Assembly: GCA_008375315.1 (NCBI GenBank)
Contig: CP032507.1
Span: forward strand, 2,417,001-2,481,000
From: Ectothiorhodospiraceae bacterium BW-2
GTDB lineage: Bacteria; Pseudomonadota; Gammaproteobacteria; Thiohalomonadales; Thiohalomonadaceae
DNA: 64,000 nt
Direction: 5' to 3'
Each line of letters starts with the position of its first letter. Within the stretch, counting starts at the first letter, position 1. Position numbers and translations under genes: made by a program. Below, in pieces: positions 1 to 64,000 of this stretch. The notes beneath the pieces were generated by a model, which was not told where the DNA came from, did no database searches, and saw only the letters and a list, made by a program, of their open reading frames with translations.

Positions 1-1
1 C

Positions 2-469
2 CCCCCTAAACCGGTATTTAGCTATGAGTCGCTGCCACTGCCAACCCCAGATCAGTTAGTGTTTAATGACGAGACGGTGGTCACCGCCCCAGAGCCGAGC
101 TATGAACCGGAGCCGAACAAGACACCAGAGCCCTCCAGTCCCCCAAGCCACGATCCTAAACCGACGGTTGCACAACCTGTGACCGAACCACCTGTTGAGA
201 CAGAGGTGCCTCCCGTCTCAGATAACGCTCTCGCTTGGGTGGTACAGATCGCCAGTGTTACCCGCCAACAGGGGGCGCTGGCGCTGCGTGATAAGGTGCG
301 TGAGCAGGGACATCGCTGCTTTGTGCTCACTACCGATATTAACGGCACCCGCTTCTTTCGGGTGCGGGTAGGGCCGTTTCTGGATAAGAGCGAGGCGCAG
401 CGGGCGGAGCGGCAGCTACAGCAGCAGCTAAAACTAAAGGGGCAGATATTGCGCCATGCGTCGCAGTAG
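2..469 (+). CDS. dedD: DedD-like SPOR-domain cell-division protein (5' partial)
   Basis: The reading frame is open from base 2, so the gene begins upstream of the window; the GTG at 59 is only an internal codon. The visible part is a Pro/Glu-rich linker followed by a C-terminal SPOR domain, from about WVVQIASV through FFRVRVGPF to the end. SPOR domains bind denuded septal peptidoglycan, and DedD is an inner-membrane division protein with its SPOR domain in the periplasm. The order dedD-cvpA-purF downstream is the classic gammaproteobacterial arrangement and supports the name. The N-terminal membrane anchor lies outside the window. Confidence 0.85.
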   Translation, partial: PPKPVFSYESLPLPTPDQLVFNDETVVTAPEPSYEPEPNKTPEPSSPPSHDPKPTVAQPVTEPPVETEVPPVSDNALAWVVQIASVTRQQGALALRDKVREQGHRCFVLTTDINGTRFFRVRVGPFLDKSEAQRAERQLQQQLKLKGQILRHASQ

Positions 470-481
470 CTTGCGATAGGC

Positions 482-504
482 ATAGATAGATAGATAGTAG
501 ATAG
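482..504. repeat. Short (ATAG)n tetranucleotide repeat
   Basis: Four perfect ATAG units (482-497) followed by an imperfect continuation lie in the dedD-cvpA spacer, about 30 bases before the cvpA start. Such runs can change length by slippage, but this one is short and outside any coding frame, so an effect is speculative. Confidence 0.7.
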
Positions 505-532
505 ACAGCGTTCAAGTGAGAGAGTAGCCACA

Positions 533-1099
533 ATGGAGAGTATGCAACAGACAGTAGCCGATATCGGCTTTAATTGGGCCGACTATGCGATTTTGGTCAT
601 CATTGCCCTATCAGTGATCATCAGCGTGATTCGGGGGTTTGCTAAAGAGGCACTCTCTTTAGCCGGCTGGATTATCTCATTTTGGGTAGCGGTGCAGTTC
701 TCCCCCGAACTACAGCCGCTGCTAGCGGACTATATCGATACCCCCTCGCTACAGCTACTGATCTCGTTTGTGGTGCTGCTAATTATGGGACTGTTTGTGA
801 CCGGATTTATTAACTTTCTGGTCGGACAGGTAATTCAAAAAACCGGTTTAAGTGGCACTGATCGTATGGTTGGGGTACTGTTCGGGGGGGTGCGCGGAGT
901 AGTGATTGTCGCAGCTTTAGTCTTAATGGCTAGCATGACACCGATACCGAGCGATCCTTGGTGGCAAGCGTCGCAGCTACTGCCCCACTTTGAGCAGTTA
1001 GCAGCCGAGCTGCAAAGCTATCTGCCGGAGGATATTCCGGCTCGATTTGGTGACAGTGAACTGTTTCAGCAGGTGGTGCCCGCAGAGGGCGGCCCTTAA
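533..1099 (+). CDS. cvpA: CvpA family membrane protein
   Basis: A 188-residue inner-membrane protein with about four hydrophobic segments, starting near residues 17-35. It carries the CvpA features: an N-terminal WADYAILVIIALS helix, a GFAKEALSLAGWIISFWVA stretch, and a third segment with VGQVIQKTGLSGTDR. CvpA is needed for colicin V production in E. coli and is linked to envelope homeostasis; its biochemical role is not settled. It sits 18 bases before purF, as in many gammaproteobacteria, and is probably cotranscribed with it. A second in-frame ATG three codons in (542) is an alternative start. Confidence 0.9.
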   Translation: MESMQQTVADIGFNWADYAILVIIALSVIISVIRGFAKEALSLAGWIISFWVAVQFSPELQPLLADYIDTPSLQLLISFVVLLIMGLFVTGFINFLVGQVIQKTGLSGTDRMVGVLFGGVRGVVIVAALVLMASMTPIPSDPWWQASQLLPHFEQLAAELQSYLPEDIPARFGDSELFQQVVPAEGGP

Positions 1100-1117
1100 C
1101 TCTGAGGAGAGAGGTCG

Positions 1118-2665
1118 ATGTGTGGAATTATAGGAATAGTGGCCAATAGCTCGGTCAATCAGGCGCTGTATGATGGTTTGACCGTACTACAGCACCGAGG
1201 TCAGGATGCGGCGGGGATGATGACCTGTGATGGCGATCGAATCTATCTGCGCAAGGATAACGGTCTGGTTAGGGATGTCTTCCATACCCGGCACATGATC
1301 GGGTTACGAGGCAATATGGGGATTGGCCATGTGCGCTATCCGACGGCGGGTAGCGCCTCCTCAGCAGAGGCGCAGCCCTTCTATGTCAACTCCCCCTACG
1401 GTATCGCCCTAGCCCATAATGGTAATTTAACCAATGCGGCGATGTTAAAGGCGGATCTGTTTCGGGAGGAGTTGCGCCATATTAATACCAACTCCGATTC
1501 AGAGATTCTGCTCAATGTCTTTGCCTACGAGCTACAGCAGCAGGGAAAAATCGTCTGCACTGCCGCAGATATTTTTGCGGCTATCGAGCGGGTGCACCAG
1601 CGCTGTGAGGGGGGGTATGCCGCTGTAGCGCTCATTATCGGTTACGGTGTGGTTGCCTTTCGTGATCCCTTCGGCATTCGGCCACTGATGATCGGTCGGC
1701 GCAGCCATGGCAAACGAAGTGAGTATATGGTCGCCTCGGAGAGTGTGTCGATTGATGTACTCGGATTCGAGCGCTATCGCGATGTCGAACCGGGGGAGGC
1801 GGTCTATATCGATAGTAAAGGCCAGCTCCATAGCCACCAGTGTGCCAAATCACCCCGTTATGCCCCCTGTCTGTTTGAGTATGTCTATTTTGCCCGCCCC
1901 GACTCAATTATTGACGGGATTTCGGTCTATAAAGCGCGACTACGAATGGGCACTAAGCTGGCGAAAAAGATTGAACGGACCTTCCCTGATCACGATATCG
2001 ATGTCGTCATTCCGATCCCCGATACCAGTCGAACCTCGGCGCTGCAGCTAGCTAATAAGTTAGGGGTTACTTTTCGGGAGGGGTTTATTAAAAACCGCTA
2101 TATTGGCCGTACCTTCATTATGCCAGGACAGAAGCAGCGCAAAAAATCGGTACGGCAGAAACTGAATGCCATCGAACTAGAGTTTCATGGCAAAAATGTA
2201 CTGCTAGTCGATGACTCCATTGTGCGGGGGACGACCTCAAAACAGATTATTCAGATGGCACGCGAGGCGGGAGCGAACAAGGTCTATTTCGCCTCCGCCT
2301 CGCCGCCGGTACGCTATCCGAATGTTTACGGTATCGATATGCCGGCTGCGAGTGAGCTAGTCGGTCATGGTCGCGATGAGGCGCAGATCGCCGCTAAAAT
2401 TGGTGCCGACAGGCTCTTTTACCAAGATTTAAAAGATTTAGTTAAAGCGGTCTGCCATAAAAAAATCCCACATATTCAAGAGTTCGAGGATTCGGTCTTT
2501 AGCGGCCACTATATCACCGAGGGGATTACCAAAGACTACTTAACTCGACTAGAGCAGCAGCGCAGCGACAAGGCCAAACATAGTAGCATCGGGGGGGAGG
2601 AGTTAACCGATGTGGATCACAATGCTAATACCGATCTAGCCGCTGCGACCGAAGTACAGCTTTAA
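1118..2665 (+). CDS. purF: Amidophosphoribosyltransferase
   Basis: PurF catalyses the first committed step of purine synthesis, making phosphoribosylamine from PRPP and glutamine in the cytoplasm. The protein starts MCGIIGIV; Cys2 becomes the N-terminal glutaminase nucleophile after Met removal. The glutaminase half carries [10 protein letters not shown] and GHVRYPTAG. The phosphoribosyltransferase half has the PRPP-binding motif [13 protein letters not shown] near residues 363-375. At 515 residues it is close to the usual length of about 505. An AGGAGAG ribosome-binding site precedes the ATG. Its stop codon overlaps by 4 bases, tail to tail, with the minus-strand DUF1015 gene. Confidence 0.97.
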
Positions 2666-3903
2666 CGCAACGAGTGCGATACCAATCCATCAGCGAGTTT
2701 TGGCTCAAACCAGGTCGATTTAGGTGGCATGACCTCATTGGCATCGGCTACGTCCATTAGCTGCGCTAGTGAGGTCGGATAGAGCGAGAAGGCAACTGCC
2801 ATCTCGCCGCTGTTAACCCTCTTCTCTAACTCGCCTAGACCACGAATACCACCGACAAAGTCGATGCGCTTATCGCGTCTCGGATCACTAATACCGAGCA
2901 GTGGCTCAATCAGTTCGCTAGCTAGCAGGCTGACATCGAGCGCCTTGACCGGATTATCTGCTGGGATCTTCTCCGCTTTAATCGTCAAAGCGTACCACTG
3001 CCCCGAAAGATACATCCCAAACTCTCCCCGCTGCTGCGGCTTGATAGCAGTGCGGCTTGGGGTGATCTCGAAGCTAGCACTCACGCGCTTGAGCAGGGTG
3101 TCGCTATCGAGGCCGTTTAGATCGACCACGACTCGATTATAGTCGAGAATTAACATCTGGTTATCGGGAAAGAGAACCGATAGAAAGTAGTTGTAGGGTT
3201 CATCACCGGTATGGTTAGGATTAGCCGCCTTACGAGCCGCGCAGACGCGGGAGGCGGCGGCAGAGCGGTGGTGACCATCGGCGATATAGATAGCCTCCAT
3301 GCTATTAAAAGTCGTCGTGATAGTCTCAATCGCACTGCTGTCGGTGATCGGCCAGAGACGGTGAATGATACCATCATCCGCCGTCACCTCGACTTCGGCT
3401 GGTGCGGTCACTATCGCGTTAACTAGCGCATCAATGTCGGGGTGGTGGCGATAGGTGAGAAAGACTGGGCCGGTCTGGGCGTCAAGGGCGTCAATCTGTC
3501 GCACGCGGTCATCCTCTTTATCGGGGCGGGTGAATTCGTGTTTACGAATACGGTTGGTCTCGTAATCGGCCACTGAGGCGGCGGCGACTAGACCTATCTG
3601 CGTATGTTCGCCCATCGTAAGCTGATAGAGATAGTAGCTCGGCTGCTCATCTTGTCGCAAAACGCCCTGTTGTAGCAAGTGGCGGTAGTTCTCTGCCCCT
3701 TTTGCATAGACCTCATCGGCATAGGGGTGGGTGCCTTCGGGTAGATCGATCTCCGGTTTGGAGATATGGAGAAAGCTCCAGGGACGATTAGCGGCTCGTT
3801 GCCGTGCCTCGCTGCTATTTAGCACATCGTAGGGGGGGGCAATAACATCAGCGGCATGGCCGGGGGCAGGACGAATCGCGCGAAACGGGCGTAGAAGGGA
3901 CAT
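2662..3903 (-). CDS. DUF1015 family protein
   Basis: A 413-residue cytoplasmic protein matching the DUF1015 family from its N-terminal signature ([10 protein letters not shown], then VIAPPYDV) and the central [10 protein letters not shown] motif near residue 210. The family is widespread and has no firmly assigned activity, although the HHRS motif suggests a catalytic or metal-binding site. It lies convergent with purF. An AAGGAG ribosome-binding site precedes the ATG. Apart from tail overlap with purF it shows no operon partner; ycgL lies just upstream on the same strand. Confidence 0.88.
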
Positions 3904-3966
3904 AGCTTCTCCTTAGTAAGTTAAGAGGGGTTAATGAAGAGAGTGGGGGGGGAGTGCAGGCTTTGG

Positions 3967-4260
3967 CTAAGTTGCTGTTAATTGCTCCTCAAGCGGAATC
4001 TCTGGGGGTAGTTGAATATGGAACCCCCTCTTGGCCAGATTTTGCAGCACCTCGGCCACGCTGCTGCGGGCGAGGCGGCTCTGTGGCGTTAGTTGCAGCG
4101 TCATGGCGTATTCTGGGGGGCCGAAGTAGCGCCATACCGTCTCTGGTAGTGCGGTAAAGTCATCTTTTTGCGCTAAAAAGAGGTAGAGTTCGCCCCTTTT
4201 GCGCGAGCGGTAGATAAAACAGGGGGTTATAACGGTTGATTTATTTAGCATACATGGCAT
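3967..4260 (-). CDS. ycgL: YcgL domain-containing protein
   Basis: A small protein (97 residues) of the gammaproteobacterial YcgL family. Recognisable features are CFIYRSRKRGELYLFL, the KDDF motif, the GPPEYAMTLQL segment and RGFHIQLPPE near the C-terminus. YcgL proteins are small cytoplasmic alpha/beta proteins; a role linked to RNase D has been proposed for E. coli, but the function is not certain. The start is ambiguous: Met1 gives MPCM, and Met4 (codon 4249-4251) gives a start closer to family length. It is transcribed towards the DUF1015 gene and diverges from soxB. Confidence 0.85.
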   Translation of the reverse strand: MPCMLNKSTVITPCFIYRSRKRGELYLFLAQKDDFTALPETVWRYFGPPEYAMTLQLTPQSRLARSSVAEVLQNLAKRGFHIQLPPEIPLEEQLTAT

Positions 4261-4355
4261 ATTAGCTGGCTTTTAACTTTAGCAATTATACCATTATAGA
4301 GGCGCGAGGCTGTAGCCCCCTGCGTCAATTTACCAAAGAGAGGAGAAACCCGTTT

Positions 4356-6155
4356 ATGTCTTTAAGTCGTCGTCAATTTGTGCAGCTACTCGGTTTTGCC
4401 GGTATGGCAGGCTCTCTGCCTGGCTGTTTTGGAGATGCGTTTGCTAAGAGTCATGCCTCCGTGCCGGAGGACTACTATGAGATCCCCAAGTTTGGCAATG
4501 TATCGCTGCTGCATATTACCGATACTCACGCGCAGCTAAAACCTATCTATTTTCGTGAACCGAATGTCAATTTAGGGCTAGGCGATGCGTTTGGTAAAGC
4601 GCCCCATCTGGTGGGGGAGGCGTTGTTAAAGCACTTCAATTTAGGCGCACCTATCGACTCTCACGGCTATACCTATCTCGATTTTATCAATCAGAGCGAG
4701 CTGTTTGGTAAGGTGGGCGGCTTTGCTCATCTAGCGACTTTAGTGAAACGGATTCGCGCTGCCCGTGGTGAGGGTAACTCGCTGCTGCTCGATGGGGGCG
4801 ATACTTGGCAGGGGTCGGCCACAGCACTCTGGACCCGAGGCAAAGATATGGTGCAGGCGTGTAACTTACTGGGGGTCGATATTATGACCGGTCACTGGGA
4901 GTTTACCTATCTAGATTATGAGGTGCTGGACAACATTGCCGATTTTAAGGGCGAGTTTGTGGCGCAAAATATTCGGCTCACCGATGAGGCGCTCTTTGAC
5001 TACGAATATGATAGCTTTGATGGGTTTAATGAGGATAGCGGCCACGCCTTTAAGCCCTATACGATTCGTAATGTTGGGGGGGCGAAGGTCGCGGTGATAG
5101 GTCAGGCGTTCCCTTATACACCGATTGCCAACCCATCCCGCTTTATGCCCTACTGGAGCTTCGGTATTCGTGATCTGGAGATGCAGGAGATGGTTGATCA
5201 GATACGGGAGAGTGATAAACCCGATCTGGTCGTGGTACTCTCTCACAACGGTATGGATGTGGATCTGAAAATGGCGTCGGTGGTGAGTGGTATTGATGTC
5301 ATTTTAGGCGGCCATACCCACGACGGGATGCCGGCGCCTTCGGTGATCCAAAATAGCGGCGGCAAGACGCTGGTGACTAATGCCGGCTCTAATGGTAAAT
5401 ATCTGGGGGTACTTGATCTCGATGTGCGCGGCGGCAAGCTGCGTGACTATCGTTATCGGCTACTGCCGATCTTCTCTAATCTGCTGCCGGCTGATGCCGA
5501 GATGGATCGGCTGATTAACCGTATTCGTGCCCCCTATGAGGATAAGCTAGGTGAGAGGCTGGCGGTTGCCGGCGATCTGCTCTACCGTCGTGGTAACTTT
5601 AACGGTACCTTTGATCAGATTATTTGTGATGCTCAGCGGGTAGTTGGGGAGGCTCAAATCTCGCTCTCCCCCGGCTTTCGCTGGGGCACCACGGTGCTAC
5701 CGGGGCAGGCTATTACTATGGAGCATATCTATGATCAGACCGGTACCACCTATCCTGAGACCTATGTGCGCGATATGAGTGGTGAGGAGATTAAGCTGAT
5801 CCTAGAAGATGTACTCGATAACCTATTTAACGAGGATCCCTTTCGCCAACAAGGGGGTGACATGGTGCGGGTCGGTGGGCTCGATTATAGCTGTCACCCA
5901 GCCGCTAGGTTCGGTAAACGGATTACCGCGATGCAGTTAGATGATGGCACTAAAATTGAAGCGACTAAAAAGTATCGTGTGGCAGGCTGGGCGACTGTGG
6001 GAGCGAAGTCAGAGGGGCCGCCGATTTGGGAGGTGGTGGCCGACTATCTGCGTGATGTGAAGGTGGCTGAGGTGAAGAAGTTTAATACGCCGGTATTAAC
6101 TGGGGTGAAGGGGAATCCTGGTATTGCCGATTATGATGGTCAGATAGTGTCATAA
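4356..6155 (+). CDS. soxB: Thiosulfohydrolase SoxB
   Basis: SoxB releases sulfate by hydrolysing the sulfone group bound to the SoxYZ carrier in the periplasm, during thiosulfate or sulfide oxidation. The 599-residue protein has a twin-arginine signal (SRRQFVQLLGF, residues 4-14) and the dinuclear-manganese fold of the 5'-nucleotidase superfamily: DTHAQ (56-60), DGGDTWQGS (146-154), the SoxB-type GHWEF (179-183) and GGHTHDGMP (about 318-326). The signal region also contains LPGC (Cys24), so a Tat-exported lipoprotein is possible. No other sox gene lies in the window, so soxXA and soxYZ must be elsewhere. AGAGAGGAG serves as ribosome-binding site. Confidence 0.95.
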   Translation: MSLSRRQFVQLLGFAGMAGSLPGCFGDAFAKSHASVPEDYYEIPKFGNVSLLHITDTHAQLKPIYFREPNVNLGLGDAFGKAPHLVGEALLKHFNLGAPIDSHGYTYLDFINQSELFGKVGGFAHLATLVKRIRAARGEGNSLLLDGGDTWQGSATALWTRGKDMVQACNLLGVDIMTGHWEFTYLDYEVLDNIADFKGEFVAQNIRLTDEALFDYEYDSFDGFNEDSGHAFKPYTIRNVGGAKVAVIGQAFPYTPIANPSRFMPYWSFGIRDLEMQEMVDQIRESDKPDLVVVLSHNGMDVDLKMASVVSGIDVILGGHTHDGMPAPSVIQNSGGKTLVTNAGSNGKYLGVLDLDVRGGKLRDYRYRLLPIFSNLLPADAEMDRLINRIRAPYEDKLGERLAVAGDLLYRRGNFNGTFDQIICDAQRVVGEAQISLSPGFRWGTTVLPGQAITMEHIYDQTGTTYPETYVRDMSGEEIKLILEDVLDNLFNEDPFRQQGGDMVRVGGLDYSCHPAARFGKRITAMQLDDGTKIEATKKYRVAGWATVGAKSEGPPIWEVVADYLRDVKVAEVKKFNTPVLTGVKGNPGIADYDGQIVS

Positions 6156-6193
6156 ATTTTAGCTCTGTTCATTGATGCCCCCCTCCAAAATAC

Positions 6194-6304
6194 TTAGGCG
6201 TAGAGTTCGCCATTGATTAGTTGGTAACGCTGTTCGCTGTGGTGCTCTTTAGCTAGGTACTCTTCGGTACTTAGTTTGGTCTGTTTGAGTTGTGGGTGTG
6301 CCAT
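6194..6304 (-). pseudogene. Truncated Uma2-family (DUF820) endonuclease, N-terminal relic
   Basis: The frame from the ATG at 6302-6304 reads MAHPQLKQTKLSTEEYLA and ends at INGELYA followed by a stop. This matches only the extreme N-terminus (about 36 residues) of Uma2 proteins, PD-(D/E)XK nuclease-fold proteins of about 180-200 residues. All catalytic residues would lie in the missing part, so this is a remnant. The open frame extends upstream through the palindrome at 6318-6342, but that part does not look like Uma2. It lies between soxB and the lipoprotein gene, whose 3' end it nearly touches. Confidence 0.6.
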
Positions 6305-6317
6305 GATTGTTGAGGTG

Positions 6318-6342
6318 GGTTCCCACGGCGAGCGTGGGAACC
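6318..6342. repeat. Perfect palindrome (10-bp stem, 5-base loop)
   Basis: GGTTCCCACG is followed after five bases by its exact complement CGTGGGAACC. Palindromes of this GTTCCCACG...CGTGGGAAC type are dispersed in some sulfur-oxidising gammaproteobacteria and cyanobacteria; that recollection is general and unverified here. It sits immediately before the Uma2 relic, suggesting a dispersed repeat accompanying gene decay. Confidence 0.75.
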
Positions 6343-6365
6343 TGACGCAGTCAATCAGAAATTGT

Positions 6366-7475
6366 CTAAAAGGATGTTGTTGTTCCGAGAGCAGATACCT
6401 GCTTAGTTTGGAAATCAACTGTGATCGCACCAGCGGGACAGGCGCTGACAGCACTATAAGAGTTAACTGTTAGGGTGCCTCCGGTAGAACCTGATTGAGC
6501 CATGGCACTCTCTACTTCAGATTGAAGATTGATATTACAGGCAGCAGGGTCGATATTGGTATAGCAGACCTTATAAGGGAAGGTCATTGGCATGGGTGAA
6601 GTTATCTGCATGGTTAAATCCGCTAGACAGGTACCACTTCCCACGGCGGCATCCATAGCCTCATTGACCTCTTGCTGCTGCTCTGCGGTGTATCCTGGGA
6701 CATGAGCTGTGATCGTTTGTCCGTTGACTGTCATTGTCACTTTGCCATCACTTAATTTAATGTCAGTCGGTGGGATAGCGTCCATGATGGCATCAAAGTT
6801 GTCACCAACGGTAAATTGGCTCATGAAAAAATCAACATTTTCAAACGAAGCTGTCGGCAGACCTGCGGTTTTTAGCTGAGTTTTTAACTCGGTGATGGCT
6901 GATTCGATACCAGCTGCCTTAATAGGTTGGGAGGATTTCCAGTCATCCCACACCGCTTTTAGATCATCGCTATTAGCTGCCATCTTTAAGGCGGTATCGG
7001 TCAGGGTAGTTACATTGACCGGTACATTTTCATCACTGCTGTCGCTCCATGAGTAGAGTGTTAACTCTTCACGACCGTCACAGTCGGAGGCTTTAATCAT
7101 GTAGGGGGGCGTTCTAGTGATAGTCAGATCGCTATAGACACCGTTACTGTCGGTTGTGGTTGTCTTGGTCTCACCGCCACCGTTTTTGGCGATAACCTCC
7201 CCATTAGCACAAGCGGCACCGGTGGCAACGGTACCAGAGAGCTTGACTGAGAGTGTTTCGTCGCTGTTATTCGTGGTATCAGTGGCGGTTGCTGTGCTGG
7301 TGGCGGTTGCTGTGCTGGTGGCGGTTGCTGTGCTGGTGGCAGTTGCTGTGTTGGCCGCTTCGGGTGTCGAGCCAGAGTTGTTGTCGTCGTCATCACTACT
7401 ACAACCACTTAGTACTAGTAGCATCGCCGCACTGGTTAAGGTTAGCAGGGAGGGGAGTGTCAGTTCAGTTCTCAT
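6366..7475 (-). CDS. Putative lipoprotein with Thr/Ala repeat linker
   Basis: A 369-residue protein with a lipoprotein signal (LTSAAMLLVLSGCSSDDDD, lipobox LSGC near Cys25), so it is probably lipid-anchored with an exposed body. A low-complexity linker of (TATATS)n at about residues 40-65 is encoded by an 18-bp tandem repeat. The body has an Ig-like or carboxypeptidase-regulatory-like segment (SVKLSGTVATGAACANGEV, about 75-95) followed by an unrecognised helical region and a C-terminal beta-rich part with conserved Cys pairs. I cannot assign a function. Gene neighbours (soxB, the Uma2 relic) give no clue. Confidence 0.65.
   Translation of the reverse strand: MRTELTLPSLLTLTSAAMLLVLSGCSSDDDDNNSGSTPEAANTATATSTATATSTATATSTATATDTTNNSDETLSVKLSGTVATGAACANGEVIAKNGGGETKTTTTDSNGVYSDLTITRTPPYMIKASDCDGREELTLYSWSDSSDENVPVNVTTLTDTALKMAANSDDLKAVWDDWKSSQPIKAAGIESAITELKTQLKTAGLPTASFENVDFFMSQFTVGDNFDAIMDAIPPTDIKLSDGKVTMTVNGQTITAHVPGYTAEQQQEVNEAMDAAVGSGTCLADLTMQITSPMPMTFPYKVCYTNIDPAACNINLQSEVESAMAQSGSTGGTLTVNSYSAVSACPAGAITVDFQTKQVSALGTTTSF
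7282..7353. repeat. 18-bp tandem repeat, four units, inside lipoprotein gene
   Basis: Four consecutive 18-base units (7282-7299, 7300-7317, 7318-7335, 7336-7353); the first three are identical and the last has two substitutions. They encode a Thr/Ala/Ser linker directly after the lipoprotein N-terminus. The unit length is a multiple of three, so copy-number change would lengthen or shorten the linker without breaking the frame. Confidence 0.9.
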
Positions 7476-7787
7476 AGAGCATCCTTTGAATGTAAGTTTA
7501 AGTTTGAGAGCTAGAGATTGGCTAGCGCCAGAGAACGGATCATGGCGAATGTTACCGGTTGTGTCAATTTAGGTGGCGGTAGAAATGCCAGTTAAAAAAA
7601 TAGATCTAAAAAAAACAATAAGTTATAACCAAGAGTAAAGGATAGTCTCCGGAGGTTATGTCAAAATGTGCTAGTGGGCTCGGGGCGAGGGGACGATGGG
7701 CTAGCGGGTGTGGCTAGGGCGGCGGTAATTTGCTGGAAATTTAACTCCGTTCGCGCTACCTTAACGCCCCTTTAATCTTTTGTCGGA
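7476..7787. other. 312-base divergent intergenic region
   Basis: The region separates the minus-strand lipoprotein gene from the plus-strand membrane-protein gene. It contains an A-rich tract around 7593-7625 and a GC-rich stretch around 7675-7735. I see no convincing small gene, tRNA or terminator. Promoters for both divergent genes should lie here, but no clear -35/-10 pair stands out. Confidence 0.5.
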
Positions 7788-8312
7788 GTGATTTTTATGC
7801 AGGTCGATGTCTCTGAGTTATCGTGCAAACGGGCTAAAATGCCACACGAAATTTTTCTTATCAATTTGATTACTAACCATATTTTGCTTTTTGTCGGCCT
7901 GCTGGGAATGGCAAAAACTGTTCCGGCTGTGATGGCGGTCACGCCGGTTATCTCGCTGCTGGTGATTAGCTATCTATTGCTGCGCAATCGGCAGATTCAG
8001 GGGAGTGAGCGTGACTGGTTCGTCCGCTGCCACTGGCAGTTAGGGGTGCGGCGCAGCCTCTTTTTTGTGGCGATGCTGCTGTTGATGACCGTGGTGGTAG
8101 CGGCCATCGTCAGCTCTGTTGGCTGGGATTTTAACGCTCTGCGGCCGGGACACTTTGCGCTGTTGGGGCTTGGGGTGTTGCCGACGATGTTGTCGGTGCT
8201 GGTGCTGATCGTGATGGAGTCGGATGCGATTCATCAGGCTAAGCAGGGTAAGCTACCTAAGTGGCTATGGGAGAGAAATCCCGATAGCGCGATTGTGGTG
8301 TTGGCGGAGTAG
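7788..8312 (+). CDS. Multi-pass membrane protein of unknown function
   Basis: A 174-residue protein with about four hydrophobic segments (approx. residues 22-40, 47-65, 88-110 and 120-143) and short charged loops. The last segment is followed by a charged tail ending near RNPDSAIVVLAE. The start could be the ATG at 7788 or the in-frame ATG at 7797. I recognise no family. It is followed after three bases by a second unknown gene (8316-8993), so the two probably form an operon and may act together in the inner membrane. Confidence 0.6.
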   Translation: MIFMQVDVSELSCKRAKMPHEIFLINLITNHILLFVGLLGMAKTVPAVMAVTPVISLLVISYLLLRNRQIQGSERDWFVRCHWQLGVRRSLFFVAMLLLMTVVVAAIVSSVGWDFNALRPGHFALLGLGVLPTMLSVLVLIVMESDAIHQAKQGKLPKWLWERNPDSAIVVLAE

Positions 8313-8315
8313 GCG

Positions 8316-8993
8316 ATGAGATTTTGGGAACGGCATACCTTTTTGACGGTGTTGGGTGTGACTCTGCTCTTGGTGGCGGTCGCGATGTTGGTGCCGCCGG
8401 AGCATATTGTCGAGGAGCGCTATCTACCGTGGCAGATCGAGCCGGTGGGGGAGTCGATTGAGGTCTTCGGATTAACCTTAGGGGAAACAACCTTGGCGGA
8501 GACTGAGCAGCGCTTTTTGGAGTCGGCAGAGGTGACGCTGTTTGTTCGTGACGGTAGGCATGTGGTGGAGGCCTATTTTGATAGCGTCACTTTGGCGCAA
8601 ATTCGAGCTAAAGTGGTGGTCTCGTTAGCCTTTTCGGCGACAGAGTTAGAGCAGATCTATCAGCGCGGTGCCCGTATCGCTAAGATGGGGGATGGCGGCC
8701 ATAAGGTGACCCTCTCTGGGGCCGATGTCGAGCTAAGTTATCGCACGCCTATCGACTCGATTACCTATATGCCAAGAGCAACACTCTCGCCGGAGCTGGT
8801 GGTGCGGCGCTTTGGTGAACCGATTGAGCAGATTGAGGAGCCTGGCGTGGGTCAGCATTGGCTCTATCCCGATAGGGGACTCGATCTATTGTTAACTGAG
8901 AGGGGGAGTGCGGTGTTGCAGTATGTGGCACCGAGCCATTTTGAGCGCCTTATCGCGCCCCTAAGAGCACTCTCCGCACCGAGCGGAGAGTAG
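8316..8993 (+). CDS. Membrane-anchored protein of unknown function
   Basis: A 225-residue protein with one N-terminal membrane segment (FLTVLGVTLLLVAVAMLV, about residues 9-26) and a soluble, probably periplasmic domain. The domain contains FGLTLGETTLAETEQRF (about 51-67) and RFGEPIEQ (about 168-175), reminiscent of small periplasmic SmpA/OmlA-like folds, but this resemblance is weak. It is three bases downstream of the multi-pass membrane gene, pointing to cotranscription. A perfect hairpin overlaps its 3' end. Confidence 0.6.
   Translation: MRFWERHTFLTVLGVTLLLVAVAMLVPPEHIVEERYLPWQIEPVGESIEVFGLTLGETTLAETEQRFLESAEVTLFVRDGRHVVEAYFDSVTLAQIRAKVVVSLAFSATELEQIYQRGARIAKMGDGGHKVTLSGADVELSYRTPIDSITYMPRATLSPELVVRRFGEPIEQIEEPGVGQHWLYPDRGLDLLLTERGSAVLQYVAPSHFERLIAPLRALSAPSGE
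8969..8991. terminator. Perfect hairpin at 3' end of gene 8316-8993 (terminator-like)
   Basis: ACTCTCCGC and GCGGAGAGT form a 9-bp perfect stem around a 5-base loop, reaching into the stop codon. No T tract follows on either strand, so it is a weak intrinsic terminator candidate or an mRNA-stabilising hairpin between two convergent genes. Confidence 0.4.
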
Positions 8994-9013
8994 GGGGGCA
9001 AAGGGGAAGGGGG

Positions 9014-9352
9014 TTAGCTGCACCCTTTAGGGCGGGGGAGGCCGGCAATTTTGTTGGCTGACTTCACTAGCCCAAATGGAAATAGCGAGTAGATATACTT
9101 TTGCGAGCTGCGATCCTCACCGTACTTCTTCTTCATCAATTTAGAGAAGGAGCGCGGTTCGCAGACCACGCCATACTCTTCGTAGTAGCTGCGAGCTTCG
9201 CGAATGATATCCCAATGCTCATCGGTCAATTCGACCTTCTCGTTTATCGCAATCTGTCGGGCGACATCCTCATCCCACTGACTTAAATCTTCCAACCAGC
9301 CATTTTCGCTGACTTCAACCTCTTTGCCGTTAATCTCGTATTTGGTTCCCAT
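9014..9352 (-). CDS. DsrC/TusE-family sulfur carrier with a single C-terminal active cysteine
   Basis: The 112-residue protein is a full-length DsrC/TusE relative (YEINGKEVEV at the start, GWLEDLSQW, KYIYSLFPFG, then KIAGLPRPKGCS at the flexible C-terminal arm). The penultimate Cys111 is present. True DsrC has a second cysteine 11 residues earlier (Cys100 in Allochromatium vinosum), but here residue 100 is Asn. That pattern is TusE-like: TusE relays persulfide sulfur to tRNA thiolation. It could also be one of the DsrC paralogues with one cysteine found in sulfur oxidisers. An additional Cys64 occurs. No dsr or tusBCD genes are adjacent. Confidence 0.85.
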   Translation of the reverse strand: MGTKYEINGKEVEVSENGWLEDLSQWDEDVARQIAINEKVELTDEHWDIIREARSYYEEYGVVCEPRSFSKLMKKKYGEDRSSQKYIYSLFPFGLVKSANKIAGLPRPKGCS

Positions 9353-9467
9353 GGAACGCTCTCCTTACATTGTGTGGGGATAAAAAACCTACTAAATTTG
9401 TCGGGATAATAGTAATCCTGACTATTTTTGTCAAGTGTTTGCAAAAAAAAGATGATATAGGCGCTCG

Positions 9468-11582
9468 TCACTCCCTCCCTTTTAGCCGATGCCGCAGCTC
9501 CCAACAGCGGTGGGGGGGGCGTTGACGAAAATCTTCATCGATAGTGCGGGCGGTGATCTCTTCGCAAATAAACTGCTCAGTTAGTGCGCTATCGAACCGA
9601 AATTTGCGAAAGTTGGTGGAGAAGAGCAGCACTCCATTAGCTCTAAGTCGCTGCATCGCCTGTTGTAATAGCTGGGTATGGTGGGTCTGAATATCGAAGT
9701 GTTCACGAGTGCGTTTGGAGTTGGAGAAGGTGGGGGGATCGACAAAGATCAGATCAAATTCGGCTTTAGGCCACGGGCGTTGTAGCCACTGCATCACATC
9801 GGCCTCTATGAGCTGGTGCTCTGCGCTTTCGCGCCACCGATTGAGGCGAAAGTTATCTCTGGCCCACTCAAGGTAGGTCGGCGATAGATCGACCGAGACG
9901 GTGCGGCTGGCCCCGCCAGCAATCGCATGTAGGGTGGCGCTGGCAGTGTAGGCAAATAGGTTTAAAAAGTGGCACTGTTTAGCGTGCGCGGCAATCCAGA
10001 GCCGTAGTGGGCGGTGGTCGAGAAAGAGGCCGGTATCGAGATAGTCGTGGCAGTTAATGGCGAGGGTAACCTGCCCTTCCGTCACCAGTTCTATCTGCTG
10101 CTGCCGATTGTGGCGCTGGTATTGGGCGTTGCCCTTCTGTCGTTGGCGGGTCTTAAGGTGCAGCTCATCTGGGGCAAACTGCTCTTGGATGAGTTGTAGC
10201 GCCTGCTGTCGTCGCTCTGCGGCTACTTCGGGGGGGATATCTTTCGGCGCTTGATACTCTTGCAGCACTAGGAGGGTTTTACCGCTCTGGCTCTGGTAGC
10301 GATCTAAGGCAAAGGCAAAGTCGGGGAGATCGGCATCGTAGAGCCGATAGCACTCTATTTGGCGCCGTTTGGCCCACTTTTGCAGATGTTTGTGCCGTTT
10401 TTGCAGTCGGTTACTCAAGGGAATCACCGCATCGGGCAGGGGGGTTGCTGCGGGGAGGTGGTGGTAGATAGTGCACTCTAACGCACCATTGTTAACTTTA
10501 AGAGGGGCGGCATCGTGGCCTTGACAGGCGTGGTAGAGCGTTTCATCGCTGGTTATGAGTGCGAGGTGGTAGTGGCGATAGTGGCTCTGCATGAGTTCGC
10601 CTAAGCGTCGATAGAGTGGGGTTAACTCGGCCCCCCTACCGAGCCGCTCCCCGTAGGGGGGGTTGGTGATGACCAGTCCGCTCTCTGTTGTTGGGGCGGG
10701 AGGGGGGTGGTGGAGATCGTGGTTTTGAAACCGAATCGACTCCCCCAAACCGGCTCTTTGGCTGTTGTGTTGTGCTAGCTCAATGAGAGCTAGATCGCTA
10801 TCGTAGCCGTAGAGCGGATAGCGTAGTTCACTACGGCACGCTTCGGCCTGCTGCCGTAGCTGTTGCCATAGGTCAGGTTGGTGCCGTTTCCAGCGTTCAA
10901 CGCCAAATTGGGGACGCAGTAGGCCTGGGGCGGTGTGGGTTGCCATGAGTGCCGCTTCAATCACTAGCGTGCCAGAGCCGCAGAGCGGATCGATGAGTGA
11001 GCCACCGGCGGCGTAAATCTCAGGCCAGCCGGCGTGCATTAGCATGGCTGCGGCGAGATTCTCTTTAATCGGAGCGTCACCGGCCTGCGTGCGGTAACCG
11101 CGACGATGTAGTGCTTCCCCGCTAAGATCGATGGAGATCTTTACCTTATCAGGCAGTAGGAGTAGCTGTAGCCGCAGATCGGGGTGGTCGGTATCGATAT
11201 CGGGTCGTTCGCCGAACTGTGCCTTCAGGCGGTCAACAATCGCATCTTTAACTGTCAGTGCGGCAAAGTGGCTGTGGCGAAAGTGATCGTTCTGACCGCG
11301 AGTATCGATAGCTAACGAACCGGAGGAGTCAAGGTGGCGCTCCCAGCGAATCGCCCTGACCGCCTGATAGAGCTCAGTGGCTGAGGTGGCCGGCAGGGTC
11401 TCTAGCGGTAACAGAATACGGCTGGCGATACGGCTATGGAGCAGGGCGCGATAGACGCCGTCGAGTTCGGCATCGAAACTGACACCGCTCTGGGCGCGGC
11501 GGTGGATGGTCAGTTTTAGCTGCTGTAGCTCTTGCTGTAACAGGGGCACGAGAGCGGGAGAGGTGGTGGCAAAGAGTCGCAT
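9468..11582 (-). CDS. rlmL: Bifunctional 23S rRNA methyltransferase RlmKL
   Basis: At 704 residues this equals the gammaproteobacterial fusion (about 702 in E. coli) that makes m2G2445 and m7G2069 in 23S rRNA. The N-terminal half has a THUMP region and a UPF0020 methyltransferase with DPLCGSGTLVIEAALM (about 197-212) and the NPPYGER catalytic motif (about 306). The C-terminal RlmK half has LNLFAYTAS and DPPTFSNSK (about 606). The start ATG is at 11580-11582. It is convergent with nothing and reads towards the sulfur carrier gene, with a 115-base spacer. Confidence 0.95.
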   Translation of the reverse strand: MRLFATTSPALVPLLQQELQQLKLTIHRRAQSGVSFDAELDGVYRALLHSRIASRILLPLETLPATSATELYQAVRAIRWERHLDSSGSLAIDTRGQNDHFRHSHFAALTVKDAIVDRLKAQFGERPDIDTDHPDLRLQLLLLPDKVKISIDLSGEALHRRGYRTQAGDAPIKENLAAAMLMHAGWPEIYAAGGSLIDPLCGSGTLVIEAALMATHTAPGLLRPQFGVERWKRHQPDLWQQLRQQAEACRSELRYPLYGYDSDLALIELAQHNSQRAGLGESIRFQNHDLHHPPPAPTTESGLVITNPPYGERLGRGAELTPLYRRLGELMQSHYRHYHLALITSDETLYHACQGHDAAPLKVNNGALECTIYHHLPAATPLPDAVIPLSNRLQKRHKHLQKWAKRRQIECYRLYDADLPDFAFALDRYQSQSGKTLLVLQEYQAPKDIPPEVAAERRQQALQLIQEQFAPDELHLKTRQRQKGNAQYQRHNRQQQIELVTEGQVTLAINCHDYLDTGLFLDHRPLRLWIAAHAKQCHFLNLFAYTASATLHAIAGGASRTVSVDLSPTYLEWARDNFRLNRWRESAEHQLIEADVMQWLQRPWPKAEFDLIFVDPPTFSNSKRTREHFDIQTHHTQLLQQAMQRLRANGVLLFSTNFRKFRFDSALTEQFICEEITARTIDEDFRQRPPHRCWELRHRLKGRE

Positions 11583-11707
11583 AGTGGGTCTAACAGAGTG
11601 AATAAAGGGGCTATTCTACTCTGAAAAAGGGGGGGAGAGTTGATCTGGTGTTAACTTAATCTGTTGCGGGAGGGGGAATCTTACTGTGGTCGGAACCGAA
11701 CCTCTGC

Positions 11708-11713
11708 TATGAT
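11708..11713 (+). promoter_or_regulatory. Possible -10 element for the 11745 gene
   Basis: TATGAT lies about 30 bases before the GTG start in the 162-base spacer between rlmKL and the secreted-protein gene. The corresponding -35 region (around 11685-11690) is poor, so this is tentative. Confidence 0.3.
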
Positions 11714-11744
11714 AGCGGGCTGAAAGTTAATTGGACGGTGGTGA

Positions 11745-12548
11745 GTGGTACGCTATCTCTTCTCAACAATATTGCTGTTATTGCTGGCTTGGCGGGTCGA
11801 GGCCGAAGATCCGGCGACGCGAATGATGGAGCTAATGCTTGATATGATGGAGCTCTTCTCTGGGGTCGATATTGATCGCTATGATGAGTGGCGTGATCGC
11901 GTTGGCGATGGGCGCTCTCTCCCCTATCGCTCTTTGAGTGAGTGGGGGAGTATGGTGCCAGGGGGAGGCTACTCGCCGTTAGGCTTTAACTCGGTTTTCA
12001 ATGGCTTTAGCCTCTCTAATCCGGCGATGGTGCCGTTAGGTTTAGGGGGAGGGCTGCCCGCCTTCTCTCATTGGGATAGCCTGCTGGAGGAGCCGAAGCG
12101 CTTTATGAGCTGGCGCGATGAGCTGCGGCGTGAGCCGTCACGCTATAGAGAGGGCAGAAGAGAGGGCAGAGACGATAGAGACAGCTATCGTGATCGTCGT
12201 GATCTGGATGAGCGAGAGCCGCGCTATAGCGAGGGGCGAGGCGGTTTTGCCCGCGAGGTGGCTCCCTATTCGGGTTACGAGGGGTTGGATGGTGTCTGGC
12301 TCTCCCCGTCGGGGGAGCGCTGGCTGGTGCAGCAGAATCAGTTTATCCTCTATCACGGTTCGGGGGGGGGGAGTGAGGGGGTGTTTCGGGTGCGGGATGA
12401 TAAAATTATCGCCCAAGTGGTAGGGAGCAGTCGTCCGGTCATTTTTCAGTTTCGACAGATGGATGATCTACTACTGCTCCGCTCTGATGGCGGCCAGATC
12501 ATGCTGCTGCAGCGGGGCTACGCCAATCTGGACAGAAAGCTCTATTAA
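11745..12548 (+). CDS. Secreted protein of unknown function with charged Arg/Asp linker
   Basis: A 267-residue protein beginning at GTG with a signal peptide (LFSTILLLLLAWRVEA, cleavage near residue 20). The N-terminal part is rich in Met/Glu and Gly/Pro. A strongly charged linker follows at about residues 125-165 (repeats of RE, RD and YRDRRD). The C-terminal domain (LDGVWLSPSGERWLVQQN onwards, about 185-265) looks beta-rich and resembles a small sensor or binding domain, but I recognise no family. It is followed closely by the DUF465 and dioxygenase genes and may be cotranscribed. Confidence 0.6.
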   Translation: MVRYLFSTILLLLLAWRVEAEDPATRMMELMLDMMELFSGVDIDRYDEWRDRVGDGRSLPYRSLSEWGSMVPGGGYSPLGFNSVFNGFSLSNPAMVPLGLGGGLPAFSHWDSLLEEPKRFMSWRDELRREPSRYREGRREGRDDRDSYRDRRDLDEREPRYSEGRGGFAREVAPYSGYEGLDGVWLSPSGERWLVQQNQFILYHGSGGGSEGVFRVRDDKIIAQVVGSSRPVIFQFRQMDDLLLLRSDGGQIMLLQRGYANLDRKLY

Positions 12549-12572
12549 TAATAACAGGCGCAGAGGTGGGTG

Positions 12573-12785
12573 ATGGAACTGGAGAATGAGGAGATCGTGG
12601 CGCTGCACCAGCAGCTCTATGAGCTGCGACAGCAGCATCGAGATCTGGATGAAGCTATCTATAGCCTATCGCACTCAAGCCGTGCTGATCAGCTACAGCT
12701 AGTACGGTTTAAAAAACGCAAGCTGCAACTAAAAGAGCAGATTCAACGGCTTGAAGATAGATTGATTCCCGATCTTAATGCCTGA
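12573..12785 (+). CDS. DUF465 (YdcH-type) small coiled-coil protein
   Basis: A 70-residue, highly charged helical protein (ELENEEIVALHQQLYELRQ, then the RFKKRKLQLKEQI motif typical of DUF465). Members are short coiled-coil proteins with no established function. A GTG three bases upstream (12570) is an alternative start, but the ATG at 12573 is better placed behind AGAGGTGGG. Its 3' end overlaps the start of the dioxygenase gene by 8 bases, implying translational coupling. Confidence 0.8.
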   Translation: MELENEEIVALHQQLYELRQQHRDLDEAIYSLSHSSRADQLQLVRFKKRKLQLKEQIQRLEDRLIPDLNA

Positions 12786-13662
12786 TTCGACTCCAGTCTG
12801 GCTACAGCCCCTCCACTCCGATAGCTGGCAGCGCTGGGTGGAGGCGAAACTGGCGGCCTATCCGCGCTCAATGGCGCAGCTAGTGGTCGATATCGCAACA
12901 CCGCAGGCGATCTCGCCAGAGGAGCATCAGCAGCTAGCCATGCGAATTAGCAGCTGTAATATGGCCATCTACTGTCTGCCTACGCCAGAGATTGCGACTA
13001 AAGAGAGTTTGCGAGCGATTGCGGCCCACTTTGGTCTGCTAGGACTCGATAGTAACTATCTGGCCGATGAGGATGGGATTAGTGCGATAGAGGTGGCGGC
13101 AGGAGAGTTGAAACCGAACTATATTCCCTATACTAATCGGGCGATTCATTGGCACTGTGATGGCTACTACAATCGTCCGGGGGAACAGATTCAGGCGATG
13201 GTGCTGCAGTGCGTGCGCAGTGCTGCTGCGGGGGGGGAGAGCGGATTACTGGATCATGAGTTAGTGTGGCTGCTACTGCGTCAGCAGAGCCCTGAGGCGG
13301 CGCTTACCCTAATGGAGCCCGATATTTTGACCATCCCCGCTGGCAAAGATGGCGCGGGGGCAGAGCGCGGTGCCTCTGTCGGCCCGCTCTTTTCGATAAC
13401 CGCTGAGGGGCGACTCCATATGCGCTACAGCGCCCGTAAGCGCCATATCGAGTGGCGTCAGGATAGGGCCGCAGTGGCGGCTAGGGCGCTGTTAGAGCAG
13501 ACGCTCGCTGAGTGTGACTATGTGCTAACCGGTCGTCTGGAGCCGGGCATGGGGCTTATCTGCAATAATGTGCTGCATCGTCGCGCTGCCTTTGAGGAGC
13601 CTAGGCAGGGGGCGGGGCGGCTCCTATACCGTGCCCGCTATCATCGGCCGTTACGCCTCTAG
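12778..13662 (+). CDS. TauD/TfdA-like Fe(II)/2-oxoglutarate dioxygenase
   Basis: A 294-residue member of the TauD/TfdA fold. The iron ligands are visible as His126 and Asp128 (HWHCDGYY) with the distal His in NNVLHRRAAF (about 272); the Arg-rich RLLYRARY near the C-terminus would bind 2-oxoglutarate. Family members hydroxylate small substrates such as sulfonates, amino acids or herbicides; the substrate here cannot be deduced. Overlap with DUF465 and tail-to-tail overlap (12 bases) with the nitronate monooxygenase gene indicate compact packing. Confidence 0.8.
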   Translation: MPDSTPVWLQPLHSDSWQRWVEAKLAAYPRSMAQLVVDIATPQAISPEEHQQLAMRISSCNMAIYCLPTPEIATKESLRAIAAHFGLLGLDSNYLADEDGISAIEVAAGELKPNYIPYTNRAIHWHCDGYYNRPGEQIQAMVLQCVRSAAAGGESGLLDHELVWLLLRQQSPEAALTLMEPDILTIPAGKDGAGAERGASVGPLFSITAEGRLHMRYSARKRHIEWRQDRAAVAARALLEQTLAECDYVLTGRLEPGMGLICNNVLHRRAAFEEPRQGAGRLLYRARYHRPLRL

Positions 13663-14835
13663 TGAGAGACTCGGTTGGTATCCGTTTGGAAACTTGCCAT
13701 TGAGTAGATATTGCAGCGTGTCGTGTACCGAATAGATCTGGTTTCCGAACGGTAATGGCTCGGAGCCGCGAAAAAATAGCCCCTTATCGATATTGCCTAG
13801 CACTGCATGTTGCAGTTGGGTATCGATGCAAAATTGACCTGCATCGCCATTCCCATCTTTTAAGCCGCAGTGGCTGAGGCACTCGAACCAGACGGCGCAC
13901 TTGCTCTTATCGGGGTTCGCTCGGGCACGCACTTTTGACTCTCGCTCCAGATACTTCTTCAGCCAAGGGGTCAATACCGCCCGCGCCGGTAGGCCAGCGG
14001 TACTCATAAAGGTCACAATATCTTCTGGTTTGGCATTTAGCAGAATCTGTTTAAAGTTGATATGGGCATCTCCCTCTTGGGTGACCGCAAAGGGGGTGCC
14101 GATCTGTACCCCACTCGCCCCCATGCCAAATAGCTCTTTAATTTTTTGAAACGAATTGATCCCGCCGGCGGGAATGAGCGGAATCGGATCGATTTTGAGT
14201 GCCTCAAAGACTCGGGCGATCTCCTCTAAAATACGCGGAAAGTCGAAGCGAGGGTTATTGACATCCTCCGGTTTCGGGGCACCGAGGTGGCCGCCGGCGT
14301 AACGAGGGTGTTCGAGGATAATGGCATCTGGCAGGGTATCTTTACGCATCCACCGTTTTAGCACGGCTCTAACGCCGCGCTCTTCAGAGAGGATAGGAAA
14401 CAGCGATACCTTATCGGTGTACTCTCTCATAATGTCGGGGAGATCAAACGGCAGACCGGCACCCATAATGATGGCATTGGCACCTGTGGCGCAGGCTTGG
14501 CGAACCAGATCGGCGTAGCGATCCACCGCCTTCATTACATTCACTGCGATAAAGCCGTGACTGCCCGCTAGTGCTCTGGCTGAGCGAATTTCGCGCTCTA
14601 GCGCCTCCATATTGGCCTCATCAATAACATCGCGGCTCTTAGTGCGATGAGTTCGCGCCATTAAATCGGCATGGTGAACCCGCAGATCGATGCTGGCGAT
14701 GGTACCGATAGCCCCCTCTCTGGCGACTGTACCGGCAAGTCGGTGTGCCGAGATGCCAACGCCCATCCCTCCCTGTATTAGCGGCAGCAGCTTTTGTCCA
14801 CGAATATCCAAAAGTGGCAGGGAAGTTTCAATCAT
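13651..14835 (-). CDS. Nitronate monooxygenase family flavoprotein with C-terminal cysteine extension
   Basis: A 394-residue FMN-dependent TIM-barrel protein of the 2-nitropropane dioxygenase family, which oxidises alkyl nitronates to carbonyl compounds and nitrite. Diagnostic segments are LIQGGMGVGIS (18-28), the LEHPRYAGGHLG motif (about 174-185) and LIPAGGINS. It is longer than the usual 320-360 residues because of a C-terminal extension with four cysteines (KCAVWFECLSHCGL and QFCIDTQ), seen in one subfamily and possibly structural or metal-binding. The actual substrate is unknown. Confidence 0.85.
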   Translation of the reverse strand: MIETSLPLLDIRGQKLLPLIQGGMGVGISAHRLAGTVAREGAIGTIASIDLRVHHADLMARTHRTKSRDVIDEANMEALEREIRSARALAGSHGFIAVNVMKAVDRYADLVRQACATGANAIIMGAGLPFDLPDIMREYTDKVSLFPILSEERGVRAVLKRWMRKDTLPDAIILEHPRYAGGHLGAPKPEDVNNPRFDFPRILEEIARVFEALKIDPIPLIPAGGINSFQKIKELFGMGASGVQIGTPFAVTQEGDAHINFKQILLNAKPEDIVTFMSTAGLPARAVLTPWLKKYLERESKVRARANPDKSKCAVWFECLSHCGLKDGNGDAGQFCIDTQLQHAVLGNIDKGLFFRGSEPLPFGNQIYSVHDTLQYLLNGKFPNGYQPSLSLEA

Positions 14836-14968
14836 CTTCTTTAATGTCCCGGTATCTGGTTAGGTTACTGTGGAAAACGGTGTATGATACCCTAATTTGG
14901 GGATTGAGGGGGGAGAGTTTAACTCCCCCCGTGAAAATAGTTTAGCAAATTAGTAAAGTACTGGAACC

Positions 14969-15589
14969 GTGACCGATAAAACTCCCGCCTCGACCTACGC
15001 CTATGAGCTGCATGGTAGCTGCTATCTCAACATTACCAGCGAGTGCACGCTTCGTTGCCGTTTCTGCCCTAAATATCACCACACTTGGCAGGTGCAGCAG
15101 TACGATTTAGCCCTCAAACAGGAGCCTGAGCTAGCGCAAGTGCTGCAGGCGGTGGGGGATGCTAGTCGTTATCGGGAGATAGTCTTTTGTGGCTTAGGGG
15201 AGCCGACCCAGCGGCTGTCGCTACTGCTGCAGGTAGCGACAGAGCTAAAGTTGCGCTACGGCTCGACGATTCGGGTCAATACTGACGGCTTGGCGAATCT
15301 GCTCTACCATCGGGATGTCACAGCTCAAATGGCCGCTGTGGTCGATGCGGTATCGATATCGCTTAATGGTCAAAATAGCACCGTTTATGAGCGCCATACC
15401 CGCCCTAAGCGGGAGGGCACCTATCCGGCGATGCTCGACTTTGCCCGTGCCGCCAAAGCGGCAGGGATGGCGGTGACGCTAACCGCCATCGACGGTCTGG
15501 AGGGGCTTGATATCGAAGCGTGCCGTAAAATTGCCGAGGAGGAGATTGGGGTCAGTTTTCGGCGGCGGGTGCTGGATGAGGTTGGGTAG
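14969..15589 (+). CDS. Radical SAM protein, TatD-associated type
   Basis: A 206-residue compact radical SAM protein with the [4Fe-4S] motif CTLRCRFC (Cys26, Cys30, Cys33), followed by CGLGEPTQRL and RVNTDGL, which fit the TatD-linked radical SAM family. The start is GTG. Members are often fused to or beside TatD nuclease genes, but none is adjacent here. Substrate and product are unknown. The upstream gene is divergent, so the gene has its own promoter in the 133-base spacer, and clpS follows on the same strand. Confidence 0.8.
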   Translation: MTDKTPASTYAYELHGSCYLNITSECTLRCRFCPKYHHTWQVQQYDLALKQEPELAQVLQAVGDASRYREIVFCGLGEPTQRLSLLLQVATELKLRYGSTIRVNTDGLANLLYHRDVTAQMAAVVDAVSISLNGQNSTVYERHTRPKREGTYPAMLDFARAAKAAGMAVTLTAIDGLEGLDIEACRKIAEEEIGVSFRRRVLDEVG

Positions 15590-15621
15590 AACAACTGGGG
15601 AGCAATTAACAGCGAATCGGC

Positions 15622-15627
15622 TATAAT
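15622..15627 (+). promoter_or_regulatory. Consensus -10 box upstream of clpS
   Basis: A perfect TATAAT lies about 55 bases before the clpS start. No good -35 hexamer is found at 17 bases (around 15599-15604), so an activator or extended element would be needed. Assigned from position and the -10 match only. Confidence 0.4.
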
Positions 15628-15682
15628 GGGCCGATAACGGGAGTTTTTTTCGAGCGCAAGCTGGAGCAGTAGGTTATAACGC

Positions 15683-16060
15683 ATGCAGCAACTGAGTATC
15701 ATGGCAACTGACATAGAGATGATTCGCCTGATGGCGGAGAGTGACGGAGACGGAGACGGAGAGTATGACGACGGCTTTGTGGTCGAGGCGATCCGACCGA
15801 AGCTAAAAAAGCCGCCGCTCTATCGGGTGGTATTATTGAACGATGACTATACTCCGATGGAGTTTGTCGTCCATGTACTACAGGTGTTTTTTAACAAAAA
15901 CCGCGAAGAGGCAACTCAGATTATGTGGAAAGTTCACACTGAAGGGAGAGGCGTTTGTGGTCTTTTTACCTACGATATAGCGGAGACTAAGGTCAGTCAG
16001 GTCAATAATTATGCTAGAAAACATGAGCATCCATTATTATCGATGCTGGAGGCGGAGTAG
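15683..16060 (+). CDS. clpS: ATP-dependent Clp protease adaptor ClpS
   Basis: ClpS delivers N-end-rule substrates to ClpAP. The 125-residue protein has a flexible acidic N-terminal tail ([12 protein letters not shown]) and the core [41 protein letters not shown], which are diagnostic. The annotated ATG at 15683 gives a slightly long tail; the ATGs at 15701 (MATD) or later are alternatives. clpA, usually directly downstream, is absent; an outer-membrane barrel gene follows instead after two bases. Confidence 0.93.
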
Positions 16061-16062
16061 AG

Positions 16063-16701
16063 ATGAGACTAAAGCGGAACGCAATAGCGGTTCTATTGTG
16101 GTTGGGATTAAGTATTGTTTCAGCGGTCCTTAAAGCGGAGATCAGTGACCTTTACGCCCAGCTCCATTTAGGCAGCGCGACTAGCCGTGGGTTAAGCGAT
16201 GCGATTGGGGGGGTAGAGGATCAGAGCATGGGTTATCGAGTCGCAGCCGGATTGATGCTAAGTCGTTACCTTGGTGTTGAGGCGGGTTTTGCCGATTTAG
16301 GTGCCTACGATATTAATAGCGGTTTGAGTGTGGGTGAGTGGAAAGCGCAAGCGAGTGATATTTCGATCATGGGTCACCTTCCTCTAAAAGAGATGGCGAT
16401 TGAGGATGATAACTGGCGGGTAAGACTCGGTTTTGGGCTGACTCAGTGGCGTAGTTCGGTGTCACAATACGACATTACCCACAGTGTGAGCGGTACCGGA
16501 ACGCGGTTTGGGATTGAGCTTGGTTATCGACTCAATCGGGTCAGGCAACCTGTCGATGCGATGGTGGTAAAACGGCAGTTGAGTTATGAGCTCTCACTCG
16601 GCTGGAGTCGTTATGGTGATGTCGGAGAGGGGGCGAGTCACGGTGGCTATGGCAATAGTGATATCGATCTCTGGTTGGCAGGGCTTCGGGTAACCTACTA
16701 A
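16063..16701 (+). CDS. Outer-membrane beta-barrel protein (OmpA-transmembrane-like)
   Basis: A 212-residue protein with a signal peptide (AIAVLLWLGLSIVSAVLKAE) and alternating hydrophobic/hydrophilic strands ending in an aromatic residue (AGLRVTY), as expected of an eight-stranded outer-membrane barrel. Strands such as DLYAQLHLGSA, YRVAAGLMLSRYLGVEAGF, RLGFGLTQWR and FGIELGYRL alternate as in the OmpA-like fold. It has no peptidoglycan-binding OmpA C-terminal domain. It precedes the large Ig-repeat lipoprotein by 7 bases and may help present or anchor it. Confidence 0.7.
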   Translation: MRLKRNAIAVLLWLGLSIVSAVLKAEISDLYAQLHLGSATSRGLSDAIGGVEDQSMGYRVAAGLMLSRYLGVEAGFADLGAYDINSGLSVGEWKAQASDISIMGHLPLKEMAIEDDNWRVRLGFGLTQWRSSVSQYDITHSVSGTGTRFGIELGYRLNRVRQPVDAMVVKRQLSYELSLGWSRYGDVGEGASHGGYGNSDIDLWLAGLRVTY

Positions 16702-16708
16702 TCTACTA

Positions 16709-19700
16709 ATGTTTGGCGAGACTGTTATGCTTCTGTTTATGCGTATGTGTCTGTCTATGTCTATGCGGCTCATGGTGATTGGGGGGGGCTTACTAATAGC
16801 GGCCTGTCAATCAGATAGCGAGCCGGAAGATAACCTGGCGGTACTGCCACCATTGACCGATTCTCAATATGCGACACTGATTGAGAGTGTCGATTTGAAT
16901 AGGGTTGCGACCAGAGTAGATGCCGGAAGTGAGGCCATTGTGCTGGCGCTGCAAATTAGTGATAGTCAGGGCAAGCCGCTAGCGGGGGTGCCGGTAGATA
17001 TCTGTAGCGATTTGGGGCAATTACTTACCGCTGAGGGGGCTGTTATTGAGAGCAGTGAGGCGTGCGAGCCCTCTGACGATGTGGCCGAGGTGGCAACAGA
17101 AACAGAAGCTGTGGCTGTAGCGGGAGTGATGCGATATGCCCCTGACCGTTTGATGACCGATAGTCGTGGGGTAGTTAACTTAACTTTTCTTCCCGGTCAA
17201 AAGAGTGGGGTGGCATCGGTCATTATCCGCTACCCCGGTGGTGAACTGCTGCAACAGTTTGAGATAGTGCCGCTGTCACTATCGACTATCGAATGGCAGT
17301 ATGTTGAGTTCATGGAGGTGGGTAGCACCCAGACTATCGAACTGATCGCGCAAGATCGTTACGGTAACCCCTTGAGTGATATCTCGCTGGCGCTACAGCT
17401 TGAGAGTCAGATTGGATCTGTGTTGAGTGAGAGTCGGCTGGTGACCGATAGCGATGGTAGGGCTACGGTTGATTTGGTTGCCGGTAGTGGATCAGGGATG
17501 GATAGCCTGAGTGCTGAGGCTGATGAGATAGTCGATGCGATAACGATTGAGATCACCCGTCCCTCGCAGAGTTTGGCAGAGGTTGAGTTTATTGACGGCG
17601 TAGCGGCTCTAGCGGCTGATGGTGAGAGCTTGATAAGCCGTTTTGTGGTTTTGCGAGATGTTTTAGGGGAGGTCATCCCTGAACAGATAGTTACCTTCAC
17701 AACCACCATGGGCGATATCGATCTTGATAGAGCAGGCGTGCAGAGTAGCGTGGTGACCAAAACCGATCAGCAGGGGCGGGCAATGGTCACACTGCAGGGG
17801 GTACCGGGCGAGATAGGTAGTGCCAAAATGACGGCATCGAGTGGGCGATTGAGTGACTTGATTCAAATTAACCTCACTGCTGCCACAGCCGCTGAGCTAA
17901 CCCTGTCGGCGGGCAAAGATAGGCTAGAGACTGGAACGGAGACCGTTATTCAGGCAACTGTTAAAGATGGCTATGGTGTGCCGATCGTTGGAGCTAGCGT
18001 ACATTTTAGTCTAATCGTCAATCGTAGTGGTGGTTCGCTATCGGCTCAAGAGCTAAAAACCGATGCTTTTGGGGTTGCCTCTGTGACCTATCGTGCTGGT
18101 GAAGCTGAGGTGATAGATAGTGTGGCTGTGGTTGTGGCAGATAATTTTAATCTCTCCAAACAGCAGCAGATAACTGTGGTAGAGCCGGAGGTGGTGGATA
18201 CCGATACCGATACCGATACTGATACTGATACGGTTGTGGATGATGGTACGGTTACAACCGCGACTCTACAAGGGAGTGGAACGGGTAATAGTGATAAATT
18301 GCTGAAAATAGACGATACCAATGTGGTAACATTTTCAATCAATTACAGTGGTACAGATAGGGATAACTATTTTTGGCTCTACGATAAAAATAACAATAAA
18401 ATTGCTACACTGTTTTATCAATTTGGTGGTGAGGCTGTAAAAACTCTCTCTCTTCCTACCGGTAGTTATTTTATTTCAGCTAGAGCCGATTCGGCTTGGA
18501 TGGTAACAGCCATAGCGACTCGTGGTTTTCTGGTGGAAAATAATGGGCTTGCGACGGTGGCGGCAGTCAAAGCAGAGCACCTATTTTTAGCGACGAATGC
18601 CGTCTCTGTAAAGACTGATGGAATAAGTGAAGCAACGATTAGCGCGACCATATTGGATCAAAACCGAGGCGCACTCTCCGAAATCGAGGTCAATTTTAGT
18701 ACGACAGGCGGACAGTTAAGCCACAGTAAGGTCAGTTCTGGTGACAATGGTGTGGCAGCGGTAACCCTGAGCGCCGGCAATGAAAAGATAAACCAAACGG
18801 TTGTGATCACCGCCTTAGTTGAAGGCTTGGAGCAAAAACAGATTCCGATTGTCATTACCGGCAGTGATATTTTGCTTGAACCGGCACAGCTATCACTGCG
18901 TACCGATGAGTCGATAGGGGTGACGGTCTCATTAACGGATGCCGCTGGGGTTGGTATTTACGGGGTGCCTATTGAGTTATCGATCTCATCTGACGGTGAG
19001 GGCGCTGGTCATTGGGGGAGTGAGAGTGACTCACAGTTGGTCACGACCTCGGGTTTCACCGATGTATTAGGGCAATTCTTTCAATCGCTGACGGCTACCA
19101 ACGCGGGCAATATCACCGTTACCGCGACTGCCTTGAATCGGCAACAGCAGAAGAGCCTCGCCATTGAGGGGGCTTCGACAGCGCTTCAAATCACCTCTCC
19201 GGCACAGACCCCTGTCACCAATGAAATTAACAACGAACTAACGGTTTGCGTGCGTGCTCCTATCTCCGAGTCGGTTAAATTTGTCACCAGCCATGGTCAG
19301 TGGGATAGCGTAGATAGTGCGGTAGTTGTGAAACCGGTGGTTAATGATACGACTTGTAACGGCATGACTGATCGTTTTGCCTCTGCGGTACTCTCGGCTA
19401 CCGAGAGTGGTACGGCTTCGGTACAGGTTCTAGACGGTGGTGAAGAGAGTAGCTCAGTGGATAAGTTGACCGTCTATTTTACTAATTCAACGGTAACAGC
19501 TACCGATACGATTAATTTTCAAGCAACGGCTGCAACTTTAGGTATTTCAAGTGGCGATAACCAAAATTCGACCACCCTGATTGCCAGAGTGAAAGATGAT
19601 AATGGCCAGCCGGTTTCTGGGGCATTAGTGCAGTTTCAAATCTCCAATAGTACTGGAGGAGGGGAATACCTAGAACCTCCCTATGCGGTGACCGATGTCG

Positions 19701-20359
19701 CTGGTGTGGCGCAGAGTCGTTTCTTCTCAGGGAGTTTGAGCAGCGATTCACAAGGGGTGGATGTGACAGCGACTCTCTATGACCAAGATAATAATGTAAT
19801 CCATAATGATAGCGTGACACTGATTATTAACCAGTCGGCAGCTTCGGTCACTTTAGGGGCTGCGACAACAGCTAGCGTAGATTATAATGATACGATATAT
19901 AAGTTACCTATTTCGCTATTAGTAACTGACTCGGCGGGTAATGCGGTAGGTAATCAGAGAGTCTATTTGCATCTATGGCCAATGAAATATCGCACGGGTA
20001 GTTGGTCGCTACCCGATGCAAACGGCGTCTGCTCACCTATTATTAATGCCGTTTACGATAATGATGATGTTAATCGTAATCTTGTCCTTGATGATGGTGA
20101 GATCGACTCAGATGGGAATGGTATGATAACCCCACCAAGCTCAAGCGCGGGTTCGTTGCCAAGCGAAGTGGTAACGGATGAAAATGGGGTGGCTAACTTT
20201 AACCTAACCTATCTTAAAGAGTATGCTGTTTGGATAGAGGCAGAAATTAGCGCTTCAACACAAGTATTGGGTAATGAGAGCCGTTCGGTATTCACCAAAA
20301 TCCTTCCGTATGTTGTTAGTGATTCATGTTTTTTGAGTAGCTCACCCTTTAATTTTTAA
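16709..20359 (+). CDS. Large lipoprotein with tandem bacterial Ig-like (Big_1/invasin-type) domains
   Basis: A 1216-residue protein with a lipobox (LLIAAC, Cys about residue 33) and roughly eight to ten Ig-like domains of the Big_1/invasin type, recognised by repeated VTDSDGRATVDLVAG-like and KDGYGVPIVGASVHF segments. A (DT)n run at residues 497-508 is followed by a distinct AT-rich domain (about 510-605), then Ig domains resume. The protein is probably a surface adhesin anchored by lipid. The start is uncertain: ATGs at 16727, 16757 and 16763 also fit, and GGCGAG precedes 16727. It follows a barrel gene by seven bases. Confidence 0.75.
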   Translation: MFGETVMLLFMRMCLSMSMRLMVIGGGLLIAACQSDSEPEDNLAVLPPLTDSQYATLIESVDLNRVATRVDAGSEAIVLALQISDSQGKPLAGVPVDICSDLGQLLTAEGAVIESSEACEPSDDVAEVATETEAVAVAGVMRYAPDRLMTDSRGVVNLTFLPGQKSGVASVIIRYPGGELLQQFEIVPLSLSTIEWQYVEFMEVGSTQTIELIAQDRYGNPLSDISLALQLESQIGSVLSESRLVTDSDGRATVDLVAGSGSGMDSLSAEADEIVDAITIEITRPSQSLAEVEFIDGVAALAADGESLISRFVVLRDVLGEVIPEQIVTFTTTMGDIDLDRAGVQSSVVTKTDQQGRAMVTLQGVPGEIGSAKMTASSGRLSDLIQINLTAATAAELTLSAGKDRLETGTETVIQATVKDGYGVPIVGASVHFSLIVNRSGGSLSAQELKTDAFGVASVTYRAGEAEVIDSVAVVVADNFNLSKQQQITVVEPEVVDTDTDTDTDTDTVVDDGTVTTATLQGSGTGNSDKLLKIDDTNVVTFSINYSGTDRDNYFWLYDKNNNKIATLFYQFGGEAVKTLSLPTGSYFISARADSAWMVTAIATRGFLVENNGLATVAAVKAEHLFLATNAVSVKTDGISEATISATILDQNRGALSEIEVNFSTTGGQLSHSKVSSGDNGVAAVTLSAGNEKINQTVVITALVEGLEQKQIPIVITGSDILLEPAQLSLRTDESIGVTVSLTDAAGVGIYGVPIELSISSDGEGAGHWGSESDSQLVTTSGFTDVLGQFFQSLTATNAGNITVTATALNRQQQKSLAIEGASTALQITSPAQTPVTNEINNELTVCVRAPISESVKFVTSHGQWDSVDSAVVVKPVVNDTTCNGMTDRFASAVLSATESGTASVQVLDGGEESSSVDKLTVYFTNSTVTATDTINFQATAATLGISSGDNQNSTTLIARVKDDNGQPVSGALVQFQISNSTGGGEYLEPPYAVTDVAGVAQSRFFSGSLSSDSQGVDVTATLYDQDNNVIHNDSVTLIINQSAASVTLGAATTASVDYNDTIYKLPISLLVTDSAGNAVGNQRVYLHLWPMKYRTGSWSLPDANGVCSPIINAVYDNDDVNRNLVLDDGEIDSDGNGMITPPSSSAGSLPSEVVTDENGVANFNLTYLKEYAVWIEAEISASTQVLGNESRSVFTKILPYVVSDSCFLSSSPFNF
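18197..18232. repeat. 6-bp tandem repeat (GATACN) encoding Asp-Thr repeat
   Basis: Six in-frame GATACN units encode (Asp-Thr)6 at the boundary between Ig-like domains and an AT-rich domain of the 1216-residue lipoprotein. The unit keeps the frame, so copy changes would only alter linker length. Confidence 0.9.
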
Positions 20360-20374
20360 AACAGGAGTATAAAT

Positions 20375-20602
20375 ATGGAAGCCATAGAAGATGCTATCTA
20401 TGTCATTTTGATTTTTATCCTGCCGATTTGGCTCTTTCTGCACTATCGGCTAAAAACAGCGCAAGCGAAAAATGGCCTCTCGAAAGAGGAGCGAGAACAG
20501 GTAGCCCAGCTTACAGAGCAGGCGGAACGATTACAAAGGCGGGTTGAATCGCTGGAGATTATTCTCGACGAGTCGCTGCCCGATTGGAGAGCTCGGCAAT
20601 GA
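20375..20602 (+). CDS. pspB: Phage-shock protein B
   Basis: A 75-residue inner-membrane protein with one N-terminal membrane helix (YVILIFILPIWLFLHY, residues 9-24) followed by a coiled coil (EREQVAQLTEQAERLQRRVESLEIIL), typical of PspB. In enterobacteria PspB and PspC sense envelope stress and relieve PspF inhibition by PspA. Here pspA and pspF are not adjacent, so the pair may act alone or with distant genes. An AGGAG precedes the ATG. The stop overlaps the pspC start. Confidence 0.85.
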   Translation: MEAIEDAIYVILIFILPIWLFLHYRLKTAQAKNGLSKEEREQVAQLTEQAERLQRRVESLEIILDESLPDWRARQ

Positions 20603-20949
20603 TACAACTGCCACTCTATCGCGATCGGGAGAATCGGGTGCTGTTCGGGGTCTGCGCTGGTATCGCCACCTACCTCGATATTAACCGCATCTTCTTACGC
20701 ACTATCTGGTTCTTTATCGGTCTAGTACAGCCCTTTTTTATCTTACTCTATTTTGGCTTGGTACTGCTGCTCAAATCGAACCCTAATGCTCTCTCGCGCC
20801 AAAGAGAGAACGAAATCTCCCTACAACAGCAGCGCGAGCAAATTTCACAGGCCACACGACAACTACAGCAGATACAGCAACGGGTATCGGCACTTGAGAA
20901 CTGCGTCACTTCGGATGACTTTTCGATTCGAAGTCAACTTAACCGTTAA
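20599..20949 (+). CDS. pspC: Phage-shock protein C
   Basis: A PspC-domain membrane protein of 116 residues from the ATG at 20599, which overlaps the pspB stop as ATGA; an upstream in-frame TTG at 20584 is less likely. Features are RDRENRVLFGVCAGIATYLDIN (PspC motif), one membrane segment (FFILLYFGLVLLLK) and a coiled-coil tail. It pairs with PspB as an envelope-stress sensor in the inner membrane. lgt follows 22 bases later. Confidence 0.85.
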   Translation: MIQLPLYRDRENRVLFGVCAGIATYLDINRIFLRTIWFFIGLVQPFFILLYFGLVLLLKSNPNALSRQRENEISLQQQREQISQATRQLQQIQQRVSALENCVTSDDFSIRSQLNR

Positions 20950-20971
20950 TTGAGCTACCTATCTCTATCTA

Positions 20972-21766
20972 ATGCTTAACTATCCTAATATCGATCCGGT
21001 AGCGCTCGACCTCGGCGCAGTGAAAATTCACTGGTACGGTGTGATGTACCTTATCGGCTTTGCGGCTGCTTGGTGGCTGGGGCGACTGCGAGCGGCGAGC
21101 TACCAGTGGTCGCATAAAGAGGTCGAAGATCTAATCTTCTTTGGCGCTTTAGGGGTGATTCTCGGTGGTAGAGTCGGTTATCTGCTGTTCTATAACTTCG
21201 ATGCCTTAGTCGATAACCCCCTTACCCTATTTAAAATCTGGCAGGGGGGCATGTCGTTTCATGGTGGCTTATTAGGGGTGATGGCCGCGCTGTGGTTTTT
21301 GGCGCGTAAAAATGGTCGCTGCTACTTTTGTGTCATCGATTTTGTCGCCCCACTAGTGCCGCTAGGCCTTGCGGCCGGACGGTTAGGCAACTTTATCAAC
21401 GCCGAACTGTGGGGACGGACAACCGAACTGCCGTGGGGGATGATCTTTCCCGGTGCCGGCCCACTGCCACGACACCCCTCAATGCTCTATGAGTTTTTGC
21501 TCGAAGGGGTGGTGTTATTTATCATTCTCTGGTGGTTTAGCGCCAAGCCGCGTCCGGTGATGGCCGTATCGGGACTATTTGCACTAGGGTATGGCACCTT
21601 TCGGTTTATGGTCGAATTTGTGCGCGAACCCGATGCCCATATCGGCTATCTAGCTGGCGAATGGCTAACGATGGGAATGGTGCTATCGCTGCCGCTGATC
21701 GCGATCGGTATCGGGCTGTTATGGTTAGCCTATCGTCGCCACCCGAGAGAGTTGCTGCATGGATAG
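20972..21766 (+). CDS. lgt: Prolipoprotein diacylglyceryl transferase
   Basis: Lgt attaches diacylglycerol to the lipobox cysteine of prolipoproteins in the inner membrane. The 264-residue, multi-pass protein carries the [11 protein letters not shown] segment and the Lgt signature [14 protein letters not shown]. Overlap of its end with the thyA start by 8 bases (21759-21766) indicates an operon; lgt-thyA linkage is the usual gammaproteobacterial arrangement. Confidence 0.95.
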
Positions 21767-22553
21767 CTATTTACAGCTAATGAGAACCGTATTGGAGCAG
21801 GGGGTGGATAAGAGCGATCGCACCGGCACCGGTACCCGCTCCCTCTTTGGCTATCAGATGCGTTTTAATTTGGCGGCTGGTTTTCCAATCGTCACTACCA
21901 AAAAGCTCCATCTGCGGTCGATTATCCATGAGCTACTCTGGTTTTTGAGTGGTTCGACCAATATCGACTACCTAAAACAGCACGGCGTCTCGATTTGGGA
22001 TGAGTGGGCCGATCCAGAGGGTGAACTAGGGCCGGTGTATGGTCACCAGTGGCGTAGCTGGCCAACGGCCTCTGGAGAGTCTATTGATCAAATCTCGCAG
22101 CTTATTGAACAGATTCGAACCAACCCCGATTCGCGTCGGCTAATCGTTTCTGCTTGGAATGTGGCCGATATCGACAAAATGGCGCTGCCACCGTGCCATC
22201 TACTGTTTCAGTTCTATGTCGCTAATGACAAACTCTCCTGTCAGCTCTACCAGCGCAGTGCAGATATTTTTCTAGGGGTACCGTTTAACATCGCCTCCTA
22301 TGCTCTGCTCACGATGATGATCGCGCAGGTGTGTGATTTGGCACCGGGTGAATTTATCCATACCCTAGGGGATGCCCACCTCTACTCGAACCATCTGCAG
22401 CAGGCAGAGTTACAGTTAGAGAGAACCCCCTATCCTCTACCCACGATGGCAATTAACCCCGCTGTAAAAGATATTTTTGCTTTTGGCTATGGCGACTTTA
22501 CTTTGCAGAACTATCAACACCATCCGCATATTAAGGCACCGGTAGCGGTATGA
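21759..22553 (+). CDS. thyA: Thymidylate synthase
   Basis: ThyA methylates dUMP to dTMP with methylene-tetrahydrofolate. The 264-residue length equals E. coli ThyA, with the catalytic Cys146 in [12 protein letters not shown] and the conserved RRLIVSAWN phosphate-binding segment. The ATG lies inside the end of lgt. Its last codons (IKAPVAV, then TGA) are partly repeated in the DUF2887 tandem array downstream, which makes this gene's 3' end the left edge of a duplication. folA, normally the next gene, is displaced by about 2.4 kb. Confidence 0.97.
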
Positions 22554-22585
22554 CTCATTCTGTTTGAGGCTATAGGGGGGGCGGA

Positions 22586-23569
22586 GTGAAGAGCGATCCA
22601 TTAATTTATGACTACCTGACTCTCGGCAGTGAGGCGTTTCGAATCTTAAGCGGTGGCATAGAGCTACAGGGAGAGTATCAATTCTCCTCGACGAGCATCA
22701 AAGGGATAGAGCGGCGGATTGATGCGCTGTTTGAGCCGGTAGAAGCGACGGATGACCCAGTCTATGTGGTTGAGTTTCAGGCACAAAAATTGTCAACGAT
22801 TGGCTATAACCTGATGACCAAGATGGGTCTATATGGAGAGCAGCACCCCGATAGAGATGTGATTGGGGTCTTGATCTTATTGAGTAAGCGCCACAAACCG
22901 CGCTATCCTTCGCTCCTAAGGAGAAAGAGCGCCCTGATTAGAGTCGTCTATTTACGGGAGGTGCTAAAACACTGGTTGTTTGAAGAGCCTGAAAACCCGT
23001 TTGTGATCGCTTTTGCCCCGCTAGTTGAGACAAAAAAGCGCTTAATTCAAAATTCGGCACACCACTGGCAGAGATTGAAGAGCTATATCTCTGAACATAG
23101 AGAAGACGAACAGTTGGAGCTGTGCTACCAGTATCTTATATTTGAACGGTTCAAAGAGCTCAATGAAGAGGAGATATGGACGATGTTAAATGAGTTGATT
23201 CCTATTGAACAGACTCGGGCCTATCAATCTATCTTTACGAAAGGTTTTTTGCAGGGAGAAGCACGAGGAGAGGCACGAGGAGAGGCACGAGGAGAGGCAC
23301 GAGGAGAGGCACGAGGAGAGGCACGAGGAGAGGCACGAGGGGAAGCACGAGGGGAAGCACGAGGGGAGTTGCGTGGTATTGTGGCCGGCAAGCGGGAGAC
23401 GCTACTACAGCTACTGCAGCACCGTTTTGGAGCCTTACCAACTGAAGTTAGCGAGCAGATTGGATCAGCGTCTGCGGTGCAGCTAGAGCAGTGGCTCACT
23501 CGACTATTGGATGGGGAAGGGTTAGAGCAGCTATTTATTTTGTCAACGAATGATAAGTCGCCGTTGTGA
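22586..23569 (+). CDS. DUF2887/Rpn-type PD-(D/E)XK family protein, copy 1
   Basis: A 327-residue GTG-started protein of the DUF2887 family, a PD-(D/E)XK nuclease-fold group related to Rpn recombination-promoting nucleases and often called putative transposases. The catalytic pattern is visible as Asp46 (IDALFEP) and Glu63-Phe-Gln65...Lys68 (VVEFQAQK). A (GEAR)n stretch of nine units precedes a C-terminal DUF4351-like helical domain (RETLLQLLQHRFGALP). Activity and target are unknown. It lacks terminal inverted repeats that would make it an insertion sequence. Confidence 0.75.
   Translation: MKSDPLIYDYLTLGSEAFRILSGGIELQGEYQFSSTSIKGIERRIDALFEPVEATDDPVYVVEFQAQKLSTIGYNLMTKMGLYGEQHPDRDVIGVLILLSKRHKPRYPSLLRRKSALIRVVYLREVLKHWLFEEPENPFVIAFAPLVETKKRLIQNSAHHWQRLKSYISEHREDEQLELCYQYLIFERFKELNEEEIWTMLNELIPIEQTRAYQSIFTKGFLQGEARGEARGEARGEARGEARGEARGEARGEARGEARGELRGIVAGKRETLLQLLQHRFGALPTEVSEQIGSASAVQLEQWLTRLLDGEGLEQLFILSTNDKSPL
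23255..23362. repeat. 12-bp minisatellite, nine units (copy 1)
   Basis: Nine 12-base units (consensus GGAGAGGCACGA) encode nine Gly-Glu-Ala-Arg repeats, followed by a degenerate GELR unit. Paralogous positions in copies 2 and 3 hold seven and five units. Confidence 0.95.
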
Positions 23570-23602
23570 TCTCTTTTAATTAAAGCGCCGGTAGCGGTGT
23601 GA
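23567..23602 (+). other. Duplication junction: folA-start-like plus thyA-end-like sequence
   Basis: GTGATCTC followed by a T-rich run resembles the folA start (GTGATCTCGCTTATTT at 24995). It leads into ATTAAAGCGCCGGTAGCGGTGTGA (23579-23602, written here as a position range for the match), which repeats the last eight codons of thyA (22530-22553) with three changes. This is the expected joint of a head-to-tail duplication. Confidence 0.65.
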
Positions 23603-24021
23603 CTCACTTCTGTCTTTGTGAACGGTTTAAAGAGCTCAATGAAGAGGAGATATGGACGATGTTAAATGAGTTGATTCCTATTGAACAGACTCGGGCCTAT
23701 CAATCTATCTTTACGAAAGGTTTTTTGCGGGGAGAAGCACGAGGCGAGGCACGAGGAGAAGCACGAGGAGAGGCACGAGGAGAGGCACGAGGGGAAGCAC
23801 GAGGGGAAGCACGAGGGGAGTTGCGTGGTATTGTGGCCGGCAAGCGGGAGACGCTACTACAGCTACTGCAGCACCGTTTTGGAGCCTTACCAACTGAAGT
23901 TAGCGAGCAGATTGGATCAGCGTCTGCGGTGCAGCTAGAGCAGTGGCTCACTCGACTGTTGGATGGGGAAGGGTTAGAGCAGCTATTTATTTTGTCAACG
24001 AATGATAAGTCGCCGTTGTGA
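23599..24021 (+). pseudogene. DUF2887 copy 2, internally deleted
   Basis: The open frame starts GTG ACT CAC, inside the thyA-like relic, and joins at ERFKELNEEEIW to the C-terminal third of the family protein (140 codons in all). The catalytic Asp46 and Glu63 region is gone, so it cannot be an active nuclease. The join lies between flank sequence GACTCACTTCTGT and the TTTGAACGG segment of the gene. The remainder, including seven GEAR units and the C-terminal helical domain, matches copy 1 closely. It could still make a truncated partner protein. Confidence 0.75.
23731..23814. repeat. 12-bp minisatellite, seven units (copy 2)
   Basis: Seven 12-base GEAR-encoding units at the position homologous to the nine-unit array of copy 1; the first two units differ slightly (GGAGAA, GGCGAG). 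Confidence 0.95.
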
Positions 24022-24062
24022 CTCGCTTCTGTTGGAGGCTATAGAAGTGACGGGGTGAAGGG

Positions 24063-24998
24063 GTGAAGAGCGATCCATTAATTTATGACTATCTGACTCT
24101 CGGCAGTGAGGCGTTTCGAATCTTAAGCGGTGGCATAGAGCTACAGGGAGAGTATCAATTCTCCTCGACGAGCATCAAAGGGATAGAGCGGCGGATTGAT
24201 GCGCTGTTTGAACCGGTAGAAGCGACGGATGACCCAGTCTATGTGGTTGAGTTTCAGGCACAAAAATTGTCAACGATTGGCTATAACCTGATGACCAAGA
24301 TGGGTCTATATGGAGAGCAGCACCCCGATAGAGATGTGATTGGGGTCTTGATCTTATTGAGTAAGCGCCACAAACCGCGCTATCCTTCGCTCCTAAGGAG
24401 GAAGAGCGCCCTGATTAGAGTCGTCTATTTACGGGAGGTGCTAAAACACTGGTTGTTTGAAGAGCCTGAAAACCCGTTTGTGATCGCTTTTGCCCCGCTA
24501 GTTGAGACAAAAAAGCGCTTAATTCAAAATTCGGCACACCACTGGCAGAGATTGAAGAGCTATATCTCTGAACATAGAGAAGACGAACAGTTGGAGCTGT
24601 GCTACCAGTATCTTATATTTGAACGGTTTAAAGAGCTCAATGAAGAGGAGATATGGAAGATGTTAAATGAGTTGATTCCTATTGAACAGACTCGGGCCTA
24701 TCAATCTATCTTTACAAAAGGTTTTTTGCAGGGAGAAGCACGAGGCGAGGCACGAGGAGAAGCACGAGGTGAGACACGAGGAGAAGCACGAGGGGAGTTG
24801 CGTGGTATTGTGGCCGGCAAGCGGGAGACGCTACTACAGCTATTGCAGCACCGTTTTGGAGCCTTACCAACTGAAGTTAGCGAGCAGATTGGATCAGCGT
24901 CTGCGGTGCAGCTAGAGCAGTGGCTCACTCGACTGTTGGATGGGGAGGGGTTAGAGCAGCTATTTGCTTTATCAGCGAATGATAAATTGCCGCTGTGA
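24063..24998 (+). CDS. DUF2887/Rpn-type PD-(D/E)XK family protein, copy 3
   Basis: A 311-residue near-duplicate of copy 1 with the same GTG start and the same Asp46, Glu63, Gln65 and Lys68 catalytic pattern. It differs by only five GEAR units (one is GETR), Lys instead of Thr in EEIWKML, and a diverged C-terminus (ALSANDKLPL). Its stop codon overlaps the folA GTG start (GTGA at 24995-24998), so it is translationally coupled to folA. The region upstream (24020-24060) matches the flank between thyA and copy 1, with GGAGGCTATAG conserved. Confidence 0.75.
   Translation: MKSDPLIYDYLTLGSEAFRILSGGIELQGEYQFSSTSIKGIERRIDALFEPVEATDDPVYVVEFQAQKLSTIGYNLMTKMGLYGEQHPDRDVIGVLILLSKRHKPRYPSLLRRKSALIRVVYLREVLKHWLFEEPENPFVIAFAPLVETKKRLIQNSAHHWQRLKSYISEHREDEQLELCYQYLIFERFKELNEEEIWKMLNELIPIEQTRAYQSIFTKGFLQGEARGEARGEARGETRGEARGELRGIVAGKRETLLQLLQHRFGALPTEVSEQIGSASAVQLEQWLTRLLDGEGLEQLFALSANDKLPL
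24732..24791. repeat. 12-bp minisatellite, five units (copy 3)
   Basis: Five 12-base units encoding GEAR x3, GETR, GEAR at the position homologous to the arrays of copies 1 and 2. Confidence 0.95.
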
Positions 24999-25492
24999 TC
25001 TCGCTTATTTGGGCAATGGATCGTCAGGGATTGATCGGTAACAATAATCGATTACCGTGGCGACTTCCTGCCGATATGCAGTGGTTTCGAAAACAGACTC
25101 TGGGTAAGCCTATCGTGATGGGGCGGGCGACTTGGGAGTCGTTTGGTGCTAGGCCGTTGCCGCAGCGGCATAACATTATTGTGACTCGGCAAACAGATTA
25201 TCTCGCCGCAGGGGGAAGCATCTGCCACTCCCTGCAACAGGGGCTCGATTTAGGGGGAGCAGAGTCAGATGAAGTGGTGGTTATTGGCGGGGCATCTATC
25301 TATCAGCAGGCCCTAATATTGGCTGACAGACTCTATGTTACCCAAGTCGAAGGGGTGTTTGAGGGCGATACTTGGTTTCCTGAAGTCGAGTGGCGACTGT
25401 GGCAGTTACAGCAAGAGAGTTGGCATGAGATCGATGCACAAAATAGCTATCGTTGTCACTTCGCCACCTATTACCGGAGAACGCATGGTTAA
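24995..25492 (+). CDS. folA: Dihydrofolate reductase
   Basis: FolA reduces dihydrofolate, the by-product of ThyA, with NADPH. The 165-residue protein has the catalytic acid Asp27 in LPWRLPADMQWF, the GRATWES motif and VVVIGGASIYQQAL. It starts at a GTG overlapping the stop of DUF2887 copy 3. The natural partner gene thyA lies upstream, separated by the tandem array. Its end overlaps the yjbQ start by eight bases. Confidence 0.95.
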   Translation: MISLIWAMDRQGLIGNNNRLPWRLPADMQWFRKQTLGKPIVMGRATWESFGARPLPQRHNIIVTRQTDYLAAGGSICHSLQQGLDLGGAESDEVVVIGGASIYQQALILADRLYVTQVEGVFEGDTWFPEVEWRLWQLQQESWHEIDAQNSYRCHFATYYRRTHG

Positions 25493-25892
25493 AGTAATGA
25501 CGATTAAGAGTAGCGGACAGGGGCTTTATCCCATTACTACAGAGATTAATCGAGTAGTGACTGACGCTGCGATTGAGGAGGGGATCTGCCATATTTTGGT
25601 GCAGCACACTTCAGCGAGTTTAACGATTCAAGAGAACGCAGACCCGTCAGCGAAGTACGATTTAGAGCAGTTTTTAAAACGCCTAGTCCCTGAAGGTGAT
25701 CCGCACTATACCCACAGATTAGAGGGGAGAGATGATATGCCGGCCCATATTCGGGCAGCGCTAACCTCAACCTCACTCTCGGTACCGGTGCTAGGTGGCC
25801 GTCTAGCGCTCGGTACCTGGCAGGGGATCTATCTATGGGAGCACCGTTATCGGCCACAGCAGCGACAACTAGTTATCTATGTAGGGGGGTAG
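25485..25892 (+). CDS. yjbQ: YjbQ/UPF0047 family protein
   Basis: A 135-residue protein from the ATG at 25485, matching the UPF0047/YjbQ family: ITTEINRVVTDAAIEEG, HILVQHTSASLTIQEN and GTWQGIYLWEHR near the end. Conserved His residues sit in QHTS and WEHR. The family includes proteins with weak thiamine-phosphate synthase activity; the true function is unclear. A longer frame extends upstream (25335) but overlaps folA heavily, so the shorter start is preferred. It overlaps folA by eight bases. Confidence 0.88.
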   Translation: MVKVMTIKSSGQGLYPITTEINRVVTDAAIEEGICHILVQHTSASLTIQENADPSAKYDLEQFLKRLVPEGDPHYTHRLEGRDDMPAHIRAALTSTSLSVPVLGGRLALGTWQGIYLWEHRYRPQQRQLVIYVGG

Positions 25893-25938
25893 CGACCGGT
25901 GCAACAGTGCAGAATCTATTATAAACGGAGGGTGTAGA

Positions 25939-26529
25939 GTGAATTATCGTTGGAGTACTATCGCCATGATAGGTACCGTTGTCGGGTTCGTCTGGAGTGG
26001 TATGGTGATGGCAGAGGCTGAGCGCTGGTATGTCACCGATACGATTACTGTTCCTCTGCTTAGTCATGCCCGCAGCGATAGTAAAGTGTTAGTCGAAGCG
26101 ATGACGGGGGAGGAGCTAGAGCTACTCGAAGAGAGTAAAGAGTTCTATAAGGTAAAAAATTCGGCCGGGACAATTGGCTGGGTCGATGCACGCTTTGTGA
26201 CTACCGCTATACCGGAAGCTGCTCAAATCGCGCAAATTGAGGTACAGCGGCGGCAGCTAGAGCAGCAGCTAGAGCAGCAGCAGGCGCTACTGCAGCGTAG
26301 TGAGGTTTCAGAACAGCAGTTACAGCGTCAACTACTGTTACGCACCGAGGAGAGAGATCGTTTGCGCCGAGAGCTTGAGCGGATAAAGAGTGAGGCGTGG
26401 TTACCGGAGCCGTATCGTCTACCGGTCACTGCTGCAGTAGCCTTGGGGTTGCTGTTGCTCGGCTATATGTGGGGAATTGGTCGCGAACGGGGAAAAATCC
26501 GACGCAGGTTCGGCGGGTTAATGCCGTGA
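25939..26529 (+). CDS. SH3-domain membrane protein (TIGR04211/YgiM type)
   Basis: A 196-residue GTG-started protein with a signal peptide (IGTVVGFVWSGMVMAEAE), a bacterial SH3 domain (about residues 28-90, ending in GWVDARFV), a long coiled coil (QRRQLEQQLEQQQALL, then EERDRLRRELERI) and a C-terminal membrane helix (VTAAVALGLLLLGYMWGIG) followed by a basic tail. This is the TIGR04211 layout, as in E. coli YgiM. SH3 domains of this kind probably bind cell-wall material in the periplasm. A terminator-like hairpin follows. Confidence 0.85.
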   Translation: MNYRWSTIAMIGTVVGFVWSGMVMAEAERWYVTDTITVPLLSHARSDSKVLVEAMTGEELELLEESKEFYKVKNSAGTIGWVDARFVTTAIPEAAQIAQIEVQRRQLEQQLEQQQALLQRSEVSEQQLQRQLLLRTEERDRLRRELERIKSEAWLPEPYRLPVTAAVALGLLLLGYMWGIGRERGKIRRRFGGLMP

Positions 26530-26535
26530 TGGTAT

Positions 26536-26560
26536 CCACTCCCTCTCAATGAGGGAGTGG
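26536..26560. terminator. Perfect 10-bp hairpin between convergent genes
   Basis: CCACTCCCTC, loop TCAAT, GAGGGAGTGG form a perfect stem seven bases after the stop of the SH3 protein gene and 16 bases after the stop of the opposite-strand gene. It could terminate both, though no T tract follows. Confidence 0.6.
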
Positions 26561-26575
26561 CGATGTAAGCGGCAA

Positions 26576-27475
26576 CTATTTGGCTAGATCGATTAACTTA
26601 TTGGCCGATCTATCCATCTGCCCCGGCACATCACTAATGCGCATAAAGGTTCCCATGCTTAAATCGGGAAAGACCAGCGCGATGCGGTACTTGCCCGGCA
26701 GATAGACGACGCTATTTTTATAGACCAAAATCTCCCAAGGGAGCGAAGCGGTATGTTTAGGGCCACCGGTATCGAGCGTGGCCATAATTGACATCAATTT
26801 ATTATCGCTCCAGTAACCACGCAGTAGCTGCACCCCGAACAGAGTCTGCTCGCCACCTACATCGACCCGCCAAACCGAACGCATATCACTTTCGGGGTTG
26901 TTTAACGCGTTAGCCACCGACTCAACCGCCGCCTCATGAGATGGGAACTCCTCCAGCGTGACCGCATCTTCAAAGTAGGGCATTCCCCACATATAGCGCC
27001 AGTTACCGAGATCATTGGCCGAAATCCCCTCTTCAGAGCCAAAATTGCCGCTATTACCTAGCGCCTGTTCTAGCTGATTGGCGAAGCTCTCTAAGGATCC
27101 CACCTGATAGGCGTAGCCCAGATAGGAGGGGTTAGTATAGCTAATCTCAAGGCCGTTGCCATTCGCAGTGGCGGTAATCGCGACATGCATCACGGCGGCA
27201 AAGCCACCATGTCGGCTCTGGCTACTGATCTTTTTTAGCTCCGCACTGGTGACACCAATGATAATGGCACCCGGGAAGGGAGAGTATTGGCCGACAATCT
27301 CCAATCCCGCTTGGTTCAGTTTCGCCTGCACCTCTGTGGCAGCCGTCTCCACCGATCGAGCATTGACCGGATCGGCCATAATAAACGGTCGGTAGATAGC
27401 ACTCGCTAGTAGCTGACTACTCGCTAATGCCGTTAGCAGAGCGATCAATAGTGCAAAGTTAATTGTCTGTCTCAT
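26576..27475 (-). CDS. Periplasmic protein of unknown function
   Basis: A 299-residue protein with an N-terminal signal peptide (INFALLIALLTALASSQLLA, cleavage near residue 25). The mature part begins with RPFIMADPVNARSVETAATEVQAKLNQAGLEIVGQYSPFPG, which loosely recalls DUF302-type modules, but I cannot confirm that. It ends with a helix rich in polar residues. No membrane helix or lipobox is seen. It stands alone between the SH3 protein and msrB and probably has its own promoter in the spacer after 27475. Confidence 0.55.
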   Translation of the reverse strand: MRQTINFALLIALLTALASSQLLASAIYRPFIMADPVNARSVETAATEVQAKLNQAGLEIVGQYSPFPGAIIIGVTSAELKKISSQSRHGGFAAVMHVAITATANGNGLEISYTNPSYLGYAYQVGSLESFANQLEQALGNSGNFGSEEGISANDLGNWRYMWGMPYFEDAVTLEEFPSHEAAVESVANALNNPESDMRSVWRVDVGGEQTLFGVQLLRGYWSDNKLMSIMATLDTGGPKHTASLPWEILVYKNSVVYLPGKYRIALVFPDLSMGTFMRISDVPGQMDRSANKLIDLAK

Positions 27476-27582
27476 AATAGCTGACTCCCTTGGTATCGTG
27501 GTTGGCTATGACATTAGATAGGTGTTGTGCGGGCTTATTATAAGCGCAAGCGGTATGGTGCAGGCAAATGGAAACTGCGGCT

Positions 27583-27954
27583 CTACGAGTCAGCGATGAA
27601 CTTGAGTGTCAGACCGTTGTTGCAGTAGCGTCGTCCGGTCGGTGCCGGGCCATCATTAAACAGGTGGCCATGGTGCCCACCACACTGAGCGCAGTGATAT
27701 TCGGTACGAACCATCGCCAGTTTGTAGTCCTCTTTGGTCTCTAGTGCTCCGGCTACGGCGTTAAAGAAGCTAGGCCAGCCGCTGCCGCTGTCATATTTCA
27801 TCTCTGATGTGAACAGCTTATTGCCGCAGCCGGCGCAGTGGTAACTGCCGTGGCGTTGTTCTCGATTTAGCGGACTACTCCACGGAGGCTCTGTTCCCTC
27901 ATGGTAGAGAATCTGTTGTTGGGCATCGTTGAGGGGGGGAGTGGTCTGGTTCAT
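27583..27954 (-). CDS. msrB: Methionine-(R)-sulfoxide reductase B
   Basis: MsrB repairs oxidised methionine. The 123-residue protein has the zinc-binding cysteines Cys40/Cys43 (CAGC) and Cys88/Cys91 (CAQC), the MsrB signature GSGWPSFF, HHGHLF and the catalytic Cys111 in GRRYCNNG. The usual sequence around the catalytic Cys is RYCINS or RYCING, so the NNG variant is mild. It has no signal peptide and is cytoplasmic. It diverges from ccoN with a 412-base spacer. Confidence 0.93.
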   Translation of the reverse strand: MNQTTPPLNDAQQQILYHEGTEPPWSSPLNREQRHGSYHCAGCGNKLFTSEMKYDSGSGWPSFFNAVAGALETKEDYKLAMVRTEYHCAQCGGHHGHLFNDGPAPTGRRYCNNGLTLKFIADS

Positions 27955-28366
27955 TGGGTTAATGGCTCTTTGGCAGGTAATGGGACGACTCCCACTGTCT
28001 GGGGATAAATAGGAGCCGATTCAAGTTAAATCTTTGTTAACACAGCGAGATAGCGCAATAAATCTCTTTTCCTGACTGAAAAGGTATGGAATAAGAAGCT
28101 GTTTTTTTGAGAGTTTTTTTGGCAGGGCATATTCATTATCCATTTTTTCAGCTATTATACGCCACTCAAAATTTTGCTTGGGGGTAGAGAGGAGGCCAAA
28201 AACTCTGGGCAGATTGGGGGGCGTTGTGGCGGTTGGAGCGCCGAAACAGCGACTCAGCTTCTCGACTGATGGCAGATGCTACAGGCGAGGGCAAACGGCT
28301 GGAGGCAGTCGCACAAAACCATACTGAACTTTAGTAATTTTTAAGCAACTTACAGGAGAACTACTC
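27955..28366. other. 412-base divergent spacer between msrB and ccoN
   Basis: The region holds the promoters of msrB and of the ccoNOQP operon. I find no tRNA and no clear FNR/ANR box (TTGAT-N4-ATCAA), which often controls cbb3 genes. There are T-rich tracts at 28100-28130 and 28146-28160. A good AGGAG lies before the ccoN GTG. Nothing else could be identified. Confidence 0.5.
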
Positions 28367-29794
28367 GTGGAAGCAGCACAAGTAGAGCAAAAATATGACT
28401 TTGAAGTGGTGCGATGGTTTACCGTTGCATCGGTCGTATACCTAGTAGTGGGAACACTGGTGGGTACCTATGTCGCCTCAGAGCTGGCGTGGCCATTTCT
28501 GAACTTTGATATGGCCGAGCTGAGTTTCGGACGGCTACGACCATTACACACGAATGCGGTTATCTTCGCTTTTGGAGGCTGTGCCCTGATGGCAACGGCC
28601 TATTATTCGGTCCAACGAACCTGCGGGGTAGGTTTGTGGAGCAATAAACTGGCGTGGTTTACCTTTTGGGGTTGGAATCTGATTATTGTCTCTGCAGTGA
28701 TCACCCTGCCTCTTGGGCTGACCTCCGGTAAAGAGTATGCTGAGTTGGAGTGGCCGATTGATATCGCTATTGCAGTCGTCTGGCTCGCCTACAGCGCTAA
28801 CTTTATTATGACGATTGCTAAGCGTAAGACTTCCCATATCTATGTCTCTAACTGGTTCTTCATGGGGATGATGGTGATGATCACCTATCTGCATGTGGTT
28901 AACTCACTGGCGATTCCGGTCACCCTGTTTGATTCCTACTCGGTCTTCTCCGGAGTTCAGGATGCGATGATTCAGTGGTGGTGGGGCCATAATGCGGTAG
29001 GTTTCTACCTGACTGCTGGCTTCTTAGGCATTATGTACTATTTTGTCCCGAAGCAGGCTAACCGTCCTATCTTCTCCTATCGCCTCTCGGTGCTCCACTT
29101 CTGGGCGTTAATGTTCGGTTATGTCTGGCTCGGTGCGCACCACCTGCAATATACAGCACTGCCTGACTGGACTGGCTCTTTAGGTGCCGCTGTCTCTCTA
29201 GCGATGATTATCCCCTCATGGGGTGGGGCTGTTAATGGCATGATGACCCTCTCCGGCGCTTGGGATAAGCTGCGTACCGACTATGTTTTGCGCTTTTTGA
29301 TCGTCTCGCTTGCCTTCTATGCGATGTCAACTTTCGAAGGGCCGGTCATGTCGTCGAAAACGGTGAACGCCTTGTCGCACTATACCGACTGGACGGTAGG
29401 CCATGTGCACTCCGGTGCGTTAGGTTGGGTTGCCATGGTGGCGGCCGGAGCGCTCTACCATCTGGTGATGAAGCTCTGGAATACCGACATGTACAGCGCT
29501 AAGTTGGTTAACCTCCACTTCTGGATGGCAACCATCGGAGCGGTGGTCTATATCACTGCAATGTGGGTATCGGGCATTATGCAGGGTCTGATGTGGCGCG
29601 ACTACGATGAGTTTGGCACCTTGACCTATACCTTCGCCGAGTCGGTGGCTGCGATGCACCCCTACTATGCGATGCGTGCGGTAGGTGGAATGATCTACTG
29701 GGCGGGCGCGACGGTGATGCTCTACAATGTCGTTATGACTATTCGCCAGGCGTCTGCACAGCGCAGCACCTCCGCTTCACCGGCCATGGCCTAA
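28367..29794 (+). CDS. ccoN: cbb3-type cytochrome c oxidase subunit I
   Basis: CcoN is the catalytic 12-helix subunit of the high-affinity cbb3 oxidase in the inner membrane, carrying the low-spin heme b and the heme b3-CuB centre. The 475-residue GTG-started protein matches CcoN throughout: [14 protein letters not shown] (heme ligand His in helix 2), [16 protein letters not shown] (CuB region), [16 protein letters not shown] (His pair) and HVHSGALGW. It heads the operon ccoNOQP. This oxidase allows respiration at low oxygen. Confidence 0.97.
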
Positions 29795-29813
29795 TCTATT
29801 AAGGAGCTAATCG

Positions 29814-30527
29814 ATGGCTGATAGAATCTACTCAACTAAATTTCAGGATAAGATCGAACGCAATGTCTTCCTGATGCTGTTTATGCTACTTATTCTCCTT
29901 TCGGTAGGGGGGTTGGTAGAGATTGTGCCTCTGTTTTATCTGAAAGATACTATGGAGCACAATAAGCATCCTGAAATCGTATGGGATCGCCAAGAGGGTC
30001 AGACCCTACACGACTGGAAAGCGGGGGATGGTATGCGTCCCTATACGCCGCTGGAGCTCGCTGGGCGTGAGGTCTATATCCGTGAGGGGTGCTATACCTG
30101 CCACTCACAGATGATTCGTCCGTTTAGAGATGAGAAGGAGCGCTACGGTCACTACTCACTCGCCTCTGAGTCGATGTATGACCATCCGTTTCAGTGGGGT
30201 TCGAAGCGAACTGGGCCTGATCTGGCTCGGGTGGGTGGTAAATACTCTGATGAGTGGCATCGCCAGCACCTACGCGCACCGCGTTCGGTGGTTCCTGAGT
30301 CGGTAATGCCGAACTACCCATGGCTAGATGACAATATGGTCGATGGCGAGTTTGTCAAAAAGGCGATGTCCGCACTGCGGGTTGTGGGTGTTCCCTATCT
30401 TGATGAGGACATTAACGCCGCGCCTGCCGAAGTGAAAGGCCAGACTGAAATGGATGCGATGGTAGCCTACCTACAAGTGTTAGGTACCATGGTGAATTTG
30501 GACGAAAACAAAAGTTATCGCCAGTAA
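29814..30527 (+). CDS. ccoO: cbb3 oxidase subunit II, membrane-bound mono-heme cytochrome c
   Basis: A 237-residue subunit with one N-terminal membrane helix ([20 protein letters not shown]) and a periplasmic cytochrome c domain. The heme-attachment motif is CYTCH in [14 protein letters not shown], and the axial Met is probably in SVMPNYPWL. CcoO passes electrons to CcoN. It lies 20 bases after ccoN and 4 before ccoQ. Confidence 0.96.
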
Positions 30528-30530
30528 GTC

Positions 30531-30710
30531 GTGAGTGACTTTTTTGAGACAGACTGGGCGGCCATGACGCTCAATGATTGGATAGGAACCATCTTGACCG
30601 TGGTCGTCTTTTTCCTGATGATTTGGGCCTATTTTTACGCACTTAGGCCCAAAAATCGCGATGAACTGGAGTCTCGTCGTCACATACCTTTTGACGAAGA
30701 TGAGCAATAA
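30531..30710 (+). CDS. ccoQ: cbb3 oxidase small subunit CcoQ (FixQ)
   Basis: This 59-residue gene is short enough to be missed by length filters. It starts GTG at 30531, three bases after ccoO, and reads MSDFFETDW through one membrane helix (WIGTILTVVVFFLMIWAYFY) to ALRPKNRDELESRRH and an acidic tail ending at 30710. Size, single helix, the YxYALRP-like segment and position between ccoO and ccoP match CcoQ/FixQ, which stabilises the oxidase. ccoP follows 20 bases later. Confidence 0.88.
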   Translation: MSDFFETDWAAMTLNDWIGTILTVVVFFLMIWAYFYALRPKNRDELESRRHIPFDEDEQ

Positions 30711-30730
30711 CTGTTACGGAGATCTTTTCG

Positions 30731-31582
30731 ATGAGTGAAAATAATCCTTTTCCGAATGAGAACAATACTGGTCACATTTGGGATGATAATCTGCGCGAAC
30801 TGGCTAACGATCCACCGACTTGGTGGCGAATTGGCCTCCATGCTAGCTGGATTTTGGTGGTGGTCTATACCATTCTCTATCCGAGTTGGCCGTTAATTGA
30901 GACCCACACTAAGGGGATTTGGGGCTGGACTGCCATTGGTGAGTATGAGAAGGATCTTAAAGCCCTAGATGAGGTGCGTGCGAAGTACGAAAACCAGCTA
31001 CCTAGCAAAGATGTCAACGCTATTTTAGCTGACAGTGAGTTGACCAACTATGTGGTCAAGTCGGCCAAAGTACTGTTTGGCGATAACTGTGCTGCCTGTC
31101 ATGGTACCGGCGGTGCGGGGAATCCTAGCTATCCGGTACTGGCCGATGATGACTGGCTCTATGGGGGCTCTGTTAATGCTATCCATCAGTCGATTGTCAA
31201 TGGTCGCCAAGGGATGATGACCGCCCATGGCAGAACCCTGACCGATGCCGAAGTTGACGAGCTAGCTCAGGCGATTATTAACGGTGAGCCGACCTCTACG
31301 CCACTCTATATGGGCAAAGCCTGTTTTGCCTGTCACGGTGCCGATGGCAAAGGGATGGCAGCTCTCGGTTCGGCTAATTTGACCGATGGTATCTATCGTT
31401 TTGTCGATAGTGACCGTTCGCAACTAGAGAGCGTGAAATATACCATTCGTCATGGAGTGAACGACCCTTCAGACCCACAAACCCGTGATGCGGTGATGCC
31501 GAAGTTTGGTGATACTAAACTTTCAGAGACCGATATCAAAAAACTGGCTGTCTATGTGCATCAGTTAGGTGGTGGTCAGTAG
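30731..31582 (+). CDS. ccoP: cbb3 oxidase subunit III, diheme cytochrome c
   Basis: A 283-residue subunit with a membrane segment (WILVVVYTILYPSWPLIE) and two cytochrome c domains. Heme motifs are CAACH in DNCAACHGTGG and CFACH in KACFACHGADG. CcoP receives electrons from soluble cytochromes and passes them to CcoO. The N-terminal part with PPTWWRIGLHAS is typical of CcoP. It ends the structural operon and is followed by a terminator-like hairpin and a small membrane-peptide gene. Confidence 0.96.
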   Translation: MSENNPFPNENNTGHIWDDNLRELANDPPTWWRIGLHASWILVVVYTILYPSWPLIETHTKGIWGWTAIGEYEKDLKALDEVRAKYENQLPSKDVNAILADSELTNYVVKSAKVLFGDNCAACHGTGGAGNPSYPVLADDDWLYGGSVNAIHQSIVNGRQGMMTAHGRTLTDAEVDELAQAIINGEPTSTPLYMGKACFACHGADGKGMAALGSANLTDGIYRFVDSDRSQLESVKYTIRHGVNDPSDPQTRDAVMPKFGDTKLSETDIKKLAVYVHQLGGGQ

Positions 31583-31595
31583 GCCGTTAACGACG

Positions 31596-31630
31596 CCTCT
31601 CTTTCGGTGTTGAGACCGAAAGGGGGGGCT
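31596..31630 (+). terminator. Imperfect terminator-like hairpin after ccoP
   Basis: CTTTCGGT, loop, ACCGAAAG form an 8-bp core stem extended by G-T pairs, 14 bases after the ccoP stop, followed by CTTTGCTTTA. It could attenuate transcription into the small gene at 31663. Confidence 0.5.
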
Positions 31631-31662
31631 TTGCTTTATAGTGATACCATATAAGGGGGTAA

Positions 31663-31785
31663 ATGATGGGCTTAGATTGGGTTGCATGGGGCTCTATTCT
31701 GTCGGTGGTTATTAGTCTGGTGGTGCTGGTTTTTCTTGGCTTTAAACTGAAGAAGCTGATGGACTCCACCCATTCGGAAGATTGA
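31663..31785 (+). CDS. 40-residue single-helix membrane peptide in the cco locus
   Basis: A short gene (ATG ATG, stop at 31783-31785) encoding MMGLDWVAWG, a hydrophobic segment ILSVVISLVVLVFLGF and a basic tail KLKKLMDSTHSED. A purine-rich GGGGGT lies 5-10 bases before the start. It lies between ccoP and ccoG and ends before a strong terminator, so it is likely transcribed with the oxidase. It resembles the small DUF3149 proteins and the CcoM-type accessory peptides in size only; it lacks the FDDLDGPA-like motif of CcoS. The role is unknown. Confidence 0.6.
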   Translation: MMGLDWVAWGSILSVVISLVVLVFLGFKLKKLMDSTHSED

Positions 31786-31820
31786 GTGCGGCAGGATGGC
31801 TAAATCATAAATCTGTAGAG

Positions 31821-31850
31821 GAGAGGGAACTTTGGTTCCCTCTCTTTTTT
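31821..31850 (+). terminator. Rho-independent terminator of the ccoNOQP operon
   Basis: GAGAGGGAAC, loop TTTG, GTTCCCTCTC form a perfect 10-bp stem followed directly by six T residues. This is a textbook intrinsic terminator, ending the ccoNOQP-plus-small-peptide transcript before ccoG. Confidence 0.92.
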
Positions 31851-31874
31851 AGTAATGTTTGTTTATTAACATAT

Positions 31875-31898
31875 TATAATATAGAATAGCTGTTCTAT
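31875..31898 (+). promoter_or_regulatory. Candidate -10 box and palindromic operator upstream of ccoG
   Basis: TATAAT at 31875-31880 is followed directly by the near-perfect 18-base palindrome ATAGAATAGCTGTTCTAT (31881-31898, one mismatch). The palindrome overlaps the expected transcription start, so a repressor could act here. The -35 region is unclear. The factor is unknown. Confidence 0.4.
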
Positions 31899-31927
31899 TT
31901 GCTAATGACTGTAATGGAGTCGTATTC

Positions 31928-33340
31928 ATGAGTACCGAGTCAACACCGAATCAATCCCTAGATGATATTTACGCCGAAGTTGAACACTGGCATGTCAACA
32001 CCGGCGGAGAGACTATTCACGCTAAACGGATGCCGGGAAAATTCAGAACCTTAAAGTGGATTGGAGCCTCAAGCTGGCTCATCTTCTTTCTCGGCCCCTA
32101 CCTGCGTTGGGATGGCCGACAGGCGGTGCTTTTTGATATTCCGAACCGACAGTTTCATATTTTCAACATTACCATTCTGCCGCAGGATGTATGGATGTTA
32201 TCGCTAACGCTGCTCTTTTTTGCCATTTTATTGGCGGTGGTGACTTCGATTGCCGGACGGGTCTTCTGCGGCTACTTCTGTTTTCAGACCGTCTGGACTG
32301 ACATCTTTACTTGGATTGATGAGAAGATGGAGGGGAGTGTGGCACAACGGCGGAAGCTCGATAAAGCGCCGTGGGATTTTGCAAAAATTCGGATTAAGGT
32401 GACCAAGCACCTGCTCTGGATAGCGATCGGTATCTTTACCGGTATGAGTTTTACCTTCTGGTTTACCGACGCTTTTGAGATGTGGCACGCCTATCTCACC
32501 CTCTCTGCGACACCGATGGCGTATGGTTCGATTGCAGTATTTGCCTTCTTTACCTACCTGTTTGCTGGCCACATGCGTGAGCAGGTCTGCTTCTGGCTCT
32601 GCCCCTATGCTCGACTGCAGGGGGTGATGCTCGATAAAGAGACTATCTTGCCCGCATACGACTTCTCACGAGGGGAGCCGCGCGGTAAATTAAAAAAGGG
32701 GCAGCCGGAGGAGGGTAAAGGGGATTGTATCTCCTGTCATCAGTGTGTCGCCGTCTGCCCGACCGGCGTCGATATTCGTGAAGGTCAGCAGGAGGGGTGC
32801 ATTACCTGTGCACTCTGTATTGATGCCTGTGATTCGGTGATGGAGAAGATTAATAAACCGAAAGGCTTAATTCGCTACGCCTCCTACGATGAGCTGAGCG
32901 GCTTGGCGAAAATTCCACTCTATAAGCGGCCGCGGCCACTCATCTACATTACCATTATGGTGCTAGCGCTAGGGGGGATCTTTTATGGTCTGAATAATCT
33001 AGGTTCGCTGGAGTTGCGAGTGCTGCACGAGCGCTCACCGCTCTATGTGATGCAGAGTGATGGCTCTATTCAGAATAAGTATGAGCTGAAGATTCTCAAT
33101 AAGACCCATGAAGATACCGAAGTGTCAGTGAGCGCCATCGGGCCTGCTGAGTTACAGCTACGAGGGGGAGATGAACCGATCTTTGCCCGCTCCGGCAATA
33201 CTAGCAGCCACACCGTGTTTGTGACTGTACCAAGAGAGAGTCTGCGAGGTGAGCGAGAGCCTATCACCTTCATGATTCAGGATCTGAATAATCCGCAGAG
33301 CAGTTCGGAGTACGAAAGTATGTTTATCGGGCCAAGATAG
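31928..33340 (+). CDS. ccoG: Cytochrome oxidase accessory polyferredoxin CcoG (RdxA/FixG)
   Basis: A 470-residue membrane protein with several transmembrane helices and two [4Fe-4S] clusters in the loop around CISCHQCVAVCPTGVDI and CITCALCIDACD. CcoG reduces copper for cbb3 oxidase assembly (CuB delivery). The C-terminal part forms an immunoglobulin-like periplasmic domain. It has its own promoter region after the terminator and heads ccoGHI. Confidence 0.94.
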   Translation: MSTESTPNQSLDDIYAEVEHWHVNTGGETIHAKRMPGKFRTLKWIGASSWLIFFLGPYLRWDGRQAVLFDIPNRQFHIFNITILPQDVWMLSLTLLFFAILLAVVTSIAGRVFCGYFCFQTVWTDIFTWIDEKMEGSVAQRRKLDKAPWDFAKIRIKVTKHLLWIAIGIFTGMSFTFWFTDAFEMWHAYLTLSATPMAYGSIAVFAFFTYLFAGHMREQVCFWLCPYARLQGVMLDKETILPAYDFSRGEPRGKLKKGQPEEGKGDCISCHQCVAVCPTGVDIREGQQEGCITCALCIDACDSVMEKINKPKGLIRYASYDELSGLAKIPLYKRPRPLIYITIMVLALGGIFYGLNNLGSLELRVLHERSPLYVMQSDGSIQNKYELKILNKTHEDTEVSVSAIGPAELQLRGGDEPIFARSGNTSSHTVFVTVPRESLRGEREPITFMIQDLNNPQSSSEYESMFIGPR

Positions 33341-33352
33341 GAGGAGAGTGCT

Positions 33353-33874
33353 ATGGCATGGATTTCACAAACGAATAAAGCGGCCTTTAGAAACCCTTGG
33401 GTGTTGTGGTGGCTGGCCGGGTTGTTACTAGTATTGAGCGTTAATACCGCTTTTATTATCACTGCGGTGGTGACTAACCCGGGTTTAGTCGAAAAGGACT
33501 ACTATGAGCAGGGGCGTAATCACGAACAGACGGTGCAACAGAAGCTAGCTACCCGCAAAGAGCTAGGGTGGGAGATGACGCTGGAGATTATCAAAAATCC
33601 GGTACAAGGGGAGGAGAGTCTGGTGAGCTTCTACCTGCGTGACAAGCAGGGAGAGCCGCTGCTAGTCGATGGGGTCGCGCTCAATGTCTATCGCCCCTCT
33701 AGTGCGGCACTCGATTTTGCCACTGGGATGACAGCGGTCGCTAATGGTGAGTACCAGGCACGCATTATCTTTAGTGAGCGGGGGGTGTGGGAGCTGACGG
33801 CGGTGGCGGTTGAAGGAGAGGATAGACTCGATACCACGCTACGACTGGTGGTGGCACCGGCCTCAGACTCTTGA
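33353..33874 (+). CDS. ccoH: cbb3 oxidase assembly protein CcoH (FixH)
   Basis: A 173-residue protein with one N-terminal membrane helix (WWLAGLLLVLSVNTAFIITAV), the FixH-type VEKDYYEQGRNHEQ segment and a periplasmic domain. FixH/CcoH proteins assist cbb3 assembly. It lies between ccoG (12 bases upstream) and ccoI, whose start overlaps its stop by four bases. Confidence 0.9.
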   Translation: MAWISQTNKAAFRNPWVLWWLAGLLLVLSVNTAFIITAVVTNPGLVEKDYYEQGRNHEQTVQQKLATRKELGWEMTLEIIKNPVQGEESLVSFYLRDKQGEPLLVDGVALNVYRPSSAALDFATGMTAVANGEYQARIIFSERGVWELTAVAVEGEDRLDTTLRLVVAPASDS

Positions 33875-36339
33875 TTGAACCCTTAGCAGAGCGCTGTTTT
33901 CACTGCGGTCTGCCGCTGCCACAGGATGAGGAGATAGTCTCCCATCTGAAGGGGGAGCGGCGTGACTTCTGTTGCCACGGCTGCCAAGCGGTCTGTGAGA
34001 CCATCTTTGCCGCCGGCATGGAGGGGTTTTACGAACGCACCCCTGATGCGGGATTAGGTGCTCGCCCCCCCGCACCCCCGCAAGAGCTAACGCTCTATGA
34101 TCTTGACGAGGTGCAGCAGGAGTTTATTCGCGCCTCTGAGGGCAGCACGCTGCGCTCTATTCATCTGTTGGTCGAAGGGATCCACTGCGCGGCCTGTGTC
34201 TGGTTGATTGAGCGCACTCTACGCACCCTTCCGGGCGTGGTGGGTGTTGCGGTCAACCTCTCGGGTAAACGGCTCCATCTACAGTGGGACAATAGTCGTT
34301 TGGCTCTCTCCACTGTCCTGCAAAAATTGGCCGATATCGGCTATAGCGCGGTACCGTTTGATCCCGATGTCGCCGAGGGGCGTCTCCAAAAGCAGAATCG
34401 AGCGCTGCTGTTTCGAATGGCCTTTGCCGGCTTTGCGATGATGAATCTGACTTGGATCTCAATCGCCCTCTACAGCGGTGCGGATGAGGGGGAGTTTCGG
34501 TCGCTATTTCACTGGATAGGGTTTGTGCTGGCGACGCCGACGCTGCTCTACGCCGGTTGGCCCTTTTTGCGTGGCGCGGTCACCGGGCTACGACACGCCC
34601 ATTTAACCATGGATCTGCCGATTGCTATCGGTGCGACTGTCACCTGGCTCTACTCGACCTATATTACTGTCGTCCAGCCGCCGTTAGGCGAGGTCTATTT
34701 CGATACTGTAGTTAACTTTCTGTTTGTCATTTTGGTGGGTCGTTTTCTGGAGTCGATCTCCAAACGCCATGCCGTGGCAGCCACCCAGCGACTGTTTGAT
34801 CTACAACCGAAGGTAGCGATTGTACTGGATGGGGGAGAGGAGCGAGTGACCCCCATTCGCGCCGTGAAAGTGGGGCAATGGGTACTGGTAAAACCGGGGC
34901 AGAAGATTCCGGTCGATGGCGTGATCCTAGAGGGGGAGAGCGAAGTCGATGAGGCGATGCTCAGTGGTGAGTCGCTGCCGGTTATTAAACGCTGTGGTGA
35001 TAGCGTCTCGGCGGGGACGCTCAACCGCCTAAATCCATTACAGCTAGAGGTTGCGGCAACGCTACAGCAGACTGCGTTGGGTAAAATTATCACCTTAGTT
35101 GAGGAGGCGCAGGCCTCAAAAGCGCCGATTCAGTGTACCGCCGATCGCATTGTCCCTTGGTTTGTCGCGGCGACACTGCTATTGGCCGCCATTACCTTTC
35201 TCTATTGGGTGGGGCAAGAGTTTGAGTTTGCCCTCATGGCCGCGACCTCGGTGCTAATTATCACCTGTCCCTGCGCCTTTGGGCTAGCGACGCCGATGGC
35301 GATTGCGGTAGCGTCAGGGCAGGGAGCGAAACACGGTATTTTGCTAAAAAATGGCGCAGTGCTGGAGCGGCTCTCACAACTGCACCACTTTGTCTTCGAT
35401 AAGACCGGTACGCTGACGGAAGGGGCGATGCGACTACAAAAGCTCTATCTGCCCGAGTCGGCAGCGGTGGAGGAGCGCCGAATAATTGAGCTAGCGGCTG
35501 CGCTGGAGGCCCAATCGGAACACCCACTCGCCGAGGCGATTATTCGCCTAGCTAAGGAGAACGATATCTCCCTAAAGCAGATGCTAGTTAGCGACATTGT
35601 TAACGCCCCCGGGGAGGGGATGAGAGCCACTGTGGCAGGACATCAGGTCGTGATCGGCACCCTAAACTGGCTGCAACAGCACCATATCTCCCCGCTGTTG
35701 CAGCTAGTAGAGCAGGAGCAGCGGGTGAGTCAACAGCTCCAGACCCCAGTCCATTTTGGTTGTGATGGCGAACATCAGGCGCTGTTTGCCATTGCCGATC
35801 AGCTACGGGAGACGGCCAAACCGCTTCTACAGCGACTCCACCGTGCTGGCCATAGTTTGACGCTGTTAAGTGGTGACCGCCAAGCGGTGGCTGACGCGGT
35901 GGCGCGACATTTAGCGGTACCGATGAGCGTCATCGCCGAAGTGAAACCGGATGAGAAGCACCATCTCATTGCACAGTTACAGCAGCAGGGCGAGGCGGTG
36001 GTGATGGTGGGGGATGGCATTAACGATGGCCCGGCGCTTATTCAGGCCGATGTCGGCATTGCGATGGGAACGGGTACCGATGTCTCGGTAGAGAGTGCCG
36101 ATATCGTCTTGACCGATAGCGATTTGAACAAAATCGATTTAGCAACCCAGCTAGCGCACCGCACTTTGCGAACGGTTAAGCAGAATATTGCCATCTCCTT
36201 TAGCTACAATATCATTATGGTACCGCTGGCGATGGCCGGTTTTATCACCCCACTGGTGGCGGCCATCAGTATGCCGATTAGCTCGCTGTTGGTGATTGGT
36301 AATGCGGCCCGTATTCGGACTCTATTTAGTGGCAAATAG
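33871..36339 (+). CDS. ccoI: Copper-transporting P-type ATPase CcoI (FixI type)
   Basis: An 822-residue Cu(I) exporting P1B-ATPase needed to load copper into the cbb3 oxidase. It begins with a zinc-ribbon-like region (CFHCGLPLP, CCHGCQAVC), then a metal-binding domain with CAAC (GIHCAACVWLIE). The transmembrane CPC (TCPCAFGLATP), the phosphorylation motif DKTGTLTEG and the hinge GDGINDGPAL are all present. The start is TTG overlapping the ccoH stop (TTGA). ccoS, often downstream of ccoI, is not present; lpxB follows after six bases. Confidence 0.95.
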   Translation: MIEPLAERCFHCGLPLPQDEEIVSHLKGERRDFCCHGCQAVCETIFAAGMEGFYERTPDAGLGARPPAPPQELTLYDLDEVQQEFIRASEGSTLRSIHLLVEGIHCAACVWLIERTLRTLPGVVGVAVNLSGKRLHLQWDNSRLALSTVLQKLADIGYSAVPFDPDVAEGRLQKQNRALLFRMAFAGFAMMNLTWISIALYSGADEGEFRSLFHWIGFVLATPTLLYAGWPFLRGAVTGLRHAHLTMDLPIAIGATVTWLYSTYITVVQPPLGEVYFDTVVNFLFVILVGRFLESISKRHAVAATQRLFDLQPKVAIVLDGGEERVTPIRAVKVGQWVLVKPGQKIPVDGVILEGESEVDEAMLSGESLPVIKRCGDSVSAGTLNRLNPLQLEVAATLQQTALGKIITLVEEAQASKAPIQCTADRIVPWFVAATLLLAAITFLYWVGQEFEFALMAATSVLIITCPCAFGLATPMAIAVASGQGAKHGILLKNGAVLERLSQLHHFVFDKTGTLTEGAMRLQKLYLPESAAVEERRIIELAAALEAQSEHPLAEAIIRLAKENDISLKQMLVSDIVNAPGEGMRATVAGHQVVIGTLNWLQQHHISPLLQLVEQEQRVSQQLQTPVHFGCDGEHQALFAIADQLRETAKPLLQRLHRAGHSLTLLSGDRQAVADAVARHLAVPMSVIAEVKPDEKHHLIAQLQQQGEAVVMVGDGINDGPALIQADVGIAMGTGTDVSVESADIVLTDSDLNKIDLATQLAHRTLRTVKQNIAISFSYNIIMVPLAMAGFITPLVAAISMPISSLLVIGNAARIRTLFSGK

Positions 36340-36345
36340 GCCTTA

Positions 36346-37497
36346 ATGAGTTACCGTATCGCCATCATTGCCGGAGAGCCCTCGGGGGATCGATTAGGGG
36401 CAGCTGTGGTGCGGGCGATGCCGCAGCTATCGCCGAACATACACTTTGTTGGGGTGGGGGGGGAGCTGATGGCCAAGGCGGGCGTTGAGTTGCTCTACTC
36501 CTGTCACGACTTAAGTGTGATGGGGCTGGTCGAGGTGCTGCGCCACTACCCGCGCTTAAAAAGAAAACTACAGTGGACGGTGACTGAGTTGCAGCGGCTT
36601 AAGCCAGATCTACTGCTAACTATTGACTATCCTGGCTTTAATCTTCGCCTAGCGACGGCGATGAAGCGTCTAGGAGTGCCGACACTGCACTATGTCGGCC
36701 CACAGGTGTGGGCGTGGCGGGCGGGGCGACTAGAGACGATGAAACAGCAGGTCGATCACATAGCGCTGCTGTTTGAGTTTGAGCTACCCTACTACCAGCA
36801 AGCCGGCCTAGCGGCGACAGTCGTCGGTCATCCGATGGTGGGGTGGGTTCACTCGACCCTAACGCCCGCTGAGGCGAAAATTTTTTGCGGCAGCTCGCCA
36901 GATCGGCCACTCATTGGCCTCTTTCCCGGCAGTCGGCAGAGCGAAATTGCCCGCCATCTACCGTTAATGGTGGCTAGCGCTGAAAAGTTATGGCGCAACC
37001 AGCCGCAGCGCCAATTTGTGCTAGTAGCCGCCACCGAACCGCTAGCTAGAGAGATAGAGCGCTGGCTACGACAGGCCGATTGTCGTCTGCCGCTGCAGCT
37101 AGTCAGCGGCCACAGTTATGATGTGATGCGCGGTTGCGAGCTGATTATTGCCGCCTCCGGAACGGTGACGCTAGAGATCGCCCTCATGCAGGTGCCGATG
37201 GTGGTGATCTACCGTATGGCAGCCGTTAGCTACGCCATTTTGTCTCGTTTGGTCAACATCCCCCACGTATCACTCTGTAATATTGTGGCTAACCAAGCGA
37301 TAGTCCCAGAGCTGATTCAAAATCAAGCGAATGTGACGCGCCTCGTGGCGACGGCTGAACCGCTATTACGGCCGAGCGCCGCAAAAGAGCAGCAACAACG
37401 ACTCGCTACCCTTAAATCGATGTTAGCGATAGGCGAGCGTGGTAGTGAAAATGTGGCGCAATTGGCGCTATCGATCTTAGTTTCAAAGGAGAAGTGA
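36346..37497 (+). CDS. lpxB: Lipid-A-disaccharide synthase
   Basis: LpxB joins UDP-2,3-diacylglucosamine and lipid X to form the lipid A disaccharide at the inner membrane. The 383-residue glycosyltransferase has GEPSGD at its N-terminus, DYPGFNLRLA, YVGPQVWAWR and PGSRQSEI. It is separated from ccoI by six bases, an unusual neighbour because lpxB normally lies with lpxA and fabZ. Its stop overlaps the next gene by four bases. Confidence 0.95.
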   Translation: MSYRIAIIAGEPSGDRLGAAVVRAMPQLSPNIHFVGVGGELMAKAGVELLYSCHDLSVMGLVEVLRHYPRLKRKLQWTVTELQRLKPDLLLTIDYPGFNLRLATAMKRLGVPTLHYVGPQVWAWRAGRLETMKQQVDHIALLFEFELPYYQQAGLAATVVGHPMVGWVHSTLTPAEAKIFCGSSPDRPLIGLFPGSRQSEIARHLPLMVASAEKLWRNQPQRQFVLVAATEPLAREIERWLRQADCRLPLQLVSGHSYDVMRGCELIIAASGTVTLEIALMQVPMVVIYRMAAVSYAILSRLVNIPHVSLCNIVANQAIVPELIQNQANVTRLVATAEPLLRPSAAKEQQQRLATLKSMLAIGERGSENVAQLALSILVSKEK

Positions 37498-38675
37498 TGA
37501 GTTACCCCACCGGCCCTAGAGAGATTGTCACCCCATTTCGACCCATTCCACTCGATGTACCCGAAGGCATGGCACCGAATGAGTTCTTTAACAGCACCGA
37601 AAATTTGAACGATTTAGAGCATAATAACGGCCTGTTATCCAATCCCGAGGGGCTACTGCTCTACCGTAAGGCGTTAGGGCATAGTAATGAGTTTGACTGT
37701 TCGATTATCTATAACACCTCTAAAACGATTCTCGACCCGTTAGGGCGGCCGGTGCGGCGCACTCAGGTGCCGCCTAGAGTGAAACAGATCTGGAATCGAA
37801 TGAACCAGATGATTATTGAGTTTATGCTCCAGCGCTATCCCGATCCTGAGGCGGCGCTGCTACTCGCCGGTGAGGCGAGTCTCGATGCCACCTGGCCTCT
37901 CACCTCACCCGGGGTGCCGTCGATTCGGATGCTGCACAACCACTTTATCGCCTTCAATAGGGAGCAGCTACGCCAGGCACCTCTAGCCGATAGCGCCAAT
38001 CCTAACTTAACCGATGGCGGCCAGCACAGCCTGTTTCAGGCCTATATGCGTGATGTCTATCGTACCTTTTTTGAACAGGCGCTTGAGCTACAAATTCTTA
38101 AACCACTCGATTCGGAGCAGTCGGCGCTCAACTTAACCGGCTATCCGCGCGGGCTCCCCTGTTGGGAGATTCAAGGGGGGGCAGAGTCGCTGAAAAATAT
38201 CCGCTTTTGGCACGAATATGATGAGATTCTGAAGGGGTTTATCGACTTCTATCGCGCCTTTTTTAGCCAAGTTTCGACCCGTAACGCCCCCTGTCCGGCC
38301 GATGCTTACTATCCGCAGCAGGTTGAGAGTGTCCTGCTATTTAATAACGACTTTATGGCGACGGCGAAAAAGGTGCGCGACCGCTGTATTACCGATGCTA
38401 AATATGCCAACTCCATTCGGTGGCAACCGGCGTTTAAGCAGCTTATCTACCGCAATGATGCCGGGAAACTGGTGGTGACAATTAGCCAAAATTCGATTGG
38501 AAATGCCATTACCGAACTGTTAGGGGTGGTGGTCAAGCGAGTACCTGATGCGGAGGCCTATGCCCAATTTGAACCGATGCTATTAGAGCGACTACTCCAG
38601 GTGCGGCAACGGCTCATTGAGGCCGATTTAGGGCAAGGATTAGCCACCGCACAGTGGCCGGCGGCGCTCAATTAA
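37494..38675 (+). CDS. Conserved-looking protein of unknown function
   Basis: A 393-residue soluble protein with no signal peptide or membrane helix. Notable segments are PGVPSIRMLHNHFIAFNRE (an HNH-like His-Asn-His, about residues 138-156), a Cys pair and aromatic-rich RFWHEYDEILKGFIDFYRAFF, and a C-terminal ITELLGVVVKR region. I recognise no family. It overlaps lpxB by four bases and precedes the YbgA-like gene by three, so the three are probably cotranscribed. Confidence 0.55.
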   Translation: MMSYPTGPREIVTPFRPIPLDVPEGMAPNEFFNSTENLNDLEHNNGLLSNPEGLLLYRKALGHSNEFDCSIIYNTSKTILDPLGRPVRRTQVPPRVKQIWNRMNQMIIEFMLQRYPDPEAALLLAGEASLDATWPLTSPGVPSIRMLHNHFIAFNREQLRQAPLADSANPNLTDGGQHSLFQAYMRDVYRTFFEQALELQILKPLDSEQSALNLTGYPRGLPCWEIQGGAESLKNIRFWHEYDEILKGFIDFYRAFFSQVSTRNAPCPADAYYPQQVESVLLFNNDFMATAKKVRDRCITDAKYANSIRWQPAFKQLIYRNDAGKLVVTISQNSIGNAITELLGVVVKRVPDAEAYAQFEPMLLERLLQVRQRLIEADLGQGLATAQWPAALN

Positions 38676-38678
38676 GTC

Positions 38679-39629
38679 GTGGCAATGGAGAAGATGACCC
38701 TCGGAATCAGTAGCTGTCTTTTAGGCGAGCGGGTTCGGTTTGATAACTCCCATAAACACAACCGTTATATTACTGATACCCTAGGGGAGTATTTTGCCTT
38801 TCGCCCCTACTGCCCCGAGGTGGCGATTGGGTTGGGGACTCCGCGCCCGCCGCTTCGATTAGTTCGATTCGCAGAGGAGATACGGGTGAGGGGGGTCAAA
38901 GATCCGACTCAAGATGTGACTGAAGCGTTAACCGCCTATGGGGAGCAGATTGGTGCCGAGTGTGACCAGCTCTGTGGCTATATCTTCAAGAGTCAATCGC
39001 CTAGCTGCGGTATGGAGCGGGTGAAAAACTATAGTGACCAAGGTGTCCGACAGGGGAGTAGTCCCGGTCGCTATGCGGCCGCAGTGATGGCCGCTAACCC
39101 CTCTCTGCCGGTCGAGGAGGAGGGGCGGTTAATGGATGCCCGGCTTAGGGAGAACTTTATCGAGCGGGTCTTTATCTATCACCGCTGGCAGCGCTATTGG
39201 CAGCAGGGGTTAACCCCCGCGACGCTAGTCGAGTTCCATACCCGGCATAAATTGACGCTCTTAGCGCACGATGAGCTAGGCTATCGGGAGCTAGGCCGGT
39301 TGGTAGCGAGGGCGGGGAGTGAGGCGTTATCGACGCTAGCTGCGGACTATCTAGCTAGAGCGATGGTATCGCTAAAAAAATTGGCTACCCCTAAAACCCA
39401 CACCAATGTATTACAACATATTTTTGGCTATATTAAGGATAACCTCAGTCGGGAGGATAAGCAGGAGCTATTGGAGGTGTTTGAGGCGTATCGTACCGGA
39501 CAGGTGCCACTCATTGTGCCGATGACGCTGTTAAAACACTATCTGCGTCGCTACCCTAACGACTACATTAGCCAGCAGTACTATCTACAGCCCCATCCGC
39601 GCGAGTTACAGCTTAGAAATCGGGTTTAA
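38679..39629 (+). CDS. YbgA-type DUF523/DUF1722 protein (TudS-like)
   Basis: A 316-residue two-domain protein. The N-terminal DUF523 domain (about residues 8-150) has SSCLLGERVRFD and cysteines in YCPEV and SPSCGM; some DUF523 proteins are thiouracil desulfidases with a [4Fe-4S] cluster. The C-terminal DUF1722 domain (about 195-310) has FHTRHKLTLLAH and TPKTHTNVLQHI. The start is GTG. E. coli ybgA has the same architecture and is linked to phr. A minus-strand BLUF gene overlaps its end by four bases. Confidence 0.85.
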   Translation: MAMEKMTLGISSCLLGERVRFDNSHKHNRYITDTLGEYFAFRPYCPEVAIGLGTPRPPLRLVRFAEEIRVRGVKDPTQDVTEALTAYGEQIGAECDQLCGYIFKSQSPSCGMERVKNYSDQGVRQGSSPGRYAAAVMAANPSLPVEEEGRLMDARLRENFIERVFIYHRWQRYWQQGLTPATLVEFHTRHKLTLLAHDELGYRELGRLVARAGSEALSTLAADYLARAMVSLKKLATPKTHTNVLQHIFGYIKDNLSREDKQELLEVFEAYRTGQVPLIVPMTLLKHYLRRYPNDYISQQYYLQPHPRELQLRNRV

Positions 39630-40033
39630 TCGGTCTCTAAAAAAGAGGCCATTAGCTCCAACAGGATATTGGGCTCGTTCGCAAAACGCTCACGCAGATG
39701 CGCCAGCGTTAAACTATTGCCAAACTGCTGTAGATCCTTGCCATCGAGCGACTTAAAGCCCATTGACCAATCTTGACAGATGCGGGGGCGGTTTTCGACA
39801 TCTAGTACCACCTCAAGATTGGCATGGCGATTATCGGTGGCGATCTGCTCCATTAGCGACAACACACTCTCCTTCTCCCCCTCAAGTAGCTGCAAAAACA
39901 GATTATTGTGAACCAGCAAGATGCCAGTGATATCGTGCTGGCGATTGTAGCTGCGAGCCTTGGCGAGAATATTGGCCAGATCAGCCTCAGAGAGGGGGCG
40001 GGCTGTTTCGCTCATATAGACAATTTGGTACAT
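39626..40033 (-). CDS. BLUF-domain blue-light photoreceptor
   Basis: A 135-residue stand-alone BLUF protein, FAD-binding and blue-light sensing. The flavin-pocket residues are all present: Tyr6 (IVYMSE), Asn30 (YNRQHDITG), Gln48 (FLQLLEG), Trp89 and Met91 (QDWSMGF). These match Tyr8, Asn32, Gln50, Trp91 and Met93 of Synechocystis Slr1694/PixD with a constant two-residue offset. It has no output domain, so it should signal through a partner, as PixD does. It is divergent from the chemosensory operon, making a sensory link plausible. Confidence 0.88.
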   Translation of the reverse strand: MYQIVYMSETARPLSEADLANILAKARSYNRQHDITGILLVHNNLFLQLLEGEKESVLSLMEQIATDNRHANLEVVLDVENRPRICQDWSMGFKSLDGKDLQQFGNSLTLAHLRERFANEPNILLELMASFLETD

Positions 40034-40263
40034 GGGGGGTTGCTCTCCGGCGTAAAGAGTGGTTTAGTGCGGCTGCATAGGTTAGCGCAGAGAGGCTCGA
40101 AGGTCAAAAAAGCTTAAGTTTGATTTTAATGTGGCCGACCTGGGAGTAGTATTGCACAGGTTAGCACCCTTTGCCGGCCTGTTTTTATCAAGGCGGTGTG
40201 GGCGTTTGGTTGGCGAAAGCCACACTATATATACTTTATTGAACATTGTGAGGAGAGATAACC
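40034..40263. other. 230-base divergent spacer between BLUF gene and chemosensory operon
   Basis: The spacer must hold the promoters of both directions. A TATATA near 40226-40236 behind TTTGGT at about 17 bases is a candidate promoter for the receptor gene at 40264, preceded by a GAGGAGAG ribosome-binding site. No sigma-28 motif is obvious. Confidence 0.4.
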
Positions 40264-42183
40264 ATGGCACTGATGAAAACCGGCAAAGTGGTTTCCAGTG
40301 AGTCTTCGGTCAGTAGTGGCGACAGTAGCGTCCGTACTCGGCGAGAGGCAGAGGATAAGCGCCGTCAGGCGCGAACGCTGGCGAAACAGCAGCAGGCGGC
40401 GGAGCGGATTTCGGCCGCATCGACCCAGCTCGCTAGCGGTATTACCGAAGCCTCCTCGGCGCAGGAGGAGTTAACCAAGGCGATGGAGCAGGTCGGCAGC
40501 GGTGCCGAGGAGGCGGCTGGTGCGAGTCAAGAGTCGCTCGCGGCGATGGAGCAGATTAACGGTCGCTTAACCCGACAGTCGGAGATTGCCGAAAGTGGCG
40601 CTAGCAAGACCCAAGAGCTACAGATAAATATCGATAGGGTGAGTGGTGAGGTGGGTGAGCTGGTGCAGAGTGTCAAACTCGGTGCCAAACGGCAAGATGC
40701 TTCAGTCAAACAGATGGAAGCGTTAGAGACCCAGGCGGCCAAAATTAACGAATCGGTCAAGCAGGTGATGCGAATTGCCGATCAGACCAATCTTTTAGCA
40801 CTCAATGCCGCGATCGAGGCTGGCCGTGCCGGTAAACATGGCAAGGGCTTTGCTGTTGTGGCCGATACAGTACGCAACTTAGCCGAGACCTCAGAGACCA
40901 ATGCCGCCAGTATTGCCAAACTGATTGAGGAGATTCAGAGCAAATCGCGTTCCATCGGTGAGTCGGTTCGGGGGGCGGCCGACAATGCGGGCAGAGAGGC
41001 TGAAGTGGGTAATCAGATAGTCGAACAGCTTGGGCAGATTAAAGCCGATATGGCGCTCCTCTACAAAGGGGCGAATGAGCTGATGGCCTCATCGCAACAG
41101 ATGAGTCGTGCGGCAGCCGATGCCCAGGCCGGTTCTGAGTCGATTGCTGCGGCGGCGGAGGAGCAATCTTCGGCAGTGGAGGAGTCGATTAAGAGTCTTA
41201 GCCAGCAGGGGCAGGCGCTCGCCGGTGCCGAAGAGGCGGCGCGATCACTAGAAGAGCTAGCCGATGAGCTAAAAAGTAGCACCGATATTGCAAAAAGCTC
41301 AGAAGATGTCGCGGCAGCGGCGGAGGAGCTCTCGGCCTCAATTGAGGAGATTAACCGCTCGGCAAGCGAAATTATGAGCGCCATTACCCAAATCAGTCGC
41401 GGTGCCGAACAGCAGGCCACTGCCGCAGAGCAGGCGGTCGCCGGCATTAGCCAGATCGATAGAGGGACTCAGCTCGCGCTAGAGAGCAGCAGTTTTGCCC
41501 TAGAGAAGGGGGCAGAGATGACCGAAAAGCTGCAAAAGAATAAAGAGAGCATCGACAAGATGATTAACGGTATTAGTACCGCGACCGAGGCAGGACAGAT
41601 CAATCTTGATAACATTCGTGCCCTCGAAGATGTGACTCGTAAAATTGACAAAATTGTCGATGCCATTGCTACCGTTGCTATTAAAATCAGCATGTTGGCA
41701 GTCAATGGCGCCGTTGAAGCGGCACGAGCGGGGGAGTATGGCAAAGGGTTTGCCGTCGTCTCCTCTGATATTCAAAATCTAGCCGATGATGCGGCTGAAA
41801 ATGCCGAACAGATTAAAGATATGGTGAAAGCGATTCAGGATCAGTCGGTAGTGGTGCGCAACGATCTCTATGAAGTGGCCGATGCCTCAATGAAAGGGGT
41901 GGAGAAGGCGAAGATCACCGCCACAGCCCTAGAGGGGGTCGAACGCGATATGGGGACAGTGATTGACGGTAATCGCCAGATTCAGCAGGCGGCAGAAGAG
42001 GCGGCAGCGGCGGTAGTACAGGCGAAGAAGGGGATTGAGCAGATTGCCGCCGCCGCCGAAGAGGCGAGTACCGCCACCGCCGAAGCCTCGGCAGCGGCGA
42101 AACAGCAGTCACAAGGTGCCGAAGAGCTCGCCTCAGCCATTGAGGAGATCGCCTCTATTGCCGATGAGTTGCAGAGCGGTTAA
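40264..42183 (+). CDS. Soluble methyl-accepting chemotaxis-like protein with two signalling tips
   Basis: A 639-residue protein with no membrane segment and no ligand-binding domain: almost all coiled coil. It has two receptor-hairpin tips. The first (residues about 171-210) has a canonical [20 protein letters not shown]. The second (about 463-510) is degenerate ([23 protein letters not shown]). Such soluble receptors feed cytoplasmic chemosensory arrays. It heads an operon with three-CheW, CheB, HEAT, CheR, CheY and CheA genes. Signals probably come from partner proteins. Confidence 0.85.
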
Positions 42184-42195
42184 GGAGAGAATCCA

Positions 42196-43761
42196 ATGAG
42201 TGAACTGCAACAACTAGATAGTCATGAGGAGGAGGAGATCGCCGATATGGCCGATCAATATGTTACCTTCTTTCTCGGTGACGAGGCGTTTGCCTTTCCG
42301 ATGGCCTCCGTGCTGGAGATTGTCCGCATTCCGCAGACGGTAGAGGTACCGCTCACCCCCGGCAGTCTGGTCGGTCTAGCTAACCTGCGCGGTAGTGTGC
42401 TGCCGATTCTCGAACTGCGACGACTACTCGGCATGGAGGAGGTCGAGTTTAACGATGCGACCCGAGTGATTGTGGCCGATGCCGGCCGACCGGTCGGGCT
42501 GATTGTCGATAAGGTGGCGCGAGTGATGAATATCGACCCGCGCAATATTGAAAGTGCCGATCGAGTCGGCTCTACCATCGATAGCTCGCTCCTAGTGGGC
42601 GTGGCTAAAAATGTCGATAACCACGCCCTAATTCAGCTACTGAATGTCGAGAAGGTGATTAAGCAGGAGTTTGGCAGCATAATTGACAAAGCGGCCAATC
42701 ATGAAGGGGGAGAGCTAGGCGGGGTAGCTGCGCTCGAACAGAGTAGCCACGATGAGGGGGAGGAGGATACCCGACAGCTAGTTAGCTTTATGGTCGATAA
42801 CCAAGAGTATGCGTTTGACATTGAGGATGTCGAGGAGATTGTGCGGGTACCGGAGAGCATTAGTCGGGTGCCCCACGCCGAACCCCATGTGCTGGGGCTA
42901 ATCAACTTGCGCGAATCGCTGCTGCCGTTGGTGAATCTACGGACTCTGTTCGCGATGCCGGAGTCGGAGCTAGATGAGCACCACCGTATTTTGGTACTCA
43001 GTCTGCGCCGTAGTGGGCAGCGGGAGTCGGTCGGTATCGTGGTCGATCAGGTGCGTGAAGTGCTGCGCATTACCCCTGAGGTGCAAGATAAAGTCCCCTC
43101 AATGCTGCGCCAAGGGGAGAAGCTCAACGAGATCGCCGCTGTCTGCCGACTCGAACAGGGCAAGCGGCTGGTCTCGGTACTCACCGCCGATGAGCTGTTT
43201 GCCCACCCCTCAATTCAGCAAGCGCTGGAGAGTCGTGACAGTCAACAGGAGGAGCTAGCTGTGGTAAATCAGAGCAGTGAGGGTGATGAGGCTATCACCG
43301 AAGAGGAGGAGACCCAACTGGTGGTGTTCCAGCTAGCTGGGCAGGAGTTTGGCGTCTCGATCGAATCGGTACAGGAGATCACCCGCGTACCGGAGCAGAT
43401 GACCCGAGTCCCTAAAACCCCCGCCTTTATTGAAGGGATGGTCAATCTGCGCGGGGCGGTGCTGCCGGTACTCGATATGCGGATTCGGTTCGGCCTAGAG
43501 CGGATGGAGCGTAACGAGCGGCAACGAATTTTAGTGCTCGATCTCAAAGGCACCCGCACCGGCTTTATTACCGATGCCGTCCTTGAGGTGCTGCGACTTA
43601 ACCGTAAGGTGATTGAGCAGGCACCGCCGCTCTCAGATGAGCAGTCACGCATTATGGGGCAGGTGGTCAACTTTCGCGATAAGAAGCGGATGATTCAGGT
43701 ACTGAGCGTGAGCGAACTACTCGATGAGCAGGAGCGGCGCGATATACAGCAGACACTCTAA
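42196..43761 (+). CDS. cheW: Chemotaxis scaffold with three CheW domains
   Basis: A 521-residue protein made of three consecutive CheW domains (about residues 20-160, 193-340 and 370-515), each with the LANLRGSVLPILELR, LINLRESLLPLVNLR or MVNLRGAVLPVLDMR core. CheW couples receptors to CheA; a triple version could bridge several rings. Acidic linkers join the domains. It lies 12 bases after the double-tip receptor gene. Confidence 0.92.
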   Translation: MSELQQLDSHEEEEIADMADQYVTFFLGDEAFAFPMASVLEIVRIPQTVEVPLTPGSLVGLANLRGSVLPILELRRLLGMEEVEFNDATRVIVADAGRPVGLIVDKVARVMNIDPRNIESADRVGSTIDSSLLVGVAKNVDNHALIQLLNVEKVIKQEFGSIIDKAANHEGGELGGVAALEQSSHDEGEEDTRQLVSFMVDNQEYAFDIEDVEEIVRVPESISRVPHAEPHVLGLINLRESLLPLVNLRTLFAMPESELDEHHRILVLSLRRSGQRESVGIVVDQVREVLRITPEVQDKVPSMLRQGEKLNEIAAVCRLEQGKRLVSVLTADELFAHPSIQQALESRDSQQEELAVVNQSSEGDEAITEEEETQLVVFQLAGQEFGVSIESVQEITRVPEQMTRVPKTPAFIEGMVNLRGAVLPVLDMRIRFGLERMERNERQRILVLDLKGTRTGFITDAVLEVLRLNRKVIEQAPPLSDEQSRIMGQVVNFRDKKRMIQVLSVSELLDEQERRDIQQTL

Positions 43762-43782
43762 TCACTTGTCTGTTAGCTAAGC

Positions 43783-43818
43783 GTGAGAACCGTGAGAACT
43801 GTGAGAACCGTGGAGAGA
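43783..43818. repeat. 9-bp direct repeats upstream of cheB
   Basis: GTGAGAACC, GTGAGAACT and GTGAGAACC follow each other, then a diverged GTGGAGAGA, just before the cheB start at 43823. The last unit supplies a GGAGAG ribosome-binding site, so the array may tune cheB translation. Confidence 0.8.
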
Positions 43819-43822
43819 GAGC

Positions 43823-44890
43823 GTGACTAAAGTCCTTATTGTCGATGATTCGGCGCTAATGCGTAAAAAGATTCGGGAGATTTTGCAGGAGGGGGGCGAT
43901 TTCGAACTCGATACCGCCCGCGACGGCAGAGACGCGCTGGAAAAAATGCCACAATTTCGCCCCGATGTCGTTACGCTTGATATCAACATGCCGATCATGG
44001 ATGGCCTAACCTGTCTCGCCCACATTATGGCGCTAGAGAGTCCGCCACCGGTGGTGATGGTCTCCTCGCTCACGGAAGAGGGGGCGCTGACCACCTTTGA
44101 GGCGCTAGAGCTCGGTGCCTTCGACTATGTCGCCAAACCCGGCGGGACGGTGTCGCTCAATATTCGCGATGTCGAGCAGGAGATTGTCGCCAAAGTGAAG
44201 GCGGCAGCGAAGAGTCGTCGCCGCAAAGTCGCCCGAGGGGGCGGTCTGCGGGAGCGGCTACGGCAGCAGCGAGTCGAACATAACGAGAGTAGCGTCTCGA
44301 CTTCGGGGGCTGATGTCAAAGGGCTAGTCGTGATCGGCGTCTCCACCGGCGGGCCTTCGACCCTAGAGGAGATTCTGCCGCTACTGCCGGCCGCTTTTCC
44401 CTGGCCGGTGCTGGTCGCGCAGCACATGCCGGGGCGCTTTACCGCCGTGTTTGCCCGCAGACTCGATGGCCGCTGTCAGATGGCGGTCAAAGAGGTGGAC
44501 TCCCCCATGGCGCTGCGTCCGGGGGAGATCTATATTGCCCGAGGCGATGCTGATGTCAAAATTGGCCGTCGCAAAGGGGTACTGATGGCGCTATCGGTGC
44601 CACAAAATAGCGCTCTATGGCACCCCTGTGTCGATCGTATGGTCGAATCGGCGATGGAGTACTTTTCACCCAAACAGCTAGTCGGGGTGCAGCTAACCGG
44701 AATGGGGTATGACGGTGCCGAACAGATGGCCAAACTACACCAGAAGGGGGGGCGAACCATCGCTGAGGCAGAGGAGAGTGCGGTGGTCTTTGGGATGCCA
44801 AAAGAGTTAATTGAGCGCGGCGGTGCGACAGAAGTGCTGCCGGCGAACAAAGTGGCGGCACAACTACTACGCTGGGTTAAGTCGCCGTAG
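43823..44890 (+). CDS. cheB: Chemotaxis protein-glutamate methylesterase CheB
   Basis: A 355-residue receiver plus methylesterase. The start is GTG. Asp53 (LDINMP) is the phospho-acceptor; the catalytic triad is Ser174 (GVSTGG), His201 (QHMPG) and Asp297 (GMGYDG). CheB removes methyl groups from receptors and deamidates glutamines, giving adaptation. The receiver and effector are joined by a basic linker at about residues 130-155. Confidence 0.96.
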   Translation: MTKVLIVDDSALMRKKIREILQEGGDFELDTARDGRDALEKMPQFRPDVVTLDINMPIMDGLTCLAHIMALESPPPVVMVSSLTEEGALTTFEALELGAFDYVAKPGGTVSLNIRDVEQEIVAKVKAAAKSRRRKVARGGGLRERLRQQRVEHNESSVSTSGADVKGLVVIGVSTGGPSTLEEILPLLPAAFPWPVLVAQHMPGRFTAVFARRLDGRCQMAVKEVDSPMALRPGEIYIARGDADVKIGRRKGVLMALSVPQNSALWHPCVDRMVESAMEYFSPKQLVGVQLTGMGYDGAEQMAKLHQKGGRTIAEAEESAVVFGMPKELIERGGATEVLPANKVAAQLLRWVKSP

Positions 44891-44903
44891 GAGGGGGAGA
44901 GAG

Positions 44904-45536
44904 ATGGGATTGGTAAAATCAAAACAGCCGCCAGTGACGGGTAGCGAGGTAGAGCGACGCCACCTGCAACGGACTCTGGAGGAGCTGCGTCAACTTCTGC
45001 AACAGGGAGAGGCGGCTGAACGGCGCTGGGCGGCACGCGATCTAGCCTCCTGTGGCGAGGCAGCGGTTGAGGGTCTGATTCGGGCGCTACCGGCTGAGAC
45101 AGTGTTAGTGGTGCGGGAGGCGATTTTAGATGCCCTCTTAACGATTGGGGGCCGAGGCGTGATTGAGGGGCTCATTCCACTACTGCGCAGCGATGATGCG
45201 GCGCTGCGCAACGGCGTGATTGAGGTGTTGCAGGGGATGCCCGACGATATCGCCCCCTACATGGCACAGATCCTCGCGGATGAGGACTCCGATGTGCGCA
45301 TCTTTGCCATTGATATCTTGCAGATGCTCTCGCATCGCAGTGGCCCGCAGTGGCTATTGGAGGTCATAGAGCGGGAGAGTCATGTCAATGTCCTCGCCGC
45401 CGCGATAGATCGTTTAGCCGAAGTCGGCACACCGGAGATGATCCCAGCCCTAGAGCGGCTGAGGCAGCAGTGGCAGCAGCAGCCCTTTATCAGCTTTGCG
45501 ATTAAAGCGGCGATTCAACGGATAAACGGAGCTTAA
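44904..45536 (+). CDS. HEAT-repeat protein in the chemosensory operon
   Basis: A 210-residue helical-repeat protein from the ATG at 44904 (GAGGGGGAGA upstream). HEAT-like units include RRWAARDLASCGEAAVEGLI, VREAILDALLTIGG, LRNGVIEVLQGM and VRIFAIDILQML. HEAT repeats make protein-binding scaffolds; there is no catalytic motif. Sitting between cheB and cheR, it could organise or regulate the adaptation enzymes. An upstream frame extends to 44811 but overlaps cheB. Confidence 0.75.
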   Translation: MGLVKSKQPPVTGSEVERRHLQRTLEELRQLLQQGEAAERRWAARDLASCGEAAVEGLIRALPAETVLVVREAILDALLTIGGRGVIEGLIPLLRSDDAALRNGVIEVLQGMPDDIAPYMAQILADEDSDVRIFAIDILQMLSHRSGPQWLLEVIERESHVNVLAAAIDRLAEVGTPEMIPALERLRQQWQQQPFISFAIKAAIQRINGA

Positions 45537-45537
45537 G

Positions 45538-46410
45538 ATGTCTTTTAACAGGGCGGTCGGAGATAAAAACAGCACTATTTCTGAGCTAAGCGACGCCGAA
45601 TTTGCCCGTTTTCGCGATTTTTTCTATCGCAAGACCGGTATCTACTTTGAAGAGAGCAAACGCTACTTTGTCGATAAACGGGTCATTCAGCGCATTGAAG
45701 CGACAGCTAGTGATAGCTTTCGGGACTACTTTACCCTGCTGCGGTTTCAGGCCTCAGGGGAGGAGCTCCAGCAGCTCATCAATCTGTTGACCGTTAACGA
45801 AACCTACTTTTTTCGCGAGGAGTACCAGTTTCAGTGCATGGTGCGCTCGGTACTGCCGGAGATCGTGCGCCATAAACCGCTCGGGGAGCGGATGAGAATC
45901 TGGTCGATCCCCTCATCGACCGGCGAAGAGCCCTACTCAGTCGCCCTCTATCTCCTAGAGCATTGGGCCGATATTAACCGTATCGATGTTGAACTAACTG
46001 GCTCCGATATCGATAGTCGGGTACTAGAGCGGGCACAGAAGGGGATCTTTAATGCCCGTTCGGTTAACCATCTGCCGCGCCACATTCTTAACCGCTACTT
46101 TACCCCCTTAGTGGGCGACAACTACCAAATCAGTACCGATCTGCGCGAGTCGGTCGAGTTTAAACTACTGAATTTAACCGATGGCACCGCCACCCGCTAC
46201 TACCGCAACTATGATGTCATCTTTTGTCGTAACCTATTGATCTATTTTGATGACACCTCACGCCGCCAAGCCGCTGAATCGCTGTTCGATGCACTAAGGC
46301 CGGGAGGTTTTCTGTTTTTGGGCCATTCGGAATCGATGAGCCGGATTTCGTCACTGTTTACAGTGCGCAAGTTTCCAGAAGCCATCGCCTACCAGAAGCC
46401 GCTGAGCTAG
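45538..46410 (+). CDS. cheR: Chemotaxis protein methyltransferase CheR
   Basis: A 290-residue S-adenosylmethionine-dependent methyltransferase that methylates receptor glutamates. It has an N-terminal helical domain (SDAEFARFRDFFYRKTGI) and a Rossmann domain with SSTGEEPYSVALYL (SAM-binding), TGSDIDSRVLERA and CRNLLIYF. It starts one base after the HEAT gene. Confidence 0.96.
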   Translation: MSFNRAVGDKNSTISELSDAEFARFRDFFYRKTGIYFEESKRYFVDKRVIQRIEATASDSFRDYFTLLRFQASGEELQQLINLLTVNETYFFREEYQFQCMVRSVLPEIVRHKPLGERMRIWSIPSSTGEEPYSVALYLLEHWADINRIDVELTGSDIDSRVLERAQKGIFNARSVNHLPRHILNRYFTPLVGDNYQISTDLRESVEFKLLNLTDGTATRYYRNYDVIFCRNLLIYFDDTSRRQAAESLFDALRPGGFLFLGHSESMSRISSLFTVRKFPEAIAYQKPLS

Positions 46411-46436
46411 ATAAGAGAAGTATTGAGGAGTAATCG

Positions 46437-46805
46437 ATGACCCGCGTTCTGATTGTAGATGATGCGCTGACGGTAAGAATGTACCATCGTCAGCTGATGG
46501 AGCAGCTCGGCTTTGAGGTCGATGAGGCCTCTAACGGCATTGAGGCGCTGGAGAAGGGGCTAAGCACACGCTATGAGCTCTTTATCGTCGATGTCAATAT
46601 GCCGAAGATGGATGGCTATCGACTGGTGCAGGAGATGCGAAAAAATGGGGCGCTGCAACATATTCCGGTCATTATGGTCAGTACCGAGGCGCAGCTAAGA
46701 GACCGAGAGCAGGCGCTACTCGCTGGCGCTAACTTCTATGTGGTCAAACCGGCCGATCCCGACTCGTTGCAACTGCAGGCTCGTCTGCTAGCGGGGGAGG
46801 TGTAG
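46437..46805 (+). CDS. CheY-like single-domain response regulator
   Basis: A 122-residue receiver with the phospho-acceptor Asp52 (VDVNMPKMDG), acidic pocket Asp8/Asp9 and Lys104. It lies directly before cheA (one base between) and is a likely CheA target controlling a motility motor or acting as phosphate sink. Confidence 0.93.
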   Translation: MTRVLIVDDALTVRMYHRQLMEQLGFEVDEASNGIEALEKGLSTRYELFIVDVNMPKMDGYRLVQEMRKNGALQHIPVIMVSTEAQLRDREQALLAGANFYVVKPADPDSLQLQARLLAGEV

Positions 46806-46806
46806 C

Positions 46807-49464
46807 ATGAATCCACTGTTAAGCGCCTTTATCGCCGAGGCGCGAGAGTTACTGGAGCTAGCCGGAGCACGCTTTTTAGATCTGGAGCAGTCGCCCCCCG
46901 ATAACGACGAGCTAATTAACGAACTATTTCGGGCGATTCACACCATCAAAGGGGCGTCGGGGCTGTTCGATATCGTCCCGTTTACCAAAGTGGTGCACGC
47001 TGCTGAAGATGTGCTCGATAAGGTGCGGGCAGGTAAACTGCAACTTAACTCTGAACATATCGATCTACTCCTCGATGCGATGGATCAGGTCGGCGCTTGG
47101 CTCGATGAGCTACAGGCGCAGGAGGCGCTAGCCGCCTCAGCCGCCGGACGCAGTGCGGCGCTGGTGCAGCAGATTCGACAACTGCTCAATAGCTGCAGTG
47201 AGGCCCCTGATACCCCTGATACCCCTGACCCCCTTCATGCTATCGACGCGAACACAGCCGCCGCACCGCTAGAGCGACCCGAGTGGCTAACAGCCGTGCC
47301 GGAGGAGCTAAGAGGTGAACTCTATCAGCAGTCACAGCCGCTACTAGCACTCGTCTATGAGCCGGATGAGGAGTGCTTTTTTCAAGGCCACGATCCGCTG
47401 TTTACGCTGCAAAATCTACCGGGGATGGTCTGGTTTACCCTCCAGGCGCGGCAGAAGTGGGGAGATCTAGAGCAGCTCGATCCATTTCGTTGCAACCTAC
47501 GCCTCTTTGCCCTAACAACAGCGGCGACAGAAGAGGTTGAAGAGTATCTGCGCTATGTCCTAGAGGAGGTGACCCTCACCCCCATCGCCCCCCAACAGCT
47601 CATTGAGCCGCAGGGGGCGAGGGGCGATAGAGCACCGTTTGGACTCTTTATCGAAGATAGTCGAGAGCTGGTGGCCACACAGAACTGGCAAGGGTTGCAG
47701 CAGGCGTGCCACATTGTACTGCAAAGTAGTGGTAGCGAGCTCATTCAGAGCTCGGCACTGCGCTGGTTAGTGCGCCTATTTTCTCGAGGAGAGCCGCCGA
47801 TCGCCTGGGTAGAGGCGCTGCTACAGGTGGTCGCGGGCGACGAGTTTACCCCCCCCGCGACTCAACCCGACGCTGTCGATGAGACAACTTCGGTTGCCGC
47901 TAAACGCATGGCGTTACAGATGGTGGCCGAACAGCAGCCGCTACTCTCACTCCCATGGGAGGCTCAGATGTGGCCCGGACGCATCGCCTCGGTAGTGACC
48001 GTGGTGCAGCGACTGTTAGCGGCCATAGGGGCGGAGGGCGAGGCGGCGGCGCTCGACAATGCCCACCAAGAGGCGTTAGCGACCCGTAGTGGGGATCCGC
48101 TACTAAAATTTATTCAGCAGCTAGTCGAGAGCCACACACCGGCGGCTGTGGCCGATCCTGAGCGGATCGAGACGATCATCCCAGAGGGGGGGGCTCAGAG
48201 CGCGGCGGATGAGCCAAGCGGCGTGGCGCGGCGCAACAGTCAGACCAATACGAACACTATGTTTCGTACCTTAAAGGTCGATCAAGAGCGGATCGATAAC
48301 CTCATGGATCTAGTCGGCGAACTGGTCGTGGCCAAAAATGCGCTGCCGTTTCTAGCGAAAAGGGCGGAAGATAGGTACGGTATGCGCGAGCTGGCGCGGG
48401 AGATTAAGGGGCAGCACGCGGTGATTAACCGTCTGGCCGAAGATCTGCAATACGCGGTGATGCAGGTGCGAATGGTGCCGGTTAGTAGCGCCTTTCAACG
48501 CTTTCCGCGCCTAGTGCGCGATATCTCACGCAAGTTAGGCAAACAGGTGAAGTTTCTAACCCAAGGCGAAGAGACCGAAGCGGATAAAAATATCGTAGAA
48601 GATCTGGCCGATCCCTTAATCCATCTAGTCCGTAATAGTCTTGATCACGGGATTGAAGTGCCCGAGGTGCGCCAGCAGGCGGGTAAAGCGGCCGAAGCGC
48701 AGCTCATACTACGGGCGACACAGCAAGATGATCGGGTACTGATTGAAATTATTGACGATGGCAAAGGGATCGATCCGGAGGTCATTAAGCAGCTAGCCTA
48801 CGCTAAAGGGCTGATTAGCGAAGAGGTGGTCGAGACGATGAGCGACCACGAAGCGATTCAGCTCATCTTTGCCGCCGGCTTCTCTACCGCAGAGAGGATC
48901 TCTGATCTCTCCGGACGCGGGGTCGGTATGGATGTGGTGCGCAGTACCGTACAGCGAGTCGGCGGTAGCGTGGTCGTAGAGAGTGAGAAGGGCCGGGGAA
49001 CAACGGTGCGCCTCTCGCTGCCGCTCTCAATGGCGGTCACCCGAGTGATGATGATTCGGGTCGGTAACGAAGATTTCGGCATCGCCTTTGATGCGGTCAG
49101 AGAGACCGTTCGTATCCCGAAACGGGAGATTCGCTATATCAAACAGCAAGAGAGCGTGATCCTGCGAAATCGCCTGCTGCCACTGTTTCGGCTACGACAG
49201 CTACTATCGATCCAGCTAGCCGATGAGAGTGAGCAGCCGCTAGAGCTCTCGGCCGAGGAGCGAGAGATTGCGATTTTAGTGGTGACCATTAATGGCGAGA
49301 GCGTCGGCCTCATTGTCGATGATTTCCACGAGGGGACTGACATTATCCTTAAACCGCTAGAGGGGGTCATGTCGGGCTTTAACCTCTACTCCGGCACGGC
49401 CCTACTAGGCGATGGTCGAGTGCTGTTGGTACTAAATCTGAAGGAGCTAATGCGATGCCGATAA
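46807..49464 (+). CDS. cheA: Chemotaxis histidine kinase CheA
   Basis: An 885-residue CheA. Domains: N-terminal HPt with phospho-His45 (RAIHTIKG), a long middle region (about 140-490) that replaces the classic P2 domain and contains an ECFFQGHDPL module, then dimerisation (LKVDQERIDNLMDLVGELVV), HATPase (DPLIHLVRNSLDHGIE, GRGVGMDVV) and a C-terminal CheW-like domain (LPLFRLRQLLSIQ). It phosphorylates CheY proteins. The large mid-region is unusual compared with about 650 residues in E. coli. Confidence 0.95.
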   Translation: MNPLLSAFIAEARELLELAGARFLDLEQSPPDNDELINELFRAIHTIKGASGLFDIVPFTKVVHAAEDVLDKVRAGKLQLNSEHIDLLLDAMDQVGAWLDELQAQEALAASAAGRSAALVQQIRQLLNSCSEAPDTPDTPDPLHAIDANTAAAPLERPEWLTAVPEELRGELYQQSQPLLALVYEPDEECFFQGHDPLFTLQNLPGMVWFTLQARQKWGDLEQLDPFRCNLRLFALTTAATEEVEEYLRYVLEEVTLTPIAPQQLIEPQGARGDRAPFGLFIEDSRELVATQNWQGLQQACHIVLQSSGSELIQSSALRWLVRLFSRGEPPIAWVEALLQVVAGDEFTPPATQPDAVDETTSVAAKRMALQMVAEQQPLLSLPWEAQMWPGRIASVVTVVQRLLAAIGAEGEAAALDNAHQEALATRSGDPLLKFIQQLVESHTPAAVADPERIETIIPEGGAQSAADEPSGVARRNSQTNTNTMFRTLKVDQERIDNLMDLVGELVVAKNALPFLAKRAEDRYGMRELAREIKGQHAVINRLAEDLQYAVMQVRMVPVSSAFQRFPRLVRDISRKLGKQVKFLTQGEETEADKNIVEDLADPLIHLVRNSLDHGIEVPEVRQQAGKAAEAQLILRATQQDDRVLIEIIDDGKGIDPEVIKQLAYAKGLISEEVVETMSDHEAIQLIFAAGFSTAERISDLSGRGVGMDVVRSTVQRVGGSVVVESEKGRGTTVRLSLPLSMAVTRVMMIRVGNEDFGIAFDAVRETVRIPKREIRYIKQQESVILRNRLLPLFRLRQLLSIQLADESEQPLELSAEEREIAILVVTINGESVGLIVDDFHEGTDIILKPLEGVMSGFNLYSGTALLGDGRVLLVLNLKELMRCR

Positions 49465-49709
49465 ATTTTTTAAAGACAGTGGCCAAACTAGAGGGGCGCT
49501 GCGAGGTCGATGAAGCGGAGACACTATTCGAGTGGTTACAGGAGCACCCTGGAGGGCGGGTCAATCTAAAAGAGTGCCAAGCGCTGCACGCAGCGGTCGT
49601 ACAGGTATTAATGGCGCTTAAACCGCCGATTTCGGTCGCACCCGACGACAAGGCGCTGCAAAGGTGGTTAATGCCGGTCGTGGCACCGGAGGGGGTGAGG
49701 GAGGGCTAG
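49455..49709 (+). CDS. Small STAS-like protein after cheA
   Basis: An 84-residue protein overlapping the end of cheA by ten bases. The segment RVNLKECQALHAAVVQVLMA resembles the helix-strand core of STAS domains, seen in other chemotaxis operons. Function is not established; a role in CheA regulation or array assembly is plausible. It ends before a nested hairpin. Confidence 0.55.
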   Translation: MPINFLKTVAKLEGRCEVDEAETLFEWLQEHPGGRVNLKECQALHAAVVQVLMALKPPISVAPDDKALQRWLMPVVAPEGVREG

Positions 49710-49777
49710 CGCTCTGCGTGGGGGGGTTACACACCGCACGATTTAGGTTAGACTAAATCGTTATGAAACACAGAGCG
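49710..49777. other. Nested inverted repeats before the parA-like gene
   Basis: CGATTTAG (49739-49746), loop GTTAGA, CTAAATCG (49753-49760) form a perfect 8-bp stem. Around it CGCTCTG (49710-49716) pairs with CAGAGCG (49771-49777), so a nested stem can form. It lies just upstream of the ParA-like ATPase and may be an mRNA structure or a protein-binding site. Confidence 0.6.
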
Positions 49778-49782
49778 ACTCC

Positions 49783-50556
49783 ATGAATCGACCTACCGTG
49801 GTTGCGGTCTCAAATCGCAAGGGCGGCAGTGGTAAAACCACGACGGCAGTTAACCTTGCTGCCCAGTGGGCTGTGAGTGGTTGGCGGACGCTGCTCATTG
49901 ATCTCGATACCCAGAGCCATAGCGCCATCGGACTAGGGATAGAGGTAGAGCGTAGCGGGGCGATACATCGACTGTTTGACACCCCTAGCTATACCCTACA
50001 GCAGGGTCAGTTAGCGACAGCGCTTAACAACTTGACCCTTATTGGTGCCGATATCGACTATGAGACCCGGGTCGCCTCCCCCGACTATACTCTCCTACAA
50101 CGGCAGCTACATGAGGGGTGGGTAGCCGAACAGTTTGATCGGGTGGTACTTGATACCCCGCCGACCTCCGATCTGCTGCTCATTAGCGCCTTAGCGGCTG
50201 CGGATGGGGTGTTAATCCCCTTTGTTCCGCACCATTTAGCGGCGGTTGGGGTCAATCAGCTCGCGAGACTCTTCTACCGAGTGGCCACGCGCTACAACCC
50301 CTCGCTGCAACTCATCGCGCTGCTGCCGGTGATGGTCAACCGTAACTTTACCCTACAGCGTAAAGTGTTAGACGAGCTGGCGATACAGTTTGGCAAGGGG
50401 CGACTTTTGCGCGGTATTCGCACCAATATCCGCCTAGCTGAGGCGTTTGCCGCCGGAGAACCGATCTGTCGCTTTGCGCCGCGCAGCCCTGGCGCGATGG
50501 ACTATCAGCTACTCGCCGATGAGCTAGAGACGGTGTGGTTAAATAACAGAACCTGA
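49783..50556 (+). CDS. ParA-family ATPase, likely chemosensory array positioning (PpfA/ParC-like)
   Basis: A 257-residue deviant-Walker ATPase with SNRKGGSGKTTTAVNLAA, LDTPPTS (Walker B region) and LLPVMVNR. Such ParA proteins in chemotaxis operons (PpfA of Rhodobacter, ParC of Vibrio) partition cytoplasmic or polar clusters. No ParB gene is adjacent. Its position between the CheA cluster and the second CheY supports array positioning. Confidence 0.8.
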   Translation: MNRPTVVAVSNRKGGSGKTTTAVNLAAQWAVSGWRTLLIDLDTQSHSAIGLGIEVERSGAIHRLFDTPSYTLQQGQLATALNNLTLIGADIDYETRVASPDYTLLQRQLHEGWVAEQFDRVVLDTPPTSDLLLISALAAADGVLIPFVPHHLAAVGVNQLARLFYRVATRYNPSLQLIALLPVMVNRNFTLQRKVLDELAIQFGKGRLLRGIRTNIRLAEAFAAGEPICRFAPRSPGAMDYQLLADELETVWLNNRT

Positions 50557-50586
50557 TTTTTTGGTGTTAATTTAGGATAAGTACTG

Positions 50587-50958
50587 ATGAAGACAATACT
50601 ACTGGTCGATGACTCCTCGACAATACTGTTGAGTATGGGCGATATTTTAACTAAGGCTGGCTTTAAGGTTGAAAAGGCCTCCAATGGCAAGGAGGCGCTG
50701 ACCAAACTACAATCGGGGCTAAAGCCCAATTTAGTGATTACCGATGTCAATATGCCGCTAATGAACGGCATTGAACTGGTACGGGAGGCGAAAAAGCTCC
50801 CCGGCATGCGCTTTACGCCGATGCTGGTGTTAACGACCGAATCGCAGCAGTCGATGCGGGATGAGGGCAAAAAGGCTGGCGCAACCGGCTGGCTGGTCAA
50901 ACCGGTCAATTCAGCACAGCTACTACAGGTGGTAAAACAAGTTGTCCCAGGTGCTTAG
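50587..50958 (+). CDS. CheY-like response regulator (second)
   Basis: A 123-residue receiver with phospho-acceptor Asp53 ([11 protein letters not shown]), Asp8/Asp9 and Lys105. It lies between the ParA-like gene and the membrane receptor gene. It may be the motor-binding CheY of the system, or a sink. Confidence 0.93.
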
Positions 50959-50969
50959 AAGAGGAGAGC

Positions 50970-52292
50970 GTGGCTGTGGCAAATCTCAATAGCAGTGATA
51001 AGGGGACTCGAAGCCTAGATCATAAAAGTACCCTTCGCTACTCCACTGCGGTCACCAAAAGTTTTATTTTGGTATCGCTAGCGGCGATTATCCCCTACTG
51101 GATTGTCGTCTATGCGATCCATGGCTGGCTGATTGCACTTGAGGGGATCGGCTCCTTCTCTGCCGGCGCAACACATGCGTTTGTATTAATGGCTCTTGGC
51201 GTGATTTTCGGACTCTTTGCCACAGTCGGTTTCTACCTTATCTCCTATCAGCGCCATAAGAGCGGTAGTCAGTTTTTTATTATGAGCAGCGAAGGGATGA
51301 TGCGTCAGGCGCAGTTGGAGCTAGCGCTACAGGATCTGACTGAGATGATTGGTGCTTTTCGCAATATCTTGATCGAATATGAGACACCGCTGAACCGTAT
51401 TGCCAGTGATACCGAAGCCTCGGCCATCGATATGGTCAATCGCACCCGAGAGCTGGATCAGACCGCCCAAAAGCTGGTTGATTACCTAAGTGGTTCCGAT
51501 TTTGATGCGGCCGATATGCAGGGGGAGATTCAGAAAAATACCGAAAGCATTAAAAAGATTGCCGACTATATCACCCAACTGCCGGCGCAGTTAGAGCAGG
51601 ATCATGCCGCCGTGCAGAACTTGATGCAGGAGGTCTCTAATCTCAGCGGCATGATCAACACCATCAAAGAGATTAGTGAACAGACCAACCTGTTAGCGCT
51701 GAATGCCGCGATTGAGGCGGCGCGGGCGGGCGACTCGGGGCGGGGATTTGCCGTCGTGGCTAGTGAGGTGCGGCAGTTAGCCAAAAAGTCAGCTGAAGCG
51801 GCTGATGAGATTGAGCAGCGGATTAAATCGGCTCACAGAGTTGTGAGTGAGAGCCTCAGTAAGCAGGATGTGAATGCGGTGGATGAGCTACAGCAGGCAG
51901 CTGGGGTAAACACCTTTATCCATAAGCTCTACGAGAGTTATGAGGATATGCGTCAATTCTATAAGACGCTGCTAACGGTCAGCACCGAGCATAATGTCAG
52001 ATTAGCCGAGGGGATTGTCGATATGCTCGGTTCGATTCAGTATCAGGATGTGGTGCGGCAGCGAATTGAACGGCTGAACGAGGCCAATGGTGAGGCGATA
52101 GCCCAGCTCGATGCGATACGGCAGCTACTCCATGATCAGCAGTTTGGTCAGCTTACCGCAGTGTTGCAAGAGATAGAGCAGATGGCGCAGAGATATCGCC
52201 AAAATGAGCAGCGCCATGTAACGAGTTCAGGCCAGAGTGCGGGTGACAGCAATAGCGCTGAGGAGGCGCTGCCACAAATTCAGCTCTTTTAA
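50970..52292 (+). CDS. Membrane chemoreceptor with short periplasmic loop
   Basis: A 440-residue GTG-started chemoreceptor. Two membrane helices (about 30-50 and 67-91) flank only a short loop, so there is no periplasmic sensor domain. The signalling tip [20 protein letters not shown] (about 231-250) is canonical. The C-terminal part has [15 protein letters not shown], shared by a receptor subclass lacking a full second half. It ends the plus-strand chemosensory operon and is convergent with the stressosome genes. Confidence 0.85.
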
Positions 52293-52382
52293 GGTGCCCC
52301 TACGAACCCAAATCGGGCCAATGGGGTGAATGGCCATGACATTGACATTCTGCCGAACCATTGTCGCAGGATCGTTATTTTT
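52293..52382. other. 90-base convergent spacer, possible non-coding repeat relic
   Basis: Between the receptor and the RsbX-like gene. The reverse strand ends in GTAGGGGCACC, recalling dispersed non-coding repeats of the GTAGGGGCGACC type found in many proteobacteria. This is a weak match. No terminator hairpin is clear. Confidence 0.3.
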
Positions 52383-53012
52383 CTACAGCACAGGATTGTG
52401 ATAGTAGAGCAGCAGACCGGCATCATCGGTAGAGCGCCCCCACTGCTTGAGTAGCTGATCGGCAATCGACTCAAAATCAAATTCGGCACCACAGTTAGGA
52501 TCGAAGCTGAGGCCGGGGGGGAGCTGTAGCTGCTCACTAATGCCATCGGTATGAAGAAGTAGCAGTGTACCGGGGAGTAGGGTCAAGTTTTGAATATGGA
52601 GGTGGTGGTAGCCGCCGCCGACAATACCCGGATCGGCATAAATATGGTGCCTGTCACTATCGTGGGGGTAGATAATGGCAACCACATTGCCCACTCCGGC
52701 TATCCTCGCCCGATTATCACTAAGCTCTATCTGGGTCATCGCGACGCCACGGGTTGAGCGCAGCGCCTCGTTACAGACAGCAAAGCGCTCACTCATCGGC
52801 CACTGCAGATGATGTTTGCTACACTCTATCGCCGCTAGTGCCGCCCGCTCCGCTTCGGGGCCATGGCCTAGACCATCGACTAAAATCAGATAGGTGGTGT
52901 GGTCGCTGTGTACTATCGTGGCTTGATCACCGCACCGAATCTGCCCCGGATAGGGGCGAGTTTTTATAACAACATGGCCATGGCAGGAGGAGGCATCGGT
53001 TAGCGATCCCAT
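52383..53012 (-). CDS. rsbX: RsbX-like PP2C-type serine phosphatase
   Basis: A 209-residue SpoIIE/PP2C phosphatase with metal-binding ILVDGLGHG (about 43-51), GVGNVVAI and LHTDGISEQL. Its size matches Bacillus RsbX, which dephosphorylates RsbS and RsbR to reset the stressosome. It overlaps the RsbT-like kinase upstream by 13 bases and is the last gene of the module. In many proteobacteria the two are fused into one protein. Confidence 0.85.
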   Translation of the reverse strand: MGSLTDASSCHGHVVIKTRPYPGQIRCGDQATIVHSDHTTYLILVDGLGHGPEAERAALAAIECSKHHLQWPMSERFAVCNEALRSTRGVAMTQIELSDNRARIAGVGNVVAIIYPHDSDRHHIYADPGIVGGGYHHLHIQNLTLLPGTLLLLHTDGISEQLQLPPGLSFDPNCGAEFDFESIADQLLKQWGRSTDDAGLLLYYHNPVL

Positions 53013-53413
53013 TTAATAGCCTCAATGCGGGTCTCTCCCCCCTTTTGGGAGTCGATAGTAAACTCATCGGCCAGCCGCCTAACCCCCGGAAGTCCACCGC
53101 CGAGGCCGCCGCAGGTGGAGTAGCCATCCTGCATCGCTAGGGTAATATCGGCAATGCCAGGGCCTTGATCGACCGCTTCGACTCGCACCCCCTTGCGGGG
53201 CGGCTGGTAGAGTGGTATGAGATGGATGATGCCGCCGCAGCCGGCGGTGTGGAGTACTAAATTGTAGGCCAGTTCAGAGACGATAGTCGCTACCGAGTGG
53301 CGGCTGATATTTCGTAGCCCCATCTCTCGCCCTATCTGTAGAGCTCGATTGCGAACTAGTGCAACATCGTACTCAATACGGACAACATAGTCGAAGGGAG
53401 GGGGGGCGCTCAT
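53000..53413 (-). CDS. RsbT-like serine kinase, second copy
   Basis: A 137-residue HATPase of the anti-sigma/RsbT group with the N-box SELAYNLVLH, the G1 box VDQGPGIAD and the G2 box GLGGGLPGVRRLA. Overlap with rsbX (13 bases) suggests that the two form the split version of an ATP-binding/SpoIIE-type fusion. It differs from the first RsbT in the N-box region and may act on a different partner. Confidence 0.85.
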   Translation of the reverse strand: MSAPPPFDYVVRIEYDVALVRNRALQIGREMGLRNISRHSVATIVSELAYNLVLHTAGCGGIIHLIPLYQPPRKGVRVEAVDQGPGIADITLAMQDGYSTCGGLGGGLPGVRRLADEFTIDSQKGGETRIEAIKWDR

Positions 53414-53416
53414 CGG

Positions 53417-53842
53417 TTAGTGGCCAATGGCGCGACTCATAATCGCCGTCACTCGGGTATGGCCGGGTGATGACTCTATCTCGAACTGATCGACTAGCCG
53501 TCGGGTGCCGGGTAGGCCGACACCGAGGCCGTTGCCGCTGCTGTAGCCATCTTGCATGGCCTGTTCAATATCGGCAATCCCGGGGCCAAAATCTTCGGCG
53601 ACAATCTCGATATGGGTCAGATTCTGCTCCCGATAGCTACAGATATGGCACACCCCCTCACCGGCATAGTTGAGAATATTGCGGGCAAGCTCCGAAATCG
53701 CGGTGGCGAGCCGAGTCTGATCGACAATTCTAAAACCGAGCTTTTTGGCTAAGGTGCGGCCCTCTTGTCGTGCCTGAATAATATCGTCCGGTTTGACAAT
53801 CGTCACTTTAAAGATATCGAGTGGTGTGGTAGAGAGCCTCAT
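53417..53842 (-). CDS. rsbT: Stressosome serine/threonine kinase RsbT
   Basis: A 141-residue protein with SELARNILNYA, EDFGPGIADIEQAMQDG and GLGVGLPGTRRLVD, all matching RsbT. RsbT phosphorylates RsbS and RsbR after stress and is then released to activate its output partner. It overlaps rsbS by four bases. The output partner may be the hybrid kinase at 55309. Confidence 0.9.
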   Translation of the reverse strand: MRLSTTPLDIFKVTIVKPDDIIQARQEGRTLAKKLGFRIVDQTRLATAISELARNILNYAGEGVCHICSYREQNLTHIEIVAEDFGPGIADIEQAMQDGYSSGNGLGVGLPGTRRLVDQFEIESSPGHTRVTAIMSRAIGH

Positions 53843-54270
53843 CGACGAGGGAGCCCTGCCGGTCGCGTGGGGTCTGTCGTCGCGGCCGGTTTGGGTTTGA
53901 GAGCTAGAAAGCTATCGAGCCGCTCTTTGCCTACTAGCTTCTCTAAGCCGTGGTTGAGATTGAGCGCCGTTTCGACCCCCTCTAGCTCACGCCCCATATC
54001 GACTAGAGTGAGGGCGACAGCCGGCTGCATACCGCAGATAACTACCCGACAACCGAGCAGGCTAATCATGTGCGCCGTTTCGCTTAAAATTCGTGCCATG
54101 TAGGAGTCAACCACATCGAGCGCACTAATATCGATGACGGCACCGTTCGCATCGTAGTTCTGCACCATCGTTAACATATCCTCCCGAAAACGGGAGAGAT
54201 CTTGATCGTTAAGATCGACCTGAATAGAGGTTAAAAGCAGGTGGCGGATTCTAAGAATAGGGACTCGCAT
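53839..54270 (-). CDS. rsbS: Stressosome scaffold protein RsbS
   Basis: A 143-residue STAS protein with LDVVDSYMARIL; Ser56 corresponds to the phosphorylated Ser59 of Bacillus RsbS. The core is followed by a Pro-rich C-terminal tail absent from Bacillus RsbS. It forms the stressosome with RsbR and holds RsbT. It overlaps rsbT by four bases. Confidence 0.88.
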   Translation of the reverse strand: MRVPILRIRHLLLTSIQVDLNDQDLSRFREDMLTMVQNYDANGAVIDISALDVVDSYMARILSETAHMISLLGCRVVICGMQPAVALTLVDMGRELEGVETALNLNHGLEKLVGKERLDSFLALKPKPAATTDPTRPAGLPRR

Positions 54271-54331
54271 AGGCTGACTGACTTGGGCAAGTTAAACAGT
54301 AACAGGGGGCATGGCAGTAGGAGAGGAACGC

Positions 54332-55189
54332 TTATTGGCTCTCATTGCCGATATGTTTACCGAGGCGGGTAAAGGCCTCCTTAACGCCGCTCTTTAGGCT
54401 CCCTTTGGTGGTCATATTCTGCATATTGACCCCTAACTCGGTCATGGTTTGGGCATTGGTCGGGCTAATACCGGTTAAAATCACCTCCGCACCGAGCATT
54501 CTGGCGGCGGTAATGGTCTTAATCAGGTGGCGACCGACCTGGGTGTCGATAATCGGTACACCGGTGACATCGAGAATAGCAATAGAGGCCTCGTTAGCAA
54601 CGATGCTCTCTAACAGCGATTCGATAATGTGCTGGGCGCGAATGGTATCGACCACCCCGACTAGGGGGAGCAGAATCACCTGATCCCAGAGCTTAATCAC
54701 CGGTGTGGCTAATTCGAGCAGGCTCTCCGATTGCTGACGGATAAACTCCTCCCGTTTTTTAGAGTAGATATCGAGGGTAATTAGCCCCATCTGATCGACT
54801 AGGCGCTGAATAGTGCGACTTAACTGCAGTAGCTGCGGCAGATTAGTCTCAAAGTGGCGGTCGAGCAATCTTTGTATGACATCTTTAAGCACAAAGATAA
54901 AAGAGGCGGTCTCTGTGGGGCTAAACCCGCGCGAGACGCGGCTAGTGCTAATCTCCTGTAGGAGCTGATAGAGTTCGTGATTCTGTTCGACATCCTCTAT
55001 CTGGCCTCTCTCGAAGCTGCGAATCGTGATACTAAGCAGCGAGGAGGTCTCGTTACTGAGCTCCTGACGGCTCATCAACTCTAACAGCCGGTTACCGGTA
55101 GAGAGCAGTGCCGCCTCTATCCACTCCTGTTGTAGCTGTTGTCGAGCATGGGACATCAAGGCCGCAAGTTCTGTCAAAGGCTGCGTCAT
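54332..55189 (-). CDS. rsbR: Stressosome sensor RsbR (RsbRD-type N-terminus)
   Basis: A 285-residue protein with an N-terminal helical (RsbRD-like) sensor domain (about 1-150) and a C-terminal STAS domain (about 165-280) with VTGVPIIDTQVG. Thr216 in that motif fits the conserved STAS phosphorylation position (Thr205 in Bacillus). No globin or PAS domain is present in the N-terminus, so the signal is unknown. It heads the module and diverges from the hybrid kinase. Confidence 0.88.
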   Translation of the reverse strand: MTQPLTELAALMSHARQQLQQEWIEAALLSTGNRLLELMSRQELSNETSSLLSITIRSFERGQIEDVEQNHELYQLLQEISTSRVSRGFSPTETASFIFVLKDVIQRLLDRHFETNLPQLLQLSRTIQRLVDQMGLITLDIYSKKREEFIRQQSESLLELATPVIKLWDQVILLPLVGVVDTIRAQHIIESLLESIVANEASIAILDVTGVPIIDTQVGRHLIKTITAARMLGAEVILTGISPTNAQTMTELGVNMQNMTTKGSLKSGVKEAFTRLGKHIGNESQ

Positions 55190-55308
55190 AAAAATTGACT
55201 CCTGAATCAGTTAGCCATAATGTAACGGCCACCTAGACCGATGACACCGTTTAATTATGGACTAATTTTTCTCTATTAGCAAAGATAACTAACTATGGTG
55301 ACCCTACT

Positions 55309-57111
55309 ATGAGCCCGCTGGCCTCCGAATCGATCACTGCCGCTGAACAGGAACACTACTGCCAGATTTTGCAACAATTTTTGGCCGAAGGGAGTGAAAC
55401 GGCGCTGATGGAGGCGACCGAGCTAGGGCGGGCGATGGTGGCTCGTGGTGTCCCTCCCGAGGAGGCGATTGAGCTGCATCAGTTAGCGCTAGAGCAGCAG
55501 GTGTTAAGAGCGCGGGGAGGCGTCGCTGAGCTTATTGAGAGTTCGACCGCGCTGCTCTATGAGATGATTATGGCCTATGGTATCGCCTTTCGAGCCCATA
55601 TCGAACTGCTACAGCGACGGCAGCGAGCCAATTTGGAGTCGATTACCGAGCAGTCGGACGAGATGGTGGTACTCACCGATCGCGCTGGCAGAGTCGAGTA
55701 TGTCAATCGTGCCTTTAGTGACATTACCGGCTATCGTCGCAGCGCGGCACGACAGATGGCGCTAGTCGAACTACTCGGGCTAGAGGTGGGAGAGCGGCAG
55801 CTACTACAGCGCAGTATCGAGTCGGCCGAGCGCTTTAGCCGACGCCTACAGCATGTTGATGCGAAGGGGCAGCCCTATGTCACCGATACCGTCTTCTTTC
55901 CGCTACGGGATCACCAGCTACAGTTGAGCAACTTTGTGCTAGTCGGGCGCGATATTACCCACAAGGTGGCGATGGAGCGCGATCTACAACAAAAATCGCA
56001 GCGACTAGAGGCGATCGGGACGCTAGCGGCCGGTATTTCGCACGACTTCAATAATGTACTGGGGATGATTTTAGGTTACGCCTCGCTGCTCAATGCGTCG
56101 TTGCGGCAGCAGGAGGATCGTGACAACTTAGCGCAGATTCGCGCGGCGGCAGAGCGGGGGCGTGAGCTAGTCGAGCAGATTCTCGCCTTCTCCCGTCCGG
56201 GGCGAGAGAGGGTGCGCAAGGCGATACCGCTAGCCAAAATAGTTCGAGAGACCTTAAGCCTACTGCGCGGGAGCTATCCGCACAGGATAGCGTTTGAGAT
56301 TGACGCGAATGATGACTCATTGACCGTCTGGGCGGTCTCGACCCACCTGACCCAGCTAGTGATGAATCTGGCGGTTAACGCGCTACAGGCGATGCAGCTA
56401 GAGGGGGGGCAGCTAACGGTGAGTGTGGCGCGACAGGGGGAGTCGGTCATGCTAAAGGTGGCCGATAGTGGCCCTGGTATCGCAGCTGAGATTCGCGAAC
56501 GGATCTTTGATCCCTTCTTCACCACCAAAGAGGAGGGGGAGGGGACTGGGTTGGGTCTATCGGTGGTGAGTGATATTATTCGCCGCTATCGTGGCTCGGT
56601 CGATATCGACTCCCAGTTGGGTCGGGGGACGACCTTTACGCTCCTGTTTCCGCTGTGTGGATCGGAGGGGGGGGCGATGGCAGCGATAGAGCCGCCGCCG
56701 GTGATAGCCGACCCACCGAGGGTCGCTAGCGAGCGCCAAGCGACGCCTGCCCATCTTGTCGTGGTCGATGATGAGCTATCGATGCTACAACTAGCGGGTG
56801 AGGTATTGCAGGGGGCCGGTTATCGGGTGACACTGGAGTCGAGCGCCTGGTCGGCGCTACGAACGCTCTACGCTGAGGAGGCCGCGCTACTGATTACCGA
56901 CCGCGAGATGCCAGAGCTCGATGGGGTGGAGCTAGTGAGGCGCGTTCACGGCCTAAAGCCAGAGCTGCCGCTGCTGATGTGGACCGGTCACCCCGATGAG
57001 GCGAGTGAGCAGGCGGCGAGAGAGTACGGCGTGGCAGAGATTCTCTATAAACCGGTCGATTTTGACCGACTAAAAGCCGTTATTGAAACCATAACCCGGG
57101 AGTTAAATTAG
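55309..57111 (+). CDS. Hybrid histidine kinase with RsbU-like N-terminal domain
   Basis: A 600-residue protein. Residues 10-100 ([48 protein letters not shown]) match the RsbT-binding N-terminal domain of Bacillus RsbU. Then come a PAS domain (about 115-220), HisKA with His245 ([11 protein letters not shown]), HATPase ([19 protein letters not shown]) and a C-terminal receiver with Asp531 ([13 protein letters not shown]). RsbT from the adjacent module may control the kinase. A separate receiver gene follows two bases later. Confidence 0.88.
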
Positions 57112-57113
57112 CT

Positions 57114-57482
57114 ATGGCAAGAGTAATCGTGATGGATGATGAGCAGAGTATGCGTGATATGGTCAGACAGATGCTCACCAAAGATGGTCATCAGGTGACC
57201 ATCGCAAGTGATGGCGGGGAGGGGCTGAAAACTATGCGGGGGGGAGGGTTCGATCTAGCCATTATCGATATTCTCATGCCGGGCAAAGATGGCATAGAGA
57301 CGATGATTGAGATTAAACGCAGCTACCCGACGACCAAAATTATTGCCATGTCGGGGGGGCGTCGCGGGATTAAAGCCTCATTTAACCTCGATTCGGCGGT
57401 ATTAATGGGGGCCGATGCGACCCTACCAAAGCCGTTTGAGTGGCCGCAACTGCGAAGTGCCGTGCAAAAGTTGGGTCTATAA
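57114..57482 (+). CDS. Single-domain response regulator after hybrid kinase
   Basis: A 122-residue receiver with Asp52 (IIDILMPGKDG), acidic pair Asp8/Asp9 and Lys in TLPKPFEWP. It directly follows the hybrid kinase and is its likely phosphorylation partner. Nothing in the sequence gives its own output. Confidence 0.9.
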   Translation: MARVIVMDDEQSMRDMVRQMLTKDGHQVTIASDGGEGLKTMRGGGFDLAIIDILMPGKDGIETMIEIKRSYPTTKIIAMSGGRRGIKASFNLDSAVLMGADATLPKPFEWPQLRSAVQKLGL

Positions 57483-57561
57483 CGAGAGTTTACGCTTGGG
57501 GCTGTTGAGAGAGAGTGCTACTCTATACGGCCCCTATTTTCTGACCTCTAAATGGTAGTTT

Positions 57562-60387
57562 ATGCCCTCTAACCCGCCAGAAAACGCCTCAGACGAGCGA
57601 TTTGCCAAAGCGTTTAACCACAGTACTGTTGCGATGGCGATGACCGATATTGAGACCGGTAGCTACCTCGATGTCAATGAGGCCTTCTGCTCGACTACCG
57701 GTTATCGCAGCGAGGAGGCGCTAGGGCGAACTTCGCTAGAGTTAGGTATCTGGAAAGAGCCTAAGCAGCGGCAACAGCTCATTGAGCAGGTGTTGGCTCA
57801 GGGGAGTGTGACCGGGGTGAGGGTGACGATACGACATCGTGACGGCAGTGACATTCACGGTGTCTTTAGCGTTTCGCTGTTACCGCTACAGCAGCGGCAG
57901 GTACTCTTAACCCAATTTGTCGATGTCACCCGGCAATATCTAGCTGAGGCGGCGCTGAAGGCCGAGCGCGATCTCTTCATCGGTGGCCCGGTGGTGGTGC
58001 TGATCTGGCTCCCCGAACCGGAGTGGCCGATCCTCTACGCCTCGCCCAACGCTACTCATCTATTTGGCTATAGTCTTGAGGCGTTAACTGAGGGATCGTT
58101 CCCCTTTAGCCAATTAATCTCGCCTAAAGATGGGGCGCGTGTCGGCTCGGAGGTGGAACACTATCTGGCCGCAGGCTACCCCTCTTGGGAGCAGCGCTAC
58201 CGCATTGTGCGCCAAGATGGCAAGGTGCGCTGGCTTTATGACTTTACCGTCGTTGAGCAAGATAGCGATGGCCGAGTGAGCCGACTTCGTGGCTATGTGA
58301 TGGACGAGACCCACCGCATCGCCTCAGAGGAGCGATTACGGCTCGCCTCGCTCGCTTTTGAGCAGGCGAAAGAGGGGATTATCATCTGCGATTCGAACGG
58401 CAACATTATTGAGGTAAATAGCGCCTTTAGCCATGTGACCGGCTACAGCGCCGTCGATGCGATTGGCAAAAATCCACGCCTCTTAGCCTCCGGTCGCCAC
58501 GACTCACCGTTCTATCGCAAAATGTGGCGCGACATTGAGACCTGCGGCTACTGGCAGGGCGAGTTGTGGAATCGTAAAAAGTCCGGTGAACTCTACGCCT
58601 GTTTAATGAGTATCTCCACCCTAAGCGGCAGCGAGGGGGGGCTGGGCTACTATCTGGCCATCTTTACCGACATTACCGAAAATAAGCGTCACCAAGAGAA
58701 GCTGGAGCTAATGGCCCACTTTGATGCCCTCACCTCACTCCCTAATCGGGTGCTGCTAGCCGACCGACTGCGACAAGAGATGGTTCGAATGCGGCGAAAG
58801 GGGCAGCTTTTGGCCGTCTGCTACCTCGATCTCGATGGCTTTAAGCCGATTAACGACCACTATGGCCACGATCAGGGGGATAGGGTCTTAATCGAGATCG
58901 CCTCACGGCTGAAGCTAACTTTGCGAGAGGAGGATACCGTCGCCCGTATAGGGGGGGATGAGTTTGTCCTGCTGTTAACCGATCTCGACTCCAAGCAGGA
59001 GTGTGAACAGATCATACAGCGGCTGCTGCGTCGCATTAGCGAACCGATAGTCAGTGAAGGGCAGTCGATGGCGGTCTCCGGCAGTATCGGCATTACCTTC
59101 TATCCTGAGGATAATAGTGGCAGCGACGCCCTGCTCTGTCACGCCGATGTGGCGATGTATCGCGCCAAAATGGCCGGTCGTAACGGCTTTGCGTTCTATG
59201 AACTGTGTCGTGAATCGTCGCAAGATGAGCGCCAGCAGCTATTGCGGCAAGCTGAACAGGCGCTGCAGCGGGGCGAGTTTGAGCTCTACTACCAGCCTAA
59301 GGTCGATATGCGACACGAGGAGGTGGTCGGCATGGAGGCGCTGATTCGCTGGAACCACTCTGAAAATGGCCTCATGCTGCCGCTACAGTTTCTACCCCAA
59401 CTAGAGGGGGATCTGCTACAGCAGCAGCTCGACTGGTGGGTGATACAGCAGGCCATTGCACAATTAGTTCAGTGGCAACGGCAGGGGCTAATGGTTCCGG
59501 TGAGTGTTAACCTGAATGGCGCGACCCTCATGCAGAAGGGGTTTATACGCCAGCTCGACACCCTGCTGCAGGCAGAAGAGATAGGCGTTGCTAACTACTT
59601 AGAGCTGGAGATCGTCGAAACCTCGGCGCTGGAGGATATCGAAAAGATTAGCGAGATATTTCGCCAGTGTCAGGCGCGGGGAATGACGATTGCACTCGAC
59701 GATTTTGGCACCGGCTTCTCATCGCTGATCTATTTTCGGCGCCTGCCGGTCGATGCTTTGAAAATAGATCAGCAGTTTATTCGCAATATGATTAATGACC
59801 CCGAAGATATGGCCATTGTGGAGAGTGTGATAGGGTTAAGTCGCGCCTTCGGTCGCCAAGTCGTGGCGGAGGGGGTTGAGCTGGGTGAGGTGGGTAGTTT
59901 TCTGCTACAGATGGGGTGTGACATTGCCCAAGGGTATGCCATTTCGCAGCCACTGCCGGCGGCTGATGTGGCGGCTTGGATCGAGAGCTACCGCGCCGAA
60001 AGTCGCTGGCACGAGTTTATGCAGGCGCAGTGGTCGGAGCAGGAGCTAACCCTGAAACTACTGGAGCGGGAGCATCGCCGCTGGGTTAGCGAAGTTCAGC
60101 AGTGGCTGACGCATCGCCCCCACAGCCTCTACTACCCCCCGCTACTCGATCCGCACCAGTGTCGTGTTGGGCGCTGGCTCGATGTTAGCGGCAGAAAACA
60201 GTTGGCCGATCACCGCCTTTTTATTGAGTTGGTACGGTGCCACGATGAGGTGCACCAGCTAGCGCGAGAGCTGTTTGAGAGCCGTCACCTCTCCGATAAG
60301 CTCTCTTCGGCACAGTTAGAGCAGTTTCTACAAGCCAGTGAGGCGTTGCTAGAGATATTACAGCAGTTAAATAGTGAGTTAGAGTGA
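57562..60387 (+). CDS. PAS-GGDEF-EAL protein with C-terminal CZB zinc-binding domain
   Basis: A 941-residue cytoplasmic c-di-GMP enzyme. Three PAS-like domains (about 10-125, 135-255 and 262-385) precede an intact GGDEF (464-468) with I-site RxxD (455-458). The EAL domain has EAL (592-594), DDFGTG (713-718) and Lys734, so synthesis and breakdown are both possible. The C-terminus (about 830-935) is a CZB domain with His838, His865, Cys867, Trp872 and His894/His898, a zinc-binding fold that responds to zinc or hypochlorous acid. It overlaps the CheW-CZB gene by four bases. Confidence 0.9.
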   Translation: MPSNPPENASDERFAKAFNHSTVAMAMTDIETGSYLDVNEAFCSTTGYRSEEALGRTSLELGIWKEPKQRQQLIEQVLAQGSVTGVRVTIRHRDGSDIHGVFSVSLLPLQQRQVLLTQFVDVTRQYLAEAALKAERDLFIGGPVVVLIWLPEPEWPILYASPNATHLFGYSLEALTEGSFPFSQLISPKDGARVGSEVEHYLAAGYPSWEQRYRIVRQDGKVRWLYDFTVVEQDSDGRVSRLRGYVMDETHRIASEERLRLASLAFEQAKEGIIICDSNGNIIEVNSAFSHVTGYSAVDAIGKNPRLLASGRHDSPFYRKMWRDIETCGYWQGELWNRKKSGELYACLMSISTLSGSEGGLGYYLAIFTDITENKRHQEKLELMAHFDALTSLPNRVLLADRLRQEMVRMRRKGQLLAVCYLDLDGFKPINDHYGHDQGDRVLIEIASRLKLTLREEDTVARIGGDEFVLLLTDLDSKQECEQIIQRLLRRISEPIVSEGQSMAVSGSIGITFYPEDNSGSDALLCHADVAMYRAKMAGRNGFAFYELCRESSQDERQQLLRQAEQALQRGEFELYYQPKVDMRHEEVVGMEALIRWNHSENGLMLPLQFLPQLEGDLLQQQLDWWVIQQAIAQLVQWQRQGLMVPVSVNLNGATLMQKGFIRQLDTLLQAEEIGVANYLELEIVETSALEDIEKISEIFRQCQARGMTIALDDFGTGFSSLIYFRRLPVDALKIDQQFIRNMINDPEDMAIVESVIGLSRAFGRQVVAEGVELGEVGSFLLQMGCDIAQGYAISQPLPAADVAAWIESYRAESRWHEFMQAQWSEQELTLKLLEREHRRWVSEVQQWLTHRPHSLYYPPLLDPHQCRVGRWLDVSGRKQLADHRLFIELVRCHDEVHQLARELFESRHLSDKLSSAQLEQFLQASEALLEILQQLNSELE

Positions 60388-61205
60388 TGGAGAGAAGAGG
60401 GGACTATCTTGTTTGCCGTATTGCCGAGTTTAAATACGCTCTGCCGATTGAGATGATTATCGAAATCACCGAATCGAATAAACTCCAGCCGACGACACTA
60501 CCTAACAGCCTGAAACATGTGCGCGGTATCGTCAATTTTCGCGGTGAAATTATCCCGATTTACGATCTACGGGTCTTTAATCATCTACCATCGTATCGCG
60601 ATAACCAGCGTTCGTTGTGCCGCACATTGGCCGAGCGGGAGCAAGATCACCGTCACTGGTTACAGGAGCTAGAGAACTCGGTGGTTGAGCAGCGCCCCTT
60701 TACGCTGCAAACAGATCCCCATCAATGCGAATTTGGCCTCTGGTACGACCGATTTACGACCGATAACCCGCGCCTAGAGGAGGTGCTTCGCCAGTTCGAT
60801 CGGCCCCATAAGGCGATTCATGCCCTAGCTAAGCAGGTAGAGATCATGCTACGGCAGGGGGCGCGGCAGCAGGCGTTAACGCTCATAGAACAGTCGCGCC
60901 ATACCACCTTGTCCGACTTAATTGCGCTATTTGAGCAGGCGCGGCAAGAGGTGAGTGACTATAGCCGTGAGGTGGTCTTTGTGATTGAGGAGCAGCAGCA
61001 GAAGATCGGCATCACTATCGATGAGATTATTGATGCTATAACGGTGCAGGAGAGCGACCTGATGCTTTCAAACGAGATCGATGAGAGTCAGCTCTCCGAT
61101 TGTGTCATCTCCCATGGCGACAGTGTGGCGGTAGTGATCAATAGCTTTGCTCCGGTACTGCCGCCGCCGTTAGTAGCAGACGAAGAGTCAGGAGCGTTTG
61201 ATTGA
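60384..61205 (+). CDS. CheW protein with an inserted CZB zinc-binding domain
   Basis: A 273-residue protein in which one CheW fold is split by a CZB domain. The CheW N-terminal half has FKYALPIEMIIEI and GIVNFRGEIIPIYDLR (about 15-63); the C-terminal half has VVFVIEEQQQKIGITIDEII (about 197-216). The insert (about 85-195) has His89/His91, DPHQCEFGLWY (His113, Cys115, Trp120) and His142/His146. Zinc or oxidant binding could alter coupling to CheA. The start is GTG at 60384 or ATG at 60387, overlapping the previous stop. Confidence 0.85.
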   Translation: MMERRGDYLVCRIAEFKYALPIEMIIEITESNKLQPTTLPNSLKHVRGIVNFRGEIIPIYDLRVFNHLPSYRDNQRSLCRTLAEREQDHRHWLQELENSVVEQRPFTLQTDPHQCEFGLWYDRFTTDNPRLEEVLRQFDRPHKAIHALAKQVEIMLRQGARQQALTLIEQSRHTTLSDLIALFEQARQEVSDYSREVVFVIEEQQQKIGITIDEIIDAITVQESDLMLSNEIDESQLSDCVISHGDSVAVVINSFAPVLPPPLVADEESGAFD

Positions 61206-61558
61206 GTGGACGGGTGTTAGTGGTTGATGATGAGGAGCTATTGACCCTCTTTTATGAAGAGATTTTAGGGGACTACGGTTTAAGCGTGGTCTGCTGCCAT
61301 AGCGGTTTTGAGGCGTTAGAGCTGTTTAACGAGCCACCCCCTTTTGATCTATTGATTACCGATCAGTCGATGCTTGGGATGGAGGGAACCGAGCTTATTG
61401 AGCGGCTAAAAGGGGTGCAACCGAGCTTAAAAACGGTACTCTGCTCCGGGCTGAGTGAGCCGTATCGGCTGGATGCTAAAGCTGATGCGATCCTCGATAA
61501 ACCACTCGATATTGAGGCGCTCTACCGAGTCCTAGATCGGTTATTAGGTCGCGTGTAG
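61202..61558 (+). CDS. Single-domain response regulator
   Basis: A 118-residue receiver with Asp54 (LLITDQSMLGMEG), Asp9/Asp10 and Lys100 (ILDKPL). It starts at TTG overlapping the end of the CheW-CZB gene by four bases. The usual MMPxMDG loop is QSMLGMEG. Its kinase is probably one of the flanking histidine kinases. Confidence 0.88.
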   Translation: MSGRVLVVDDEELLTLFYEEILGDYGLSVVCCHSGFEALELFNEPPPFDLLITDQSMLGMEGTELIERLKGVQPSLKTVLCSGLSEPYRLDAKADAILDKPLDIEALYRVLDRLLGRV

Positions 61559-61632
61559 AGGCGGGATGGGGAGCGATTACCAGCAATAAATCGTTGACTA
61601 TTGTGCTAAGAGTCTTAAAGGAGGCATAGGGG

Positions 61633-62823
61633 ATGAAAATGGGTACTGGCGTTTCGACGCAAGGGGAGACCGAGGCGGCGATAGCAGAGATTGTCGCCCA
61701 GCTCGAACAGAGGGGTGGGGATAGTGTGGATCTGCTTATCTGTTACTACACCGAAAATCATGCGCCGGCGCGGCTACAGCAGGTATTGACTCAACTCTAT
61801 CCTAAGAGCCAGATTCATGGCTGTAGCACCTGTCAAGGGGTGATGACCGAGCAGGGCTACTTTAGCGAGCAGGGTTCTGCAATCGCGGTGTTAGCTATCT
61901 CTGATCCAGAGGGGAGCTACGGCAGTGCCCTAGTTCCGATGGCCGACGGTGGCGAGTTGGGGGGACGGCAGGCGATTGAGGCGGCCATTGCCGGTGCCGA
62001 ACGGGAGGGGGAGAGCCCTGAACTGGTCTGGTTGAGCGCCACCCCCGGCTGTGAGGAGAGTGTCATTATGGGTATTCAGCAGGTGATTGGTGATCAGACC
62101 CCGATCGCCGGTGGTAGCGCTGCCGATAATAGTGTGGCGGGGGGGTGGTCGCTCTTTAACCAGCAGCAGCAAGAGCGGCAGGGGGTATTGGTGACGGCGT
62201 TCTATCCCTCGGTGGAGCTCTCGTTCGCCTTTCACAGCGGTTACTATCCGACAGCGTTTCGCGGTGTGGTGACGCGCTCTAGTGGGCGGACAATTTGGGA
62301 GATCGATCACCAGTGCGCCGCCGCTGTCTATAACCGTTGGATCGACCACCGTCTCGATGAGGTGATCGCCCAAGGTGGGGGGAGTATTCTGTCGCAGACC
62401 ACACTCTTTCCGTTAGGACGGGTGGGGGGAGATGGCAGTCAGCGCTATAAACTGTCACACCCAGAGAGCATCACTGCCGCAGGAGGGCTGGCGCTCTTTA
62501 CCGATATGAGTGAGGGCGAGGAGCTAATTTTAATGGAGGGCTCTAGCGAGTCTCTCATTCATCGAGCCGGACGGGTGGCCGATGAGGCGTTAACGATTGC
62601 CGACATGGCTGCCGAGGGGTCGAGTGGCGCGTTAGTCATCTACTGCGCCGGCTGTATGTTGACAGTCGAGGCGCAGATGGGGGAGGTGGTCGAGTCGATC
62701 AAAAGCGCCATTCCAGCGGTGCCGTTTTTAGGTGCCTTCACCTTTGGCGAACAGGGCTGTTTTATCGATGCGGGCAATTTGCATGGAAATTTAATGATCT
62801 CGATCGTTATTTTTGGTCGTTAA
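61633..62823 (+). CDS. FIST-domain sensory protein
   Basis: A 396-residue stand-alone FIST protein with both FIST_N (CSTCQGVMTEQGYFSEQ, then ATPGCEESVI) and FIST_C (SGALVIYCAGCMLTVE, FLGAFTFGEQG). FIST domains are thought to bind small ligands such as amino acids and signal to kinases. A GAF histidine kinase begins seven bases later and is its likely partner. Confidence 0.9.
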   Translation: MKMGTGVSTQGETEAAIAEIVAQLEQRGGDSVDLLICYYTENHAPARLQQVLTQLYPKSQIHGCSTCQGVMTEQGYFSEQGSAIAVLAISDPEGSYGSALVPMADGGELGGRQAIEAAIAGAEREGESPELVWLSATPGCEESVIMGIQQVIGDQTPIAGGSAADNSVAGGWSLFNQQQQERQGVLVTAFYPSVELSFAFHSGYYPTAFRGVVTRSSGRTIWEIDHQCAAAVYNRWIDHRLDEVIAQGGGSILSQTTLFPLGRVGGDGSQRYKLSHPESITAAGGLALFTDMSEGEELILMEGSSESLIHRAGRVADEALTIADMAAEGSSGALVIYCAGCMLTVEAQMGEVVESIKSAIPAVPFLGAFTFGEQGCFIDAGNLHGNLMISIVIFGR

Positions 62824-62829
62824 CTGACG

Positions 62830-64000
62830 ATGGAGGTCGAAAAACGGCAACCGCCTCATCAGGCTAACAACGAGGAGCTGCTAGAGACGCAGCTACAGTT
62901 AGAGCGGATTGTCGCTCAGGAGAAGCATCTTCGCGGCGAGGCGGAGGGGATTCTTAATGGACTGAAGATTTTAAACAGCTCGACCTCGCCACAGCAGATG
63001 TTTATTGCGCTGCTAGAGCTGCTACGCCAATTTATCCCCTTTGAAGAGGCGATGATCTTAATTGAGGAGGAGGGCGTACTGTTAGCCGCAGCGACGACCT
63101 CGCCCCCGTTAGCCGACTGCCGTTGGCAGCCGCAGGCGCTATTTCGGCGGGTGTTAGACGGTAAGATTGTCGCCTCTTTTGATGTCACCCCGATCCCTGA
63201 GTGGCAGCAGCTACAGCAGCTTAAACTGTCGGTTAAGTCGGCACTACACGCACCGCTGCAGACCAAATCGACTCGGGCTATTTTAGTCTGTACCCACTCT
63301 GAGCCGGCCAAGTTCAATAAACAGCATGTTAAGCTGCTAGAGCGATTCTCGCCACTTACCAATCAGGCACTCTTTAACCTAGAGCATCGGCTCGATTTAG
63401 AGCGCACCGTCGAGGAGCGCACGGCCGAGTTACGAGACGCGAAAGAGCGAGCAGAGGCGGCTAATCGGGCGAAAAGCGAATTTTTGGCCACGATGAGCCA
63501 TGAGATTCGCACCCCCATGAATGGCGTGTTAGGGATGGCTGAACTGCTGCACGCTACCGAGCTCAATTCACAGCAGCAGAGCTATCTGCACCACATGATC
63601 GCCTCGGCCAAACTGCTGCGAACTATTATTGACGATATTCTCGACTTTTCGAAAATCGAATCCTCTCGCCTGATATTAGAGCGGGCACCGTTTGATCTGT
63701 CGCAGTTACTCCAGACAACCCTAGAGCTGATTCGGCCCGCGACCGATAAATGGGGCGTGGCGCTACTTTGCGAACTCGATCCCTGTTTGCCACCGCGGTT
63801 TTACGGTGACAGTAGTCGGGTGAAGCAGATTCTGTTAAACCTACTTAGCAACGCGGCTAAATTTACCCATCAGGGGCAGATTAAGCTGAGCGTAGCGCTT
63901 AAACAGCAGCAGCAACAGCGTTTACAACTGCTGTTTGTGGTTGAAGATAGCGGTATCGGCATCGAGCCGGAGAAGATTGCCGGACTGTTCGAGCGCTTTA
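62830..64000 (+). CDS. GAF-domain histidine kinase (3' partial)
   Basis: The frame is open from the ATG at 62830 to the window end (390 codons visible). A short coiled coil (res 15-45) leads to a GAF-like domain (about 50-185), a helical linker ([20 protein letters not shown]), HisKA with His224 ([12 protein letters not shown]) and the start of HATPase ([23 protein letters not shown]). The rest, possibly receiver domains, lies outside. It may relay signals from the FIST protein to a receiver or to c-di-GMP. Confidence 0.85.

Follow-up and report, generated by a model that had tools for sequence, protein, structure and literature searches.

A hybrid histidine kinase with an RsbU-like N-terminal domain as the candidate output of a stressosome beside a chemosensory cluster in Ectothiorhodospiraceae bacterium BW-2

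Introduction

RsbT, when released under stress, activates the Bacillus stress phosphatase RsbU through its RsbU_N docking domain. In alpha-, beta- and gammaproteobacteria, RsbU_N has also been described on signalling proteins whose genes follow RSTX modules, in architectures that include HisKA/REC phosphorelay outputs, and targeting of these proteins by RsbT was proposed (Heinz 2022, PMC9237108). A later study reported RsbU_N histidine kinases in operons with rsbT and modelled one from a gammaproteobacterium as a dimer with AlphaFold2 (AF2) (eLife 2025, PMC12143880). In the Moorella thermoacetica stressosome, as far as it is summarised in PMC12143880 (citing Quin 2012), the RsbU_N-GAF-GGDEF protein MtG is tied to RsbT, and in Vibrio vulnificus the RsbRSTX stressosome, which is accompanied by the D1/D2 two-component proteins, is linked to a two-component system and to motility (PMC9237108, PMC10014275).

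Here we analysed a 64,000-nucleotide stretch of the Ectothiorhodospiraceae bacterium BW-2 genome (CP032507.1, 2,417,001 to 2,481,000; hereafter the window). As with the proteins of Heinz 2022 and eLife 2025, RsbU_N is found on a protein encoded with rsbR, rsbS, rsbT and rsbX, but in the window this is a hybrid PAS kinase that is divergent from the RST block, there are two RsbTs, RsbR has RsbRD_N instead of a globin, and a chemosensory cluster is attached. The locus shares RsbR, RsbS, RsbT, RsbX and the RsbU N-domain with the RsbRST-RsbU-RsbVW-SigB cascade of Bacillus subtilis, whereas its effector is a histidine kinase rather than a PP2C phosphatase and no RsbVW-sigma operon adjoins it. Like the Moorella system it has a non-phosphatase RsbU_N effector tied to RsbT, although MtG, in the account cited above, is a diguanylate cyclase and the effector here is a kinase. 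It likewise recalls the Vibrio arrangement, although VvD1 has no detected RsbU_N and no chemosensory cluster is described in that system. A preliminary description of the window had proposed that RsbT targets the kinase, and since the same core idea had appeared earlier for other Proteobacteria (PMC9237108, PMC12143880), its central proposal was known; what the present analysis adds is the chemosensory context of the stressosome-kinase-receiver block.

Results

The kinase (window 55309 to 57111, plus strand) is 600 amino acids long, and Pfam together with alignment to its relatives resolved it into RsbU_N (residues 16-93), PAS (114-219), HisKA (237-298, with His245), HATPase_c (344-449) and a C-terminal REC (484-592, with Asp531), which is the composition of a hybrid histidine kinase. 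An RsbU-like RsbT-binding domain had previously been placed at residues 10-100 and this is borne out, as the RsbU_N domain (55354 to 55587, plus strand), putatively RsbT-docking by homology, matches PF08673 over profile positions 2-75 of 75 with 53.1 bits (E=3.6e-14; curated cut-off 25.5 bits), and single-sequence phmmer with residues 1-114 retrieved Bacillus RsbU from the PDB (2j6z, 2j70, 2j6y and 1w53; E from 1.9e-9 to 1.7e-7). The helix pairings with RsbU that had been drawn by eye also recur in the phmmer alignment, where IPPEEIISIH and IEVMIGYGMAY of RsbU are paired with 10 and 11 residues of the kinase, respectively. Using AF2 with 30 related sequences as input we obtained four helices at a pLDDT of 95, and Foldseek with this model ranked RsbU 2j6y first in the PDB; the structural comparison proposed earlier therefore agrees in fold and in best match, with Foldseek scores that are weak alone (E=0.37, probability 0.89, TM 0.46/0.59). 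In the AF2 models helix 4 of RsbU_N is continuous with the linker and unbroken up to the PAS edge (residues 72-114; 55522 to 55650, plus strand), and this helix is the counterpart of the RsbU linker, the region contacted by RsbT (PMC12143880). No second RsbU_N protein was detected elsewhere in the 4.07 Mb genome, leaving the kinase as sole carrier, which fits the earlier claim that output does not pass through an RsbU phosphatase.

Across the divergent intergenic region lies a minus-strand operon of adjacent or overlapping genes in the order RsbR-RsbS-RsbT1-RsbT2-RsbX, which constitutes an RsbRST(X) module. RsbR (54332 to 55189) comprises an RsbRD_N sensor and a STAS domain by Pfam, and RsbS (53839 to 54270) is a STAS protein that matches PDB 6jhk (E=2.7e-29). 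Alignment with solved homologues showed that the phosphorylatable residues are kept in both, with Thr216 and Thr248 of RsbR aligning with the T of IDT and AQT in solved RsbR, and Ser56 of RsbS, within a DSY motif, matched to DS in the RsbS chains of known structure. The switch kinase RsbT1 (53417 to 53842) and its paralogue RsbT2 (53000 to 53413) both have intact ATP-site motifs; RsbT1 keeps Arg25 and Arg29, the equivalents of the RsbU-contact residues R19 and R23, while in RsbT2 the R23/N24 positions are occupied by L and Q. The last gene (52383 to 53012) encodes an RsbX-like PP2C feedback phosphatase (SpoIIE, 30.3 bits, above cut-off), with phmmer orthologues at the same position. The placement of RsbR, RsbS and RsbT across the divergent gap in the preliminary description is confirmed, but the interval that it treated (53417 to 57482) leaves out RsbT2 and RsbX. 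A promoter scan of the divergent gap gave one weak site, no better than shuffles over a wider region. PDB searches with RsbT1 and RsbT2 returned no match for either, and the RsbT interface is consequently without a structural template. Twelve other loci, each with an RsbU_N effector, also have a tandem RsbT pair like that at 53000 to 53842 of the window, whose second copy has lost RsbU-contact residues.

We assessed docking of RsbT on the kinase indirectly, through co-occurrence and conservation at the interface. Among 369 gammaproteobacterial genomes RsbU_N is present in 8, which cover 7 families, strong stand-alone RsbT in 10, and both in 7 (7/3/1/358; Fisher p=5e-12, phylogeny ignored). RsbU E24 contacts RsbT (PMC12143880), and a glutamate stands at its position in every RsbU_N domain compared (30/30). 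At the position of Y28, where the Y28I substitution in Bacillus RsbU abolishes RsbT binding (PMC12143880), the window kinase has Met and the family is variable, and RsbU R91 is likewise not conserved in position. Within RsbT, R19 is kept in 13/13 and R23 in 12/13 RsbT1 copies, and both arginines in 80/80 single RsbTs, while RsbT2 copies retain R19 in 9/13 and R23 in 8/13. RsbT1 thus retains the RsbU-contact arginines whereas RsbT2 is relaxed at them, a contrast that favours RsbT1 as the likely kinase partner, with the reservation that RsbT2 is the more divergent paralogue overall. Taken with homology, co-occurrence and interface conservation make RsbT docking on the kinase a well supported prediction. 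In Vibrio no interaction was seen between RsbT and the neighbouring kinase VvD1, which does not carry RsbU_N (PMC9237108).

Genome G199 (locus L028) has lost the upstream switch naturally. RsbRST is gone and the RsbU_N kinase and receiver are retained; neither RsbT nor RsbS was found elsewhere in G199, and RsbX is present as a C-terminal fragment only (L028 8657-9002), without any sequence gap. RsbT may not be strictly needed, or the loss of RsbRST may be recent, which is conceivable because the RsbX fragment persists.

Examination of RsbU_N loci in Pseudomonadota showed RsbT within a few genes in 12 of the 15. Their effectors, typed from sequence and phmmer with a Pfam check on the window kinase and L035 only, are kinases, GGDEF or HD-GYP proteins, with no RsbU-type phosphatase among them. 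The PAS-HK-REC plan of the window kinase is found identically at L030, L032, L035 and L037, while RsbU_N is carried on a GGDEF protein at L035 and on HD-GYP proteins at L030, L031 and L032. At these last three loci RsbT is followed by two consecutive RsbU_N proteins, one of the HD-GYP type and the other a PAS-HK(-REC) kinase, and one RsbT may drive both effectors. In a scan of named genomes dominated by Bacillaceae, about 71/80 RsbT loci had an RsbU_N protein nearby. In a kinase-core tree, most branches of which are weakly supported, the other RsbU_N-PAS-HK-REC hybrids (L030, L032, L035-L037) form a clade that does not include the window kinase, and the PAS and REC of the window kinase may therefore have been gained independently. 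PAS-less kinases fall into two classes by the spacing between the YG/YD motif of RsbU_N and the catalytic His: one has values of 41, 55 or 83, each equal to 6 modulo 7, and the other 38 or 36. The pattern is suggestive of a coiled coil, but with so few values it is not reliable.

The stand-alone receiver (57114 to 57482, plus strand; Asp52), named as an output in the preliminary description, a reading that is supported here, has orthologues beside the RsbU_N kinase in other genera (L027, L028, L046 and L052), and the best other receiver in its own genome is a far weaker match to it than these orthologues are; on sequence comparison it is a conserved partner of the RsbU_N kinase family. As the kinases of these four loci are without REC, direct phosphotransfer from kinase to receiver would be the simplest reading. 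The gene 80 bases after the receiver encodes a PAS-GGDEF-EAL-CZB protein (57562 to 60387, plus strand; Pfam), a candidate c-di-GMP output by position. A CZB zinc-binding domain is present in both this protein and the neighbouring CheW-like protein (window 57562 to 61205), which suggests a shared zinc or oxidant input, and the cluster ends with a FIST-domain protein (61633 to 62823) that is likely a small-ligand sensor.

The stressosome-kinase-receiver block is attached at the end of a chemosensory cluster (40264 to 52292, plus strand) formed of MCP, triple CheW, CheB, HEAT, CheR, CheY, CheA, STAS-like, ParA, CheY and MCP genes. The order HEAT-CheR-CheY-CheA-STAS-CheY-MCP-RsbRSTT'X-kinase-receiver is common to L027 and L046, and G249 (L027), Allochromatium warmingii (L045) and Halochromatium (L046) all have the che order followed by RsbR-S-T-T2-X and an RsbU_N kinase, often with this receiver as well. 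Candidatus Anaeroferrophillacea (L052) and two Aureimonas (L054, L058) have rearranged versions. Because all cluster genes are co-directional in L027, L045, L046, L052 and L058, the divergent layout of the window is best read as a probable inversion of the RSTT'X block. The cluster marker gene was found in 9/369 gammaproteobacterial genomes; the chemosensory cluster is more widely distributed than the stressosome, and several of these genomes have the che genes without the stressosome block (e.g. L186, L187). The chemosensory cluster, with its HEAT, STAS-like and ParA genes, is conserved at L027, L028, L045, L046, L052, L054 and L058. Judged by gene order, RsbRSTT'X, kinase and receiver have been added on to this conserved cluster, an arrangement shared with Chromatiaceae, Aureimonas and Anaeroferrophillacea. 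At L185 (1205-6468; G232) the che cluster and receiver are retained, with transposase-like ORFs at the expected stressosome/kinase site. No description of a chemosensory cluster with a stressosome block was found in the literature searched, the scope of which excluded the main RST-module reviews; a link to aerotaxis has been mooted (PMC4260858).

Discussion

The reading that we favour, at a probability of roughly 0.7, is that this stressosome has a histidine kinase as its output in place of the RsbU phosphatase and acts on it through RsbT1, based on the domain homology, gene order, co-occurrence and residue conservation computed here. RsbR and RsbS would retain RsbT1 until RsbR senses a signal, upon which RsbT1 would phosphorylate RsbS and RsbR and be released. 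Released RsbT1 would then dock on the RsbU_N dimer of the kinase and the adjoining linker helix, and docking would presumably order the linker and shift kinase activity in one direction or the other. The kinase would phosphorylate the 57114 receiver, its presumed phosphotransfer target, and probably also its own REC, with RsbX resetting the complex. Given that a complete chemosensory operon adjoins the block, the chemosensory pathway would most likely be what the output modulates, with c-di-GMP as the second candidate.

Of the alternatives, a hybrid-kinase phosphorelay through which the neighbouring GGDEF-EAL protein would finally turn over c-di-GMP survives best, although we consider it rather unlikely. 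It would account for the position of that gene, and related loci carry RsbU_N directly on GGDEF or HD-GYP proteins; moreover, effects of the Vibrio vulnificus stressosome on motility and on fleQ would fit c-di-GMP (PMC10014275), and in Moorella, as cited in PMC12143880, RsbU_N and RsbT control a diguanylate cyclase. However, the GGDEF-EAL gene, which is the sole local basis for the c-di-GMP output claimed earlier, is less conserved in the cluster than the chemosensory genes and receiver. The multi-step phosphorelay that was also claimed would be unneeded, as most close relatives of the kinase are without their own REC and pair with a stand-alone receiver, and apart from the Hpt domain of CheA itself there is no Hpt protein in the block. 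With the adjacent gene and the Vibrio data a c-di-GMP output is plausible but not specifically supported.

It is improbable that RsbT2 docks in place of RsbT1, or that the two have split roles with one RsbT on the stressosome and one on the kinase: the recurrence of RsbT pairs with RsbU_N proteins and the intact ATP-site motifs of RsbT2 would favour this, but single RsbTs beside RsbU_N proteins resemble RsbT1, and it is in RsbT2 that the contact arginines are relaxed. We give similarly little credence to RsbU_N being a dimerisation module only, with PAS driving the kinase and RsbT acting elsewhere. The domain forms a dimer in RsbU (PMC12143880), a PAS sensor is already present in the kinase, G199 keeps RsbU_N with neither RsbT nor RsbS found, and several RsbT-contact positions vary, all of which favour dimerisation, yet against it stand the strong co-occurrence and adjacency of RsbU_N and RsbT, the invariant E24-equivalent, and the presence of RsbU_N beside RsbT on proteins as different as kinases, GGDEF and HD-GYP proteins. 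A phosphatase-type RsbU identity is excluded, as Pfam found HisKA-HATPase-REC and no PP2C/SpoIIE domain, and a chance resemblance to RsbU_N is excluded by the Pfam and PDB scores.

With RsbT1 acting on the kinase as the preferred reading, the locus provides a compact system in which switching of a histidine kinase by RsbT can be tested, which was previously claimed from sequence and modelling with no bench demonstration found in the literature searched, and the RsbT1/RsbT2 pair and the conserved receiver serve as built-in controls. We put forward only tentatively, as slightly short of an even chance, that several proteobacterial lineages have the duplicated-RsbT stressosome, RsbU_N kinase and dedicated receiver as one conserved module connected to the chemosensory operon, by which stress sensing by a megadalton complex and chemoreceptor arrays would converge on one output. 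If the chemosensory attachment is functional, two large bacterial sensory assemblies would be joined in one pathway.
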